From: Tetmemena sp. SeJ-2015
Taxonomy: Eukaryota > Ciliophora > Spirotrichea > Sporadotrichida > Oxytrichidae
Assembly: GCA_027382625.1 (NCBI GenBank)
Contig: JAJKFJ010020904.1
Location: 343,111 to 407,110 of the forward strand
Direction of reading: 5' to 3'
Length of the DNA: 64,000 nucleotides
This document shows, piece by piece, positions 1 through 64,000 of this stretch. The position numbers and the translations under genes were made by a program. The notes below the pieces were generated by a model that saw only the letters and a list, made by a program, of their open reading frames with translations, searched no databases and was not told where the DNA came from. Position 1 is the stretch's first letter. Each line of letters begins with the position of its first letter.

Positions 1-1
1 A

Positions 2-1101
2 TTCGCAAAGAAAGCTCAAAGTAGATTCCAATTTGCCCATAGTGTAGATCCTGTTAAAAGCTTCAACCTCTTTGTATTAATTTTAAGCTCTCAAGATGAT
101 TGGGATGAAATTGAAGTGCCTATTAAGATCTAAGATCTGATAGAGAGAAACATAAGAACTCTTAGTAACAGTCTAAGTAATAAAGGAAGCGACGTCTATC
201 AAGAAATGATGGGGGCAGCTCTAGGCATTAAAGACTTGAGAGAGAAATGGTTGACTAAGCAAGAGCGATTCATCAACGAGAGTGCTGACTACTCTATTTT
301 AAGCTGATTCATTTTTAGGACTTTGATATTTTAGGAGGAGATCCATAACTGAGGAATAGAAAGAATGATGGGGATGATATGTCCTCAGTTGATGATCCTA
401 ACAGACTTCTAAAGTTTAAGCAAAAATCTGGCCTAACAGCAGCTGACTCTACAAATTTGAATGGAAAGTCTGGTTACAATCTCACAGAGCACTCTTAAAA
501 AATAAGAGTTAAGATAGATAGACAATCAAGCTAACAAATTATTTGAGCTATTGTTTAATTGTAAGGTTATTGAAGCAAAGAAAATCTAGGAAATGATGTA
601 AAGCAAGGAGTTATTGCAAGTGAAAGCAATTAATTATCTCAAAATCCCACAGATGAGCAACCAAATGCAGAGAGCAGTAGCAATAGCGTTGTTGTTGAAG
701 ATGGTAAATCTTCTTCAAGAGCATCCTCTCTAAACTAATAAAAGTAGCAATCTCTTCACACGGATAGAGCAACAGCAGTTTTGGATATAATAACTATCAA
801 TTATGTAATTTTTAATTCATATTCTCAGTATCAATAGAAACAGAGCCATAACAAAGGTGGCAGAAGAAGAAAAGAAGAGAAAAGAGCAGATTTAATCTTA
901 TATGTCATGATATAATTATTTTTAGAATTAAAAATAAGTGTTTACATAGCAACTAATACAGCTATAAACCAGCAAGAAAAACTTAAGAATGAGACAAACT
1001 TAAGCATAATTTTTTATTTTTCAAACTTAGTAAACTAAGAGCATCTTTCATTTAGCATGCTAAAGCCTGCATAAAGTGAATCATATATCCTGAGAAAATG
1101 A
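2..1101 (+). CDS. Unrecognised gene, 5' end outside the window, at least two IESs
   Basis: An open frame enters from the left edge (frame beginning at base 2, first residues FAKKAQSRFQ) and runs with TAA/TAG as Gln. At 296-333 the frame breaks but is restored if the segment between two ATTTTA repeats is removed. A second break is repaired between AAGC repeats at 528-576. The middle is Ser/Asn/Gln-rich, followed by a basic stretch (GGRRRKEEKR) near 850-890. The last part, up to the TGA at 1099-1101, is AT-rich and may include more IES or untranslated sequence, so the 3' limit is uncertain. I recognise no family. The two exact frame-restoring repairs make a real, IES-interrupted gene likely. 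Confidence 0.5.
296..333. other. IES, pointer ATTTTA
   Basis: Direct repeats ATTTTA lie at 296-301 and 328-333. Removing 32 bp joins codons for ADYSIL to GGDPQL in one frame. Before removal the upstream frame stops at once. Confidence 0.7.
528..576. other. IES, pointer AAGC
   Basis: AAGC occurs at 528-531 and 573-576. Removal joins RQSS to KENLGNDVKQ in frame and deletes the TGA codons between. The insert is AT-rich. Confidence 0.6.
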
Positions 1102-1200
1102 AGCAACCTATTTATTTATCTCCATAAAAATAAATTATCTACTGTTTGAGCTAATTAAATGATAAGATAAAGCATTAAACGAATTAAACTTTACTTTCGT

Positions 1201-4200
1201 TCACTGTTATTTCGGTCTACTACTTATAATTTCAGCAATCCTCTTTTTGAATATATCCTTACTAAACTAGCACTTGCTAAAGCTTTCCCTACTCATGATA
1301 GTCTTCCTGCTAAGTTGTACATCTTGAGTAAGTTAGTCTAGATAGTTTTTGACTCTTTCAGTCTCGCTACTCGCCCTCACTTAGGTATTGCCAATTCTAC
1401 TAGTGACACTCAATACCATATACCACAAGCCGAACATCATTTGCTGAGTGCCACTATTTTAGACGAATCTGGCTGTGAACTTCTTTTCTATTATAAGTTT
1501 ACTGAGGTAGTCTCTCAACTCAGGAGGGTGCTTCTTTTCTAGTTCTTGATAGTTTAAAATATTAGCGAGAATAAGAAATTAACTTACTTAGTTTTAATGA
1601 AGCCAAATGTCCTTCAATAAGTCCATAGTTTAGGAAAGAGTGAACATTAGTAAATACTCCTTGAAAGCTATCTTCGCCTCAAATGTCTGAGATTCGTCAT
1701 CCAATTCAAATCCCTTTCGAATCTTATAAAACATAACAATGCGATGATATTATAATTTCAGTTTATATAGAATAATTTATATAATCTTGACTTTAATTCA
1801 AGCAAGAAACCAGTTAGCACTATGAACACTTGAGATGGCTGAGGAATTATAATCTTAAACATCTTCTGAGAAGAAACTTTCTTCATATTTGGGGTCTTTT
1901 ACAATAGCTTGCACAATTTTTATCAGAAACTCTTTGAAAAACAACTTCTGGAATCGTGACTTGAAAAGATTTACCTTATCAAGAAGTTATTTATGAAACT
2001 AGGTCTCAACTTGCTATAGATAAACAATAAATTTATGTATAAGAAGTTCGAATTTAAATTATAATTGCTTCGCTAGCTTATAATCAAACTTTTGAAAGTG
2101 ATGTTACAAAAGCTTGAAAATTTGGACTGTTGAAAACTCATTTATAAGGTGCTTTGTAATAACACCCTCATCTTTAATCTGTGTATTTTTAAGTGCGATC
2201 TCTTCCCTCTGTACTATCACATCAAGCTTCGATATAAATCTAATCAAAGTTAGGTTGCTGATACCACTACTTGCAAACGGGTAGTTTTTAAAGTCGATAT
2301 TTTGCAAAATGTACTTCAATTAATCGTGAATGTATAAGTTAATGTAGAATTAACTTATCAAGAAACTTTAAGGCCTTTCTAAAGTAGTGCTTCCTGAGAG
2401 ATTATAAAGCCATTACTCCCGCGAAAGAATCCTCTTTCTTCTCTTCCTCCAATTCATAGATTGTCTTTAAATGGAAGCCATCAACTACAAACAGTGTTTC
2501 TAAGGATGTCTTATATTTCAAATTACTAGGTGGCTAAGCTGAAGATTAATTTCCTCCTCCCTACCTTGAAGTATCCTCTGCAAATTAGTTATGCTTCTTT
2601 AACCCCTTTTCCTATCTGTGATCACCAAGTCGCTCTTTTGCTAGCTTATCAAGTGCTGATAGTACCATTAAACAACCACAATATTAATAATATGCTTAGC
2701 AAAGAATAGCCATAAAAATGTGATTGATTGGAGTAAGAGATTTCTCAAGTGCAGAAGTTAAGTTGATATTGGCAGTTTGAAGAGCAGAAACAGTGCGAAA
2801 TATAGTTCTAAGATTATCGGCGATCTTATGCTGAATCAGCTCATTTTACAAGTAGAGGGATAGATGCAGAGTCAGCAACTAATCAGTTTACTGCTTCAAC
2901 CATTAGGATAGGCAAGCTCTACTATAGAAGCAAAATATATAATTATGAAAGCTCTTACGCAGTTTAGATCCTCATTTCCCAAGGATCCTTCTTTGTCAAT
3001 TAAACAAAATAAGACAGAGTCATTTATAAAGACGGAAGTGAAATCTTTGATACTTGTATTGATAAAGTCAACAAAGGTGCTAACTGATTGCTACAACCTC
3101 TAAGACTGAGCCTAGCATTGTTGCATCGTCATGACTTAGTATTATAATGGTTCGAGTTTCTTGAACTTTCCTTGCAATATCTACTTAATATAATTTGATA
3201 TATATTTAAATATCTTTTGTTAAAAGTTGAGATAGGCCTAAGCAGTCCCTAGTATGTTAGATATTCCTAATCCAACTTTAACATCATTCTACTTCATGTG
3301 GAGACTTATCTACTTGCTCATCGATTGTTCTAGAGTATTTCTGAGCTAGTCCGAAGAAGCCCGAGCAAATTAAACATCTATCATTTATTTAAAAATACTA
3401 GCTACTGATACTCAATCTTTCCATCAAGTTCATCTAAATTTACATTTAATTCAGAGAGTGTATTTATTGCTTCCTCAAATTTGCTCATCTGAATATGCGT
3501 TTCTATTATACTAAAATATCATTAAGTTATTGGAATACAAATTAATATTAGTTCAAGTTACTCCTAAATATGCAACATCTCATCCTCTTGCTTCAAAGTT
3601 GCGGACTAAAATACGTTGTCACTGTCTTTATTTCTAGATGAATCAACTTCTTTTCCACCGAAAGTATCGAATCCTTCCTTCAGAGAGAAGTTTTAATTTG
3701 TTGAACTTCCATTTGCAGTATCTCCCTTTTCTTTGATTTACTTATTGTAGGCTGCATTAGTTTGCTCAAGCCTATCCATTTGAGATTTCAAAGTGTTCAA
3801 AAGCAATTATAACTGAGACAATAATGCTTTAGCATCATCGAGCTCATACTTTATTATCTCCTAGTTTATCACTTGTGTCCGAGAAAAGAATGGTACTGCT
3901 AAAAGAGGAAATTACCTATCTCCTTCTACAGAGATTAAGATTATAAAGGGGCAATAAACAACATAAATTGTGATTGATGAGACTTCTTCAGTCTTCTGTA
4001 TTCCTCTTTAATCATTTGTGTGTCATTTTTAGAGAGTACTTCGTCTAGGTACGTTTAAACGTTGAAGTTTCTCTTCCCAAACTGTCGGATAAAGGGATTT
4101 TGCATTTCTACCTTGTCAATCACAGATATTCTCTTTGCAGCTAAACTATATCCACCACTTTAGCCTCCATCCTTCTTTATCGTTTTTAGATGAGAGACCT

Positions 4201-4388
4201 ATTTTAGAGAGGTCTTATCTGAGAGTAGAAAGACTAGAATCGCAATAAATATATATATACTGCTAAATTCTACTAGAATCCTTTTTGAAGTTAGTTCTGC
4301 CCACAGACTTAGAACTCTAATCTTTGGTGCTTAAAGATTAATTTGACTGCTGATTTGAGCTTTTGCTTCTTAAATTTTGTTATTCCAT
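1201..4388 (-). CDS. Large protein with several IESs, possibly a vesicle-tethering complex subunit
   Basis: The start is taken at the ATG complementary to 4386-4388 (MEQQNLRSKSSNQQ), giving a Ser/Gln-rich N-terminus. The next segment, about 3900-4150, contains NPFIRQFGKRNFNVQTYLDE and then a Lys/Glu-rich helical stretch. That layout resembles the N-terminal region of exocyst/Vps51-type tethering subunits (a short conserved segment followed by a coiled coil). This is an inference from layout only. The C-terminus is clear: from about 1740 down to 1201 it is helical and ends SSRPKQQ before TGA. At least two IESs are exact: ACTAGAATC repeats at 4233-4280 and TAGTTT repeats at 1550-1594. Other frame changes inside (about 1750-3900) were not fully resolved. 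Confidence 0.5.
1550..1594. other. IES, pointer TAGTTT (AAACTA on the coding strand)
   Basis: Repeats lie at 1550-1555 and 1589-1594. Removal gives the in-frame minus-strand junction WLHQN-YQELEKKHPP. The insert happens to begin with GTAAGT on the coding strand, but reading it as an intron breaks the frame, so an IES is preferred. Confidence 0.65.
4233..4280. other. IES, 9-bp pointer ACTAGAATC
   Basis: The repeat is at 4233-4241 and 4272-4280. The segment between is AT-rich with a TATATATATA run. It interrupts the N-terminal Ser-rich part of the minus-strand gene. Confidence 0.65.
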
Positions 4389-4971
4389 TAAAGACAGATT
4401 GAAATTTTATTTTTACAATTCTTTTATTTAAATGCTCTTATTATATTTTATCTCTCAAGAGAAGGACAAGAGATTTTGGGAGATACAAAATTTAGAAATT
4501 TAAGGGCGGGTATATTCAAAAAAGCGAGGGATAAATTTTTCAACGATGAGTTGAAGATAAAGGAAATGCGTTTATAATTCGAAGTAAGTACTTTTAATTT
4601 TGTCATTGACATTAATAAAGTGGGTGGGATATTAAAGTTATGAGAATTATATATTTTATAATGGTTTGTTGATTGGAGGAAGAAATGAAATTTTATTATA
4701 GTTGTGATTAATTATTGGAGGAGCTATCTATTATCTCTCGTCTATTATAGTAGTGAATCTTTGCACTTAGTTTATTCAATAGGACTCAATCAGAAAATAA
4801 ATTTTTTAAAAATGAAAATATTTTCATTAATAAGGAATATTATGAAATAATTTGTGATGAATAGGAGGCGTATTCTTACTATATCCTTAAGCCTAATCAG
4901 TTAATTAAATATAAAAAGCACAATCTTGAGCATCTCACACACCAGAGTTTCTCTCTTATCAGTCATCTGCC

Positions 4972-7875
4972 ATGAATATTCATCCTAGCTAACAGCAGCA
5001 ACAGTAGCAGCTGAATCAGCAGCGATACATCAGCCTTTAAGGAGGGCCAACTGGGTCTTTCCAGCCTCAGATCATCAATTAGATGGTCATCAACCCTAAT
5101 CAAATGTATCCCACATATATTATAAATCATTTATTCCAATAATTATTGGGTTTACTTTGCTCACAAATTTTATATTCTCATTGATATACAGATTCTATTG
5201 GTTTGAGTTATAATGATATTCAAACTTATTTTCTTGCTTTGAAGTTTTGCATACACATTTTAGGAGAGTTATTTTTTCAGATTTTATTCTATCACAACAA
5301 CTTAAAATTTCATATTTTTTTAAAAAATGTATGCTTGGATTATTGATACAAAGCTTTATAGTCAAGGACAGTAACAGTAGCAGTAGCTACAATAGCAACA
5401 ACCTCAGCAAAACAATTTCACAGGACTTGTAGCGCAGCCACATATTCAACCCAAGAAATGGGAGTGGTATGACTGCAGATCTAAGATCAAGACAAGCAAC
5501 CACCATTTTTATTTAACCTTTACGATCTCCCATCTGCCAATATTAATTAAACTATCCCTCATCTTTTCATTCTAATGATAATTTAAGTTTATTAAATGGA
5601 GGAGACAATGAAAACAGTAGGCCCACTGGACAGCCATATCGCAACCCAGAGGAAGAGACTCAATACTCGCTTTTCAACCTTGATCCTTCAATAGTTCTCA
5701 CGAATCCTCTCAAGAATGGAGTAAGTGAATCTCATTTTAAAAATGCCTCTCTTAGTTTGTTATGCACCCCTTTCTAATTGCATTCCCCTTTCTCTCATCA
5801 TCCTTCAAATTCTCAAACTTTCTTTATACCCAATCAGAAACTATATCACCAAACTAAAGCTCAAAGAAGCAAAAATGCCATCTGAATTACTTCAGTTTGA
5901 AGAGAATTTAAAATTACTCAGAATATTCTAAGGAAAGATCCTTAATTTTCTTCTTAACTTCAAACGAGTATAAAACTCCTATGAAAAAAGATGGTGAAAT
6001 AGAAATCTATTTTTGCTTTGAACTTTTATATATACCCCCTATGTAGTGGGTTCTTCTAATTTTTTCACTTAATTAAGATAGTTAAGCACTTTAATATTAG
6101 CGAGTGTAATTAAATAATGTCTTTAGGAGGAAGAGCCAGAAGTTGGACTACAAATAGAAATGGAAAGAAATTTCCTAGTTGATGAGGGTGCCTAATGGAC
6201 TTGGCACAAATCTTGGAACCTCCCCAATATTTCCATAACCCTCGATGTAAGTTCTTGTCTCAAAATCTATCCAAAATTATTCTTAAAATCGCTATTTCTT
6301 TTTAATCGCTTTTATTAACTTAACTTAACTTTTTGATAAACCGGAATGACATGTAAATAAATGAATGAATGCTTTCATAAAAAATATATGACCAAGTTTA
6401 GTTGAAGGATAAAGACTCAGGAGAAGAGCTTTTACCGCCTCCAAATCTTTTTGTAAGTAGAAATTCTGTGTCTAATAAGACTTTAAAATAAGTTCAAGTT
6501 GCCACGTAATTAGCTTGCTATTTTAAATGAATTTTATTTCTCTCTTATGTTCTTAAAAGGAAATATATCAGCTTTAATTAAACTTAAAGGTTCTTCTGAT
6601 ATTGACTGACTATTGCATTTTAGGCTAAAATTTTTGCTGCCAAGAAAGACGCTTCAGTTTAAAATGGAGATTTTTAATTGCATAAAGATTATAAGTATAG
6701 TTTCTCTGAGTCATTTAGGACCTAATGGCGGAGCAGTTTACTAGCAGCTGGGAGAAGGAATGATGGTAGACGTAGGCTTGAAAGGCAATGAGGAAAAGCA
6801 GTTAGTGAATAGCTACTCCATCTTCTCAGGACTGAAGTTTAAGACTACCAGCTACAATCACGAAGGAGCACCTTTCTTCCTTGTCATATCTATCTACTAC
6901 GGCAGCATCAACGAATACTATAGATCTCAACAGGCTGCTAATCATCATACATGCTTAATTAATATTTCAATCAGCCTTAGAGTACTGCACAGATGCTTAC
7001 AAATGTACTCATCTATTATAAAGGCTTACTTTCAAATGTGCAAACTGGAGATGATCCTTAAAGCCAAGCACATTAGAATAACCCTAATGGGAAGCAAGAC
7101 GAGCCAAACCCTCAAGCAGCCACAAATACCGCCTCAGGAGATAATATGATAACTAGCAATGGAGTTACTCTTCCTCCTCCAGGCTTACCAAGAGTCCTCA
7201 TCACTAAGATTTCTCCACCTCTTTACATAAACTCAAGGAAATTAGCTAAAGAATCCTCATCTAAGGTAAGCATTATATCCTTAAAAACTAGTAGAAATAA
7301 ACTAGCCAGATTAAGGATCTTTTCATTTTTAAGGTATAGAAGTTTATACCACCGTGATTGATGCATTTGACTTGTTATCAGTAGAGCAAGATCTCTATAT
7401 TCGTTCCTCAAAGATTCTCAGAGCAAACCCCATAGATTCTTCAGCCCCATCAGCAGTAAACTAACTGTTCATTTATAGATCATTCATTAAACGAGGAAAA
7501 AATAACAGGTGACATCTTTGGATTAATGAACTACTTCTCTGCCCCTAACATCAGAAATAAGATCAGACATCCTCTTTTCCATGCTCTCAAATTTCCTGAA
7601 GCATCAAGTATTTCTCAATGAAATAAAAATATTTAAGCAGTCAAACTCTACTACAATCCTAGCTTCATTGAAGAAATGGATGCGCGCTAGCAAGCCGCAA
7701 GCTCCATAGAGAGTTACAGGCGGAGTTTTCATAAGGTGGACCTAATGAAAACAATAGAGCTGACTAGTTTGCATACAGCAATTTATAAGCTTTCATAAAG
7801 AGAAATAAGTGAAGTGAATTCGAAATGGGTTGATAGACATAAGACAAGAGCCCAACTTTTAATTAGAAATGTTTG
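4972..7875 (+). CDS. Q-rich N-terminus protein with several IESs or introns, family not recognised
   Basis: The start ATG at 4972 is followed by a Gln tract built from CAG, CAA, TAG and TAA. After an AT-rich interruption (about 5120-5350) a second Gln tract leads into PKKWEWYDCRSK. Further coding pieces follow: YRNPEEETQYSLFNLDPSIV (about 5635-5710), a Trp-rich piece around 6180-6245 (WTWHKSWNLPNISITLD), and a 6730-7150 piece containing KFKTTSYNHEGAPFFLVISI. The last resembles a beta-rich, possibly DNA-binding domain, but I cannot name the family. Several pieces end at GTAAGT-like sites (5720, 6245, 7265), so true introns are probable. The C-terminal frame is uncertain: alternatives end at 7812 or 7875. 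Confidence 0.5.
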
Positions 7876-8327
7876 AATTGAATGAAACTATATAAATAGA
7901 GATCTATGATTGGCATAAATATGAAGTTTAGATTCTAATATTGATTGGTGTTTAATTTAATGATCAGAGCTATAATTAAAACTCTAATGTTTAATTGGAT
8001 TTCCCTCTAGAGATGAGTGATTAACCAATGGGGTGTCTAAATTTAATTAAAACCTAATCTTTTCCTATTTAATAATTAAAATATATCATACCCTACTTTT
8101 CTTCTTAAACCTTAAAATATTCTCATTGACTCTAACCTCTAGCTTAAAGACAAATAAATTCTTATTTTTATAACCAACGATTCACTTCACTTATTTCTCT
8201 TTATATTTGAGTAATGTAAACTTTCATATAGTAAATGAAGGCTTCAGAAATGTGAAATATCTCTGCTATATTAACATCGAAGAGGCAAGAGGAAAACTTT
8301 TATATTATTGATAACGTTCAAATATTA

Positions 8328-11029
8328 ATGAAACTTACTCGCAACTAGTTGCAGCTTCTAGACGTCGAGGAACAAAAGCAAGAAGGAGCCTAGTCAGTAT
8401 TGGGAGATCAGGCTACAGGTGATCAGCATCAGGCTAATTCAAAATAGCCAACAACTTATTACCATTTAATGATGAGAACACCCTTGATGATGTAAACTTC
8501 AACGAAGAATTTAAGAGAAGGCTAATTGAGAACAATTTTGACCTAATGAATGGAAGAACCATTCAAGTTACAACTGATAGAAGAACTTTATCTTGCTTTA
8601 TTTAAGCTTTATACTGATAGAGATTAAATACCTAGATTCTTTGTTCCTATCGAAAATTTGGAGGGTATGAAATAGGCTGTAGCTCATGACATGAATCAAA
8701 TTGCTTAAATAGTGGAAGCACCTCAAAATTAAATTGGAGTTGTAAGAGCTCCTGATAATATAAGTTCTCTGCTAGGCAAGAGAAGAGAAAGAGATGATTT
8801 CTAATAGAATCTTCCAGGAATGATTACTTAAGCGCCTGGCATGACTATTGGCAGCATGGGAAATCAAATATTGCATTTTATTGAGCTCCTCTTATTAAAT
8901 AATCTTATTATAACTGGACAGAATGCAGTACATGGTGCCTAAGTTGTAGCGAATTCACTTGGAAATTAAAATATCATAAATGCTCAGCAGATTCAATAGA
9001 ATCATCTCATTTAACAGCAACAAAATCAATAATAGCAGCAATAGCAGTAGCAGTAACAGTAGTAATATAGAAGGAAATTAAATTAATCGGTGATTGAGTA
9101 AAATAATAAATGGGGAGTTTCTACTTCGCGCTTTTAAAATTACAGATTTACCCCTTTATCTGCAGCTTGTTCGATAGCTTATCAAAAATTAGCATCAGTT
9201 TCTTCTTGTATCATCGTCTCAGCACCTCTCAGCTGCTAGATATGATGATATCAATATTCTCAATATCAATTTGCAATTATCTTTGAACTTGTGTTGTTTA
9301 TAATTCTCGACTGAGCACACCACACAAAAATTGCAAGGATAATTAGTTTGAAGAATTTAATGCTGAATCGAATGGTGTTATAATTATTTTTGAAATTGGA
9401 CACACTTCAACTGCTACTCATTTGCTCCATTTTATTTAATATCTAATTTAATTCTCTGCTATAATAGTAGCAGCAACAAATTTAAAACCAGATTCAACAA
9501 TAAATTCATCATCAGTAGTAATAGCAAGCAAGCAGTAGTAACAGCATGCTCATCAGATGCAATTGTAGCAGCATCATATATAATTGAAGCATTTTAGTTT
9601 CATAATCATGATGATTAGGCAAGGTTTAGTACAATTCAAAACTCAGGAAGCAATCAAATTATAGTTGCCTCATAGAATCCTCATTAGGAGAGCATCCAAA
9701 CTGTTCATCAGAATCAGCAATTGCAGTCACAGTAGTAATAGCAGCAGTAATAACAATAATAGCATTAACATTAGCAAATACAGTAACAGATAAATACTAT
9801 TCAGCAATCAAATCTACCTCAAGGTGCTATAGTTTAGCATCCTAAAATTGTTTCTTCTTTTTTTCTCAATAAAATCCTCAGATTATATAAAGCCAGGAAA
9901 TCAAAGTTGTCGGAGGAGCTTAATTAACTCAAGGCCAAAATTAGGTGAATCAAGGGATGGTGCAGCAATAGATAGTTTAATCTCAGCCTCAGCATTAGCA
10001 ACATAGCGTAGAGATTATACAACCCACTGTAAAGAGACAAGTCCCAACCATAATCTTTCCATAATTGCTGATATTATACTTATCTAAGGTTAAGCATAAA
10101 ACGGGTAAACTATTAGTGCTTAAGGTCATGCTTAAGTACAAGGATTCATGCCTAGTGGCTAGTAACAACAAATACAGTAGACTATCTAAGCCCCTCAAGT
10201 TCATCAGCCAGTCGTTATTGTTTAGGGAGGATCCCAAAATCAATAAAACTAGCAACAGCAGCATGTTCAGCAACATCAGCTTAACAACAGAATAATGGAA
10301 CCATGCAGCACACTCTGTAAAATGCAGGTTCTCATTTTTAATTTAGGATAGTAAGGTGCAACAATCATTCACTAGCAATAGACATAGCAGCCTCACACAG
10401 TCTAGCAAATCATCCAAGGTCCGCAAGGCTAACAAATCTTAGTTCAAACTCCCTCTGGACTTCTTTAACCATAGCAACTACAAGCGCAAATCTTCCCTCA
10501 ATAAACTGTCATTTATCAGTAAGGACCACACGGTTTGACTTCTCAGATTCATACCACATAGCCTCAAGGTCATTAGCAGGCGCATCAAATTCAAATGGGG
10601 CAGTTTGGCTTTCACCTAATCAGGTCAACCAGTTGGCTAAGAAATGTAGCAGAGAATGATTTAAGTGCTACCAGGAGGATAAATTGGGTTCGCTCAACCT
10701 ACTTTGACTACCATCCAGGGCGCATAAGGCCCTCAAATAATACAAGGGGGTCACTTCTAACAACTTGGAATAGCAGCACAAGGAAATCCTGGAATGCCTC
10801 AGCAGATCATAAGTCATTAAATTTCAAGCTACTGCTTTATAATGATTAAAATTATATTCACCAACCTGGAGGATTCATTTAAACAGCTTAAGGATAGTTT
10901 GGCTTAGCTCCTGGTCAAGGATTTACGATGCAAGGAGGGTTATAACAAGTTATTGGGCCCATGGGATAGCCTATGTTCATAAATGTTTCCGCAGCTCAAC
11001 TCCAAGGATAGCAGCCCCCGAGATAATGA
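8328..11029 (+). CDS. Long Gln/Gly-rich protein interrupted by IESs
   Basis: The frame starts at ATG 8328 (MKLTRNQLQLLDVEEQK). An early segment (about 8520-8880) contains FKLQLIEELYLALFKLYTDR, then GKRRERDDF, in a frame that needs at least one IES removed. From about 9000 to 11029 the protein is dominated by Gln (all four Gln codons), Pro, Gly and Thr, ending GQQPPRQ before TGA. A 370-bp block at 9089-9460 has no coding character and matches another part of the window, so I read it as IES content. The frame changes near 10600 without an obvious pointer. Low-complexity proteins of this type are often transcriptional or RNA-binding regulators, but nothing here proves a function. Confidence 0.5.
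9089..9460. repeat. Dispersed repeat, copy 1, inside an IES of the Q-rich gene
   Basis: This block is visibly homologous to 50297-50640. Both begin CGGTGATTG, share AATGGGGAG, TCTGCAG, TTGTTCGATA and CTCAGCTGC in the same order, and end ATTGGACACACTT followed by a TATCTAATTTA-like tail. Both copies lie in IESs of unrelated genes. There are no long terminal inverted repeats and no ORF. The GTTCGATA core resembles a pol III B box, so a short non-autonomous (SINE-like) element is possible but unproven. Confidence 0.65.
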
Positions 11030-11206
11030 AATCCAGAGAAAGAGACAAGGGGATGTTGATAAGACACAGATATAGTTTGAATTAGAATTTTAGCGTTAGA
11101 GATAATGTATCGATTTATTAATATTTTGATTCATTTTTGGAAAAATTAAGCCACCAAAATACAAGGATAAAACTGAAATAGAACTTCTAGAATATCTACA
11201 AAAGCT

Positions 11207-12199
11207 TCATCTTCTATGCATAATTTCATCACTCAAACTTGTTTATAATAACTAGGATATCTCCTTAAATAAATTCAACTTAAAATAATTAAGTTGGTCT
11301 CCTTGCTTTAATTTTGAGTTTGAGCTCTCTAATTTGATCTTGGTCCTTCTATCAATAGTGAAGACAGGGGTCTCTCCAGTTTTTGAATCTATTTTTGCAG
11401 GTAGACCTAGTTCTTTTAAAATGAGTCTCATTCGTGCTAAGTCAAAATGCTAGTTAAAGCCCCCTTGCCATTATCGTACATTTCCATCCTCATCAGTGAC
11501 CACCAATTTGTATTCAAATTATATTTGCTCCACAGTAGCTGCAGAACTTTATTTTGAAGATGAGGCTTGCTATTGATTCGCTTCCCGTAAATTATAATGC
11601 TTATCGGAAGATGTTCCAGCTTACTCAAGGATTGTATCTAAAGCAAGAGCATCGCTCCTCCATACATGGCCATTTTAAACCTAAGTGGACTAATAATGAG
11701 ATAATAAATATTAAATTAAATTGTACCAACCCATACGCAGTCTAAAAAGAGATAATGAAGGAATGTTGCAAAAAGTTTGAGTGTCTTACGCATTAATTGG
11801 ATTCCATTTTCCAAGTTTGGATATTGAGCCTGAAACTGACATCTCACTCATATACTGTGAAAATAATAAGATTGATCTTGAAATAGAAAAGAGATTTAGA
11901 GAATTAATTGAGCCTCCTTACATAAACTTCGAACTAAGTTTGAAAAACTATGTATTTTATGTCAAAAGCCTTGTAATGATGCTTATTTATGAAGCTAAAA
12001 TTATCCCATTAAGTCTAAATTTATGATACTTTGAGTAAATTCCTCCTTCAACTGCTTGTTGCTTTTCCAGTTAAATGGCATGCTTAAGAGCAGAATCAAA
12101 TAGCTCTCCCTCACATTTGTTTAAAGGTAAGCTCTTTATTTCTAGAAAAGATAATCGCTGCAAGTCTGAAATTGTGTCAAGTCTCACTTTTTTCTCCAT
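11207..12199 (-). CDS. Protein with a CBM20 starch/glycogen-binding domain
   Basis: Minus-strand reading gives the order expected for a CBM20 beta-sandwich: GSISKLGKWNP (about 11790-11830), then HVWRSDALAL (about 11660), then FEYKLVVTDEDGNVRQWQGG (about 11465-11525). The LG-x-W, HVW and YK-V...W-x-G positions are the family's sugar-binding framework. The start is placed at ATG 12199 (MEKKVRLDTISDLQRLSF). The open frame extends a little further upstream, and stop is TGA at 11207-11209. Small frame changes around 11480 and 11700 suggest short IESs. CBM20 domains bind starch or glycogen and occur with amylases, glucan water dikinases, DPE2-type glucanotransferases and phosphatases. No catalytic domain is visible here. 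Confidence 0.6.
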
Positions 12200-12390
12200 A
12201 CCAATATATTTTAATTTTGTTATCTAAATAAGTAGATTTCTTAATTTATAGAAGAAATTAGTGGTAATGATTTATAAGTAAAGGAAATAATTCGGATGTA
12301 TCTATTATAAGATCCAGCCATAATTTTTTAAAAGTCTTAAACTGAAATCATCATATTTTAATACTGAATTTGATAAATGTCCTTTTAATT

Positions 12391-15300
12391 TCAAGCTTTC
12401 CCCTCAGCCATTATACGCTCTAATTCTTCAGTGTCCATTCTTGCGCTTTCGCCTCCACTTGAATCATCACTGCTGCTGTCGCTATCACTTTCACTGCTAT
12501 TAAATTCTCCCATAGCTGCAAATTCATTGATCTTTTACTCCAAACGCTAGTATATAAGATCTTATTGACCAAGTAAGATATTAATTAGTCTGTGTTTCGT
12601 TTATCTGTGTTTTATTAGATAGGTACCTATCTATTTATAGCTTAGTTCTACTGATGTTAATTCTCTAACTGCTCACTTTCATCTTCTTCATCGTAGTACT
12701 CTTCTTCATCCTCCTCTTCTTCCAAGTCTTCCTATTCTTGAGTGTTTAAAAAGGGATCTATCACATTTCCTTTTAACTGTGAGGGAGAGTTATTAGCATT
12801 ATTGTCCACATGCGACGGGTTGTTTTGAGAAATTTTTAGACTCTCGTCTTACGATAATCCTATTGAAGACTTTGCAACTACCTCGTTGAATGAATTTTCT
12901 CCCATATTTCTACTTTCGGTGTCACTGCCATTTAATGCGAATCAAATAGACAGTTAATCGTATAATTTTTTTTTGCTATGATTGTCGACTGTAGTTTTTA
13001 ACTTCCACAAATTGCTCTTTCTTCGATTGCCTTCTTCTTCATTCTGACCTTGCACAACATCTTTGCTTTTTGGCTCATTCTATGTCTTTTGTTTAGAAAT
13101 CATCAATGAAGTTCTTCTAGACCCAGAACCTCCAAATAAAATACTTCAATATATTAAACCTCCTGGGCTTGGAGAGAGAAAATCAGGCTCGTAAACCATT
13201 TTTCGCTGCTCCTGCATGAGCAGAATTTGTTAAAGAGTTCTTGTTCCCGTTCCTCTGCTATTCTGAGTGTCGTCCTCGGAATCGGATTGTTCATTTTTAG
13301 ACTCTTCCTCACCCTCTGAGTCAAATATGTTCCCATTTTGCTTATTCTATTGAGGAGAAGGAAGCATAATGTTCGATTCTAAGGATGACGATGATGATGA
13401 AGCTTCTTCAGCCTCATCAAGCTTGTCTAATTTAAAAGCATGATATCTTATAGAAAAGTTAGGCTTAATAAATAAGTCTATGAAACTAGTTTTATGAAGT
13501 AGTGGACTAACAGCCTTCTACTATTTTCTTAGATGTTTAGAAGGTGGCGAGGCTGACACTTGCTCTTTCATTTCTTTGGCTATATCGTCTAGGATATCCA
13601 ATTAAACTTGCTTTCTTCTATCTTTCTTCTGCTTTGACAAATAAGATAAGTTGGAAGCTTTTCCAAATAAATGATTGAAATTTATTTGAGCTGAGCTCAT
13701 GCACTCTTCTGTAACATTTATAAATTCTTAATGCATAATAAATTGCTGATTAGACATTAGGAAGTTGTGGTCTTAAATATTCTTTGCTGCCCGTTCCCAT
13801 AATCTGGTTTACTTGTAACTGCTTTATTAAGTCTTTAGAAGAGGAACTGCATTGCCTATTTTAACTATTTTAAGTGCTTAAATGTTGCTTTGGCTAAATT
13901 AAAGGGCTTTTTGAAGGAGTCTTTGCTGGAGAGGGTGAGGTATTCTTAATCTCTTGCTTTAAAGTATTCAAATTAAAATGGAAATTAAGCTACTTGGTTT
14001 TGAGTATAAGCATTTGAGCTTCCTTTCTAAACTATTCAACTTTTGAAAGAGGTCTTTTTTACTCCTCTTTTTCTTCCTTCTCCATAGACTCTACATTGAT
14101 AGTAATGTTACTATTCTGCGGCTATATCCCATAGGTTGAGAAGGGTTTATTTTCCCATCACCATCATTCTGAGATTAGTCTTGCTTTGCAGTTTTTTGTT
14201 TTGAGATTAATTTTAGATCTGGCCCTTTTACTTATTCAGAAGCCTCATCATCCAAATGCTCAAAATTGAATTTCAATCCCTGAGCTTAAATTGATTATAC
14301 ACAAGTGTACTTTAAAATGAAGGAGCTTGACTCTGCTTAATTTGAGACATTTTAAGGTCTTATTTTTCTTGTTAAATGTATTGCTGGATGGTTTTCATTG
14401 ATTGTTTAGTATTACTGCTCTTAGATAATTACATTAATATTCTCATACTAATAGAATTAATGTGTAGATTCCTTAGGTTGAACATTACTGACAGATGGAG
14501 CTGCCTCAATCATACTTAATAGTCTATTTTGAGGGGCTTAAGATCCAACTTGAACACCAGCCATCGCCCTTGAGTTGCCATTCACATTTTTCAAAACCTG
14601 TATTGTGCCTCCGTACTTACTTACACCCTTTAATTAAACTTGGCGTGGATCTCCTGCTTCTCTTTAAAACATTTTAGTAAATAATAAATCAAAGATCTTT
14701 TAATCACTAAGTTTGAAGGTGAACCAATAGCAAATGATATGCTAGGAGCTTGAGAAGGTGTTTAAGGAAAATTTTTAGGTGTGTTCAAGATCTTCTAGAG
14801 TAAGCTCTTGTCTATAATTCCAGAAGAATTCAGCTTTGAGTTATCTAAACTCAAATTATATTTCATGGAAAAAAATTGAGAGAGAATTAAAATTTAAAGT
14901 CGCTTATTTTCAACATCAGTTTAGCTTAATTTTCTTTCCAGGGCTAATAAAGGACATATTACCAAGATTCTGCTTCAATTTATCCTGGATTGTCTTTAGA
15001 TCAATCGGAGCAGATGGATTTCTTCTATGACTATCGCCATATTTTATCATTTTATAATTTAATAGCTTAAATATGCCTACATTTAGATTTGGGATTATCT
15101 AACTCGAGTTTAGACTAGATTAATTAGACTTCTTATTTTCAAATTAGAACTATAAAAATACAAAGCTTAATCTTAGCTAGAATTTTCCCAAGTATTCCAC
15201 CTGATAATCCACTTTTAACACTAGCCCCTTTGCCGAAAGATAACTCATTAGGATCACCCTTCATGCTTAACTCAACATTCTTCTCATGGATACTTCCTCT

Positions 15301-18240
15301 GTTTTCTTATTGTAAATTTATTTTTTCTTAATTAGCTCTGGCTATCTTATCTGCCAAGTTCACGTATTCTATTCTTTAATCTGTTTTCTACTATAACTAA
15401 GGAGTAAGTTATAACCCTTGCTGTCCTAGATTCATTTATTACTAAGGTTGTTTATTAATCTTAACTTTGTTTTGACTGCTCTCTGTTTAGACTTATTAAA
15501 TTGAGGATTGCTAAGAGGGTGATAAGTTTTGATTTGCGCTCGAGTAATCTGGAGATTTTATAAGATCTGATTTCAGAGTACTCGTAGAATTCTTAATAAT
15601 CACAATTCCAATTCCTGTTTTCAAATTAATTGGAACTTGCACTCAATTATAATTACAAAATGTATTAAACTCTCTTAGCTTCAGGTGATGAGCCTATTTC
15701 CTAACTGCATCTCTTCTAATCAAGTAACTTTCTTTTCACCAATTCTATATCCATGCTTAGATTTTACTAGGTAGCTTGCCTTGACTTAATTTTCTGCTCA
15801 GCATTGAATAAGTCAATTTTTTCGTTTTGAGCTTTTTCCACTGGTATTATCTTTTTTTCTTCCTCCTCCTATTCCTTGAACTTAGGGACGACTTTTTTCT
15901 TATGCCTGAAGAGGACTGTATTTTTAATTCTGGTAATTGACAGGGGAGACGCTTTCCGAGTTAACTTATCTTGCAAAGTGCTTATCTTAGGCTATAGTCT
16001 TGCTTCTCGTAAATGTCAAATCCCCTTCCTAACTGAACTGATTCTGGTTGGGTGTTAATGATTTTTACTATTACAGCTTCCTCTCTCTCTTTTGCTTTTT
16101 TCTAAGTGCCTTTTATTCAGCCTCCTCTTGAATGAGTCTCTCAATTTCAAGTCTTGACTAATTTTTAGGATTAGGAGAAATCCTCTACTAAGGCTTGTAC
16201 TAGGGTTAAAGTGAAGACAAAGTGGTCTAAGTGATATCTTGGGATTATTACTACTGTTGTGAAGTGTTTTAAGCATAGACATTTTTGGTAGATCCTTGCT
16301 TCTGGTAGAACAAAGAATGTTTTCTCTAAACTTCTTAAGAGGGAGAGGATTAGGGCTGTTGCTAGTGATTAGGAGAGGGCGGTGTGAATTGAGACTAGTT
16401 TTTGTTAGTTACAACTGACTGCATATTTTCGTCCTCCTCATCAATTTTTTCAACCTGCTGATTGTTACCCTATGGGAAGAATTTGCCAGTCTTTTTCTTG
16501 TGAGATTTCCCTGAACTCTAGCCTGTGTTTGCAGTTGCATCTCGACCCTCAGAGGACAAAAATAAACTTTTCTGGATTCAAGTAAAACATTAGAGGAGAT
16601 ATTAGCAGATCTATTAGAACCTACTTTTCTTGAATACTCTGAGGGAGTGGGGCCAGGTGTATTTTCTTCTTCAATCTTATCTAGAGCGAAATGGTACTTC
16701 TAGAGCTTTGCTTGCACATTTATAAAGGGGTGCCTCAGAAGCTCATAGACGTTTGCTCTTTGAAAAGGGTCTCTTTTAAAGCAACAATCCAAGAAGTTAA
16801 AAAAATTAATTTATAAAGTTCTTCAGCTCGGTAGATAAAGTTTTTGGATATTTTGGAGGCTCTTTTGCATCTGCGATAGCTAATAAGACTGAAATGTTAT
16901 TGGTCAAACTTTTAAAATCATTGCAATTATTAAAATACTTACTATAAATGAATAAAACCAACTTATATACCTCCTTCTCTCTTTTGTGGCAAGTATTTTA
17001 TAGAGTAGTAATCAGCTTCAAATGATATTAAATTTGCTAAATCGAAGGATCATAATGTTAGATTTTGATAATTTATTTTTTATTTTTCACTAATTTTGTC
17101 AAATATTCTTTTCTGACCATGGAGGACGTCCCTAAATTATCTCAAGTACTGTGCAGCCGAGACTCCATATGTCTGCGTATCTATTGTGTCCGCTTTATCT
17201 GATGACTTCTGGTGCCATCCAATAAGGAGTTCCACAGAAAGAATTGAACTGCTAACTGAATTATCCCACATACTTTTTACTACTTCCAAAGTCAGCTAAC
17301 TTGCAAGTTCTTAAAATAACAATAAACAAGGTATAAAATGTTCCCTGTGAATCAAGCAAGATATTTGCAGCTTTAATATCTCTATGGATAACGTTATTTA
17401 CATGAAGGTATTCTAAACCCTCTAATATTTGTCTTGTGTAGACTCTTAATAAATTCTCATTCATGGGATAAGTCATTTCAAATTAAAAAATATAAGTAAG
17501 TCTTGTAAATACGTTCTAAAGAGCCCCCAGAAACATACTCTAGAAAAATATTGATACCATCTTCATCCTTTTATTAGCCTAAGTACTTGACTATGTTTTT
17601 ATGATTCAGAGTTCTCAACAAGTCAATTTCGAATTGCAATGCTTTGATTTTCTGTAAGTGGTGAGGAACAAAAATCTTTCTTACTTTTTCTTATGTTGTA
17701 TTAGAATATTTTGAGAGTGCGACAGTTTTCACTGCAAATACGATTCCATGATCATTATCAAAGCCTGAATATACAGTTCCAAATGAACCGTTACCAAGAG
17801 TGTTACTTTTGCGAAAACTAAACTTTGATTTAGCTATTAAGAGCTTACTTTAAGATTAAAATGTCATTCAAATGTCGAGATATAATAAAATCTGATTTGG
17901 TATTTGCGCTCTGGTTTTTGCATTTTGGCTTATAGACTTTTTCATAAAACTCAAGCTGCTCTTTTGTAAAATACCTATCCTTATTGTCATTCTCAAAGTA
18001 CTTTTTCACTGATTGAGACTCAACTTCATCTCCTTCTTCATTTTCCTCATCACTTACACATTAGAATTACATTTTTAATGATATATCACTTTCTTTACCT
18101 TTTCTGCTTGAGCTGTTATTGCTTTTCCTATCCTCTTCATTCTTTTAAAGGATAAAATGTATCTATATTAAATTTGCGTAGGTGTTTGAGAAGTAGAGGA
18201 GCTTGCTCGAGGTCTCTTTGCATCTTAAGCTATTATAAAC
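12391..18240 (-). CDS. MAP3K/STE11-like protein kinase with a very long low-complexity C-terminal region
   Basis: The kinase domain runs from about 17840 down to 16700. Visible motifs are the Gly-loop [16 protein letters not shown] (Lys), a helix with [18 protein letters not shown], the catalytic loop [18 protein letters not shown], the activation and P+1 segment [12 protein letters not shown], and [13 protein letters not shown], ending [18 protein letters not shown]. This pattern is typical of MEKK/STE11 Ser/Thr kinases that act at the top of MAP kinase cascades. IESs or introns interrupt it, for example about 17310-17345 and 16900-17110. The C-terminal side stays open in pieces through Ser/Lys/Gln-rich sequence (16.6-12.6 kb), an acidic run near 12.7 kb, and a Ser/Asp stretch ending ERIMAEGKA with TGA at 12391. 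The frame upstream of the kinase also stays open, so this may be one gene with the 18.2-20.9 kb feature. The kinase call is firm; the outer limits are not. Confidence 0.7.
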
Positions 18241-20918
18241 ATAGTAGTGGTATTTAACAATTTGTATAAGGTGATAGGAAATTAGAAGCGCTCTATTTTG
18301 ATTTAACAACAGGATTAAGATGATTGGAAGAGCTCTCTTAATTTGAGGGTGGAAGTTTTTATGGCTGCTTTTTCTTCGAATCCTCCAAACTGCTTCTCTA
18401 ATAAAAACTGATGTAACAAAGTTATTATTCTCTTGTTGGTCTAAGTTTAACTGCTATACTCTTCAGAATCATACTCCTCATCTATAATTAAAGTTAAGAT
18501 TGATTTATAGATTGTTTGATCATCATCTTCTGGATCATTGTTTTCCTGAATATTGCTTAGTCTCTCTAAATTTACTTCAGTGAAAAGGAAATAAGTAACT
18601 TACTATCTATTCGCTTAGCATTTTCAATTTACTGCTAGTGTTGATGCGCCTCCTCAACTATCTGATCAGAGGAGCTACTATTGTTGAAAGTTTTTTATCT
18701 CAAAATAAATGAGAGCCTCTTCTTTTCAGATTTAATCAATCCTTTATTTAAAAAGAAGAAAATATTATAAGATATCACTTAAGCGTTTGCTATTTGGCTT
18801 GCATTGAGAGTGCTTTGATTATCTGAGTTATGGTGTTAAGGCGCGTTATGTCCAAGTAAGTTGTTCTTCAGTTTTCTGCCCTCGTTGTAAGATTAAGCTT
18901 TATTTGATAAAAACCTAAATCCCAATAAATGATAAGTGGTAACTTACTTTTGCCTTTTCTTCTCAATCTCTGGGTCTAGGCCATTTATCAAGATTTATAT
19001 CGGCTACAAAAAAAGGTTTGTGAATAGATAATTTATTTACCAATGGATTGGGTCCCTTCGCATCCACAATTGAGACTGACTTTGGTGGACTTGGCTCGTT
19101 TATCTTAAGAATACCCTTCTTCTTTGATCCTTTCTTTCCTCTTTTCTTCTGACTGCTTGCCACCTAAGATATTGAAGAATTTAGTGTCATTCTATGAGCT
19201 AACTCAGCATTATTTAGAGCTGCCAAATTTTCTTAAATCTCATCTTTATAATTATTTATTATAAAAAAATGAAATTATTAGACATGATATTAATTTAAAC
19301 TTGCAGCTATTCTTCCTAATTTTAAGGCCTCAGAGCATCTAAATTGATCTTTTTCTTGCTACTTAACAAGGGACTTTCGATTATAACGTTTTTTGAAGAA
19401 TCAATTGAGTCAAAAAATTAAATGGGCTAAAAAATACTCTGTGACCCTGAGACTGATCTTGCTCTTGCTACTTTTTTTACTTGGGCGAACTCTATCTCGA
19501 GCATTGACTATCAAGTTGTTATTCCCTCCCCCAAATCTACTGCTCTCTCTTTAAGAAGGATGAGAGCTTTGATAACCACCCTACCCTTCTATAATTTCTT
19601 CACCGCTTTCTCTGATCCTTTTAGAGCTCATTCTATTTGGTCTGATGGGTTAACCCTCTTTATTATTCTATAAGACGAGAATTGGAGAGGGAAGATTCTT
19701 TGCCTTTTTACTTTTGTTTGACTACTCTGAAGACTAATGAGTAAGGCCCCCGCCCGATTAATGACGTGAGTAAATTTAGCCAGTTCCAGGAAGGCCAGGC
19801 GCATTGCTGAACTGATTTAGTGGTTAGCTGAACGTTTGAAGTTGCCACTGCTAAGATGGCGAAGTTTCTAATTAGTTTCGAGAGTAAGTATGGAGTGGTG
19901 ATTAACTATTTCTATCAGGTTGACTAGGTTATTATTATACAATGCTCGTAGTTATTTCCTTGACTTTCTGCGCTCTCAGCAGTCTATCGCTTTGACGCTT
20001 TTATTTCCCATTTGCCGGTTAAAGCTCCTCAGCTTTCTTTTCTTCCTCATTATTGCTATCTTACTCATCATCTACTTCCTCTTCAGCTTCTTCTTCTATC
20101 TCTTCTTCAAATTCTTCCTCCATTTCCTCTCCGGAATGTTAATCTTCATTTTCTTCCTCAGACTCCTCTTCTTCCGCAAATTCAACATTTTGCTAGTCGC
20201 AATCTTCTTCCTCACCATAGTCCTCAGATTCCTCTTGATTTTACTATGTATAAAAATCTGAATCCCCATGCAAGGACTTTTGAGATGTCACAACCTTGGA
20301 CGCAGTCATTGGCTATTTTTCATTTGAATTAGTTGCAGATTGTTTGCTTGGCTTTTTCTGGGGCGAAGATGAATTAGGATCCTAGATTTCAATCTGAATT
20401 TAGGTGAGATCAGTAGGTTCTTCGCTCGACACTGAGTTTTCTTCGGCATATTTATTCGTTCTGGGTTTCCCATTAGCTTTTCCCTTTTTTACTTTCTTTC
20501 CTTTCGCGCTTTTATTTTTCTAATTGGTTCCTTTGTTGCGAGAAAGATTAACGCTCATTATTTTACTCTCCTCAAGCATTGTGGAATCGAAACCCACGCC
20601 ATTTACATTTGGGTTCACCACTCCGCTTCTGTTTAACATAGAATCATAAAAAAGGATAAAAAGGAGAAATAAGATTATAAAATCATTCGGCTTCTAAGAT
20701 TTTTGTTGTATATTCGTTGAGTTTTATTAGCTTTCTTTAGCCTATTCCTTTTGTTCATTTATAACTAAAAACATAGTATACTTAAATACTGGCAAATAAT
20801 TTTGCTCATTTACTTGCAAGTTTTGAGAATCTTTTTGGTTTTGGTTTGTGGGGGGCTTAGGAACTGTGTTTTTTTGAGAGGGCTGACCTGCCTGCTGCTT
20901 GGTCTAACAACAACCCAT
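18241..20918 (-). CDS. Acidic/basic low-complexity protein with an MGCC N-terminus, perhaps the N-terminal part of the kinase gene
   Basis: An ATG at 20918 opens MGCCQTKQQAGQPSQ. Gly at position 2 followed by two Cys is a classic signal for N-myristoylation plus palmitoylation, hence probable membrane attachment. Downstream pieces are Lys/Ser-rich (KGKKVKKGKANGKP, about 20500), then extremely Glu-rich (20000-20200), then basic again (KKRGKKGSKKKGILKINEP, about 19090-19140). Around 18.2-18.6 kb an open frame (KKSTLKLRELF type sequence, [14 protein letters not shown]) leads towards the kinase without a TGA. A membrane-anchored MAP3K-type kinase is therefore an attractive reading, but the junctions between pieces were not all resolved, so it is kept separate here. 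Confidence 0.45.
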
Positions 20919-21200
20919 TATATTTTATTAATTTACACGCTTTCCAATTTGCAATAATTTCTAATACGGCTTGGTTAAATCAGATAATAGCTTTATACTC
21001 TAAATAAAATTAAGCAATTTTACTCATAGTACTTTAATGGAAGACAATTATTAAACTGAAGCCCTAAATGCATTTATTCTAAAGTTATAATTCGACTATA
21101 TATCTCCATCAATATGAAAAATTGAATTCAGTCTCTTGTTAAGTAAGAAATAAGTTAGATGTGAATTTGTATTTAAAATTTGAATTAAAGTGATTAGAAA

Positions 21201-24200
21201 ATGAGTTTCTTTACTGAGGCACTTTAGCAGCAGACAGAGTTTAGATCTTAAGTACTTCAACAGCAACTCAAACTCTTCTTGTTTGATCCCTTAAATTAAG
21301 CAAGCCTGTCTTTAAATCTTGCAAGGGAGGACTTCAAGAACTCCCTCTCAAATCCCTAGTTTGGAGATGAGCAGAGAAATAAGTTGTATGCTATTGGAAA
21401 CAAGGCGAAGAGAAGAAAGAAGAGGTTTGCCAAATTAGTCAAGGATATTTAGCACACTTGGAACCATCCTAATCATCCACTAATGTTAAAATAACTTTTA
21501 ATTTACACAGACTCAGTCTTAATAAATGAGGATGAGAGAGGCCAACTTTGCGGTGTCGAACTAATTTTCTAATTACTAATTAAAAGATGGTTATGTAAAG
21601 TTTAGCAAATTTTCTCAATCAAACGGGCAAGAAGGTAATAAAGATATTTAATTTTTGAGAGTTAAAAATAATTTAATGAAGGTAATGAGAGTATCTTACC
21701 TTCTAGCTTGAGAAATGAAGCAGTCCAGCACAAGAGAAGTTGTACCCAACAAGTTTAGCCAACTGATTTCCAATATTCATACTCTGGATCATCTCACGCT
21801 AATGATCATAGAACCTTCCTCAAATGTTTACTAGCCCTCATCAGAAACGATCTTCATCGCTCGCTTAGCTTTCCCAAATTTAGCCTAATCCATTTGTGCA
21901 ATCTTAGCTGAATCAGCAGCTAAGAGAAGGCTCAGCAGAATTTGCGAACTAATCAGCAAACTCACAAGAAAGCTAAAAAGGAAACGAAAGAGAATCTACA
22001 CTGAATTTGAGTAAGTACCTAATCGCTTTAAATATGCTCTTTAGAAACGGTAATATCCCCAATCATTTGAAGTTGAAGAGCAAAAGGCTGAATTTGAGGA
22101 AGAGAAAGATAATTTCATCTCATAGAATGCTTTTCAAAGCAAGAAGTTTAAACTCAACGCAGAAACTTCGCATCAAGATTAAAGCCAGAATTAGAAGGCG
22201 AAAGTCTTTGATCTATCTTCTATCAAGGATGCAATGTTTGTTCAACAAATAAAGATAGCTCTTTTAAGTCTTAAAATTAAACAAACTTACTCTGATCAAA
22301 TGAATAAAACTCCTTCCTAAAACGAAAACCCCAGAGATTCTTCTGAAAGCGATGACTCTGGTAACACCTTTGGAAAATAAGCTTTCAGTGTGAACGAAGG
22401 TCCTTCAAGTCCCCACTCTTCAGTAGGAGCAGATCTATAGTTTCCTTTTCAGTAGAATGTGACTTCAAACTACAAAAATCAATCAATGGCTGTGAACTTT
22501 GATGACATGAGTATGCTTGCTAGAGAGCAAGACTCGCATTTAGAAACTACTAAGTATCAATAAACTAGACCTTGCTTCTAAACAGTCAAAACCACTAAGG
22601 CTAACATTTGAGGAGAGCTGAGTCTCAAAATATTGAGCAAGCAGATAAAAATAGCGTTATATTTTAGTAGTTAATTTATAGACCAGTTGACAGAGTTTTA
22701 GAATCGCCACGCTATGACAGAAGGAGCTGATCCTTTATAAATTCAACAACTCATCGATCCACTTCAAAACCAGTTCAACTTATATAAATCATTTATTCTA
22801 TAATTTCATTTTTAAATAAATCAACAATCCTTCAAAGGAAAGAAGTAGCTAATCTTCTTTCAACTCGAAGAAAGAGAATTAATGCCCACCCTCAAAGTTT
22901 AGAGAGGGTGGACCTGGTCATTTTCTTTCTCAGGCTTTGAGTCCTAATTGCTATTTCAATGAGGAGAGTGAAAACTACAGTCACTAGCAGAATGAAAATA
23001 CTGATCAACTTGACTTCATGCTCTAGCAGTTGAGTATTGGCTACAATCTAGAAGGACTCCTATTTTTATTTTAAAGGGAGAGATTTTGATTCTAACCTCG
23101 ATGACTAGCTTAACTACAATGTTGCATTAGCGCAACTAAGTCAAGATAGTTCAAATAATTATAGTATACTTTTATATTTAAGAGAGGGGTCCTTTGAACG
23201 AGATCCCTCTAATCGAATCATATATTTTGCTCTTAACATAACATTTTTTAAAAGTTTTTTTCCTTAAAGAAATACGCTATTTGTTGCGAATTTTTATTAC
23301 TTCTATTTTATCATTAGCATTTTCTTATTTTTATTTAAGAAGACTTTCTATTATAAACTTTATCGAAGAAGTAGAAGCTGAATAGCAAGAGGAGTAAATA
23401 AATAATTCAGCCCACCTTTCTGAAGCAAATCTGGAACTGCTTAACTGACTTCACCTTTATCTTTGTTTGTTTTGAACTAACATTATGAGAATGCCTAGCG
23501 AGAGCAAATGCATGCGAATTTAAACATCACTGGTACTTTGCAAGACCTCTCCAAGCGTCGACGCCAGTAGAAGGAGCAAAATCAAAGAAGGCCACTCACT
23601 AGCGATGAAAAAGCCTGCTACTCGAATTTGAAGAGTGCGACTCAGTTTACAGCATGTGGTTCAAAAGCGACACCACAGAAATCAGTTGTGATGCTGAGTT
23701 CAATGCTGCTGACAGATTGAGAGTGCTCGAAGAAAAAAGTTCTCTCATCTTAGCTATATGTTCATAATTCATCAAAGAGTATGAGGAGAAGAGAATGTAG
23801 AGGGCCAACATCAGAAAGCGAATTTAAGAGAGGAAGGAAAGAGAGAGGCCAAAGCTCACCTTCAATAAGATCAAGACGATAACAACTTCCGCAAAGCCAC
23901 TTCATGCTCAACCTTGGGGTCATAACTCCACCAAGTTCAATAAATCTAATACCACAGGCTAAAGATTCCCAGCTGTTATGACTGCCAAGCAAAGAAAGGA
24001 AGCAGAATAGAGGGAGAAGTATCCTCGATACGAAAATAGAACCTTCTTCAATAAAGTTGCTTATACAAGAGACTTTGACTACATTCCTCGATGGGTAGCT
24101 GATATGGAGCTAGTTGTCATAGTATATTTATTTGAGATATTTTAAAAATCCATTAGTCAAAGTATCACTCATTTAAAAGCAAGGGAGAATTGAAGATGGA

Positions 24201-24532
24201 GGAAGCAATCCTGATTTTGTATTTGGAAAATTCAACCCATACAAGATTGAAGACTATATTGGAGATGTTGCTGCGATGCTCAAAGGAAGAAGGCAAAACA
24301 GAGGCATATAAATGTTTCGTTGTTAAGTAATTTCTTTTGCAATGGAGACTCTGAACGAAACTGGAACGACAAATCTGAGTTTGCATCTCCTTTTTAGACT
24401 GAGAGGAGATACAGCCACCAGCTAGAGCGATCAGCTCAAGTTTCTCAATTCAGTAACAATTAAATTATATCCTTTAATCAATGCTAATATTATTATACAA
24501 AACAACAAGTCGATGTAGTAGGGTCAATTTGA
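21201..24532 (+). CDS. Unrecognised basic, Gln/Ser-rich protein with several IESs
   Basis: The start ATG at 21201 (MSFFTEALQQQTEFRSQVLQ) begins a good frame containing a basic patch, GNKAKRRKKRFAKLVKDI, about residues 72-89. AT-rich interruptions follow near 21490-21700, 22000-22250 and 22620-22820. A piece ending IGYNLEGLL (about 23060) precedes a Glu-rich piece. At 23443-23478 an AACT-flanked IES joins NLELLN to QHYENAQREQMHANLN in frame, so what looks like two genes is one. The last third is highly charged (EEKRMQRANIRKRIQERKER, about 23780-23840), then RDFDYIPRWVADMEL near 24090. The stop at 24530 is the best of several possibilities. No family is recognised; an RNA-associated role would only be a guess from composition. 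Confidence 0.5.
23443..23478. other. IES, pointer AACT
   Basis: AACT lies at 23443-23446 and 23475-23478. Before removal the upstream frame ends at TGA 23446. Removal continues the protein in frame. Confidence 0.6.
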
Positions 24533-25035
24533 TGAAGGAAAATATGGGTAGAACAACACAAATTTAAATTTTAAATGTAAATTAACAGGTTTGTTTTAAT
24601 TACTTGTAAATAATTTATAAAATCATTTTTTAGAATGGAGTTGATTATCTAAAGTTAAAAATTAAGTTTTAACTATTCTTTAATTAAACCAACAGGATTA
24701 TGAGTAGAAATATTATCTAGTTCTAATTTATGTTAATTTCTGCAATATACTTTAACAATAAAATAGAAACTCTTAATATTTATATCCTTTATAGCTTTTA
24801 ATATTAATTTATTTGCATTAAAATTCCTTATTAAGTACCTAATCAGGAATAATTAATTGCCAATTCAGTTCTTATCTTAATTATTTAGACCTTAAGTTTG
24901 TTTTATCTTATCTTTAAATATGATTTCAATTCTATACGATTATTTTTAATAAATGCTCAATTCTTTGGAAACTACTCAATTGAGCCTATCAACTAGAACT
25001 AGTAGACTTAGATATCTGAGAATTTTGCTTAGAGT

Positions 25036-25427
25036 ATGAACACTACTTGTGATCCTCAGTTTATGTAGCCACCTCAGAGCTAGAAAGCACAAGGAGGCTT
25101 CAGGCACTTCAACCAGCTTTCTCAGAAAGCAGCAGCTTTAGCTTCTCAGAAAGGAGTTGGAAATGGCGGTTAGAGAGTCTTTGCAGGCACTGCCAGTAAC
25201 AGAAGCTTTCTCAACAACATGAGCGTGAATATATTCATTCTGCTAAAAATAATTTATCTTTGGTGAACAAGAGTCTTATTCGTAGCTTGTGTGATTAGAA
25301 AATAGAAGAGGAAGATGAAGATGAGGCGAAGAGAATTTCAAATGAGAATAGACCAAACGCGTTGGCTGCTCCTGTTTTCGATTCAAGCCTAGAAGGGGAG
25401 GAAGAAGAAGAACTTGCTATGGAATGA
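25036..25427 (+). CDS. Small 117-aa gene made of two MDSs
   Basis: MDS 1 (25036-25229) encodes MNTTCDPQFMQPPQSQKAQG and a Gln/Ala/Asn-rich continuation. MDS 2 (25268-25427) encodes SLIRSLCDQKIEEEDEDEAK and ends EEEEELAME before TGA. They are separated by an IES with pointer GTGAA. With the IES removed the coding length is 354 nt, exactly 118 codons including stop. The protein is short, with an acidic second half. The length, the FNQLSQKAA-like N-terminal part and the PAPVF-like C-terminal part suggest a securin- or regulator-like disordered protein, but I do not recognise a family. The complete small gene stands clear of its neighbours. Confidence 0.7.
25225..25267. other. IES, pointer GTGAA
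   Basis: GTGAA is at 25225-25229 and 25263-25267. Removing 38 bp gives the junction NMSVN-KSLIRS and an exact 118-codon frame. Confidence 0.8.
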
Positions 25428-26060
25428 CTATTTTGTGTTTAGATTAAATCAAAGGGCTCTTTTAATTTCTCAGGTGGCTTTAAAAGCTTTTTTGAGAAGT
25501 GAATTTGATATAATTTTATTTGGAAATTCTAATTCAAACAATTCTAATTAGATTGTTCATGATTTGAAATTTATGAATTCAGGAAGTGGGCCATTTAAAT
25601 ATAGAATTGATTATGATATTGCGTAAAGAGACAAATTAGTGCTTTTAAACACTGTCGCAACTTTTTGAAATCTTTAAGGAATTAAGTGAAGACCCAAGTA
25701 TATTCTTCAATCATACATATATTTGATAAGCAATGAGGGAGCAGATACTTAATTTGAATAGAAGTAAGAGAAGCGAAACCTTGTTTCAAGTCTTCGTGAA
25801 ATTTATTAAGCAAAATTAAGATATTCATAATTAAATGCAAATCTTTAATAAATTAAGCGTTCACCTGAGCAGTACTCAACTCAAATGCTTACCATTTCAG
25901 TTAAGGGAGCTGGCCTTATAATAAATAGAGTTAACTTTTATAATAAATGCCTAAAATTGAGCGAAATCATTGAGGCCAAGAGGAGGGGGAACTATGGGTT
26001 GAGGGAACTAAATACTTAAATGTTGTATGCATTAATATTGGGAACAAGTCTGGGATGTTT
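25428..26060 (+). other. Possible partial coding sequence, not resolved
   Basis: Open plus-strand pieces with protein-like composition exist (VALKAFLRSEFDIILFGNSN at about 25471; RSKRSETLFQVFVKFIKQNQ at about 25760; LKLSEIIEAKRRGNYGLREL at about 25950). TGA codons separate them and I found no clean pointer pairs. This could be an IES-rich or decayed gene, or the 3' neighbourhood of the gene downstream. Confidence 0.25.
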
Positions 26061-26558
26061 TCAATGTACTCTTTACTAATAAATATTATTGTTATTTAGT
26101 GAGTACTCTCCCTCGGGTTCAATTGGCTCATCGTCTCCAAAGTCGGTATTGTCATCATTCTGCTCCTGGCCGTCGGATTCGACGAGCACTTGAGCGAAGA
26201 TGCTGTTAGGACCAAGTACTTGACCAAGAGATGAATCTTCGTCTCTGTGAGTTACGGACCCGAACAGCTTGTGATCAACATCTCTCAAATAAAATTAATT
26301 TGATCAAGCATGTCATCGTAACCCTCAGGGAAGGGAACGGCAACATTTGAGTCTTCGGCATCTTCAACAGTGATTTGGCTCAGCTGCTTCATTTAAATTT
26401 TAAATGAATTAATGCTTGGGGGAGTTCTGAACAAGAGTAAAATCATTATACTATAAGATATGTATGATGATATTTTGAGTTTTGATTGAGACTCCTTGGA
26501 CGGATGCAGTGAAAATAGTGGTGAGAGCCAGCACGGCAAAAATAGACTTGGTAAGCAT
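26061..26558 (-). CDS. 118-aa secreted acidic protein, three MDSs
   Basis: The N-terminus MLTKSIFAVLALTTIFTASV is a clear signal peptide with a likely cleavage after the Ala/Ser-Val-Gln-Gly region. The mature part is acidic (VEDAEDSNVAVPFPEGYDD; DNTDFGDDEPIEPEGEYS). Two IESs interrupt it: pointer TGATT (26371-26487) after codon 25, and pointer TGATCA (26272-26306). After both are removed the coding length is 357 nt, exactly 119 codons including the TGA at 26061. Small secreted acidic proteins in ciliates can be pheromones, secretory-granule cargo or surface proteins, and only secretion is supported here. It is transcribed against the preceding plus-strand pieces. Confidence 0.7.
26272..26306. 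other. IES, pointer TGATCA
   Basis: TGATCA lies at 26272-26277 and 26301-26306. Removal of 29 bp joins GYDDML to DHKLFGSV on the minus strand in frame. Confidence 0.8.
26371..26487. other. IES, pointer TGATT (AATCA on the coding strand)
   Basis: Repeats are at 26371-26375 and 26483-26487. Removal of 112 bp joins the signal-peptide MDS (ending QGVS) to ITVEDAED in frame. Confidence 0.75.
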
Positions 26559-27030
26559 TTTATTTGACTTGTTTATTACTTAATTTGAAATTATTATATT
26601 CCCATACACAACAAATAAAACATACATACTATTCTTATAGATTTATTTAAGCGATAATTAGTAAATCCTATTTAGAGTAAGGTGTTGAAAATAATAATCA
26701 CCACTCTAACTTAATAACTACGATAACAACTTATCTGTATTCTATTTGCAATCATTTTTAAAAATAGATTTCACTTGGAATTGAATTTGATGGAAGGAAG
26801 TAATACATAAGTTCAATCCAGTGTTTTAATTTAATTTAAGAATTATTCTCAAAATAATAAATAGCAATACTTAAAATTAAATTAAACAAGTAGTTTGCTA
26901 TGTATGTTTTAATTGGGTAATAATATTTACAAAGATGAAATAGAATGGCAATAGCAGCTCTTACTCCAAGGGTGGAGTAGACTCTTCTCATAGAATAGCT
27001 GAACAGCGCTCTAATTATCACCACTCAAGT
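26559..27030. other. AT-rich intergenic region
   Basis: The region is divergent between the secreted-protein gene and the NOT4 gene. It holds only AT-rich sequence and short ORFs with no coding support. Upstream control elements for both genes are likely here, but none is recognisable. Confidence 0.4.
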
Positions 27031-27149
27031 TATGGAGGTAGCAGCTCAGCCACTTAAGATCGCAGGTGTGATAAACTCAATTATCAGATAGCTATAATAG
27101 TTTGTTTCTTTCTAAGATGATTCCATTATAAATGCAACTTTTTTAATCT

Positions 27150-28555
27150 AAGTGATGTTTTTTTTTGTTTAATTGCAAGTACAGAGTGGCCATGAACGAG
27201 TGCTAACAGTTTAAATGCAAAGACTGTGGAACTTATATTGTAAGTGACTATTTGAATAATGACCCAAAGAGGCAAAAAATAACTTTTGAGTTTTGAATAT
27301 AATTTTAACTTTGCCTGCCAGATTTGCGACTACTGCTATGAGGAATACATGGAAAAGAATGAATATGAACAAAATTACTACAAATTATTAATTTTCTAAT
27401 TATCCTTGAATTGTAAATATTTTAACTTTTAATACAACGGCACGGTAGGAAGTGCAAACAGTGAAAAGAGGAAAGAGAGTATGATGTAAGTAGTCAATAT
27501 GCCAATAAAGTCAAAACTAAGAATCAATCATTACTAGATTCTATTTAACAAACTGCTCCCACAGAAATGTTCAACTTACATTAATCTCATTAAAGCAATT
27601 AATGGTCGTGAATCTCAACATATTAAAATCTATTATAGGCTGCAATATTAGAAACTTTCCTGTGTTTATTGTGCATCTAGGCATTCCCTCACAGACATGT
27701 AAGTTTATTTCTCAAACAATACTTGTCTGAAAGTAACTCTACAAATTTTCAACTTTCTAAAAACTCAATTATATTAACTCGCTCCTAATGACTTTTGTTT
27801 AAAATATATTTCATATCCTCTCATCCAAAGTAATGCAGATATGTATGTGCTATTTGTTTATAGTAGTTGCGTGAAGAATTTAAAGAGCTTTGGTTTCGCC
27901 CCACCTAAAGGCACCAATAAAATATAGATATCTTCCTTATCCAAGGAGAAAATAAAGAAACTGGAAAACCTGAGAGTCATACAGAAAACTTTAGTGTATG
28001 TGATTGGCATCGCCCCAGAAATTGCTACCGAGGAAATTCTCAAATCTGTTGAGTATTTTGGCCAGTATGGAGATCTCACAAAAGTAGTTGTCAATACAAA
28101 CAATCCAGCATTAAATAAGTTCTCATTTAAAGATACTAAATATCTTAGAGAATGTATATAACGCAACTAGAGGAGGGCCCTCTTATTCAGCGTACTTGAC
28201 ATTTTCTCACCCTAGAGAAAGTGCAATCGCTATCCTTGTAAGTTTTCTAAAATCTTTTATATCAGAAATATAGTCAGTGGATCAGCACTTAGTGAATGAA
28301 CGCGTGCTGCGTGCTTCGTTTGGTACTTCTAAATTCTGTCAATTCTTTTTGAATGGCCAAAAGTGCACAAATAAGGACTGTCTCTATCTGCATGAGATCA
28401 AATGCGAAATGGAGGCCTACACTAAAGAAGACATGCAGAACAATAAATTCATATTCTAAGAGCAGCAAAAGATTGCGATTAAGCTATCAAGAGCAATAGA
28501 ATTCACTCTCCAAGAATTCAGAGACTACAAATCAAACCGCAAAGTAAAGACTTGA
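27150..28555 (+). CDS. NOT4: CNOT4/NOT4-like RING-RRM E3 ubiquitin ligase
   Basis: NOT4 is the RING E3 of the CCR4-NOT complex, acting in co-translational quality control and mRNA turnover. The C4C4-type RING is visible as FKCKDCGTYI-ICDYCYEEYM (27205-27350) and CVYCASRH (about 27660). A basic linker, then LRVIQKTLVYVIGIAPEIAT opens the RRM (about 27970-28035), followed by EYFGQYGDLTKVVVN. LRASFGTSKFCQFFLNGQKC leads into a CCCH zinc finger (C-x8-C-x5-C-x3-H: CQFFLNGQKCTNKDCLYLH). This is the diagnostic NOT4 domain order. Introns are at 27240-27321 and 28238-28273, an IES with GCA repeats is at 28108-28165, and 27490-27860 holds further interruptions. Stop is at 28553-28555. The exact start and the first RING cysteines were not found; an upstream MDS is likely. 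Confidence 0.85.
27240..27321 (+). other. Spliceosomal intron in the NOT4 gene
   Basis: GTAAGT at the 5' end and TGCCAG at the 3' end. Splicing gives GTYI-ICDYCYEEY, restoring the RING spacing. Confidence 0.75.
28108..28165. other. IES with GCA repeats in the NOT4 RRM
   Basis: GCA is at 28108-28110 and 28163-28165. Removal joins NTNNPA to TRGGPSYSAYLTFSHP in frame, matching the loop length expected in the NOT4 RRM. Confidence 0.6.
28238..28273 (+). other. Short 36-bp intron in the NOT4 gene
   Basis: GTAAGT...ATAG. Splicing joins ESAIAIL to SVDQHLVNERVLRASFG, as expected before the conserved LRASFGTSK segment. Confidence 0.75.
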
Positions 28556-28639
28556 GTTATTTTTAAGGTTTCTCTGAGAAATGTAAAATTAATATGCTCC
28601 AGTGATTGAAATTGGAATAATTAATTAACTTTTCTTGAA

Positions 28640-29384
28640 ATGGCAAACAGAGGAGCAAAGGTCTCTCTAGATAAGGCTATGGCCTACACTCAATCGTCTT
28701 TTACTTACTTCCAGCCCTATAATCCCAACGGAGGACTCTTCTATCATTTAAAAACCAAGGGCACTAACTTCTTCCAACTCAGAAACTTTAAGTAAAGTTT
28801 ATAATTGGATTACTTTTTTTGTAACTTTGAGAATGAATTCATAGATTTCAAAGTATACAACATGGGAAAGCAGTTCAAAGAAATTTATCACGATCTCTTT
28901 ATAGCCTACAAGCGTGGAGATAAAGTCATCCTCAATAGATCACTCTCAGAACCTATGTTTGAGGTAAGCCTCTTCATCTTTATTATATCTTCTACTCTTC
29001 ATCAATAATTCATGCTTGGCAATCTTTAACACATTTTATATAGTACACAAAGACTTTGCTAAGAGAGTCAAAGCCAAACCCCTTCGTGAAACAATTGAAG
29101 GCTTTATAAATAGTGCAAGCCAAAAACTATTCTCAATCCGATATTTTACTCCCTGAAGATTAATGGGCTCAGCTCACCTGCAAGCTAAAAGTAGAGGAGG
29201 ATGATGCAGGCAGAAACATTTAGTATGTAGTCTTTGAGAGAAGACTGGCCGATAAACTAGCTACCTAGACTGGAAACTTTCTTTTATTATTGATGAGGAG
29301 GACTTTAAATTCCTGCACTCAAAGGGAAATCCCAGAGGCATTAGTAAATAATACGAGGATGCAAAGAAACAGGCTTAGAAGTGA
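28640..29384 (+). CDS. Mitochondrial ribosomal protein mL45 (Tim44-like domain)
   Basis: The frame begins MANRGAKVSLDKAMAYTQSS. The segment YNMGKQFKEIYHDLFIAYKR, then LSEPMFEYTKTLLRE, and the later QYVVFERRLADKLDWKLSF match the Tim44/MRPL45 fold, in which YVVFE+-LA precedes the final W-containing strand. mL45 sits near the exit tunnel of the mitoribosome and links it to the inner membrane. A GTAAGC...TAG intron is at 28964-29043. The last part needs an 8-bp removal at CTAG repeats (29257-29268). With both removed the coding length is 657 nt, 219 codons. It is shorter than animal mL45, consistent with a core domain only. Confidence 0.75.
28964..29043 (+). other. Intron in the mL45 gene
   Basis: An 80-bp GTAAGC...ATAG segment, AT-rich, between codons for MFE and YTKTL. 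Confidence 0.75.
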
Positions 29385-29533
29385 AGGACATTAATGATGT
29401 ATTAAGGATTAAAGAATTTAGCGATTAAGTTTTGACTCTAAGCAATCTTATTTCTAGCTTCAATATCAGATTTTTCATAATAAGTTACATTCCATTACTC
29501 TTGAAATAATTTGGAGTATTTTCTTCTTCTTCC

Positions 29534-31543
29534 TCACAGATCGATATCTTCATCATTAGGGTAGTTTTCATTTGCCTCCTCTCCGTTTGCTCCTTCATTT
29601 TCGAAGTCTATTCCCTTTTCTAACATCTCTTAGATTTGCTAGGTTTCAGGATCTAGTTTTGAGCAAGCCTCACTACAGAATAATAAAATTGGAATTGAAT
29701 TGAGAACCACTTTCCGTGCATGAAATGGCCAACGATCTTCACAAATCTTTTAGTGCAGTCTTCCTATTGGCATTTCACGCTATTCGCACTTTGATTCTTC
29801 TCAAAGCACAGTTCACTGCAGAAAGACTAAATAGTTTGAGTTAACTAACTTAGCTTACTCTTTTAGTTGAAGGATCAGATAAAGCCAGATGAAGAAATAA
29901 TAAATTCAAATTCCAAATAAGGATATAAATGAGCAGGGAACAACTTGTAGCAATTCCAGCAGCTTTCTTTGCGAGAACCTGCAGCGCTATCTGTCTTTAT
30001 TTAGACCTCAGTTTTGATATCTTTTTCACTGGCACTCACTCCAGTGGCTGACTTTGTTGAAACATTCTCATTAAAGCGCACTTGCTTCTAAAACATAAAT
30101 AAGATTGTGAATAATAGACAACTCTAACTTACTGAGGATGAAGTGTTGTTTGAAGGTTACTTTCCTGAATTTCTCCAAGCGTTCAATGCTTCCAAAAATT
30201 GTTAATGAGATTGCTGCTCGTCATACTAACCAGCTAATAATGATTGACCGTTTCCTGCTGTATTATAAAAGAAATTGTATAATTATGAGTGAATGTATTT
30301 GTTCCTCCTGATTTAGAAGATGGCTCTTAAATGGCTGTCTCTGGTTCTGGGAGGGCTTCCAGATCTTACCTTTTCAGAGGCCTAACTTCTTTATTCACGT
30401 TATCAGCTTAGCTATCATTAAATAAAGTCTTGCAATCATCCTAAATTAATATATAAAATGAAAGTACAGATTTTGAGTTGGTCTAGCACCTCCCTGTCTA
30501 CTTTCTGGAATTGAAAGACCCTTTTCTTTTCTTAAGTCTTTGATTCTCTTCATGACTTTCAGTTTGTGACCTAGTGGTAGCCCCATGAGCTCTAAATGTT
30601 TTTCGTCAAGTTCAAGAATAGTCTCCATGTCCTCGACTCCATTCTCTGCAAAGGTACTCACATACTTTTAGAGTTGCATGCTACCCAAGAACTCCTCCAC
30701 TTCAATAAATATTTGCGAGCCTATATATTTAATGCATTTCTGGGTAGGAGTTGCTGCTTCCATTTTACTACTACTGTTTCAAAGCTTGCTGAGCTTGAAG
30801 CGTTGGATTCTACTTGTGCAGTGCCTTACTCAAGTTATCAGCTGCACCACCACCATTTACAGTTTACTAATTGCCAGTGCCACCGGAAACTGCACGACTT
30901 GACTGGCTGCTTCCAATGCGTGAGTTATTCAAGTTGGTCTTTGTCTATAAGATTAAACAATTACTTTGAAGGGTTACACTGGTATTCTCTTTGCCCATGA
31001 TCATTGAGGTGGGAGGGAGATTAGGCTGCTATTATCGATGCTACTGAAGAACCATCTGAGAGTAGCCTGTGATTTGCTTTTGAGGGTTAGCTGAACGCCA
31101 CATAGCTCCTCCAGTGGTAGCAGCTTGAGTGGAAGTCTTCTTCTAAGTAGTGGTGCGCTTATCTTTTCTCTAGTTCCATCATTTTCTTAACCATTTCTAA
31201 GCTTTTCCTCCATCTTTTTTGTTTCCTCTTCTAGCATGTCGCTCACCTTCCTAAAATTCAGTTAATCGATCTCAATTTTACAGACTCTTTAATATAAAAA
31301 AGAATATGGAAATTTAAGAATGATCTTCTCAGAATTCAGTTTCAAATTCATGATCTCATCAAATCATGCTTTTATATTTACAGAACGCAAAAGAGTGCAT
31401 GAATTCTTCCATAAAAGTGGGAGAATGAAGTTTATACAATTAGAGATTGCAACTTACGCTTTCTTTTGAGCAAGATTCTTAGGAAGTTGAGCCTGAGGAG
31501 GCTTATTGAGTCCACTGTTCAGAGATGTGCCTGTATTTTTCAT
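29534..31543 (-). CDS. SAM-domain protein with FCS-type zinc-finger motifs
   Basis: The start ATG at 31543 gives MKNTGTSLNSGLNKPPQAQL, followed by a GTAAGT intron near 31458. A Ser/Gln-rich middle follows. The SAM domain is at about 30640-30490: FAENGVEDMETILELDEKHL, then LMGLPLGHKLKVMKRIKDLR, the typical LGI/LGHR-K-I pattern of SAM helices 3-5. The C-terminal part has cysteine pairs of the FCS/MYM type: CWNCYKLF (about 29955), FCSELCFEKN (about 29840), a CQQEDC pair, and FCSEAC (about 29680), ending NDEDIDL before TGA 29534. SAM plus FCS fingers recalls polycomb-group proteins, though those have a single FCS finger upstream of SAM and here the order is reversed. Binding or scaffold function is inferred, not shown. 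Confidence 0.65.
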
Positions 31544-31695
31544 ATTTTAAATTATCAATCTTTTACAAATTTCTCAATTTCTTAGAACAATCAAAGAGTC
31601 GCTGCTATTCTTATTAGCAAGTTTTGAATTAAGAAATTTAAATAAACTTAAATAAAGGGAGATTTGATTGACAGATTTTGAAAAGAAGTTAGGAA

Positions 31696-33829
31696 ATGGG
31701 AGAGATAGTGATGAACATTTACTATGAGTTTAAACTGAGATAAGTTTTCAGAGAGGCAGCTGATAATAGGGAGGATGTCATTCCTGATATCTAAACTTGG
31801 AACTATTTAGTTATATATACAAATGATAGCTTGTATTTGATTATAGTTGCTTTGATGTTGAGAAAGAGACTTGCTTCTTTGAAAGACACTGAGGTATTGG
31901 AACACTTTAGGCCTTTTAAATACAAGTGATATAATTTTCTTTTGCCTTCATTGCCATGCGATTTCGACACTTTCATTAAGACAGTAAGTCAGGCATTCGG
32001 AGACAGGTCGCTTAAGAGACTAGAGATGTGTGTGGATGACAGCCGAGAGTAGCTTGAGAACTGCAGAACACTATCAACATGATGAATATCAAGTTCCTTT
32101 CTAAAGACGAACTCCACTAACTTGCAAACATCCTTTATCATTGCTCCAACAAAGCTATTATAAAATTTGATAGTATAATATATAGAATATAGCACAAGAC
32201 GCAGAAAAGGCGCTTTCTAAAGTGCTAAAGGACATACATGGATACTCTGAAGATGTATTTGGATTCGTGTGGGACAAAATCTATGGGTAGGCAATATAAT
32301 CTAATTTTGCTTTATGAAATGTATGATGGGGATATGGACTACACTTAGATTAAGTTGCCTCACACCTATATCAAACAAGAAAAGGCTGCTCTTGAGAAGG
32401 AGTTTCAGTCTCGCAGAGTAAGAAATGTCCACTATAGAAAGCAAGCGATCAAGGTCCTGAAGATCTATGAGGACACAGGGATCATCAAAGAAATAGCCTA
32501 CTGCGCTGATAAGGATTTTCCAGTTGAAAACTATAAAATTCCAAAGGAGTTCCCTCATTTCGAGAAACTCACTCAGTTCTTTAACTAAATAGGAGCCACC
32601 AAAGAGCTTCTCTTCTCTAAATACCTTCCAAGTTATTATAATATGTAGAAAGTGAATTTGATCGAGAATATTGATTTACTTAGGATTCGATGACTTATCA
32701 GACGACTTGTACAACTAATACTTCTTTGAGATTAAGAAAGGGCGTAAGGTAAAGCAGCTACTGAATGATACCGGTAAAACCCTCCTAGGTTATGAGCCCT
32801 TATTTAAGTATTGGGCTAAGGAACTTCTCTATGCTTTCAGAGATTTGACTTACAGATCTACCTACACCCTTGCTGAAGATATAAGTTTGAAGAACGTATT
32901 CGTGAGCGATGTGGGAATAAAACTCTACCTGAAGAAAATTCGTTTCGGAGATCAGCGCGATGATAACATAGACTATCATCTTCACACAGAGTCACAGATG
33001 CTTCGCATGTATGCTCGTCTGCTCGTGGAGATGCTTACAAACAGAGAGGAGAGCGACACCAATAACTAGGGAGGTGGGAGTGACTTTGACTCTCTAGATA
33101 TTGACCCAGAGTTGAAATGCATCCTCTACGAGTGCTTCCATGCTAAAGACAAGACAGAAGTGAGAGAGCATCAGCGATATGAAAATGAACTTGCTCGCTT
33201 TATTCAGAAGGAGTCTGAGAAGAATCAACTCCACTAGAAAAAGCATAATAATTTAATTATCTTATATGGTTCTAAGACATTTATAAGCTAAACTAAAGAA
33301 AGAGAGGAGTTTGCAGTAGAGGCAGAGAAAAATAAGACTCTCAAAGCACAAGAAGAGGAGTAAAAACGAAAAACTCTGTAGCAAGAGGAAGCAACTCGCA
33401 AGAGAAGCCCATCCAAGGAGAACTTAAAGATAAAGTAAATGGATCTATTTTTTTCTAAAGAGCGGAGATGTGCCTCAAAGATCTATTAAGAGAAAGCCAG
33501 ATATCCCTTAAGCAAATAAGAGAAATTTTGATGAGGAAAATATTCGAATGGGAGTGAGAAACGAATTAGATCTACTTATGGGAGAAACAGCTGATAAGCA
33601 AGCTTTCATTATGCATAATACTTAAAAATTTAAAGCTTTGGCTTAAACTAAGAAGAGCAAAGGCTTGATCGATTACACTCAAGGAGAGGCAGCTGAGGTT
33701 AAAAAGACAAAGCAAGAGAGATACCTAACCGTGCAAGGTCTTCTTAATCATCCTTACTTCATTAGCATAAATGAAGCAGATGTAGCAATCATAATTGATG
33801 AATTCGAAAAACTTATGCTGCCTGAATGA
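31696..33829 (+). CDS. Probable pseudokinase or divergent kinase-like protein
   Basis: The start MGEIVMNIYYEFKLRQVFRE at 31696 is followed by interrupted pieces. From 32350 a long open region encodes KLPHTYIKQEKAALEKEFQS. A segment at 32815-33060 (YWAKELLYAFRDLTYRSTYT, then AEDISLKNVFVSDVGIKLYL, then RLLVEMLTNRE) follows the layout of a kinase C-lobe: helix E, a catalytic-loop-like D-x3-KNVFV, and helix F. It lacks the HRD and DFG signatures, which would make it catalytically dead. The C-terminal 600 bp are strongly coiled-coil (Glu/Lys/Gln-rich) and end VAIIIDEFEKLMLPE before TGA. IESs lie near 31930-32340 and 32690. The kinase-fold assignment is inference; the coding call itself is strong. 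Confidence 0.6.
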
Positions 33830-33980
33830 TACTTATCTCCTCTTTTTTTATCATTAATTTTATGAATTCTTGTATTTCTTAAGCCAGTTGATTTAGCTAG
33901 CATTCAAAATTGAATCTGCAAACCTACTTGAGCAAATATATTCGTTAGATATAAATTATAAAGCTTTTAACTCTCGCAAA

Positions 33981-36745
33981 ATGTAGTCATCAAAACATTC
34001 CTCAAATTAGTTGACTAGAGCAAGCAACATGCCTTTACAAAGCTCCTCAAACAAGAGATTTACTTAACTAGGGTTAAAACAAGCCCATCCTTACAGTAGC
34101 AAGTATCTGAGTAGCCTCTGTAAGCCAGATAATCCACAAATTCTCTTTCTGCCTAATCAAGCTCAAATACTTGCCTCAACATCTCAATACCCCTCAGTAA
34201 CAATCAAAATCTTGAAAACTAGGGAGTTGATCAGCAACTATAGTAAATGCTCACTTAAAGTTCTAGGCTCTCAGTCACTCCTTCTATTGCAGCTGAGGCT
34301 AAGGAAAACCTTGATCAGACTTTACTCAAATTCAAAGGAATCTATAGCAGCACTAGATTCAGTGACCAATGTTAGCAATCAGCAGACATTTAGTAGTTAT
34401 CGTCTTAAAGAGTAGTCCTCTAGAAAAAGTCTTCTCAGGTTTCTTTTAAAGACAAGGAGAATGACTTCACAGTCCCTACTATTCAAATTGGACTAGAGAT
34501 GATAACTAGTGAGCAGGAAAAGGAGATTATTGTTCAAAATAGCTCAGAAAAGAACAACGACAACAATCCCAAAGATTCTAGTGTCAAGTAAAGTGAAAGA
34601 AAGGATGAAGCCAGAAAGTTAAGAGACTTAATCCTTAAAGGAGGCCCCTTCTGCTTAAGATTAGCTTAATTTATTATAAAATTTAGTTTGAAATTAGAAA
34701 CCCAACCTTTGTAATCGTAAGGGCTCTTAACCTGATTTGGGAAATAACTCGAAGGCAGTTAAAGATAAGTAGAATCTAAGTATAGCAAACATATTTATCT
34801 ATTTATAAATAAGTAAAGAAAGGAAAAACGGAAGAACGACATAAAATAATGAGAGAAAAAGAAGTCAGAGTAGAGCTGAGAAGACATCTCACAATAAAGG
34901 AAAGGAGCTTAGATACGCTGTTCTTAGAAAAATGGCCAAAGAAAATGATAAAGCTTAAACTTAAGATGATAACTTGAGGTCTCCTGTTATAAAAAGAGAT
35001 TTGGCTTCTCCACTCAAATAAGATGATGAGAAGAGATCAAATTGCCAATAATCTCAGATTAAAATCTAGACTCAAATTTCAATTCAGTGAGAGCGAATAC
35101 TGAGAGAGGCCGGACAAAGACCAAAAATTCTGATAGCAGATCAATCTCACCTCACGATAGAATTCCAAGAGCCCTCTTGAATTTATTATTTCTCTCTTAG
35201 TCCTGAACAATAAGTGGCCTAGTCACTTTGGTGTTCCAATCACAAAAAAGCAATGAGATAAGATTCAAGATCAAAGAGTCTTCTCTTAAATATTCTCATC
35301 AAATTTTGCTATATTTAAGAGTCCTTTTAAGTTCAATGGAACTTTTGAGGAGAGAGTTATGACCTCGCAGAAGAAAAATTAGTTTGCTACTTCGAATGGC
35401 GTGCTCATCACAAGCCTGGAGATTCTTGTAGAGAATATAACATGCAAGACTAGAATTTCATTCCAGATAAATTTTAAGGATATTGAAAGTAGTTTTTTAT
35501 AAAAAGTAAGTTAGTTTAGTATAGATGAGCTTACTTAGATCTTTGAGCCAGACAATATGAGTAAGTTTTTAAATTAAGATTATTTATAAAAACAGTATTT
35601 CGCAATAGTTTTTCTAATCTTTGATTGTAGAAACCATCAACAACCTTTTTGTAAAATTCGCTCAAACCTACAGCTCAGATAAGAGATACATAATTACAAA
35701 GTTTATAAGGACTTTCTCTAGTTCTTAGATATTCTCGAAGAATCTGCGTCAATCGAAAGTAAATCTTCTGGAGAGTAATAAACTGAGAAGCTTGAGAAAT
35801 AAGAAATTATAGCAATAGATTAGGAAAATGAGAGATAAAAGAATGGATCCGAGCAACTGAATGAAGTAATAGAATTCCAAGTAGAGAACAAAGTGCCAGA
35901 TATATTTGAACTCGAAGGTTAAAAGTAATCAGACAAATTATCGAAAATCTCCAAAGCTGAGTCTGACTTGGTGTTTTTCAACCTATCAATCAATAATCAG
36001 CAAGGTAATAATCAAAGTCATTTGGTTTATCTATCTCTATAGTTGACTTTGTTCGCTTTTGTTAGATCTAGCTTAGACTAGCTTAACTACTCTTGCCTTG
36101 GGAGCTGAACCAATACATCTTGATGCAACAATACTTCTTTAAGTTTGTGACTCCCAAAGTGATTTAGTCTTAGCTGCAAACTCGAATCAACCTCGTTATT
36201 TAGGAATGCAAAGATAGAGTTGGTTTTGTAGATGGACTAGTTTTAAAAGAAATGAAGAAGGTAAAAGGTTTATTCAAGTCACTTAAAAATGCTTTATGTG
36301 AGAAGGACATGAGTAGTCAAGTATTGATGAACAGCTCAAGTAATAATCTCAATGCTTCTCTTGCATAGGCTGCAATTCCAACTATGAATACAGGAGCCTT
36401 ATCTTGTCTCGCTCAAGAGAAATTACAAATCAAGAGAGAAAATCTTCTTCAACTCTTAGTGAGGGCTAAAATCTGTCCTTACCTAATAAGCAAGACTATA
36501 TTCAATTAAATATGCAGTTGCACTGCAGTATAACCACAGATAAGCCTTAACTTAGAGGAAACAATTTGCATACTGGGAATTGTTGCAGTTCAAAAATATG
36601 ATGATGCTATTTTAGAATTTAAGTAGTTCAAGTCGATAAAGTGAACTGTGGAGAAGGAAAAGAAATCCTCAGACCTTAAATTATGAAAGCAGTCTAATCC
36701 CTATCTAAAATAGTCTCAGAATATTTGAAGTCAATTGGTCAATGA
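33981..36745 (+). CDS. Ser/Gln-rich protein, family not recognised
   Basis: The start ATG 33981 (MQSSKHSSNQLTRASNMPLQ) leads to Ser/Gln-rich sequence. A later piece (about 34430-34640) contains KDKENDFTVPTIQIGLEMIT and a charged tail. After AT-rich interruptions (34660-36050) a helical C-terminal region is clear: DRVGFVDGLVLKEMKKVKGL (about 36205-36265), NLNASLAQAAIPTMNTGALS (about 36350), LLQLLVRAKICPYLISKTIF (about 36450), and a last MDS ending SKIVSEYLKSIGQ at TGA 36745. The C-terminal helices could be a protein-interaction domain. I do not recognise it. Confidence 0.5.
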
Positions 36746-36967
36746 AGAATAAATGTTTATTAAGCTCTATATTCTCTTGCTTTATTCAATTTAACCCATC
36801 TAAAAGAGGATAATCACATAAATTTAAGCTTATTTAAGAAAATATTAGCTGTGTCTATTTTTAATCGTGTCAACAAAAGTTTCTCTAAATTAAGCATCTA
36901 TTATTCTTCAAGTTAATATAGAGTTTGCGATAAATCTATCACAAAGTTTTCTTTGAGCCTTAAATCC

Positions 36968-39284
36968 TCAATATGTGCCGTCATTTTTGTTTGCATAATA
37001 GGATTCCTCACACACTATGAGCTAATGAATCAAGTTAACAAATTTCATTTTCTTGGGTCCCAACATACCCTCCAGCTCGTCGTTATCAGTTTCATCATCC
37101 GCTGACAAATTCTAAATAAAAGTGTTAGTTATTGTTGATCAAGATAAAATTTAATTGTGAGCTGCAAGCATTTTTAATTTATTTGGTAACCAGAAGTTTT
37201 GAAATAGCTTAGATTATTCTGTTCTTAATTATTTATCCTGGTATTCTGATTAAAAGTTAAACTTACCACAAGATGCTTATATGCGGCTATGAAAGGAATA
37301 TCTCCGAGTTGCCTCTCTAGATGCACTCTAAGGGCTTCAATTCTGTAGCCAAGAGGATCATTCACGGAGAGTTGAATGCCCGGAATGTTTTTCAAGAATT
37401 AAGGAATGGCAGGCTGATCTTCTTCAAATCCAACGCCATCTTCTTCGTCTGAACTATCCTGCTATCTCACTTATTGCTGCTGCTGGCGGCGTCCGTTTTC
37501 GCCACTAGCCGCACTAATTCACTAATCTAGCTTATATAATTTAAAAAGGGCCAATTTTAAAAGTGATTACCCCAACGCGCTGGCCAACCTTATTTTCTTC
37601 TTTGGCGGATGACTTGCCTCCCGAAACAAAATTATTCTGTTAAGGATGCTATTGGTATCCTCTTTTAAACAATAAGGATAATTAAAATTATCCCAACTTC
37701 ATAGCGTTGCCAGAGGAGCTCACGATGCTCTAATCTTGTGAGACATTTTGGATGTTTGGATTGGGTCTGAGTTGCCTGATTGCAGGGATCTTTTCCTTGG
37801 GGTTTGAGATATCAAAGTTGCTTGAATCCTAAACAGAGAGTTTAATTAATAAACTCTGCTCTCTATATATTGACTCTCTTAATTATTGAGCCTTATAAGT
37901 TTAGATTGTAGAATGATTACTCTTACTCCCTCCACGTCGCTGACCTCTGATTCTTTATTTTCCTCATCCTATAAAAAGTTCAGATAAGTCTTTCCAATCA
38001 GATTTTAGCAATAAGTATTTCTAAATCGTCTCTTACCTTTGAGAAGGACATATGCTTCTTGATGAAGGTGTCGGAGAACTCGTTCTTTGCTATTGTGCTG
38101 GTCAGAAGTTTTGAAATACGTCTGCTCAGGAACTCCTTCTCTAGAATCTTTCTCATAGAGGGGCGTTTCTGTGGGTCCTTAATTAGCATATCAGCCAATA
38201 AGTCCTTCAAATCTACTTAAATTAGGATATAAATTGCAAATAATGTAATCTTAAGAGTAAGTAGGGGGAATAGCGGGATAGGAACCTCTTAAAATTTTGA
38301 GAACTAGGCCCTTCATAGAGCTGGCATCGAAAGCATGCTTCAGAGTTACCATCTCGTACAAAATGCAACCAAGAGACCAGATAAACTTTAAAGTTACAAG
38401 TTACAGGAATGTATTCGTTAGCTATAGTTTATCTGACTTCTAGTTGTATGGCTTCTCTTGACAGATCTCAGGGGAGAGATAGTAAGGCGTTCCGATAGCA
38501 GTTTAAGCACAGTCATAGGTGTGCTGAAGAACTCTAGCAATACCGAAATCTCCAATTTTGATCTAGTTTGTCTGTGTCATGAATATATTCTGAGTCTTGA
38601 GATCTCTGTGCAGAATTTTACGATCGTGGATGTGCTTAATTGCCAAAGCCATTTACACAAACCAATCCAAGATCTAGTCCTCAGAGTACATAACTGAAAA
38701 AAGTTGAGTTATTCAATCGATATTTTATGAAGAAGAGAAAGATTTTTAATTTTTTGGGACAGTTTAGAGAATTCCCCATAGAATAAATTAAGGAGAGTTT
38801 ACCTTTTCCTATTTTCTTTTAGTTAGCTATCTTAGTGTAGAGATCTCCACCGTCAGCGTAGTCCATGACTATGCATAAGCATTTCTTATCCATAAAAGAC
38901 TCCTTGTAGGTGATAATATAGGGGTGTCTCATTGATTTTAGCACATGCACCTATCGCAAAGTTGTAAATTAAGAATATTTACTGAAAATAGTCAAGACTT
39001 ACCTCGTTGATGGCATCTTCTCTTTGTTTCTTGTCCATTCTTGAAACATCAATAATCTACAAACTAATAAGAACTTCCTCGGTAATCATAAGTTTCAATA
39101 ATACCAGCTGCATTTAGCCTTGCAGCAGATTAAACGTAGAAAGAAATATAAGGCACTTAAAAAACGGAGAAGTTTTTAAACATACCTTCATGACATATGT
39201 TAGACGGTCGATGACTGATTGAACAAGGACAGCATATCCGAAACTTCCCTTTCCAATGACTTTGAGTTTTCTATATTTTTCCAT
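36968..39284 (-). CDS. NEK (NIMA-related) protein kinase
   Basis: The start ATG 39284 gives [20 protein letters not shown] (Gly-loop) and YVMKV (Lys). Further motifs are [48 protein letters not shown] (catalytic loop), [11 protein letters not shown] (DFG), the activation/P+1 segment [29 protein letters not shown], and [20 protein letters not shown]. The YYLSPE and ADGGDL signatures are typical of NEKs, which ciliates use for cilia length, basal body and cell-cycle control. Several GTAAG...AG introns and AT-rich interruptions separate the pieces. The non-catalytic tail (37900-36968) contains acidic and Gln-rich parts and a helical piece [20 protein letters not shown], ending NDGTY before TGA 36968. 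Confidence 0.85.
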
Positions 39285-39698
39285 TTGGTACGATCGATTC
39301 TTAGAGAGTCAACTACCCTTTTTATTACTATAAGTTTAAATATAACTATTTGAATTCTTATCCTTTTCTTAATTCAAAAACAAATCCATTACCTTTAATA
39401 TCCAAGATTAATATTTATAGCAATCTTTCTTATCAAAATATAATTGCATTTTGTTTATATAAACTATATTTTCCTTATTAATAAATCTATTTCAGTTATA
39501 AAGATTTAAGGTACAATATTAATCTTAATAGAGTGTAAATATACTCTCGATCAGAACAAATAAAATTATTTTTAGAATTGCCTGCATGATCTGATATCTT
39601 GAGTTGATTTATTTTTGATAATAATTTAGCTTTACATTTTAGTAATATTAATTGATGGTTTATAGTTAATAAAATTAGTAGTATATTTTAAATTTAGA

Positions 39699-40377
39699 AT
39701 GAATAGATACACAATATTCCAGTCACTTAATAGTTCTTTGTAAGTTCCACCTAACAATCGAAATATTACTTTTTAAGTCATTTTCTATCTATGTTTAAAA
39801 GTTAGAGCAGGTTTTAAATTGTCATTTTAGAATTGTGAGTGTGTCTTCGAGAAGAGGTTTCTGTTAAAATCCAGTACCCCTGAAAGAAAATTAGTCTGCT
39901 AACAAGAGTTAATCTAAGATCGATGAAGGCACTAAAGAGAATAATTATGAATCATGAGCTGCTAAGGATTCCTTAATTTAAAATATGGCTAATTATGTAA
40001 TAAATTTTAATAACATCAATTATTTCACATTTATTTAAGATTCCAATCTCAACTAAAGTGACAATCTCTAATACATGCACCAAGACCTAAATAGCTATTA
40101 TTCACACAGATAAATTTTCATTTCTCAGAGTGGAGTGTCTTCTAAGCAGAAAGTGTAAACCACTCAAGAGAACCAAGGCCTAGAGCAAAACGATTTAGAT
40201 GGCTAGATTGACTATAAGACATTCACCAAAGAGAACTACCAGAATCTAACCAAAATATAATTTATCCTTAATTCAACATATTAAATAGTAGGCAACCCAA
40301 AGCCAGATGCAAAAGGAAAATTTGAACAAAAGTAGTCTGATAAATAGCAAAATACTTCAAATAAAAGTTAATCTTGA
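39699..40377 (+). CDS. Small possible gene inside an amylase IES of unit A
   Basis: ATG 39699 opens MNRYTIFQSLNSSL, then reaches a GTAAGT-like site. A second piece (about 40030-40260) encodes DSNLNQSDNLQYMHQDLNSY and EQNDLDGQIDYKTFTKENYQ with in-frame TAA/TAG as Gln, to TGA 40375-40377. The two pieces are separated by AT-rich sequence, and a Ser/Lys-rich piece near 39840-39960 may belong as well. It lies on the opposite strand between the last two amylase MDSs (39609 and 40565). The equivalent gap in unit B (47232-47873) shows no such coding. It may be a nested gene or a partial set of MDSs. Confidence 0.35.
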
Positions 40378-40979
40378 AGTTGGTAGTACTTTCTAGTAGA
40401 ACTATTTCAAAGATCACACTTAAAATGCACTTAGAATCGAACTTACAATTAAAAAGATTCTTCCTATTTCTTAAATACTTAATCAATTCTATAAATTTAA
40501 AAAGAAGTTTAAAATTAAATTTAAAATTTAAACAAAAATTAATTTTTGTACCAATTATTTATGAGAGTTGATTTGCTCTTCAGTTAATTGTTAAGCTGAG
40601 TTTAATTGCTTAACATACACCTTAGGATTGCGATAATAAATTTACATCTTTTATCTCAATCCACTTCAATACAGTCAATTAAAATAATACTTTGGCTAAA
40701 TTATATAAATCCAACATTAATTCTCTCTATTTAAAATATTTAACTTACATTTTAGATAGTATTTTGTTTTGGGTCCCATTCTGAAAATGTTTATAATTGT
40801 ATTTAAATGAAAACTAATTGCACAATCTATCTCCTATTTGAAAAGGATGGTCCTCTAAAGAAACTTTCAAATACTTTTGCTCTAAGATATTAGTCAGAGT
40901 AACAAGTATAGTATCGGATTTGCTAAAAATCCAATATCATCTCATGTTATAAAAAGAAGAATAATTGAAATAACTCTTT

Positions 40980-43900
40980 GTCTACCCCGAGACTGCTGCT
41001 GAGGACGTTATCTACAACGACCACGGCAATAATAATTCAAATGCCTTTAAAGTATTTTCGAATATAAATAACATTTAAATGAGTCTTACGGTATTCAGCT
41101 GTGGTCATACGCCAAGTACAACTAACCCTATTAAGTTAATATCTATTATTATCATTTTATTTAATTAAAGTTTATTATTATACTAATTATAATTTATTCT
41201 GCTCCCTATATTCAACACGTTATGTGGGACAAGTTGATTATATGATAAGAAATGCTCGACTACGCTGTTACCGCCTCAGAGACTATATTTTAATTTTGCC
41301 AAATATTTTTATTTTGATATGTTAATTTCCTTTTTTCTTGATTTGTTATTATATAGTAAATTTAAGGTTAACTATTTTTAATTAGATAATTATGATTTTT
41401 ATCTCTATTTTGAGTTAAAACTTATTTAATGAGACCGCTGCCACCGTTCAAAGATCCTTCTTCTAAATTAAAAATAGAATAAATCAAAATGACTTATTAA
41501 GAATTATGATTTAATTTTGAGGAGCATTAAGATATCTGTGATTAACCTAATTATAATATAAATCTTATTCTCGCATACAAACAAATGACAATATATAAAA
41601 TATTCAATGTAAATATAAAATTTAACAATAATCTAAAAACTATTTACTTCTTTAAAGAATATCCTAATGTTTCAATACAAGTTTGACTAATAAAATAATT
41701 TAGATTGAAATATCTAATCATTTTTTGTTGCATATATCATAATTGAGTGTCAGTGAAAAGACTATACGCTATTAACGCAAGTGGAATAGACTTATAAAAT
41801 AAACTTGAAAATCTAGCTTACTTTATTGTTACTGTTCTTACTAATCATTGATTTGTGTATACTTATATTTTCATAAATAACTGATATGGCATTCGCATAA
41901 ATTGTTGTCACTTATATATCATAACTTATTATAATTTAATTGAAATAAGCTTCAATAAATTGTTTTATCCAACTACTTCAAAAGATTTAATTTTATTTTT
42001 TATCAGTAAAAGATTTAAAAGCATTTTTTTACAAAATTTTAATTTCTTCTTTTTTAAAATAATTGGTAAAAAAGATTATCTAACAAAAAAAACTTGATTG
42101 GATTTCTTATTATAAAAACCTAAGAAATTAATATCTCTTAAAGAGAGGAGAATTTAAATTATTTCAATTTTTGTCATATTTAAAAAAAAATATTATGAAA
42201 ATTTTTAATTAATGAAATGAGTTTGTCATCATCGCACCTGGTAAATGGCAGAAAGAGGAATAAATTATTTTATAAATTATATTACTTATGATAACGGCAT
42301 CAAGATTTAGCACTTCGCTAGTATTCTAAAAATAATAAAAAAATAACAACTTTTTTATTGTTGTATATTCAATTAAAATTTTCAATTGATTGTTTACTAT
42401 AATTTATAAATAGCGAAATTAGCAATATTATGTATCCAATGTGACAAAATCTGATCACAGAATGGAGTCCTACTACTTTACTTATAAAATATTATTTTAA
42501 TTATATTTATTGAGTCATTACTTTTTAATTTTTTTATTACTCATTCAAATTTTATCTCAATTAAATAGGGGACATTTTTGTTACTTAAAGTACAACATGC
42601 AAATGGACTACTTCGGATGGTACAGTCTTAAATCTTTTTTTTTAAATTAAAATAAAAAAAATTAATATTTTATTATGATAAAGAACTTTTTTAAATGAAT
42701 TTAAATTTTTAATTTTTTTTAATATTTAAATAAAAAATTTTGTTAAAAATATTAAAAGTTCTAAGCTTCTTTTTGAAATTATTAAACAAAAAGCTAAAAA
42801 TAGCTAAATAAAATATTAAATATATTAATTTTATAATCTAATTTTAAGGTTTGAGTGCCACCGTCGATATATAGCCCATCTACGCTGCTCCGATACTTAA
42901 ATACAACAATATTTAAATCATTATTTTATACTTATTAACACTATATTTTTTTAAAAAAAATAAACTCTAAAATAGAGTTTCAAGATGCGATATCTATTAT
43001 ATTTCTTTGCTATCATTTAAGAAATATTTATGTTTTAACTACTTAAATAAAAGAATGGATAATCATATAAACTTAAATTTTTAAACCTTAAATATTATAC
43101 AGTATCTATATCTCAGTTAGCAGATAATTTTGCAATCATACACTTCTTTTTTGCTTGATGAATATAATAAATAATTATTTTTAAATTTATAACTCTAGGT
43201 TTAATCTGAAATAGAGAGTATTTAAAGTTTGAATTAGCTAAATATTTTATGTTACTTAGTTGTTGATTATATGGCTTCACTCTCTCCGTAGCCGGTACCA
43301 GAGAGATCGAAATGCTCTTAAAAATGATTTGACAATTTATAAATAGGTAGTCTTATTGCAAATATTTTATAATTACTCATATTTAAAATTAGAGATCCTT
43401 CTTCCAGGATAAGGCCTTCGACATGAAGGAAATCCAAGACGCTTTTTATATTTTCTTGTTCTTCCTCGTTTCTATTATGTATTTTGATGTGTGCTGCATA
43501 CTCTCTTTGTATTTATTTGAATACTATTAGTTTTAAGATACAGCAATAAGAATTCATAAGGGGAGCAAATAGATTAAATTTAAAAACTATAGACTAAGTG
43601 TGATGTTCGGAATAGAATAGCGATTTAATGTTTAACAGCCAAAAGATGACTTTTTTAAGACTAATGAGATCGGTTTAGATTATTCGCAAATAAAGCAAAT
43701 TTATTTACAATAATAGGTATTTATTACAATTTAGCAATAAGGTTTGAGAAAAGTCAAATGATAAATGTTAAGAGGATGCCAGAGCACACATCCTTTCATA
43801 GTTAAGAGGTTTCATAAAGATGAGATCACTTGATGAGCACGGTGCTGTAGTATTCGTGGTCTCCGCGGATTTCTTCCAAACCGGTAACCTTGAGGACGTC

Positions 43901-45409
43901 GAGAAGGTTGCCACTGTATCTGGTATCAACCCACTCGTTTATTTATAAAAGCTATTATTCATAAACTACAATATAATACATATCTTCTACTATATCAAGG
44001 GGTACTTTTAATATAGTATTTTATTTAAAGTAAGAGTACAAAATAAATTAAGCCAATAATCCTCCTTAAGAAATAAAATTTTTCTCTCTAAGAGTTTATG
44101 AAATTCAAATTAAGAAAGTAGCACTGTGAATACTTGATTACTAAAAATGAGTGTATTCTGAGAAATATCATTAAAAATATGGCAATTTTGTTAATTAATA
44201 CCTAAATTAATACTTTATAAACTAGTAAGATGTGATGGAAAACGCTCTCTAATCTAAATTAATAAAAAATCTTATTTGTTTCTCTATTATATTTTGTGGA
44301 TAATTTTAAGAGGAACTTATTTTTAGATTAAAATGCAATTAGAGGAAATATTTATAAAAGATTAATTGATTATCGTTCTCGAAGTTATCTTCGTAGTTGG
44401 CGTGGAAGCCGTCTTGAATTTGTTATCATGTTTTTAAACATTATTAAATATAAATATAGAAAATATAATAACTTTTTATATTTTTAATTTAAAAATAAGT
44501 AAATTTGCCTTTTTAATAGCTAGAATTATATGATCTTTAACTTTTATAAAAGGAATAAAAAACTAACTTACTTCATTTACTCATAAATTCCAATATTTTT
44601 TAAAGGAAAAACTTAAAATATAGAAGATTGTCACTGATAGATTTTCTAAGATAATTAGATTGAGAAATGCCTGCATCATAAATGAATTGTAATATTTTGA
44701 AATATAATAACCATGGGATGTTTCTACTTAGAGATTCTTGATTTGATATGAGAAAAAATTAGCTTTAAATATTTTAATTATTTTATTCTTACATAGGATA
44801 ATAATAACTGATTTCTCTAAACTAGAAAGTGCTGATTTTTTGAAATTGATTATTTATTATATTCCTAAAATTTTACTTTACTTTAATTATTTTATATTTA
44901 TTACATTTAATAATGCGGATTATCATGACTCTTGATGTGAAGCCATCCTTAGCCTCGAATCTGTCCCAAATAAGTTTCTATGTTGTAGATGGGCTCAATC
45001 AAAAACAAAAATTAAATCTAATAAATAATTCATAAATATAAGAGTGAAGGTAGGTCTCGACTGTGGATCCAAATCTTAATTTTAAATTATAAATCTTATT
45101 AATCTAGTATCAGAGTCAGTGTTAGTGGGGGTGGTGACTGTGTTGGAGATTGCACCCTGATAGAGGGTACCGAAGCCTGCATCAGCAATAGCGAACAAAG
45201 TATAATAAATGATGCAATAAGTTAAAGTTTGGAATATGTTTTATTTTAATTCTGGTAAATTATATTTGAATATAAAGGTCTTGTTATCTTAAGTTAGTGG
45301 TAGACGAAGAGGGCCTTGTTGGCGCCTCTTTCTAAATTACAATGAAGGTGCGGGGAACCATGGCGGTGCTGAGTCCGAGGAGGGCGATGAGGGTAGCGAG
45401 CTTGATCAT
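40980..45409. CDS. Scrambled gene, copy A: 21 MDSs on both strands, secreted protein of about 238 aa
   Basis: I do not recognise the family. MDSs in protein order (- means inverted): 1 45346-45409(-), 2 42234-42258, 3 45299-45333(-), 4 40980-41027, 5 44374-44412(-), 6 41088-41122, 7 42293-42320, 8 45109-45195(-), 9 42450-42473, 10 42591-42626, 11 42849-42867, 12 45035-45061(-), 13 44985-44999(-), 14 42873-42891, 15 41199-41231, 16 44937-44968(-), 17 43271-43317, 18 41249-41283, 19 41431-41463, 20 43393-43439, 21 43826-43936(-). Pointers include GCACCT, AGAAAGAGG, GTCTACC, ACGGC, TTCGCTA, AGCCCATCTAC, CTGCTCC, TGGGACA, ATGGCTTCAC, GAAATGCTC, GAGAC and AGATCCTTCTTC; the shortest are GT and GA. 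The joined length is 717 nt (239 codons, no internal TGA). The N-terminus [16 protein letters not shown] is a signal peptide; the protein ends HEYYSTVLIK. Copy B aligns codon for codon with mostly synonymous or conservative changes, which fixes strand and frame. Confidence 0.85.
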
Positions 45410-46394
45410 TTGTCATAAAATTCACAGTTGCAGATATCTTAATACACACAGGATCCAACCGTAGTAACTAAAATATTTTTAAAACTTTCAGAAGTCCTTG
45501 ATTCTATACCTTTTATTAAATATCACAAGTGATTAATATCTCTTTTAGACAAATATAGAAAGAATTATATTTAAAATTATAAATATTATTTAATGTATAA
45601 CTTTATTATTTTATCATAAATATTATTTAATGTATTAACTTTATTATTTTATCACTATAATTATGTAATCTTTAATGTAAGAAATATGCTTCTATAAGCT
45701 AGTTAATTGTAAATAAATTGCTTATTTCTATTCAAATATGAATTAAAGATTTCATTTATAAATTGTTCAATAAAGCTGAATCTAATACGACTATAATTCA
45801 AACTTATTGTCAAAACTAATTTTTATAAAATGCATTTCTTATAAAAATAAGTTTACAATATGAATTATTAATGTTATCTATTACAGAAAAGTCTTCTGAA
45901 TGTGGGATCTGAAGGATATATTTTTTAAAAATTGGAGAAGAAAGAAAAAAATGAGAAAGGTATTTAAAGAGTGATATTTCAATTATCTTTTATTTAACAA
46001 TTTAGATAGATTTTATAGCACCAAGGCGAGCTATAGCAATTATATTTAATTTAAAATAATTTCTTATTAAAATAGAAATAGCAAGAATTTGAGTAAAGGA
46101 AAGCATAAGAGAACTAAAAGTAAGGAAAAGTGAACTAGCAAGATACCAATTTAAAGAGTGGAAGTAAAAAATAATACACAGAATCTAAATGCTAGAAACG
46201 TAGGCAACTCAAAACCATATATAAACGTTTATTTCCTAATTACCAATTATGCATAATTTTATATAATACCTGTTATTTTAGTTGTCTAAATTCATAATAG
46301 CAATACATTTTATGATTAAATTGATGATCTTATGATTGCTCTTAATCTAATATATAAGGAGAGTCTTTTATCTTTTAATGATTTCAAAAATTTT
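45410..46394. other. AT-rich filler between nested gene A and the amylase pointer
   Basis: No coding piece is supported here. It corresponds to 56720-57607 of unit B only loosely, with conserved patches directly upstream of the signal-peptide MDS (GATATCTTAATACACAC and GGATCCAACCGTAGTAAC-type sequence at about 45431-45470 and 56750-56790). These may be promoter or 5' leader of the nested gene. Confidence 0.45.
45425..45475 (-). promoter_or_regulatory. Conserved block upstream of the nested gene, copy A
   Basis: The block containing GCAGATATCTTAATACACAC and GGATCCAACCGTAGTAACTA is almost identical in copy B (56745-56795), although most flanking IES sequence has diverged. Its place just 5' of the signal-peptide MDS suggests 5' leader, promoter or part of the macronuclear chromosome end. 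Confidence 0.5.
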
Positions 46395-46789
46395 ATTTGC
46401 TAAAAATCAAAAGCCCTTTTGCATTATCAACCAATCTAAAATCGGGTTCAAGATCATAAATAGAGTGTTTCGTGCGGACTTCATTCTTAAAATTTTAATA
46501 ATATAATCATTTAGTGTTTTAATAGTGCTAATTATGGTTTGATGAGCAGAATCAGAGTACTGAGATCAAATCTCCAAAATTTCCTCTCTGAAATAAGAAT
46601 CTTTCTCTTAGAGTGGAGATTGAATTAAGGTAGACCTCCCAGTTTGAATTTTTAAACACTTCTTAATTACCACTCAGCTGCAAATTAAAATTTATAAATT
46701 TGTCTCTCTGGATTATAAAAAATTATCAATCTTCGTCCCTTATCCTTTACCACTTATAGTAATACTCCTTTAGTTTTTTTTAATTCTAT

Positions 46790-47092
46790 AAAAGCAAATC
46801 TAATAAGTTAAAGTTTATCTCAAAATAGAACAAATAATCATTTTAAAAAATGTCCTTTGGAATCCTTCCTAATAAAAACCACAAAATTAAATAAGAACCT
46901 AACCTTCCTAGAAGACTCTAAATTGCCTGTTTAAGGTTAAAATTTTCATAATTAAAAGTATTAATAAAGAAATTAATTATACACAACTTATTATTATTTC
47001 TTATCTTATTATGAGGTTTTGAATGTCTAATATTAATATTTACCTTAATATCAAAAATAACAAATTATATAAAATAAAATTGATATAAATTA
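46790..47092. other. Junction between duplicated units A and B
   Basis: AT-rich sequence with no coding support. Unit A amylase homology ends near 46780 and unit B homology (last amylase MDS) begins at 47093, so the duplication breakpoint lies here. Confidence 0.5.
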
Positions 47093-50000
47093 TCATTCCC
47101 TCTTTGGTAAATCTATTTCCGTGGAAAAGATTTAAGTCACGATATTTGTTAAACCAGAGAAGTAAATAATATTTGCGAGAAGAATGAACAAAATTATGAT
47201 TAGAACTGTCTGTATGAACTAATATCTTGAGTTTATATATTTTAGCTGTACTATTTTTTGTGGATAAAAATCATTATATTAACTTTTAAATTAAAAAATG
47301 TAATTAGTTCAATGAACGATAAATTCTCTTTTAAAAGTATTCAAAAAGACATTTTGATATCGATTATATGTAATTTAACCTTAAGCAAAAAATAACTAAA
47401 AATATATATTAACTTCGTATCTGTGTATGTTTCTAAGATGCTTTTAATTTCTAACTCTCCAAAACTTTCTATTAAAATCACTGAAGTAGATTGTCAGCTA
47501 AATAAACTATTCGTAAACCGATAATAGAATAAAAGAAAATAGTTCTTAATTATGAGTAATCAAAGCATTGAAATATGCTATTAGAGGTTAAATATGGTAA
47601 ATTTCATTTCTATAAAAGAGATGCACTTAATATTGTGATCTTTACTAAGATGATAATCTTTTATTCATTAGGATAAATTTAAGTATCATACACATTTAAT
47701 TAAAGGCAGTAACATATGAGTATATTAAAACTTAAAGCCAAACTTCTTCACTGTACTAATGAAAATAAGCAATTCTTATAATCAAAAATTCAATTTGCTT
47801 CAATTTCATTATCTAAGATGCTTATTAAATTTAAATTTTACTTAAATTGAAATTTCAGAATTTTAATTTAGAGAGTTGATTTGCTCTTCAGTTAATTGCT
47901 AAGCTTTGTTTAATTGCTTAGCATACACTTTAGGATTGCTATAATAAATTTATATCTTTTATCTCCATCCACTTCAATGCAGTTATTAAAATAATACTTT
48001 GGCCAAACTATTTAAATTTAACATTAATTCTATCTATATAATATTTAATATTCTAAATTTTAGATAGTATTTTGTTTTGAGTCCCATTCTGAAAATATTT
48101 ATATTAAAAGAAAACTAGTTGCACAATCTATCTCCTATTTGAAAAGGATGATCCTCTAAAGAAACTTTCAAATACTTTTGCTCTATGTTATTAGTAAGAG
48201 CAACAAGTATAGTATCGGATTTGCTAAAAATATAAAATCTAGCTCTTATTAATATCCAAATTTATAATAAGTTATCTACCCCGATTCTCCGGTTGATGGA
48301 ATTCTCTACGTTGACAACGGCAATAATTATACTAAAATATGTTAAATGTTTTTGTTTAAGTAATTTTAGGATGGAAGCGTACTCTCCTCCTTTTGTATTA
48401 AAATTCTTTTTTATTGCCCAATAAGGTTAAAATATGCTTACAAGTTAAGTGAGCGAGCTTTTTATATTTAGGTCTAAATTTAAGGTTTTAAATTTAAGAG
48501 ATATGATATATTGTTTTTATATAAGTAAAAAATTAAACTTAATAAGTTCATGATTGGAGTTTTATTTCTTTTCGCTCATTTCCAAGTCACATTATAAAAA
48601 CTATTTTCAGTGTTAATATAAAAGAAGTGCCTGTTTATATAATACCCTGAAAAGTTTAAGAATATATTTTAATTAAATTGAGATTCTTCTTCCTTAAAAA
48701 TATCAGATCTAATAGTGAGTTTTATTTTTAATGTTTTTAAAGATTATCTTTAAGCTCGCATTAAAGATTCAATACTTTTGTATAAAAAATAATCTAAAAT
48801 TTGACGTTTTAGTTTCTTCTTTAAATAATATTATTTGTTTGAACTTGCATTAGATTTTTAAGAGAACTTAAAATTATATCAGATTTAAAAAAGATAATTA
48901 TAATTTAAAAATTAATTGGCATTCTCTTTCACTAAATTGTGTTTAAGTTAAACTTAGTATCAATTTTTACGACATGACAGAAGATTTATTAAAATACAAT
49001 TTAATTGACAAAATCTCATAATATTTAGGCATTTTAATAAAAAGAGTGTCCCCCAAAATTTACATAAACATAAGTCCTATGGTATTCAGCTCTGGTCATA
49101 CGCCAAGCACAACTACTTCGTCATTTAAAATAAATAACAAGTTTACTTTATAATCAATTTAATTTTAAACATTCCAGTTATGAATATGTTCTGCTCCCTA
49201 CATCTAACATGTTATGTGGGACAAGTTGATTATATTATAAGTTAGAAGAAATGCTCGATTACGCTGTGACCACCAAGGAGAACTAACTTTAATTCTTAAG
49301 TTCATAATTTTGCATTATGCATGCTTATTTTGTGGAAATATGATTTTTATATTTTCCTTAGAATTTTTTTTAATTGGATTAAAAATTATGAGAACGTTGC
49401 CACCGGTCAAAGATCTTTCTTCCTTTTAATTAATATAATTTAATTAAGCATAATTTTATGATAATATTATTATTTTAGAGGAGTATTAAGATATCTGTGA
49501 TAAGGTTAATTATAATATAAATATCTGCCTCTTGCATACAAACAAATGATTTATTTAGGAACCCTTATATAATTTTTTAAAAACTCTTTATCCAAAAAAT
49601 GAGGAAAAAAAACATACGTAATTCATTATAGAATAATTTCATATATTAAATTTCTTTATCAGAAACAATTAATCTCTATTTTTTATTAATTTTGCTTATA
49701 AAATATAACTGCATATTTTTTCTCTTTAAAAGTGTTAATCTTAGTATTTGGATACAATACATTTATACGAATTAGAAAATTTGACTTTTAGTTGATTAAT
49801 TCTTATAAATATTGCTGTTGTTGCTATCTTATAATGAGAATTTAACGCTAAATTTAGAGCAAAGATTGTATTAAAGTTCACAAATTCCAAACATTGCTCT
49901 ATATCAGAACAATGTAAAAATTATTATTTTGTATTTTGCGATCTTCATTTTTATTTATTTATAAAGGTTTTTCGCCACTATTTTTTAATGAAAAGATTTT

Positions 50001-53000
50001 TATAACTTTTATAATTTATAAAGGAGAATTAATTTATTACAAAAGATTTAACCTGTAAAAATAAGAATTCCATACTAAGAAGAAAATCTTAAAGAAATTT
50101 AAATTTTATTTAAGGAGGGAGAAATTAGTTTTATTAAAAAATATAAACAATATTTATTAAATGAATAAAAAAGATTGTCAACGCACCTGGACTATGGAAG
50201 ACAGAGCAATCAATAAATCTAAAGGCAACAATAATTTAAGGAGAAAACGGCATTGTTATTACTCACTTCGCTAATATAGAAAAAAATAAATTAAAAACGG
50301 TGATTGGTTAAAATAATGAATGGGGAGTTGCAATTTTGTGTCAGTTGAAATCGCAGATTCACCCCATAATCTGCAGATTGTTCGATATCTTATCAAAATC
50401 ATTGCCTCAGCAACTCTCAGCTGCAAAATATGATGCACCCAAATTCCTCTACTCCAAATGCAAACCTTATAAATCTTGTGTCGCTTATAACTTTGCATTG
50501 AGAGCTCCCACATAAAAGTTGCAAGAATTGAAAGTTCTTAAAATTTGATGCTGGATTGAATGGTCTAATAATTATTTAAATTGGACACACTTTAACTGAT
50601 TTATTCCAAATATCTAATTTATTTCTCTTTTTATTAGACTCTCAGCTATATTATACGTTAAGCCCTGATTTTTAAAACTTTTGAGTTTGCTCCAGTAAAG
50701 CCTAGAGGAACGAGGACGAAGCTCTTTTCATCTGTGTTTAAACTTGGTAATGAAAGTACATCCTTGTAGGCCAAGTATAGCTAAAAAATTAAAAGAAGGT
50801 ATTTTACAGATAAATTAAATCCCAAAATTATATGGAACGTTCTTGATAAAACAGCCAATTTTATATGTTTTTTAAGAAACTTCTCTAAAGTTCAGTAAAA
50901 AGACCAAAAGCAGTGGCTTCTATAGTAAAGACTGGCTTTCTAGCCAGTAGTGAAAAATAGGAGCTGAAAGGATAATATTATAAAATTAAAGTTAAAAATA
51001 AACATAAATTAAAAATATTTATTCATGCCTTCCTTTTTTGTTTTCTGCTTAATATAAACTGACTAAATATACTACCTCAAATTCAAAATAGGTGAAGAGG
51101 TTAACTATTAATTTTCTCAATAATAAAAGCCAGTTAGGTAGTTTTCATTGCTATATCTTAAACATTAAAGTACTTATTTCTTAATTGTATTAGTGATTTG
51201 AATAATGTTTTCTTTGAAGTATAATTTATGAGTAAATAATATTTAATCATTTATGCTTTAATTAGAGATTCATCCTGGTAATTATTTATAATTCACTCAA
51301 ATAGTTTATATAACTTTAAATCTTTATATTAGTAATTAGTTATAAATAGATCTTTATAGATTAATAGGAATTTTTCCATTATAATTATCTATTTTCTCAT
51401 CTTTTATTACGCACACCTTCCTTTGAAACCGCTTGCTGCCAATTATTCATTAATCTATATTTAGCAAAACTTAAACTAAAGATTCATAATATAGTTTCTG
51501 GAAAGCTCTTAGGATTTAAAACTAAAACATATCCTAAGGGTTTATGAAACTTAGAATAGTATTTATGCATTTTATTTCTTTTAAATGCTTACATTCTAAT
51601 TCTAAAAACAGAATTTGGTAAATTAAATATTTCTTTTTAAAAACTTTATATTAATTTTAATAGATCATCAAATTAATATTTATTGTATATTTTAGAATAT
51701 GCAAATTCAGATGCCAGAATGGAGTCCTATAACTTATTTTATGAATATAATTACATTTTTAGTTAATTTATTATTTCTATAATTTATCAATTTAAAATTA
51801 TAATAAAAATTAATGTTTATTAAATAAAGGGAATATTTTTGACTTATTGTACAGCACAACTTACTTATGGACTTCTTCGGATTATACAGTCATAAACCTC
51901 TTAATTCCTTAAATAAAAATTATTAATGTTATTTTATTATAAACGAATAATTCCATTCTTTTATCTCAAATATTTAATAAATAATTTCAAACAGAAAATA
52001 GAAAGAACTTATTATCATAATAAGGCTTGGAGATGGATCAATAGGCTAGAGCCAAGACTGACTTCATTTCATTAGTAGTATTATCAATGCACAATTTTTA
52101 GGGTAAGCAATAATCAAAGTGCACCATAACAAATCTAGAAATACCTTAGAGGGGTTATTGCTCATGAGAATCAATTTAAAGCTAAGAATTTATTCAGAAT
52201 GACACAGTTTTTATTATACCTCTGTAGTCCGGGTCTTACAGAACGAGACTAAACTTATTTTTAAATATTGGGGCTATAATCTAAAATGATTTTTATCTTA
52301 TAGAGAAGGGAAGAACCATTAAATTCAGCTGTCATTTTTGCAATCACCCGAAATATTATTTTTTGGGGGGGGGCCTTTCCTCGTCATCCATTTTTTTAAA
52401 AAAATAAAAAATCATCTTTACCAAAATCACCAAAAACGACAATTCATTAGTCTAAATTCAAACCAAACAGTCTAACCTACTCATTTCTTAAATTTAAAGG
52501 GGATTATCTTAAAGATTTAGCAGGTAAAAACAGAAAAATTAATCTTTATACAACATTTAAAAAAAAACAAAATATATTTTTTTTTAAAGAGTTTTAAAAA
52601 AAAAATCCCTAACAAAAAATAGTAAGATGAAAAATTTTTTAAGTAATTAGGCTTTAATGCATGCTCTAGAATAAGAAGAGAATCCAAATTTATTAAAAAT
52701 TTAAATATCTATGATAATTTTAAATTTATTAAGCATTTAATTTATTTAAATTATCTTTCATTTGTTAAAATTAATTTTTAAAAATAAAATAAAATTTCTT
52801 TCTAGGCTCTTCAAATTCTCTAAATATAAGAATATGAGTAGCTTAGACTCTTTGGATTTAAATTTGGACGAAAGAATTTCGTTGGCTGATTTTAGGCTAG
52901 ATGATGATTTTTCATTTTTTCATGAAAAAAGTGGATGACGAGAAAGGCCCCCCCCTATATTTTTTTAACCTTAATTTTTATATTAATTTAATTGGTAAAT

Positions 53001-56000
53001 CTCTAAACAATTTTTAATATCTAATTTAATTATATTTAAATATAAATAATTTTTTTTTAAATATTATTTAGGTTTGAGGGTCACAGTCGATTATAAAGCC
53101 CATCTACGCTGCTCCCATACTTAAATATCACAATATTTAAAATCTATAATTATAAATATTTATTCCAAATAATATAATTTTTAATTGGATCTCAGATTTT
53201 TCATAATTAGAAAACGAAAATATAATAAATTCTCATTATATATTTAAGGATTACTTGCTAAATTTTAATTATTGCGACTCCAAAATTAAAATGCTCACAA
53301 AATAAATTGAAAAAAAATTAATTAGAAAAGAGATTATACTTTTTTGTTCATAAAGCATAAATTAATTAATTTTTATAAATAATAAAGAGATGTATTAATA
53401 TATTTTTATCTTGACTCAATTCATTCTTTTAAGTTTACGACAATAAAAAATAAAATTAATAATTATACACACATCTTAATTAAAAGTAGATTATTTAAAA
53501 TCTTAAAAAAATTAGTATGTAACTTAGTTGATTTAAAGGCTTCACGCTGACTCTATCCGGTACCAGAGAGGTCGAACTGCTCTAAATTGAATTTATAATT
53601 TCTTTATTAATATAGATTTTATTAAATCACTAAAAGAAAACAATGCAAAAATCAAAGAATAATTCACAAATACTTTATATTAATTCAACTGTCACACGAT
53701 TTTCTCAACGCAATAAATTAAGAATTAGAGATTTCCAAAATTTTTTCTTATTTACTTAAGATCAATTTATTTTAATAGGCATTAGTCTTTCAATATGATT
53801 GAAAAGTTGTCATTTTCATATTGTAAGCTATAGACCTTGGAGATAGTTTGAAAATTATTTAGGCAATTTCTGTATGCTCCAATAATACTTCCTGCTAATT
53901 ACTTTTCTAATCGAGATTTCAATTCAAACTGGTGACCTAAGCCCATCCACCCTCTCACTCACCGATTTCTAGCTCCTCTTTTTACCGCTCCTTCATTTGT
54001 ATAGTTTCAGACTTTTGAATGCCTTCACAATAGAGACCAACTCACATGGTACATCGAATCAGGTCACCAGTTTGAATTGAAATCTCGATTAGAAAAGTAA
54101 TTAGCAGGAACTATTATTGGAGCATACAGAAATTGCCTAAATAATTTTCAAACTATCTCCAAGGTCTATAGCTATGCCTATCAAAATAAATTGATCTTAA
54201 GTAAATAAGAATAAATTTTGGAAATCTTTAATTCTTAATTTATTGTGTTGAAAAAAATCGTGTGAACCTTTAATTAAATATAGTATTTTTAAATTATTCG
54301 TTGATTTTTGTAATATTATATTTATAAAAGGCAATAACTTTTAAAGATTTTAAAAAATTAATAATTAATTTGGAACTAATGAGTAACCCCCTACGAGGGC
54401 ATAATTAAACAATTCTTAAACTAAAAAAACTCTGGGAAATCGTGTCAACTCATGGATTCACAAATAGTGGCGCCTCATTTTTCCATTGAGGAGAAGGAAT
54501 GTGATGAGTTGAATCATATTAACTTCCTTCCAAGCAACATCTCAGATCTCCTGCTGACTGGATATAGATTAAGACATCTGTTGTTGTTGGCTAGTCTGAG
54601 AGTCGGTAAATTAAATAAGTCTCCTGGCAGGTCAGGGAGTCCATACCTTCAGATGATGTAGTTAAAAATAATGTCAGTGGACTATCCTTAAATACACGAA
54701 TTGCTTCAGGATCACCATAATCATTGCCATCTTCTATTAAACACTCTAAACTGCTAACTGACTAATACTAAACTATATCGCATATAAGGAGACAAAAACC
54801 TAGAAAGAGGATGGAGTATGGCCGGCTACCCGAATAAAGCTCAATTTGGAACTATGTGACTGATCTTAAATTTCAATTTTCTATTTATCTATCTAAAACT
54901 ATTTAATTTGAATTAGAAAAAAGAGATCTTTCTTCCAGGAAAAGGCCTTCGATGTGGATGGCATTGTAAACGGTCTTTATTTTATACTTTCCTTTATTAT
55001 TAAATAGTTTTGAGTATTTGCATTAAGAAATTATATGGGAAAATATATTGATTATTAAAAAAAATATTGAGTAAGTGTGTGGTTACTTTTCGGGAGAGAT
55101 TAGTGATTATAGATTTAAAAGTTAATATTTAATAAAGTATATTGGGAGAGAGTTTAGATTATTCATAAATTAAAAAGAAGTTGCGACTAATGAAGTAAGT
55201 ATTTCATTTTTCTTTTTAGCAATAAGTTTTAAAAAGGTAATTCCATAAACTGTAGTAGAATAACAAATCACGGATTCTACTAATTTTTGGTGAAATATTT
55301 TTATAGTAAAAAATCATTTTTTTCCTCAATTAAGAACTTTTTGGTGATCACTGGATGAGTGTTTGAGTGTAGTATTCGTGAGTTCCACGGATCTCGTCCA
55401 AAGAGTCAACGTTGAGAAGGTCCAGAAGGTTTCCCTGATATCTCATATCCTTCCACTGGTTCATTTATTACTATTTGTATTTTATATCAAATTTTATATA
55501 TTAATTTCCTTACTCTATTTAACTAGGCTAATATGTATTTTACCTCTTTAATTGATGTTCAAAAGTAATTTTAGTATACAAATTAATAATAATCTTGAAA
55601 TTAAATTGAACTTAATTTGAGGTGATTTAAATTATTTAGATCAGTATTAAGCAGTTACAAGACTTAATTCTAGAATGAAAAGAGTAAATCAAAAGTTTTA
55701 ATTAGCAAACACTATGAGAAGATTAGCCAGATATTTAAAGAATAAATAAAGGCCTATAAAATAATAAAAATGCTCTCTGGATTAATTTAAAAACAAATTT
55801 AAACAAATTAATATAGCCTTAAGAAAATTTATATTACTAAAACATATAGCATGATTAAAATATTTTTAGTTCTTGAAGTTGTCATCGTATTTGGCGAAAA
55901 GACCGTATTGATTTTCTTATTTAAAATAAACTAATAATTGCAAGAAAATAAAATTGCTACTTCCATTTTAGTGAGTTCATTGAGTTTATAACGATTTATA

Positions 56001-59000
56001 TTCTATTTGCTACTTAAATAGCAAACAACAGCAAATTTTTCCCTTTTCAATTTAAATTAATAACTTTTTTAATTTTATGCGCTGTGGATTTAAGGTTTAA
56101 TTATTTTTGATTAGAATTATATATTATGAAAATATTAAACATAATACATCATACTTAATTTATCATTCCCCTAATTTTTTATGTCAGATTATTCATATCT
56201 GTAAGAAATTCTTATTTAAATTATCCTGATTGTAGATATTTTTAGCTTGAAGCCATCATCAGACTCGAATCTGTCCCATTAATTTAGGTAGATGGGCTCA
56301 ATTAAAACAAAAAACCTATTTGTTTGTAATTCTAAAATTTAAGAGTGAAAGTAGGATTCGACTGTGGATTATTCTAAAATATAAAAGATAAATTTCTTTA
56401 ATTTTTTTCTGGCATCAGAATTGACAATTTCTGGTCCTTGTATTGGGTCCTTAACTTGGCCCTGATAAAGGGTACCGAACCCAATATCAGCCTTAGCGAA
56501 CAACTCTTAAATCATTTTCCTCCATTAAATATAATTAAATTAATTTAATAAGAAGTTTATAAGTGTATATTTGGTATCTTAAATTAGTTTAGGGGTAGAT
56601 GAAGAGAGCTCTTTAGGTGTTGGCGTCTCTATCTTAATTATTATTCAGGTGCGGGGAACCATGGGAGTTGTGGCAGTGCTGAGTCCGAGGAGGGCGATGA
56701 GGGTAGCGAGCTTGAGCATTTGTTATAATATTGACTATACATGTTTGCAGATATCTTAATACACACGGGATCCAACCGTAGTAACTAAAATATTATCTCG
56801 ATAAGTCAAGGATTATATGCTATAATCACAAGCGAGTTTATATCTCCAAAATATTGATAAATAATTTGTTAAATATCTTTTCAATTAATTTTTAAAATTT
56901 AACATATTTATTTTAAAGGTAAATTTGAATAAAAAAATCATTGTTTTAATTAAATGAATATAGTGAGATGTTATCTGATGTAACTAAATATAAATCCTTA
57001 TTGCAAAAATAAAAACAAAATATTTTCTTATTATAAATGCTAATTATTATAGCAATAAGAAATATCAATTTTAAATGAGAAATTTAAATCTACCCAAAAA
57101 ATAGTTTCACGGAAATAAATTTGCCCAATCGAGGAAAAAGAAAAAATATAATTTTAAAAATTTAATATAAATTATGGAGAAGCCCAGTCAGGGTTTCAAA
57201 GAGCGAAGCTTGAATAATCATAAGCTTCAACACATTAAGTAGAAAATAAGTATACGATTTTATTTATAGCCTATAAAAAGAATTAAAATCAATGTCGGAA
57301 TTAGAGGAGAATTCTAATCAAGATAAGAGATTAAGGAAAATAGTTGTATAAATAAATAAAATAAAATAAATTAACTTTAAAATTTTAAATAATGCATTAA
57401 ATATAGGCATCTCCTAATCATAAATATATGTTTATTAATTTGAAGACTAGTCTTTAATTATTAAAATAGTAAAGTGCTTTCTTTCTTATATATGCCAGTT
57501 TATTAGTTAATAAAAGTGTATTTGCTTATTATAAGATGTGATATAGGATTGCTCTCGATAAGAATTATTGAGAGTCTTTTATCTTATTGATGATTACAAA
57601 AAATTTTATTTGCTAAAAATCAAAAGCCCTTTTGCATTATCAATCAATCTAAAATCGGGTTCAAGATCATAAGTAGAGTGTTTCGTGCGGACTTCATTCT
57701 TAAAACTTTAAGGAAAATATAATCATTTAGTGCTTTAATAGTGCTAATTATGGTTTGATGAGCAGAATCAGAGTTAATAAAATATGTTTTAAAAGTACTT
57801 AAGCTCCATATTGAAGATATCGAAAGGTTCTCTGTTGTTAGGGTCTTGACCTCCATTAAAAAGTCCATCAGTTCCATAGTAAAGTATGGGAATACCATAG
57901 CTCATAAATGTGTAAGTCAAAGAATTCAAAAGAAGAGCGATGTCTTCACTTTCAGCCCATCGATCACTAGTCACTAGCTAGTTTATAAGATCTAATTTGG
58001 AGGAATCCTAAGTATTTTAAGCTTAAGATCTATCTCTACTTTGTACGGCTTCTCTTTGCTCTTTGAGAAGATGCAGAAACCTTTTCTAGTCGTGATTATC
58101 AAAAAATACTCCAAGAGAACTCAAATCTCCAAAGCTACTTCTATGAGCTAAGTAGCTTTCTCTTAGAGCGGAGATTGGAGCTGCTTGTCTAAAATCTATC
58201 TTGCCAAAGACGTTTCCTAGAGTGTAGTATAGTGGATAGTCAAGCATGGAATTAAGGCCTCCTTTTGAAATATAGCTTGCCTAGATTACAACATTTTCAC
58301 TTGTAACCTCTCCAAGGGTAAAGGTGTTTAGCGGACTGAGTACAACAGATAGTTCTCTCCAGAATCTTTGATTTATATGTCTTACTGTATCGATTCTTAT
58401 CCCATCGAACCCGTATTTCTTAAGCATGTGATTTTCAATCCAATCAAATAGAAGTTTCTTCACCTCTTCAGATTCTGTATTTAAATCCGGTAGTCCACAC
58501 AGTCTGCATTTTTCAAGTACTTCTTGATTGCCTCCCATTGCCCAATCTAAATATATCAACTTAATCACTTTGGATTATAAATTATTAATCTTCGTCCCTG
58601 ATTTCGCACCACTCATGGTAATGTCTACTCTCGCTATTTCTAAATTATTAATAAAACCAACCTAATTAGTTTAACCTTATTCCTTTATAAAAGGAGTAAT
58701 GCCTTCAAATTAAGTGCCCATTGGAACGTATCCCACATGGTTGAAAACTACATCCACCATTACAGCAATATCTCTCTTGCGTGCCTCCTTCATAAACTAT
58801 TTTAAGTCTTCTTCAGAGCCAAAGTTTGAATTCAGTGTATAAAAATTCTTAGTCCAGTATCCGTGATAGCCTAAGTCTATATTCTCAACAATTGGGGAAA
58901 TGTAGATTGCTGAAAATCCCAGAGATTAGATATAAGGCAGCAGCTGAATCAAATCTTAATAAGTGCCTCCACAATACTCTTTCAATCATAATACAATAAT

Positions 59001-59198
59001 ATCATCGAATCTTGAACTTATTTTATAATTCAATGTTGAGCATTTAGGCTCCCGATTAAGGACTATTCTGTCAGTCATAACTTGATAGATACTTCTTTCT
59101 CTCCATTGTTAGCTTGTGAGTGATATCACTGCTTCGAGTAAATAGGCTAGCAGGAATATGCATATCGTGGTCCCTCTTAAGACTTGTATTTTAGTCAT
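47093..59198 (-). CDS. Alpha-amylase (GH13), membrane-anchored, unit B; split by a 9.4-kb IES holding another gene
   Basis: Alpha-amylases hydrolyse alpha-1,4-glucans. The start ATG at 59198 encodes [20 protein letters not shown], a signal peptide. GH13 motifs on the minus strand are [14 protein letters not shown] (region I, about 58742-58765), [11 protein letters not shown] with the nucleophile Asp (region II, about 58375-58410), TLGEV with the acid Glu (region III, about 58300-58320) and FFDNHDQKRFL with the transition-state Asp (region IV, about 58080-58110), then [20 protein letters not shown]. The main block ends [12 protein letters not shown] at pointer ATTTGCTAAAAAT (57608-57620) and continues at the same repeat (48219-48231) with SDTILVTLTNIL...FSEWDP, the C-terminal beta-domain. 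The last MDS (47093-47232, ACTC pointer to 47873-47876) carries a membrane helix, [17 protein letters not shown], and ends DLPKRE-TGA. Minor frame shifts near 57700, 57790 and 48050 imply further tiny IESs. Confidence 0.85.
48274..56719. CDS. Scrambled gene, copy B: same 21-MDS layout as copy A, with one apparent frameshift
   Basis: MDSs in protein order (- inverted): 1 56646-56719(-), 2 50183-50206, 3 56593-56630(-), 4 48274-48320, 5 55867-55906(-), 6 49077-49113, 7 50246-50274, 8 56407-56500(-), 9 51710-51736, 10 51858-51890, 11 53072-53090, 12 56336-56366(-), 13 56288-56302(-), 14 53097-53116, 15 49191-49223, 16 56248-56278(-), 17 53538-53582, 18 49252-49283, 19 49390-49423, 20 54924-54971, 21 55348-55461(-). 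The joined length is 739 nt, one over a multiple of three. The extra base is a G in the GGGG run of MDS 8 (plus-strand CCCC 56459-56462; copy A has GGG). Without it the frame is open for 246 codons. The N-terminus [19 protein letters not shown] is a signal peptide; the end is [12 protein letters not shown]. Many pointers differ from copy A (GTCTACC against ATCTACCC; TAC against AACTTA). Confidence 0.8.
50297..50640. repeat. Dispersed repeat, copy 2, in the MDS7-MDS9 IES of copy B
   Basis: Homologous to 9089-9460 in the same orientation, with the shared ends CGGTGATTG and ATTGGACACACTT. It is absent from the matching 130-bp gap of unit A (42321-42449), so it inserted after the duplication or was lost from A. 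Confidence 0.65.
52365..52955. mobile_element. MITE-like element with long inverted repeats ending in G/C runs
   Basis: The left end GGGGGCCTTTCCTCGTCATC and the right end GATGACGAGAAAGGCCCCC are inverted copies. The inverted repeat continues about 60 bp inward (T-rich, then AAAATCATC and AAAATC). No ORF is present. It lies in the MDS10-MDS11 IES of copy B and is absent from unit A. A T-rich, TATTTTTTT-like sequence flanks both sides. Confidence 0.7.
53692..54265. mobile_element. Fold-back element with about 200-bp inverted arms
   Basis: The left end TCACACGATTTTCTCAAC and the right end inverted (GTTGAAAAAAATCGTGTGA) begin two arms of about 200 bp. They match almost base for base (shared GATTTCCAAAATTT, TTACTTAAGATCAATTTA, AGGCAATTTCTGTATGCTCC and CAAACTGGTGACCT) around a central 120-bp non-repeated loop (53941-54062). 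The left arm has an extra segment of about 40 bp near 53790-53830. There is no ORF. The element sits in the MDS17-MDS20 IES of copy B; unit A has only about 75 bp there. Confidence 0.75.
54365..54860. other. GC-richer insertion in copy B IES, nature unknown
   Basis: Clearly richer in G+C than the surrounding IES DNA and absent from unit A. A 69-codon ORF (54452-54658) starts in it but has no recognisable motif. It could be an element fragment or a stray MDS of another gene. Confidence 0.4.
56720..57607. other. Filler between nested gene B and the amylase pointer
   Basis: Contains the conserved upstream block at 56745-56795 and AT-rich DNA. An open stretch from ATG 57174 ([20 protein letters not shown]) has some coding character but no match in unit A and no pointer that I could pair. 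Confidence 0.35.
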
Positions 59199-59295
59199 TT
59201 TGAATTTTATAATTTAAACTCTAATTAATCTCTTAATGATTCTCCTCCCTTAAATCAAAGGCGAATAACACTTAATTTTATATTATTTCATTAAA

Positions 59296-61054
59296 TCATT
59301 TCTATTTGGCATCTTTTTCATTACCTATTCCAAAGTCTTCCTTCTTCATTTACTAAGCGTCTTCAAAGCTCTTTAAGAGCTCTTTGTTGTAATTTTCCTG
59401 CACTTCTTCCTACTCTTGCCTATAATATTTAATTAAGAAATCTATTGAGAATTAATGAACCATGCCTTGCTTGTTCATCTTGATCGGCCAAGTCTCTCAT
59501 CTTCTGCCATTAAGACTGCCAGAGAATAACTGGGAAATCATTTACAAAGTAGCGAGTGTCGGGAGTCTGAGACAACAACTTCGGCAGATTCATCATTGCC
59601 ACACATGCGTTCCACTGTTGAGCTATCACCTTCCCTACAGTTACCTTGGCATCAGTTTTCACTTCTCCATCTACTAAACTTCAATTCATCAGTTTAACGG
59701 ATATATGATGTTCAAATGAATTTAGAGAGGCTGAGAAGTTTTTGTCGCAGAATGAAAGAGGCGCAAAGTTTTCCTTATCGATTTCTCCTTTTTGGAACAC
59801 TAAGAGTGGGAAAGTCTATTTCCTAATTACTCCTACATGAGTTGAGCGTTGAATTAATTCCTAGCCGATGTAGCAACCTTTGTTTGTGTGAACAGAGTTC
59901 AGCTAGTCGTGATTTAGGTGGAGTGGGAAATGGTTTTTAACCTCGGAGCCACCCTCAACTATTCCATTCATTATATAAAAAGAACACCCTATAGATGAAA
60001 ATACTTGAGCTAGTGAATTGGTTAGGCGCTGGAAGTTGTAATATTAGTTATCCTCGTGAAAGATTATATCTCCTTGATCAAATTCGAAACTTCCTTTCCC
60101 GCAAAGAATCCTTGCTCCGTTTATAGCATTCCTAGGATTAAAAAAACTGTGACAATAAATAAGTGCTTATAGGATCAGCAAAGCATACTACATCAGTTTC
60201 CATTTAAGGTAAATTAAAAATTTGCCCTGGGTACTCCTCTGACTCGAACTGCATAGCTTGGCTTTGAAGGTCTTCGAATATGTGGCCAGGCTCACAATCA
60301 ATTCCATGAGGGGTGGTAATAGAATAGACTTCTATCGAGTCTGAGACGTCCATAAACTTCACATCCTTCCTCAGTCTATGTTTAGTGACAATTGAAATAA
60401 ACTCTGAGACGTCCTTCTCTTCTAAATCTATCCAAAACTCAGTCTTTATATCTAAAAAATGGAAATTTTATATTTCAAATGTCTCTTGACCCTGTTAATT
60501 CGCTAATAGTGGTCGTACAATGAAGCAGTCTATTCTGATTTTGCCCTTAGGAGTCATGAAGGTAGTGTAAATTGCAGCTCTGCTTAGTCCCTCCTTGTCA
60601 AATAAATTCATGTCTGTCGTAATAAGCCCCTACAGAAATACCCTCACATCCTTTCCTCTCATAGAAATAACTCTGCGGTTCGTCAAATGTGATACCCAAC
60701 CACTGTCGTCAATTTGTTTAGGAGCGATGTCAGCTAAATCAGAGTTTTAATAGAGGATATGAAGCAGACAAATTTTAACTTACTCTTCTATTACTGAATG
60801 GGAAGAACATTCTTTTCTTCATCATTACTTCCACTCTTGGTACTAATGTTGCTTATAGTATACTGTCTCTTTTAGAGATGAAAATTAAGACTTTATTTCA
60901 GCTGGAATATAGAATGCACTTGGTTTTGATTGACTTTTACCATGGCAAACTTTTGCTCTCTTTGCTGGGCTCTAACTGCAGCTATATGCAGAGCTTTCTC
61001 ATTAAGAGCTTGATTGGTTATTGAACTGCTGAAGAGTCGCCTCATTACTTTCAT
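59296..61054 (-). CDS. IBA57: IBA57-like mitochondrial Fe-S cluster assembly factor (folate-binding YgfZ/GcvT family)
   Basis: IBA57 acts with ISCA1/2 in mitochondrial [4Fe-4S] maturation. The signature KGCYIGQE is at about 59859-59882, with the Gln of GQE encoded by TAG. Upstream are NRRVISMRGKDVRVFLQGLI with TTDMN (about 60610-60690), typical of the family N-terminus, and MTPKGKIRIDCFIV (about 60530-60560), the strand preceding the folate-binding region. MRRLFSSSITNQALNEKALH near the start is a basic Ser/Arg-rich mitochondrial presequence. ATG 61054 (MKVMRRLFSSS) is preferred; an in-frame ATG also exists at 61141. Interruptions lie near 60760-60880, 60130-60200 and 59400-59450. The C-terminus is acidic/Gln-rich and ends DAKQK at TGA 59296. 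Confidence 0.85.
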
Positions 61055-61141
61055 TTTCAGTAATATTTTGTGTGCTCTAAAATAATTAATTCTGTGCAAT
61101 TCACTGATTCTAAAATTATTATAGCCCTTCATTATCATCAA

Positions 61142-61757
61142 TCTGTCCTTAATATCTATTCTCTATATTCAGTGATTTTTCTTTAGAAGATCGATTCGAA
61201 TAAATTAAAATAGTTTTTAAATCTTATTATATGAAATAATTCTCCATTCAAAAATCTAAGAACTAATTATCTCTCCTGAATCTATTCTGTTTGCTTGCTT
61301 AAGTGAAATGTTTAGTTTAGAATTTCTCCCTTGAAATCTTTGCTGTTAAGACTTGAAAGGGCTTATAAGAATAAAGAGAGTCAAAGTCACTTTTGATATT
61401 ATAATTGAAATCCTAATTTGGTATTTTTAAATCTTATTTTATTAAAAAATTAAGTTTGAGTCCTTATCTAAAATTTTAGGCAACCCTCTAGCTTCATAAT
61501 GTTTTCTATTGCGTTCAGGATTTGAAATTTAAATCGGTCTATAAAATCTAAGAATGAAAAAAGTTAGAATTTTAGTGAGATCCTGTGAACATAAATACAC
61601 ACACACATACTATATATATGTGTGTATGATTGTGAAGAGGGTGTGTGTTTGAAATATATAAGTTATTAAGTATATAATAATGATGAATGAAGATTTATGA
61701 ACTGAGGGTATGAAAAGTAGTTGGCTTTTCATTTGTATATAAGCTAAGGGTATGGCT
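61142..61757. other. AT-rich intergenic region
   Basis: Apart from the CA/TA/TG microsatellite at about 61596-61655, I see only AT-rich sequence with no coding support. Confidence 0.5.
61596..61655. repeat. CA/TA/TG microsatellite forming a palindrome
   Basis: ACACACACACATAC, then TATATATATG and TGTGTATG, followed by GTGTGTG. The alternating purine-pyrimidine arms can fold back on each other. Confidence 0.7.
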
Positions 61758-62625
61758 TCACTCGAGACCCATGAGGTAGAAGATGTTTCCTACGTTGGGG
61801 GCCACATCCAAGAACAGGAAGTTAAGGATCATGCTCACGTACTTTCCAAACACATAGCTGAAAACCTCTCCTGCACCATTCAGGGCTTTGTCAAATAACT
61901 TAAACACGCACATCAAATGCAATCATGTCGAGATCACTGGCGAGAATGATCAAGAAAGTCACGATGGTAAAAATATCACAAGAATGTATTGCTAAGAGGA
62001 AAGATTTAAAGTATGCGAATGAAGAAATGAGTGAGGAGTATTTAATTGGTAAGGTATGAAACTCCGGAGATGCTGGCAATTACAATCTAAGCAACCTTAT
62101 AAGTGCCGAGGGTATCTCCGAAGGTGGTGGGGTCCTTTACGAGCAAGATCAGTGAGTAGGCCAGGGACATTATGCTAGACAACTCAAAGAATCCAATGAA
62201 GAACTCAAGGAATGAGAACAATATCTTCATCTTACTCAATTTTAAAGTGAACTATTAAAAAATTGATAGCTAATACTTAAAGTGTAGAATGAGAGGTAGC
62301 CGATGCCCTTGAAAGCAGTGGCGACATCACCAGAGGTTTGCGTTAGCTTTGCCTTAAAATAATAATATAAGAGATCCTTTTGGTTTGAGAAGTCATTGAG
62401 GGCTTGAGAGGTCTGATCAGTGATGCTACCGTAGAAGGAGACACTCAGATCCTGGTTTCTGGTCGACAAGTTGTAGATCAAGCCTTAAATAGAAAGAATA
62501 TGGATTAGCAGCCCACAATTGAGTCAACGATGAGGAGGAGTCTGAGGGGATTGTTAGTCATGGTAGTTGCGAACTCATTGAATCCAGTGTTGTCGGCAAA
62601 CACCTTAGGTGCGATTGAAGCTAAT
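61758..62625 (-). CDS. Multi-pass membrane protein, family not recognised
   Basis: Minus-strand pieces: APKVFADNTGFNEFATTMTN then NPLRLLLIVDSIVG (about 62625-62515); GLIYNLSTRNQDLSVSFYGS with an AFKGIGYLSFYTL end (62481-62270); MKILFSFLEFFIGFFELSSI then MSLAYSLILLV (62232-62140); TIVTFLIILASDLDM (about 61960-61920); and a C-terminal piece LNGAGEVFSYVFGKYVSMIL then FLFLDVAPNVGNIFYLMGLE to TGA 61758. At least three hydrophobic segments are present. AT-rich gaps between pieces (about 62500, 62240, 62050, 61910) look like IESs or introns. The overall plan (amphipathic N-terminal part, then membrane segments, G-rich C-terminal hairpin) resembles PEX11-type peroxisomal membrane proteins, but this is weak. 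The 5' end was not found. Confidence 0.55.
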
Positions 62626-62649
62626 ACTTATTACATTTAAATTAATAAT

Positions 62650-63630
62650 TATAACTTTTTACCCAGAGATTCAATGGTAAAATAATTATTTTTTTACTAG
62701 ATTCTAATAACTGCTGTCAATAGAATATATATTTGCACTTATATAATCAATGTAATTTTGAATGCATAGAATAGGGGCTAATCTTCGAAATAAGTCACTA
62801 ACTCCAAAAATTAATTATTCGTTTATAATCTATCCCGCTCTCATCCATCACATTAAATGTTTTTATATTGCTTTGTACATTTCAATTATGATTGGAAGGA
62901 AAACAGCGAAGCAAAACTCTCATTGACAAAATGTATCTTTGAAAGTGTTAAATTCATAGCTCAGAGTCATCCTGCATCAAATCTCCCATTTTTATTTTAA
63001 TTTTTAAATTTCAAAAAATTTTTAAAAAGCTTCCTTTTCTACTCTCATCATCTCAAATATATCAAACATTAACTAAAATTAAGGTCTTAAACTCAAAAAA
63101 AAGTATATTTTTAGAAGTATTTTACATTAAGACTTTGATAAGAAGTTAAATATATTATTAGCATTTAAAAATTCCCTTTATTCTTAAATTAATTGCAAGA
63201 AAAAACTAAAAAATTAATTTCAAAATAAAAATTTTAAATGAAAAAAATTTTTTTAAAAAAAGATAAAAACAAAAAAATTCCCTTAATTTTTTCTTTTTTA
63301 AAAAATCAAAATAAATAATTGTAAGCCTTATTAAATACAAAACTTTAGTATTTATTAGCATAAAAGTACGATAAATGGTGAAAGTGAAATTCAATAAAGT
63401 ACTAAAGTTATTTAAATAATATAATTCGAGAATTCATTTAAATAAAAATCAATATGAAAATCGCTATAATAATATTGATCATCATTTTTATAAAGAGGAA
63501 ATTATAAAATTCAATTTTTACACGCATCAATAAAGTGAAAGTATAAATTCTAAAACTTTTTATCTAAATTTATATCAAATTAGAAGCTATCATAGTTTTA
63601 TAAAGGGTGTAAATTTAAAGTTTTCTATAT
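62650..63630. other. AT-rich region without a supported gene
   Basis: Very AT-rich, including long A/T runs (63190-63310). A short ATG piece on the minus strand near 62993 (MGDLMQDDSEL) could be the first MDS of the membrane-protein gene, but joining it at the visible AGCT repeat did not keep the frame. Confidence 0.4.
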
Positions 63631-63634
63631 TTGG

Positions 63635-63775
63635 AGTTCTGCTCTCTACAGGTGCTAATTCAGCTAATTCTTAAGAATTTGAAAGGAATCAGCTTACTAA
63701 GAAACGTCAATTTGAAAAAGGGCTGCAAATAAGAAGTTTCGAAGCAAATTTGAAACAAGATCCATTTTTTACAGG
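63635..63775 (+). CDS. Partial coding piece, plus strand
   Basis: The open segment GANSANSQEFERNQLTKKRQ then FEKGLQIRSFEANLKQDPFF uses TAA as Gln and has normal protein composition, unlike its flanks. It ends at CAGGTGAAAATT, possibly a splice site or pointer. With the minus-strand piece just downstream it may belong to a rearranged gene continuing beyond the window. Confidence 0.4.
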
Positions 63776-63829
63776 TGAAAATTATTAATCCAAAGCAATT
63801 GATAAACTTATCTTTTCTTTATCTAGTGT

Positions 63830-64000
63830 TGGATGTTCTCATTATATTGTTTATTGAGGGAATTAAGTTGATAGATTCGTAGCCATTTACATCAAGCCCC
63901 TTGAGAATGGCACTAGCTGCCTGGAATCTCATTTCACTCGTAGCCTCTATAATGACAGATGAAGTTAATATTAAGTTAAAAAGAATATGTTTAAGTGTCT
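63830..64000 (-). CDS. Partial gene entering from the right edge, minus strand
   Basis: Minus-strand reading gives SSVIIEATSEMRFQAASAIL then KGLDVNGYESINLIPSINNI and MRTSNTRQRKDK, a convincing protein segment rich in hydrophobic/charged alternation. The 5' part lies outside. No family is recognised. Confidence 0.45.

Follow-up and report, generated by a model that had tools for sequence, protein, structure and literature searches.

How can one protein be specified by a germline gene whose coding segments lie in permuted and partly inverted order, what fixes the order in which they are to be joined, and how does such scrambling come about? These questions are raised by two loci, copy A (40980–45409) and copy B (48274–56719), in the 64,000 nucleotides of DNA analysed here (the window). 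Assembling both copies confirmed these coordinate ranges and the finding of a preliminary description that each holds 21 coding blocks (MDSs) in the same chromosomal order. Germline order and orientation are identical in A and B, with 13 coding MDSs on the plus and eight on the minus strand, and 16 of the 20 coding junctions are scrambled. The layout is dense: 21 coding segments make up 0.7 kb, with a median length of 33–34 nt and a minimum of 14 nt, and their GC content (0.49–0.52) stands against 0.19–0.23 in the AT-rich DNA between them (IESs). The two copies are tandem paralogs with one common scrambled layout. Segments, pointers, order, open frames, conservation, and a dN/dS below 1 can all be read directly from the DNA, and the segment map very probably describes massively scrambled, apparently functional germline (micronuclear) loci of a spirotrich-like ciliate.

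The segments are listed below in the order of the joined gene, with the strand common to both copies; A′ is the counterpart of copy A on contig C4340, and remarks on pointers, lengths and earlier block numbers refer to copy A unless stated.

5′ leader, probable UTR: A 45431..45477, B 56748..56794, minus; 5′-most segment found in A; near-identical in A, A′ and B
Second 5′-UTR segment, probable: A 41526..41588, B 49483..49548, plus; conserved in A, A′ and B
MDS 1: A 45346..45409, B 56646..56719, minus; start codon and hydrophobic protein start
MDS 2: A 42233..42258, B 50182..50206, plus; pointers CGCACCT / AAAGAGG
MDS 3: A 45299..45331, B 56592..56630, minus
MDS 4: A 40980..41028, B 48274..48322, plus; pointers GTCTACC / ACGGCA
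MDS 5: A 42294..42320, B 50246..50274, plus; earlier 7
MDS 6: A 45109..45195, B 56407..56500, minus; earlier 8
MDS 7: A 42450..42469, B 51710..51730, plus; earlier 9
MDS 8: A 41081..41122, B 49073..49114, plus; earlier 6, misplaced; position set by homologs P0001–P0003
MDS 9: A 42588..42626, B 51853..51889, plus; earlier 10
MDS 10: A 42854..42867, B 53077..53090, plus; earlier 11; 14 nt
MDS 11: A 45047..45061, B 56348..56366, minus; earlier 12; 15 nt
MDS 12: A 44985..44998, B 56288..56301, minus; earlier 13; 14 nt
MDS 13: A 42873..42891, B 53097..53116, plus; earlier 14
MDS 14: A 41199..41231, B 49191..49223, plus; earlier 15
MDS 15: A 44937..44968, B 56248..56278, minus; earlier 16
MDS 16: A 43271..43317, B 53538..53582, plus; earlier 17
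MDS 17: A 41250..41283, B 49252..49283, plus; earlier 18
MDS 18: A 41431..41463, B 49390..49423, plus; earlier 19
MDS 19: A 43393..43441, B 54924..54978, plus; earlier 20
MDS 20: A 44373..44416, B 55869..55906, minus; earlier 5, misplaced; pointers CAAGACG / AACGA
MDS 21: A 43826..43939, B 55348..55462, minus; TGA stop in both copies

Most of the relative order first proposed is retained in this numbering, but two blocks had been misplaced. The former block 5 is MDS 20, which joins MDS 19 to MDS 21 via CAAGACG and AACGA, and the former block 6 is MDS 8, which joins MDS 7 to MDS 9 via GAGTC and AAGTACAAC; MDS 4 of copy A joins directly to the block at 42294–42320 via ACGGCA. In place of the 239 codons given earlier, the corrected assembly yields full-length open frames of 232 aa (A) and 237 aa (B), both free of internal TGA and ending in TGA, as had been described. 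Each copy further includes two probable 5′-UTR segments that had been missed. In copy A, the second of these has ATTAAGATATCTG in common with the leader and ACAAATGA with MDS 1; the corresponding shared sequences in copy B are GTATTAAGATATCTG and AACAAATG. A 252-aa draft in the earlier order, for which the joins were chosen in this analysis and which is hence not exactly the earlier 239-codon product, gave poorer alignments than corrected A with each of the seven relatives compared (e.g., a score of 472 vs. 610 with P0001).

In these frames TAA and TAG are sense codons and TGA is the stop, as exemplified by ATC TAA CAT in B opposite ATT CAA CAC in A. The two products share 152 of 232 amino acids, with a dN/dS of 0.50 (dS 0.48) that denotes moderate constraint, and their hydrophobic start suggests that they are probably secreted. 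The earlier statement that the protein belongs to no known family holds for Pfam, where a scan confined to A and P0001–P0003 (B and P0004 set aside) found no family at the curated cut-off, and for the PDB, where a profile built from five members matched no chain at E up to 1. It does not extend to relatives as such: four metagenome proteins, from source contigs of 1025–1264 bp each, align end to end with the corrected products, and the genome that holds A and B has five more related loci, all looking collinear and three of them consecutive on one contig. Mean pLDDT was 31.7 and 42.6 in two AlphaFold runs, too low for a fold search; of 18 pattern matches among viral contigs, none was a relative.

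Three of the collinear paralogs were reconstructed; they align end to end with the products and carry two to three short conventional IESs each. By eye, IES sites common to A/B and these paralogs lie near junctions 1/2, 15/16, and 17/18, which chance may explain, since roughly a fifth of the gene lies within pointers. Against A and A′, a 143-nt joined query spanning MDS 10–17 aligned only as 27–47-nt pieces, whose ends fall on MDS borders, on the query end, or at most 5 nt past a border; in the collinear paralog C2471 it matched 91 contiguous nt at 76%. Searches of the assembly, including with this query, found no contiguous version of A. C4A4 repeats are present in the assembly; the telomere pattern read backwards is itself, so the control for it is void. 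Taken together, the four metagenome proteins, the three collinear paralogs, and the allelic contig support the corrected order as predicted here. The earlier view of two paralogous scrambled germline genes, encoding one kind of protein, is likewise well supported by frames, metagenome proteins, and collinear paralogs.

The allelic contig, C4340, is collinear with window positions 31018–46859 at 94–97%, so that A′ is most simply regarded as an allele of A. It holds all 21 MDSs in the same order. Between A and A′ the MDSs differ by 16 substitutions in 835 nt (1.9%), confined to four of the 21 segments, and no indels; the IESs differ by 96 substitutions in 3501 nt (2.7%) and 23 indel events, the two substitution rates thus differing little. 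The recurrence of one order in both paralogs, which share a contig, and again on a separate contig makes it extremely improbable that segments of a collinear gene were simply misassembled, an explanation for which we found no supporting point. The blocks might alternatively be decayed or shuffled pseudogene fragments (e.g., from repeated transposon-driven duplications) that give rise to no somatic product. The lack of a somatic version in the assembly and the moderate constraint would fit such fragments, but two divergent copies and an allele retain 20 junctions, full frames, and start and stop, indels are confined to the IESs between alleles, and amino-acid identity persists between A and B, leaving this explanation very improbable.

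For apparently functional scrambled genes, the question becomes what specifies the joining order. Pointer repeats occur at consecutive MDS ends at all 20 coding junctions in each copy and measure 2–13 bp. Their summed shared-word length was reached by none of 100,000 random orders in either A or B, in a test whose end zones had been placed with the joins already known. Ranked by match, the true partner stands alone at the top in only 8 of 20 rows for A and 7 of 20 for B; by columns, it does so in 7 of 20 (A) and 10 of 20 (B). The order is therefore not determined by pointers alone; as judged from the sequence comparisons, homology is what fixes it. At every one of the 20 junctions the pointer positions of the two copies overlap, compared with a mean of 6.8 and a maximum of 13 junctions under rotation, and pointer extent differs between the copies in 17 of 20. 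At junctions 9/10 and 11/12, both copies have pointers of just 2–3 bp. Pointers alone would thus be too short to specify the order, in agreement with the idea that assembly is guided by further information.

Under the proposed assembly, the 21 coding and at least two 5′-UTR segments would be cut out in the developing somatic nucleus, eight coding segments and the leader would be inverted on joining, and joining at the 20 coding and two UTR pointers would produce one gene per copy. The AT-rich DNA between MDSs would presumably be eliminated. RNA-template-guided joining, telomere addition, and a somatic nanochromosome for A and B would likewise be expected, these steps being taken from established ciliate biology.

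How the scrambling arose is much less certain than the segment map. All 21 coding segments sort into three rising tracks, two forward (4-8-14-17-18 and 2-5-7-9-10-13-16-19) and one inverted (1-3-6-11-12-15-20-21); the random-order probability is about 1.3e-6 times 2.5e-5, for a grouping picked after it had been seen. Based on these tracks, the chances are roughly even that the scrambling grew from local gene duplicates (two in direct orientation, one inverted), every stretch having survived in just one of them. At about the same odds, the gene would be a weave of three local self-copies, none of them intact, in which the somatic gene switches copy at the 16 scrambled coding junctions. The hairpin-like origin first suggested for the inverted block finds no specific support, because just one of the tracks is inverted and the three-track order suits local duplicates at least as well. 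Alternatively, the order could have been built stepwise, a possibility to which we give somewhat less than an even chance. Track order alone does not separate these origins, as stepwise models also yield ordered tracks, although the sorting of every coding segment into three rising runs sits less easily with a stepwise path.

The IESs speak to both origins. Their length correlates with the missing length at borderline strength (rho 0.52 in A, 0.50 in B, and 0.47 for the shorter of both; p 0.06–0.09, n = 14), and very short IESs occur at short gaps, with 5–6 nt for 11 nt missing (10-13) and 14–15 nt for 12–13 nt missing (1-3), this pairing of very short IESs with short gaps counting against a stepwise origin. 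In favour of the stepwise origin, IESs showed no detectable relic of skipped MDSs beyond shuffles that preserved single-base content alone (local comparison, Fisher p 0.997 and 0.980; global comparison, 0.79 and 0.88), the two ends being compared for IESs longer than 200 nt. For right-hand flanks, agreement with the skipped sequence is no greater than in mismatched pairs; left-hand flanks lie slightly above such pairs (4.5 vs. 3.5 in A and 4.6 vs. 4.0 in B, of 15, a difference carrying no significance value). The conserved left flank at 40557–40930 matches DNA downstream of MDS 21 strongly against shuffles (z 5.3), a candidate that was rejected, as scores nearly as high came from other AT-rich parts of the window and the copy B flank lacks the match. 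Separately, the second UTR segment of A matches DNA downstream of C2471c (z 3.7), the only other pair of 40 above z 2.5.

The pointer word, with or without the UTR segments, reduces fully to empty by repeat and return words, as do none of 2,000 random signed orders and 1,739 of 2,000 random three-track orders. Nested words of this kind may result from layered germline translocations (PMC5940158, section 7), which would also suit a stepwise origin. If the weave of three local copies is true, a single gene family could show the steps by which a tandem array became a three-track scramble, since the same genome retains collinear relatives, three of them in a row. More generally, the presence in one genome of five collinear-looking loci beside an allele and two massively scrambled copies permits an internal comparison within a small family. 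One may ask how scrambling starts, how pointers slide, and how mobile elements enlarge IESs while joins stay untouched.

Copies A and B resemble the odd–even scrambled genes of Oxytricha trifallax, Tetmemena, and Euplotes woodruffi in their MDSs, short pointers, permuted and inverted order, tracks of alternating segments, and multi-paralog families (PMC9797194, PMC5940158). Complete reduction to repeat and return words is a further likeness to Oxytricha odd–even genes, 96% of scrambled Oxytricha chromosomes being so reducible (PMC5940158, section 11). They differ from known odd–even genes in three interleaved tracks, the third inverted, in their high density, and in the presence of collinear relatives within one genome. 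Many MDS–IES pairs of E. woodruffi still have sequence in common (PMC9797194, section 8), unlike A and B, where such sharing was not detected. As far as it is outlined in PMC9797194 (section 8), the duplication-and-decay model of Gao et al. 2015 is matched by several paralogs, some of them local, and by tracks resembling complementary copy remnants; in A and B the length correlation is borderline and the predicted sequence similarity was not detected. The Oxytricha chromosomes Contig20275 and Contig5288 likewise combine one scrambled pattern with tandem-duplicated germline paralogs, with seven of more than 130 MDSs scrambled (PMC5940158, section 11) as against 16 of 20 coding junctions in A and B. 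This scrambled pair of genes for a probably secreted protein is therefore a genuine further, and well-resolved, example of an already known phenomenon.

Copies A and B, two scrambled germline genes of 21 coding MDSs (retained coding segments) each, constitute a genuine, dense scrambled gene pair and a further case of a known phenomenon. In both copies TAA and TAG are sense codons and TGA is the stop. Together with the germline architecture and the C4A4 telomere-type repeats of the assembly, this code suggests a spirotrich ciliate.

40980-45409, copy A
48274-56719, copy B

The preliminary description had rightly spotted the pair, and it misnumbered two blocks. A draft of A, with its blocks joined roughly in the order first proposed, served as the query for relatives, and the two blocks were recognised as misplaced because of the sequences of metagenome relatives. 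In the corrected order, a pointer (a short repeat at consecutive MDS ends) is present at 20 of 20 junctions of A, which then has a closed frame of 232 aa. In B, the blocks were located through similarity to A's blocks and assembled in A's order using B's own letters; the result is a closed frame of 237 aa, and here too 20 of 20 junctions have a pointer. The germline order, alike in A and B, is forward 4 8 14 17 18 2 5 7 9 10 13 16 19, then inverted 21 20 15 12 11 6 3 1; the original labels 5, 6, 7, 8 and 9 become MDSs 20, 8, 5, 6 and 7, and labels 10-20 become one less each.

Support for this order comes from relatives outside and inside the genome. The draft retrieved three metagenome proteins of 222-233 aa on contigs of 1025-1264 bp (37-43% identity), and a second search yielded a fourth (221 aa, contig of 1140 bp). 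Within the same assembly (146 Mb, 5213 contigs), which contains C4A4 telomere-type repeats (67 exact 20-mer matches, many overlapping on one contig, nine of the 67 at bases 1-20 of a contig), five more, seemingly collinear family loci were located: contig C3534 carries one, C2471 carries three, and C2924 carries one that is more distant. Three were reconstructed, with C2924 and the first C2471 locus, C2471a, left out.

Reconstructed collinear paralogs (IES, eliminated DNA between MDSs)
C3534, 218 aa, 3 IESs
C2471c, 220 aa, 2 IESs
C2471b, 224 aa, 3 IESs

Corrected A outscores the draft in 7 of 7 global alignments, against the four metagenome proteins and these three paralogs. With a 143-nt joined query spanning MDSs 10-17, the scrambled copies matched piecewise only and a collinear copy on C2471 matched over an uninterrupted 91 bases. 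Contig C4340, collinear with 31018-46859 at 94-97%, is most simply read as the other haplotype of this region; its copy of A, A', holds 21 of 21 MDSs in A's order. The value of the pair lies in having collinear relatives and an allele within one genome.

The encoded protein begins with a hydrophobic stretch, probably a signal peptide, followed by about 215 residues that include the conserved stretches WSYA, EPxYxAPYIQ and RYxGNL. Pfam and PDB relatives were not found, as searched, and structure predictions were too weak for use; the product is most likely either secreted or exposed at the surface. Among the titles and abstract starts listed from open-access literature, in a search on scrambling rather than on the protein, none names the locus, and no claim of the locus being unreported is made.

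Of 232 aligned residues, 152 are identical between A and B (dS 0.48, dN 0.24, ratio 0.50), and the loci behave as genes under moderate constraint. Between A and A', MDSs carry 16 substitutions, all in MDSs 1, 3, 6 and 21, and zero indels over 835 positions (1.9%), and IESs carry 96 substitutions and 23 indel events over 3501 positions (2.7%); the missing MDS indels are a clearer sign of constraint than the substitution rates, which differ little. The MDS 3/4 pointer differs by haplotype, being GTCTACC in A and matching at TCTACC plus following bases in A', and is a within-species example of pointer sliding. Just past the stop codon, A' has some 40 extra bases (C4340 near 12868-12900; A at 43819-43825) flanked by the direct repeat TCTCATC, which look like an IES in one haplotype only.

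Two segments absent from the original segment list are conserved, and are putative UTR segments of A's somatic chromosome.

45431-45477, 47-bp leader upstream of MDS 1 in A, with hardly any differences among A, A' and B
41526-41588, second 5' segment, between MDS 18 and MDS 2 in A, likewise conserved

The leader and the second 5' segment have ATTAAGATATCTG in common, and the latter and MDS 1 have ACAAATGA in common.

Piecewise similarity between the units at 39394-46862 and 47019-58726 makes it most likely that a tandem duplication copied the entire unit once it had been scrambled. Just before MDS 4, a flank of some 370 bp (40557-40930; 47866-48231) is 89% identical between the units, occurs at A, A' and B only, and may be a terminal somatic segment; six-frame translations, inspected by eye, gave no clear conserved reading frame. 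On the opposite side of the two genes, a second strongly conserved stretch (about 90%; 46331-46558 versus 57544-57774) adjoins, in the latter unit, an ORF at 57768-58985 (-), whose product may be alpha-amylase-like. Four IESs (4-8, 5-7, 9-10 and 16-19) are far longer in B than in A, and the joins of B are unaffected by this growth; no element was identified in IES 4-8.

50272-50598, IES 5-7, dispersed repeat, also at 9063-9413 (75-80% identity)
52360-52960, IES 9-10, 0.6-kb element with inverted ends of about 140 bp, abundant in the genome (99 among the matches listed; 752 candidate places, 40 scored)
53640-54310, IES 16-19, long palindrome (inner arms 99% and outer arms 89% alike), with no further copy found in the genome

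In the corrected numbering, the seemingly random order resolves into three rising tracks; the leader begins the inverted track and the second 5' segment the second forward track. Neighbouring MDSs separated by ordinary IESs occur at four coding junctions (9/10, 11/12, 17/18 and 20/21), and each of the 16 scrambled coding junctions is a track switch. A random order would show no more than two rising runs among the forward segments and one among the inverted ones with a probability of about 1.3e-6 times 2.5e-5, for a grouping picked after the order was seen. RNA-template guidance of MDS joining is established ciliate biology. Joining is described as guided by RNA templates, and local duplication and decay are linked to odd-even-type patterns, in PMC9797194. 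The three family members on C2471, in tandem and in the same orientation (1386-2100, 6420-7240 and 12000-12750; the first, C2471a, has no visible start segment), possibly picture a tandem array that could serve as the starting point of scrambling. As to duplication and decay here, IES length shows a borderline correlation with the length of the missing segment, and comparison of the IESs with the segments they replace detected no sequence relic; in a related case, traces of degenerate duplicates were not seen nearby, as PMC4684698 mentions. That the scrambling arose from three local gene copies has about an even chance.

Whether or not the UTR segments are included, the pointer word reduces to nothing by removal of nested repeat and return words, and full reduction was reached by 0 of 2000 random signed orders versus 1739 of 2000 random three-track orders. 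In this the pair resembles the scrambled chromosomes of Oxytricha, and its topology belongs to the common class, since 96% of those chromosomes reduce by repeat and return words, according to PMC5940158.
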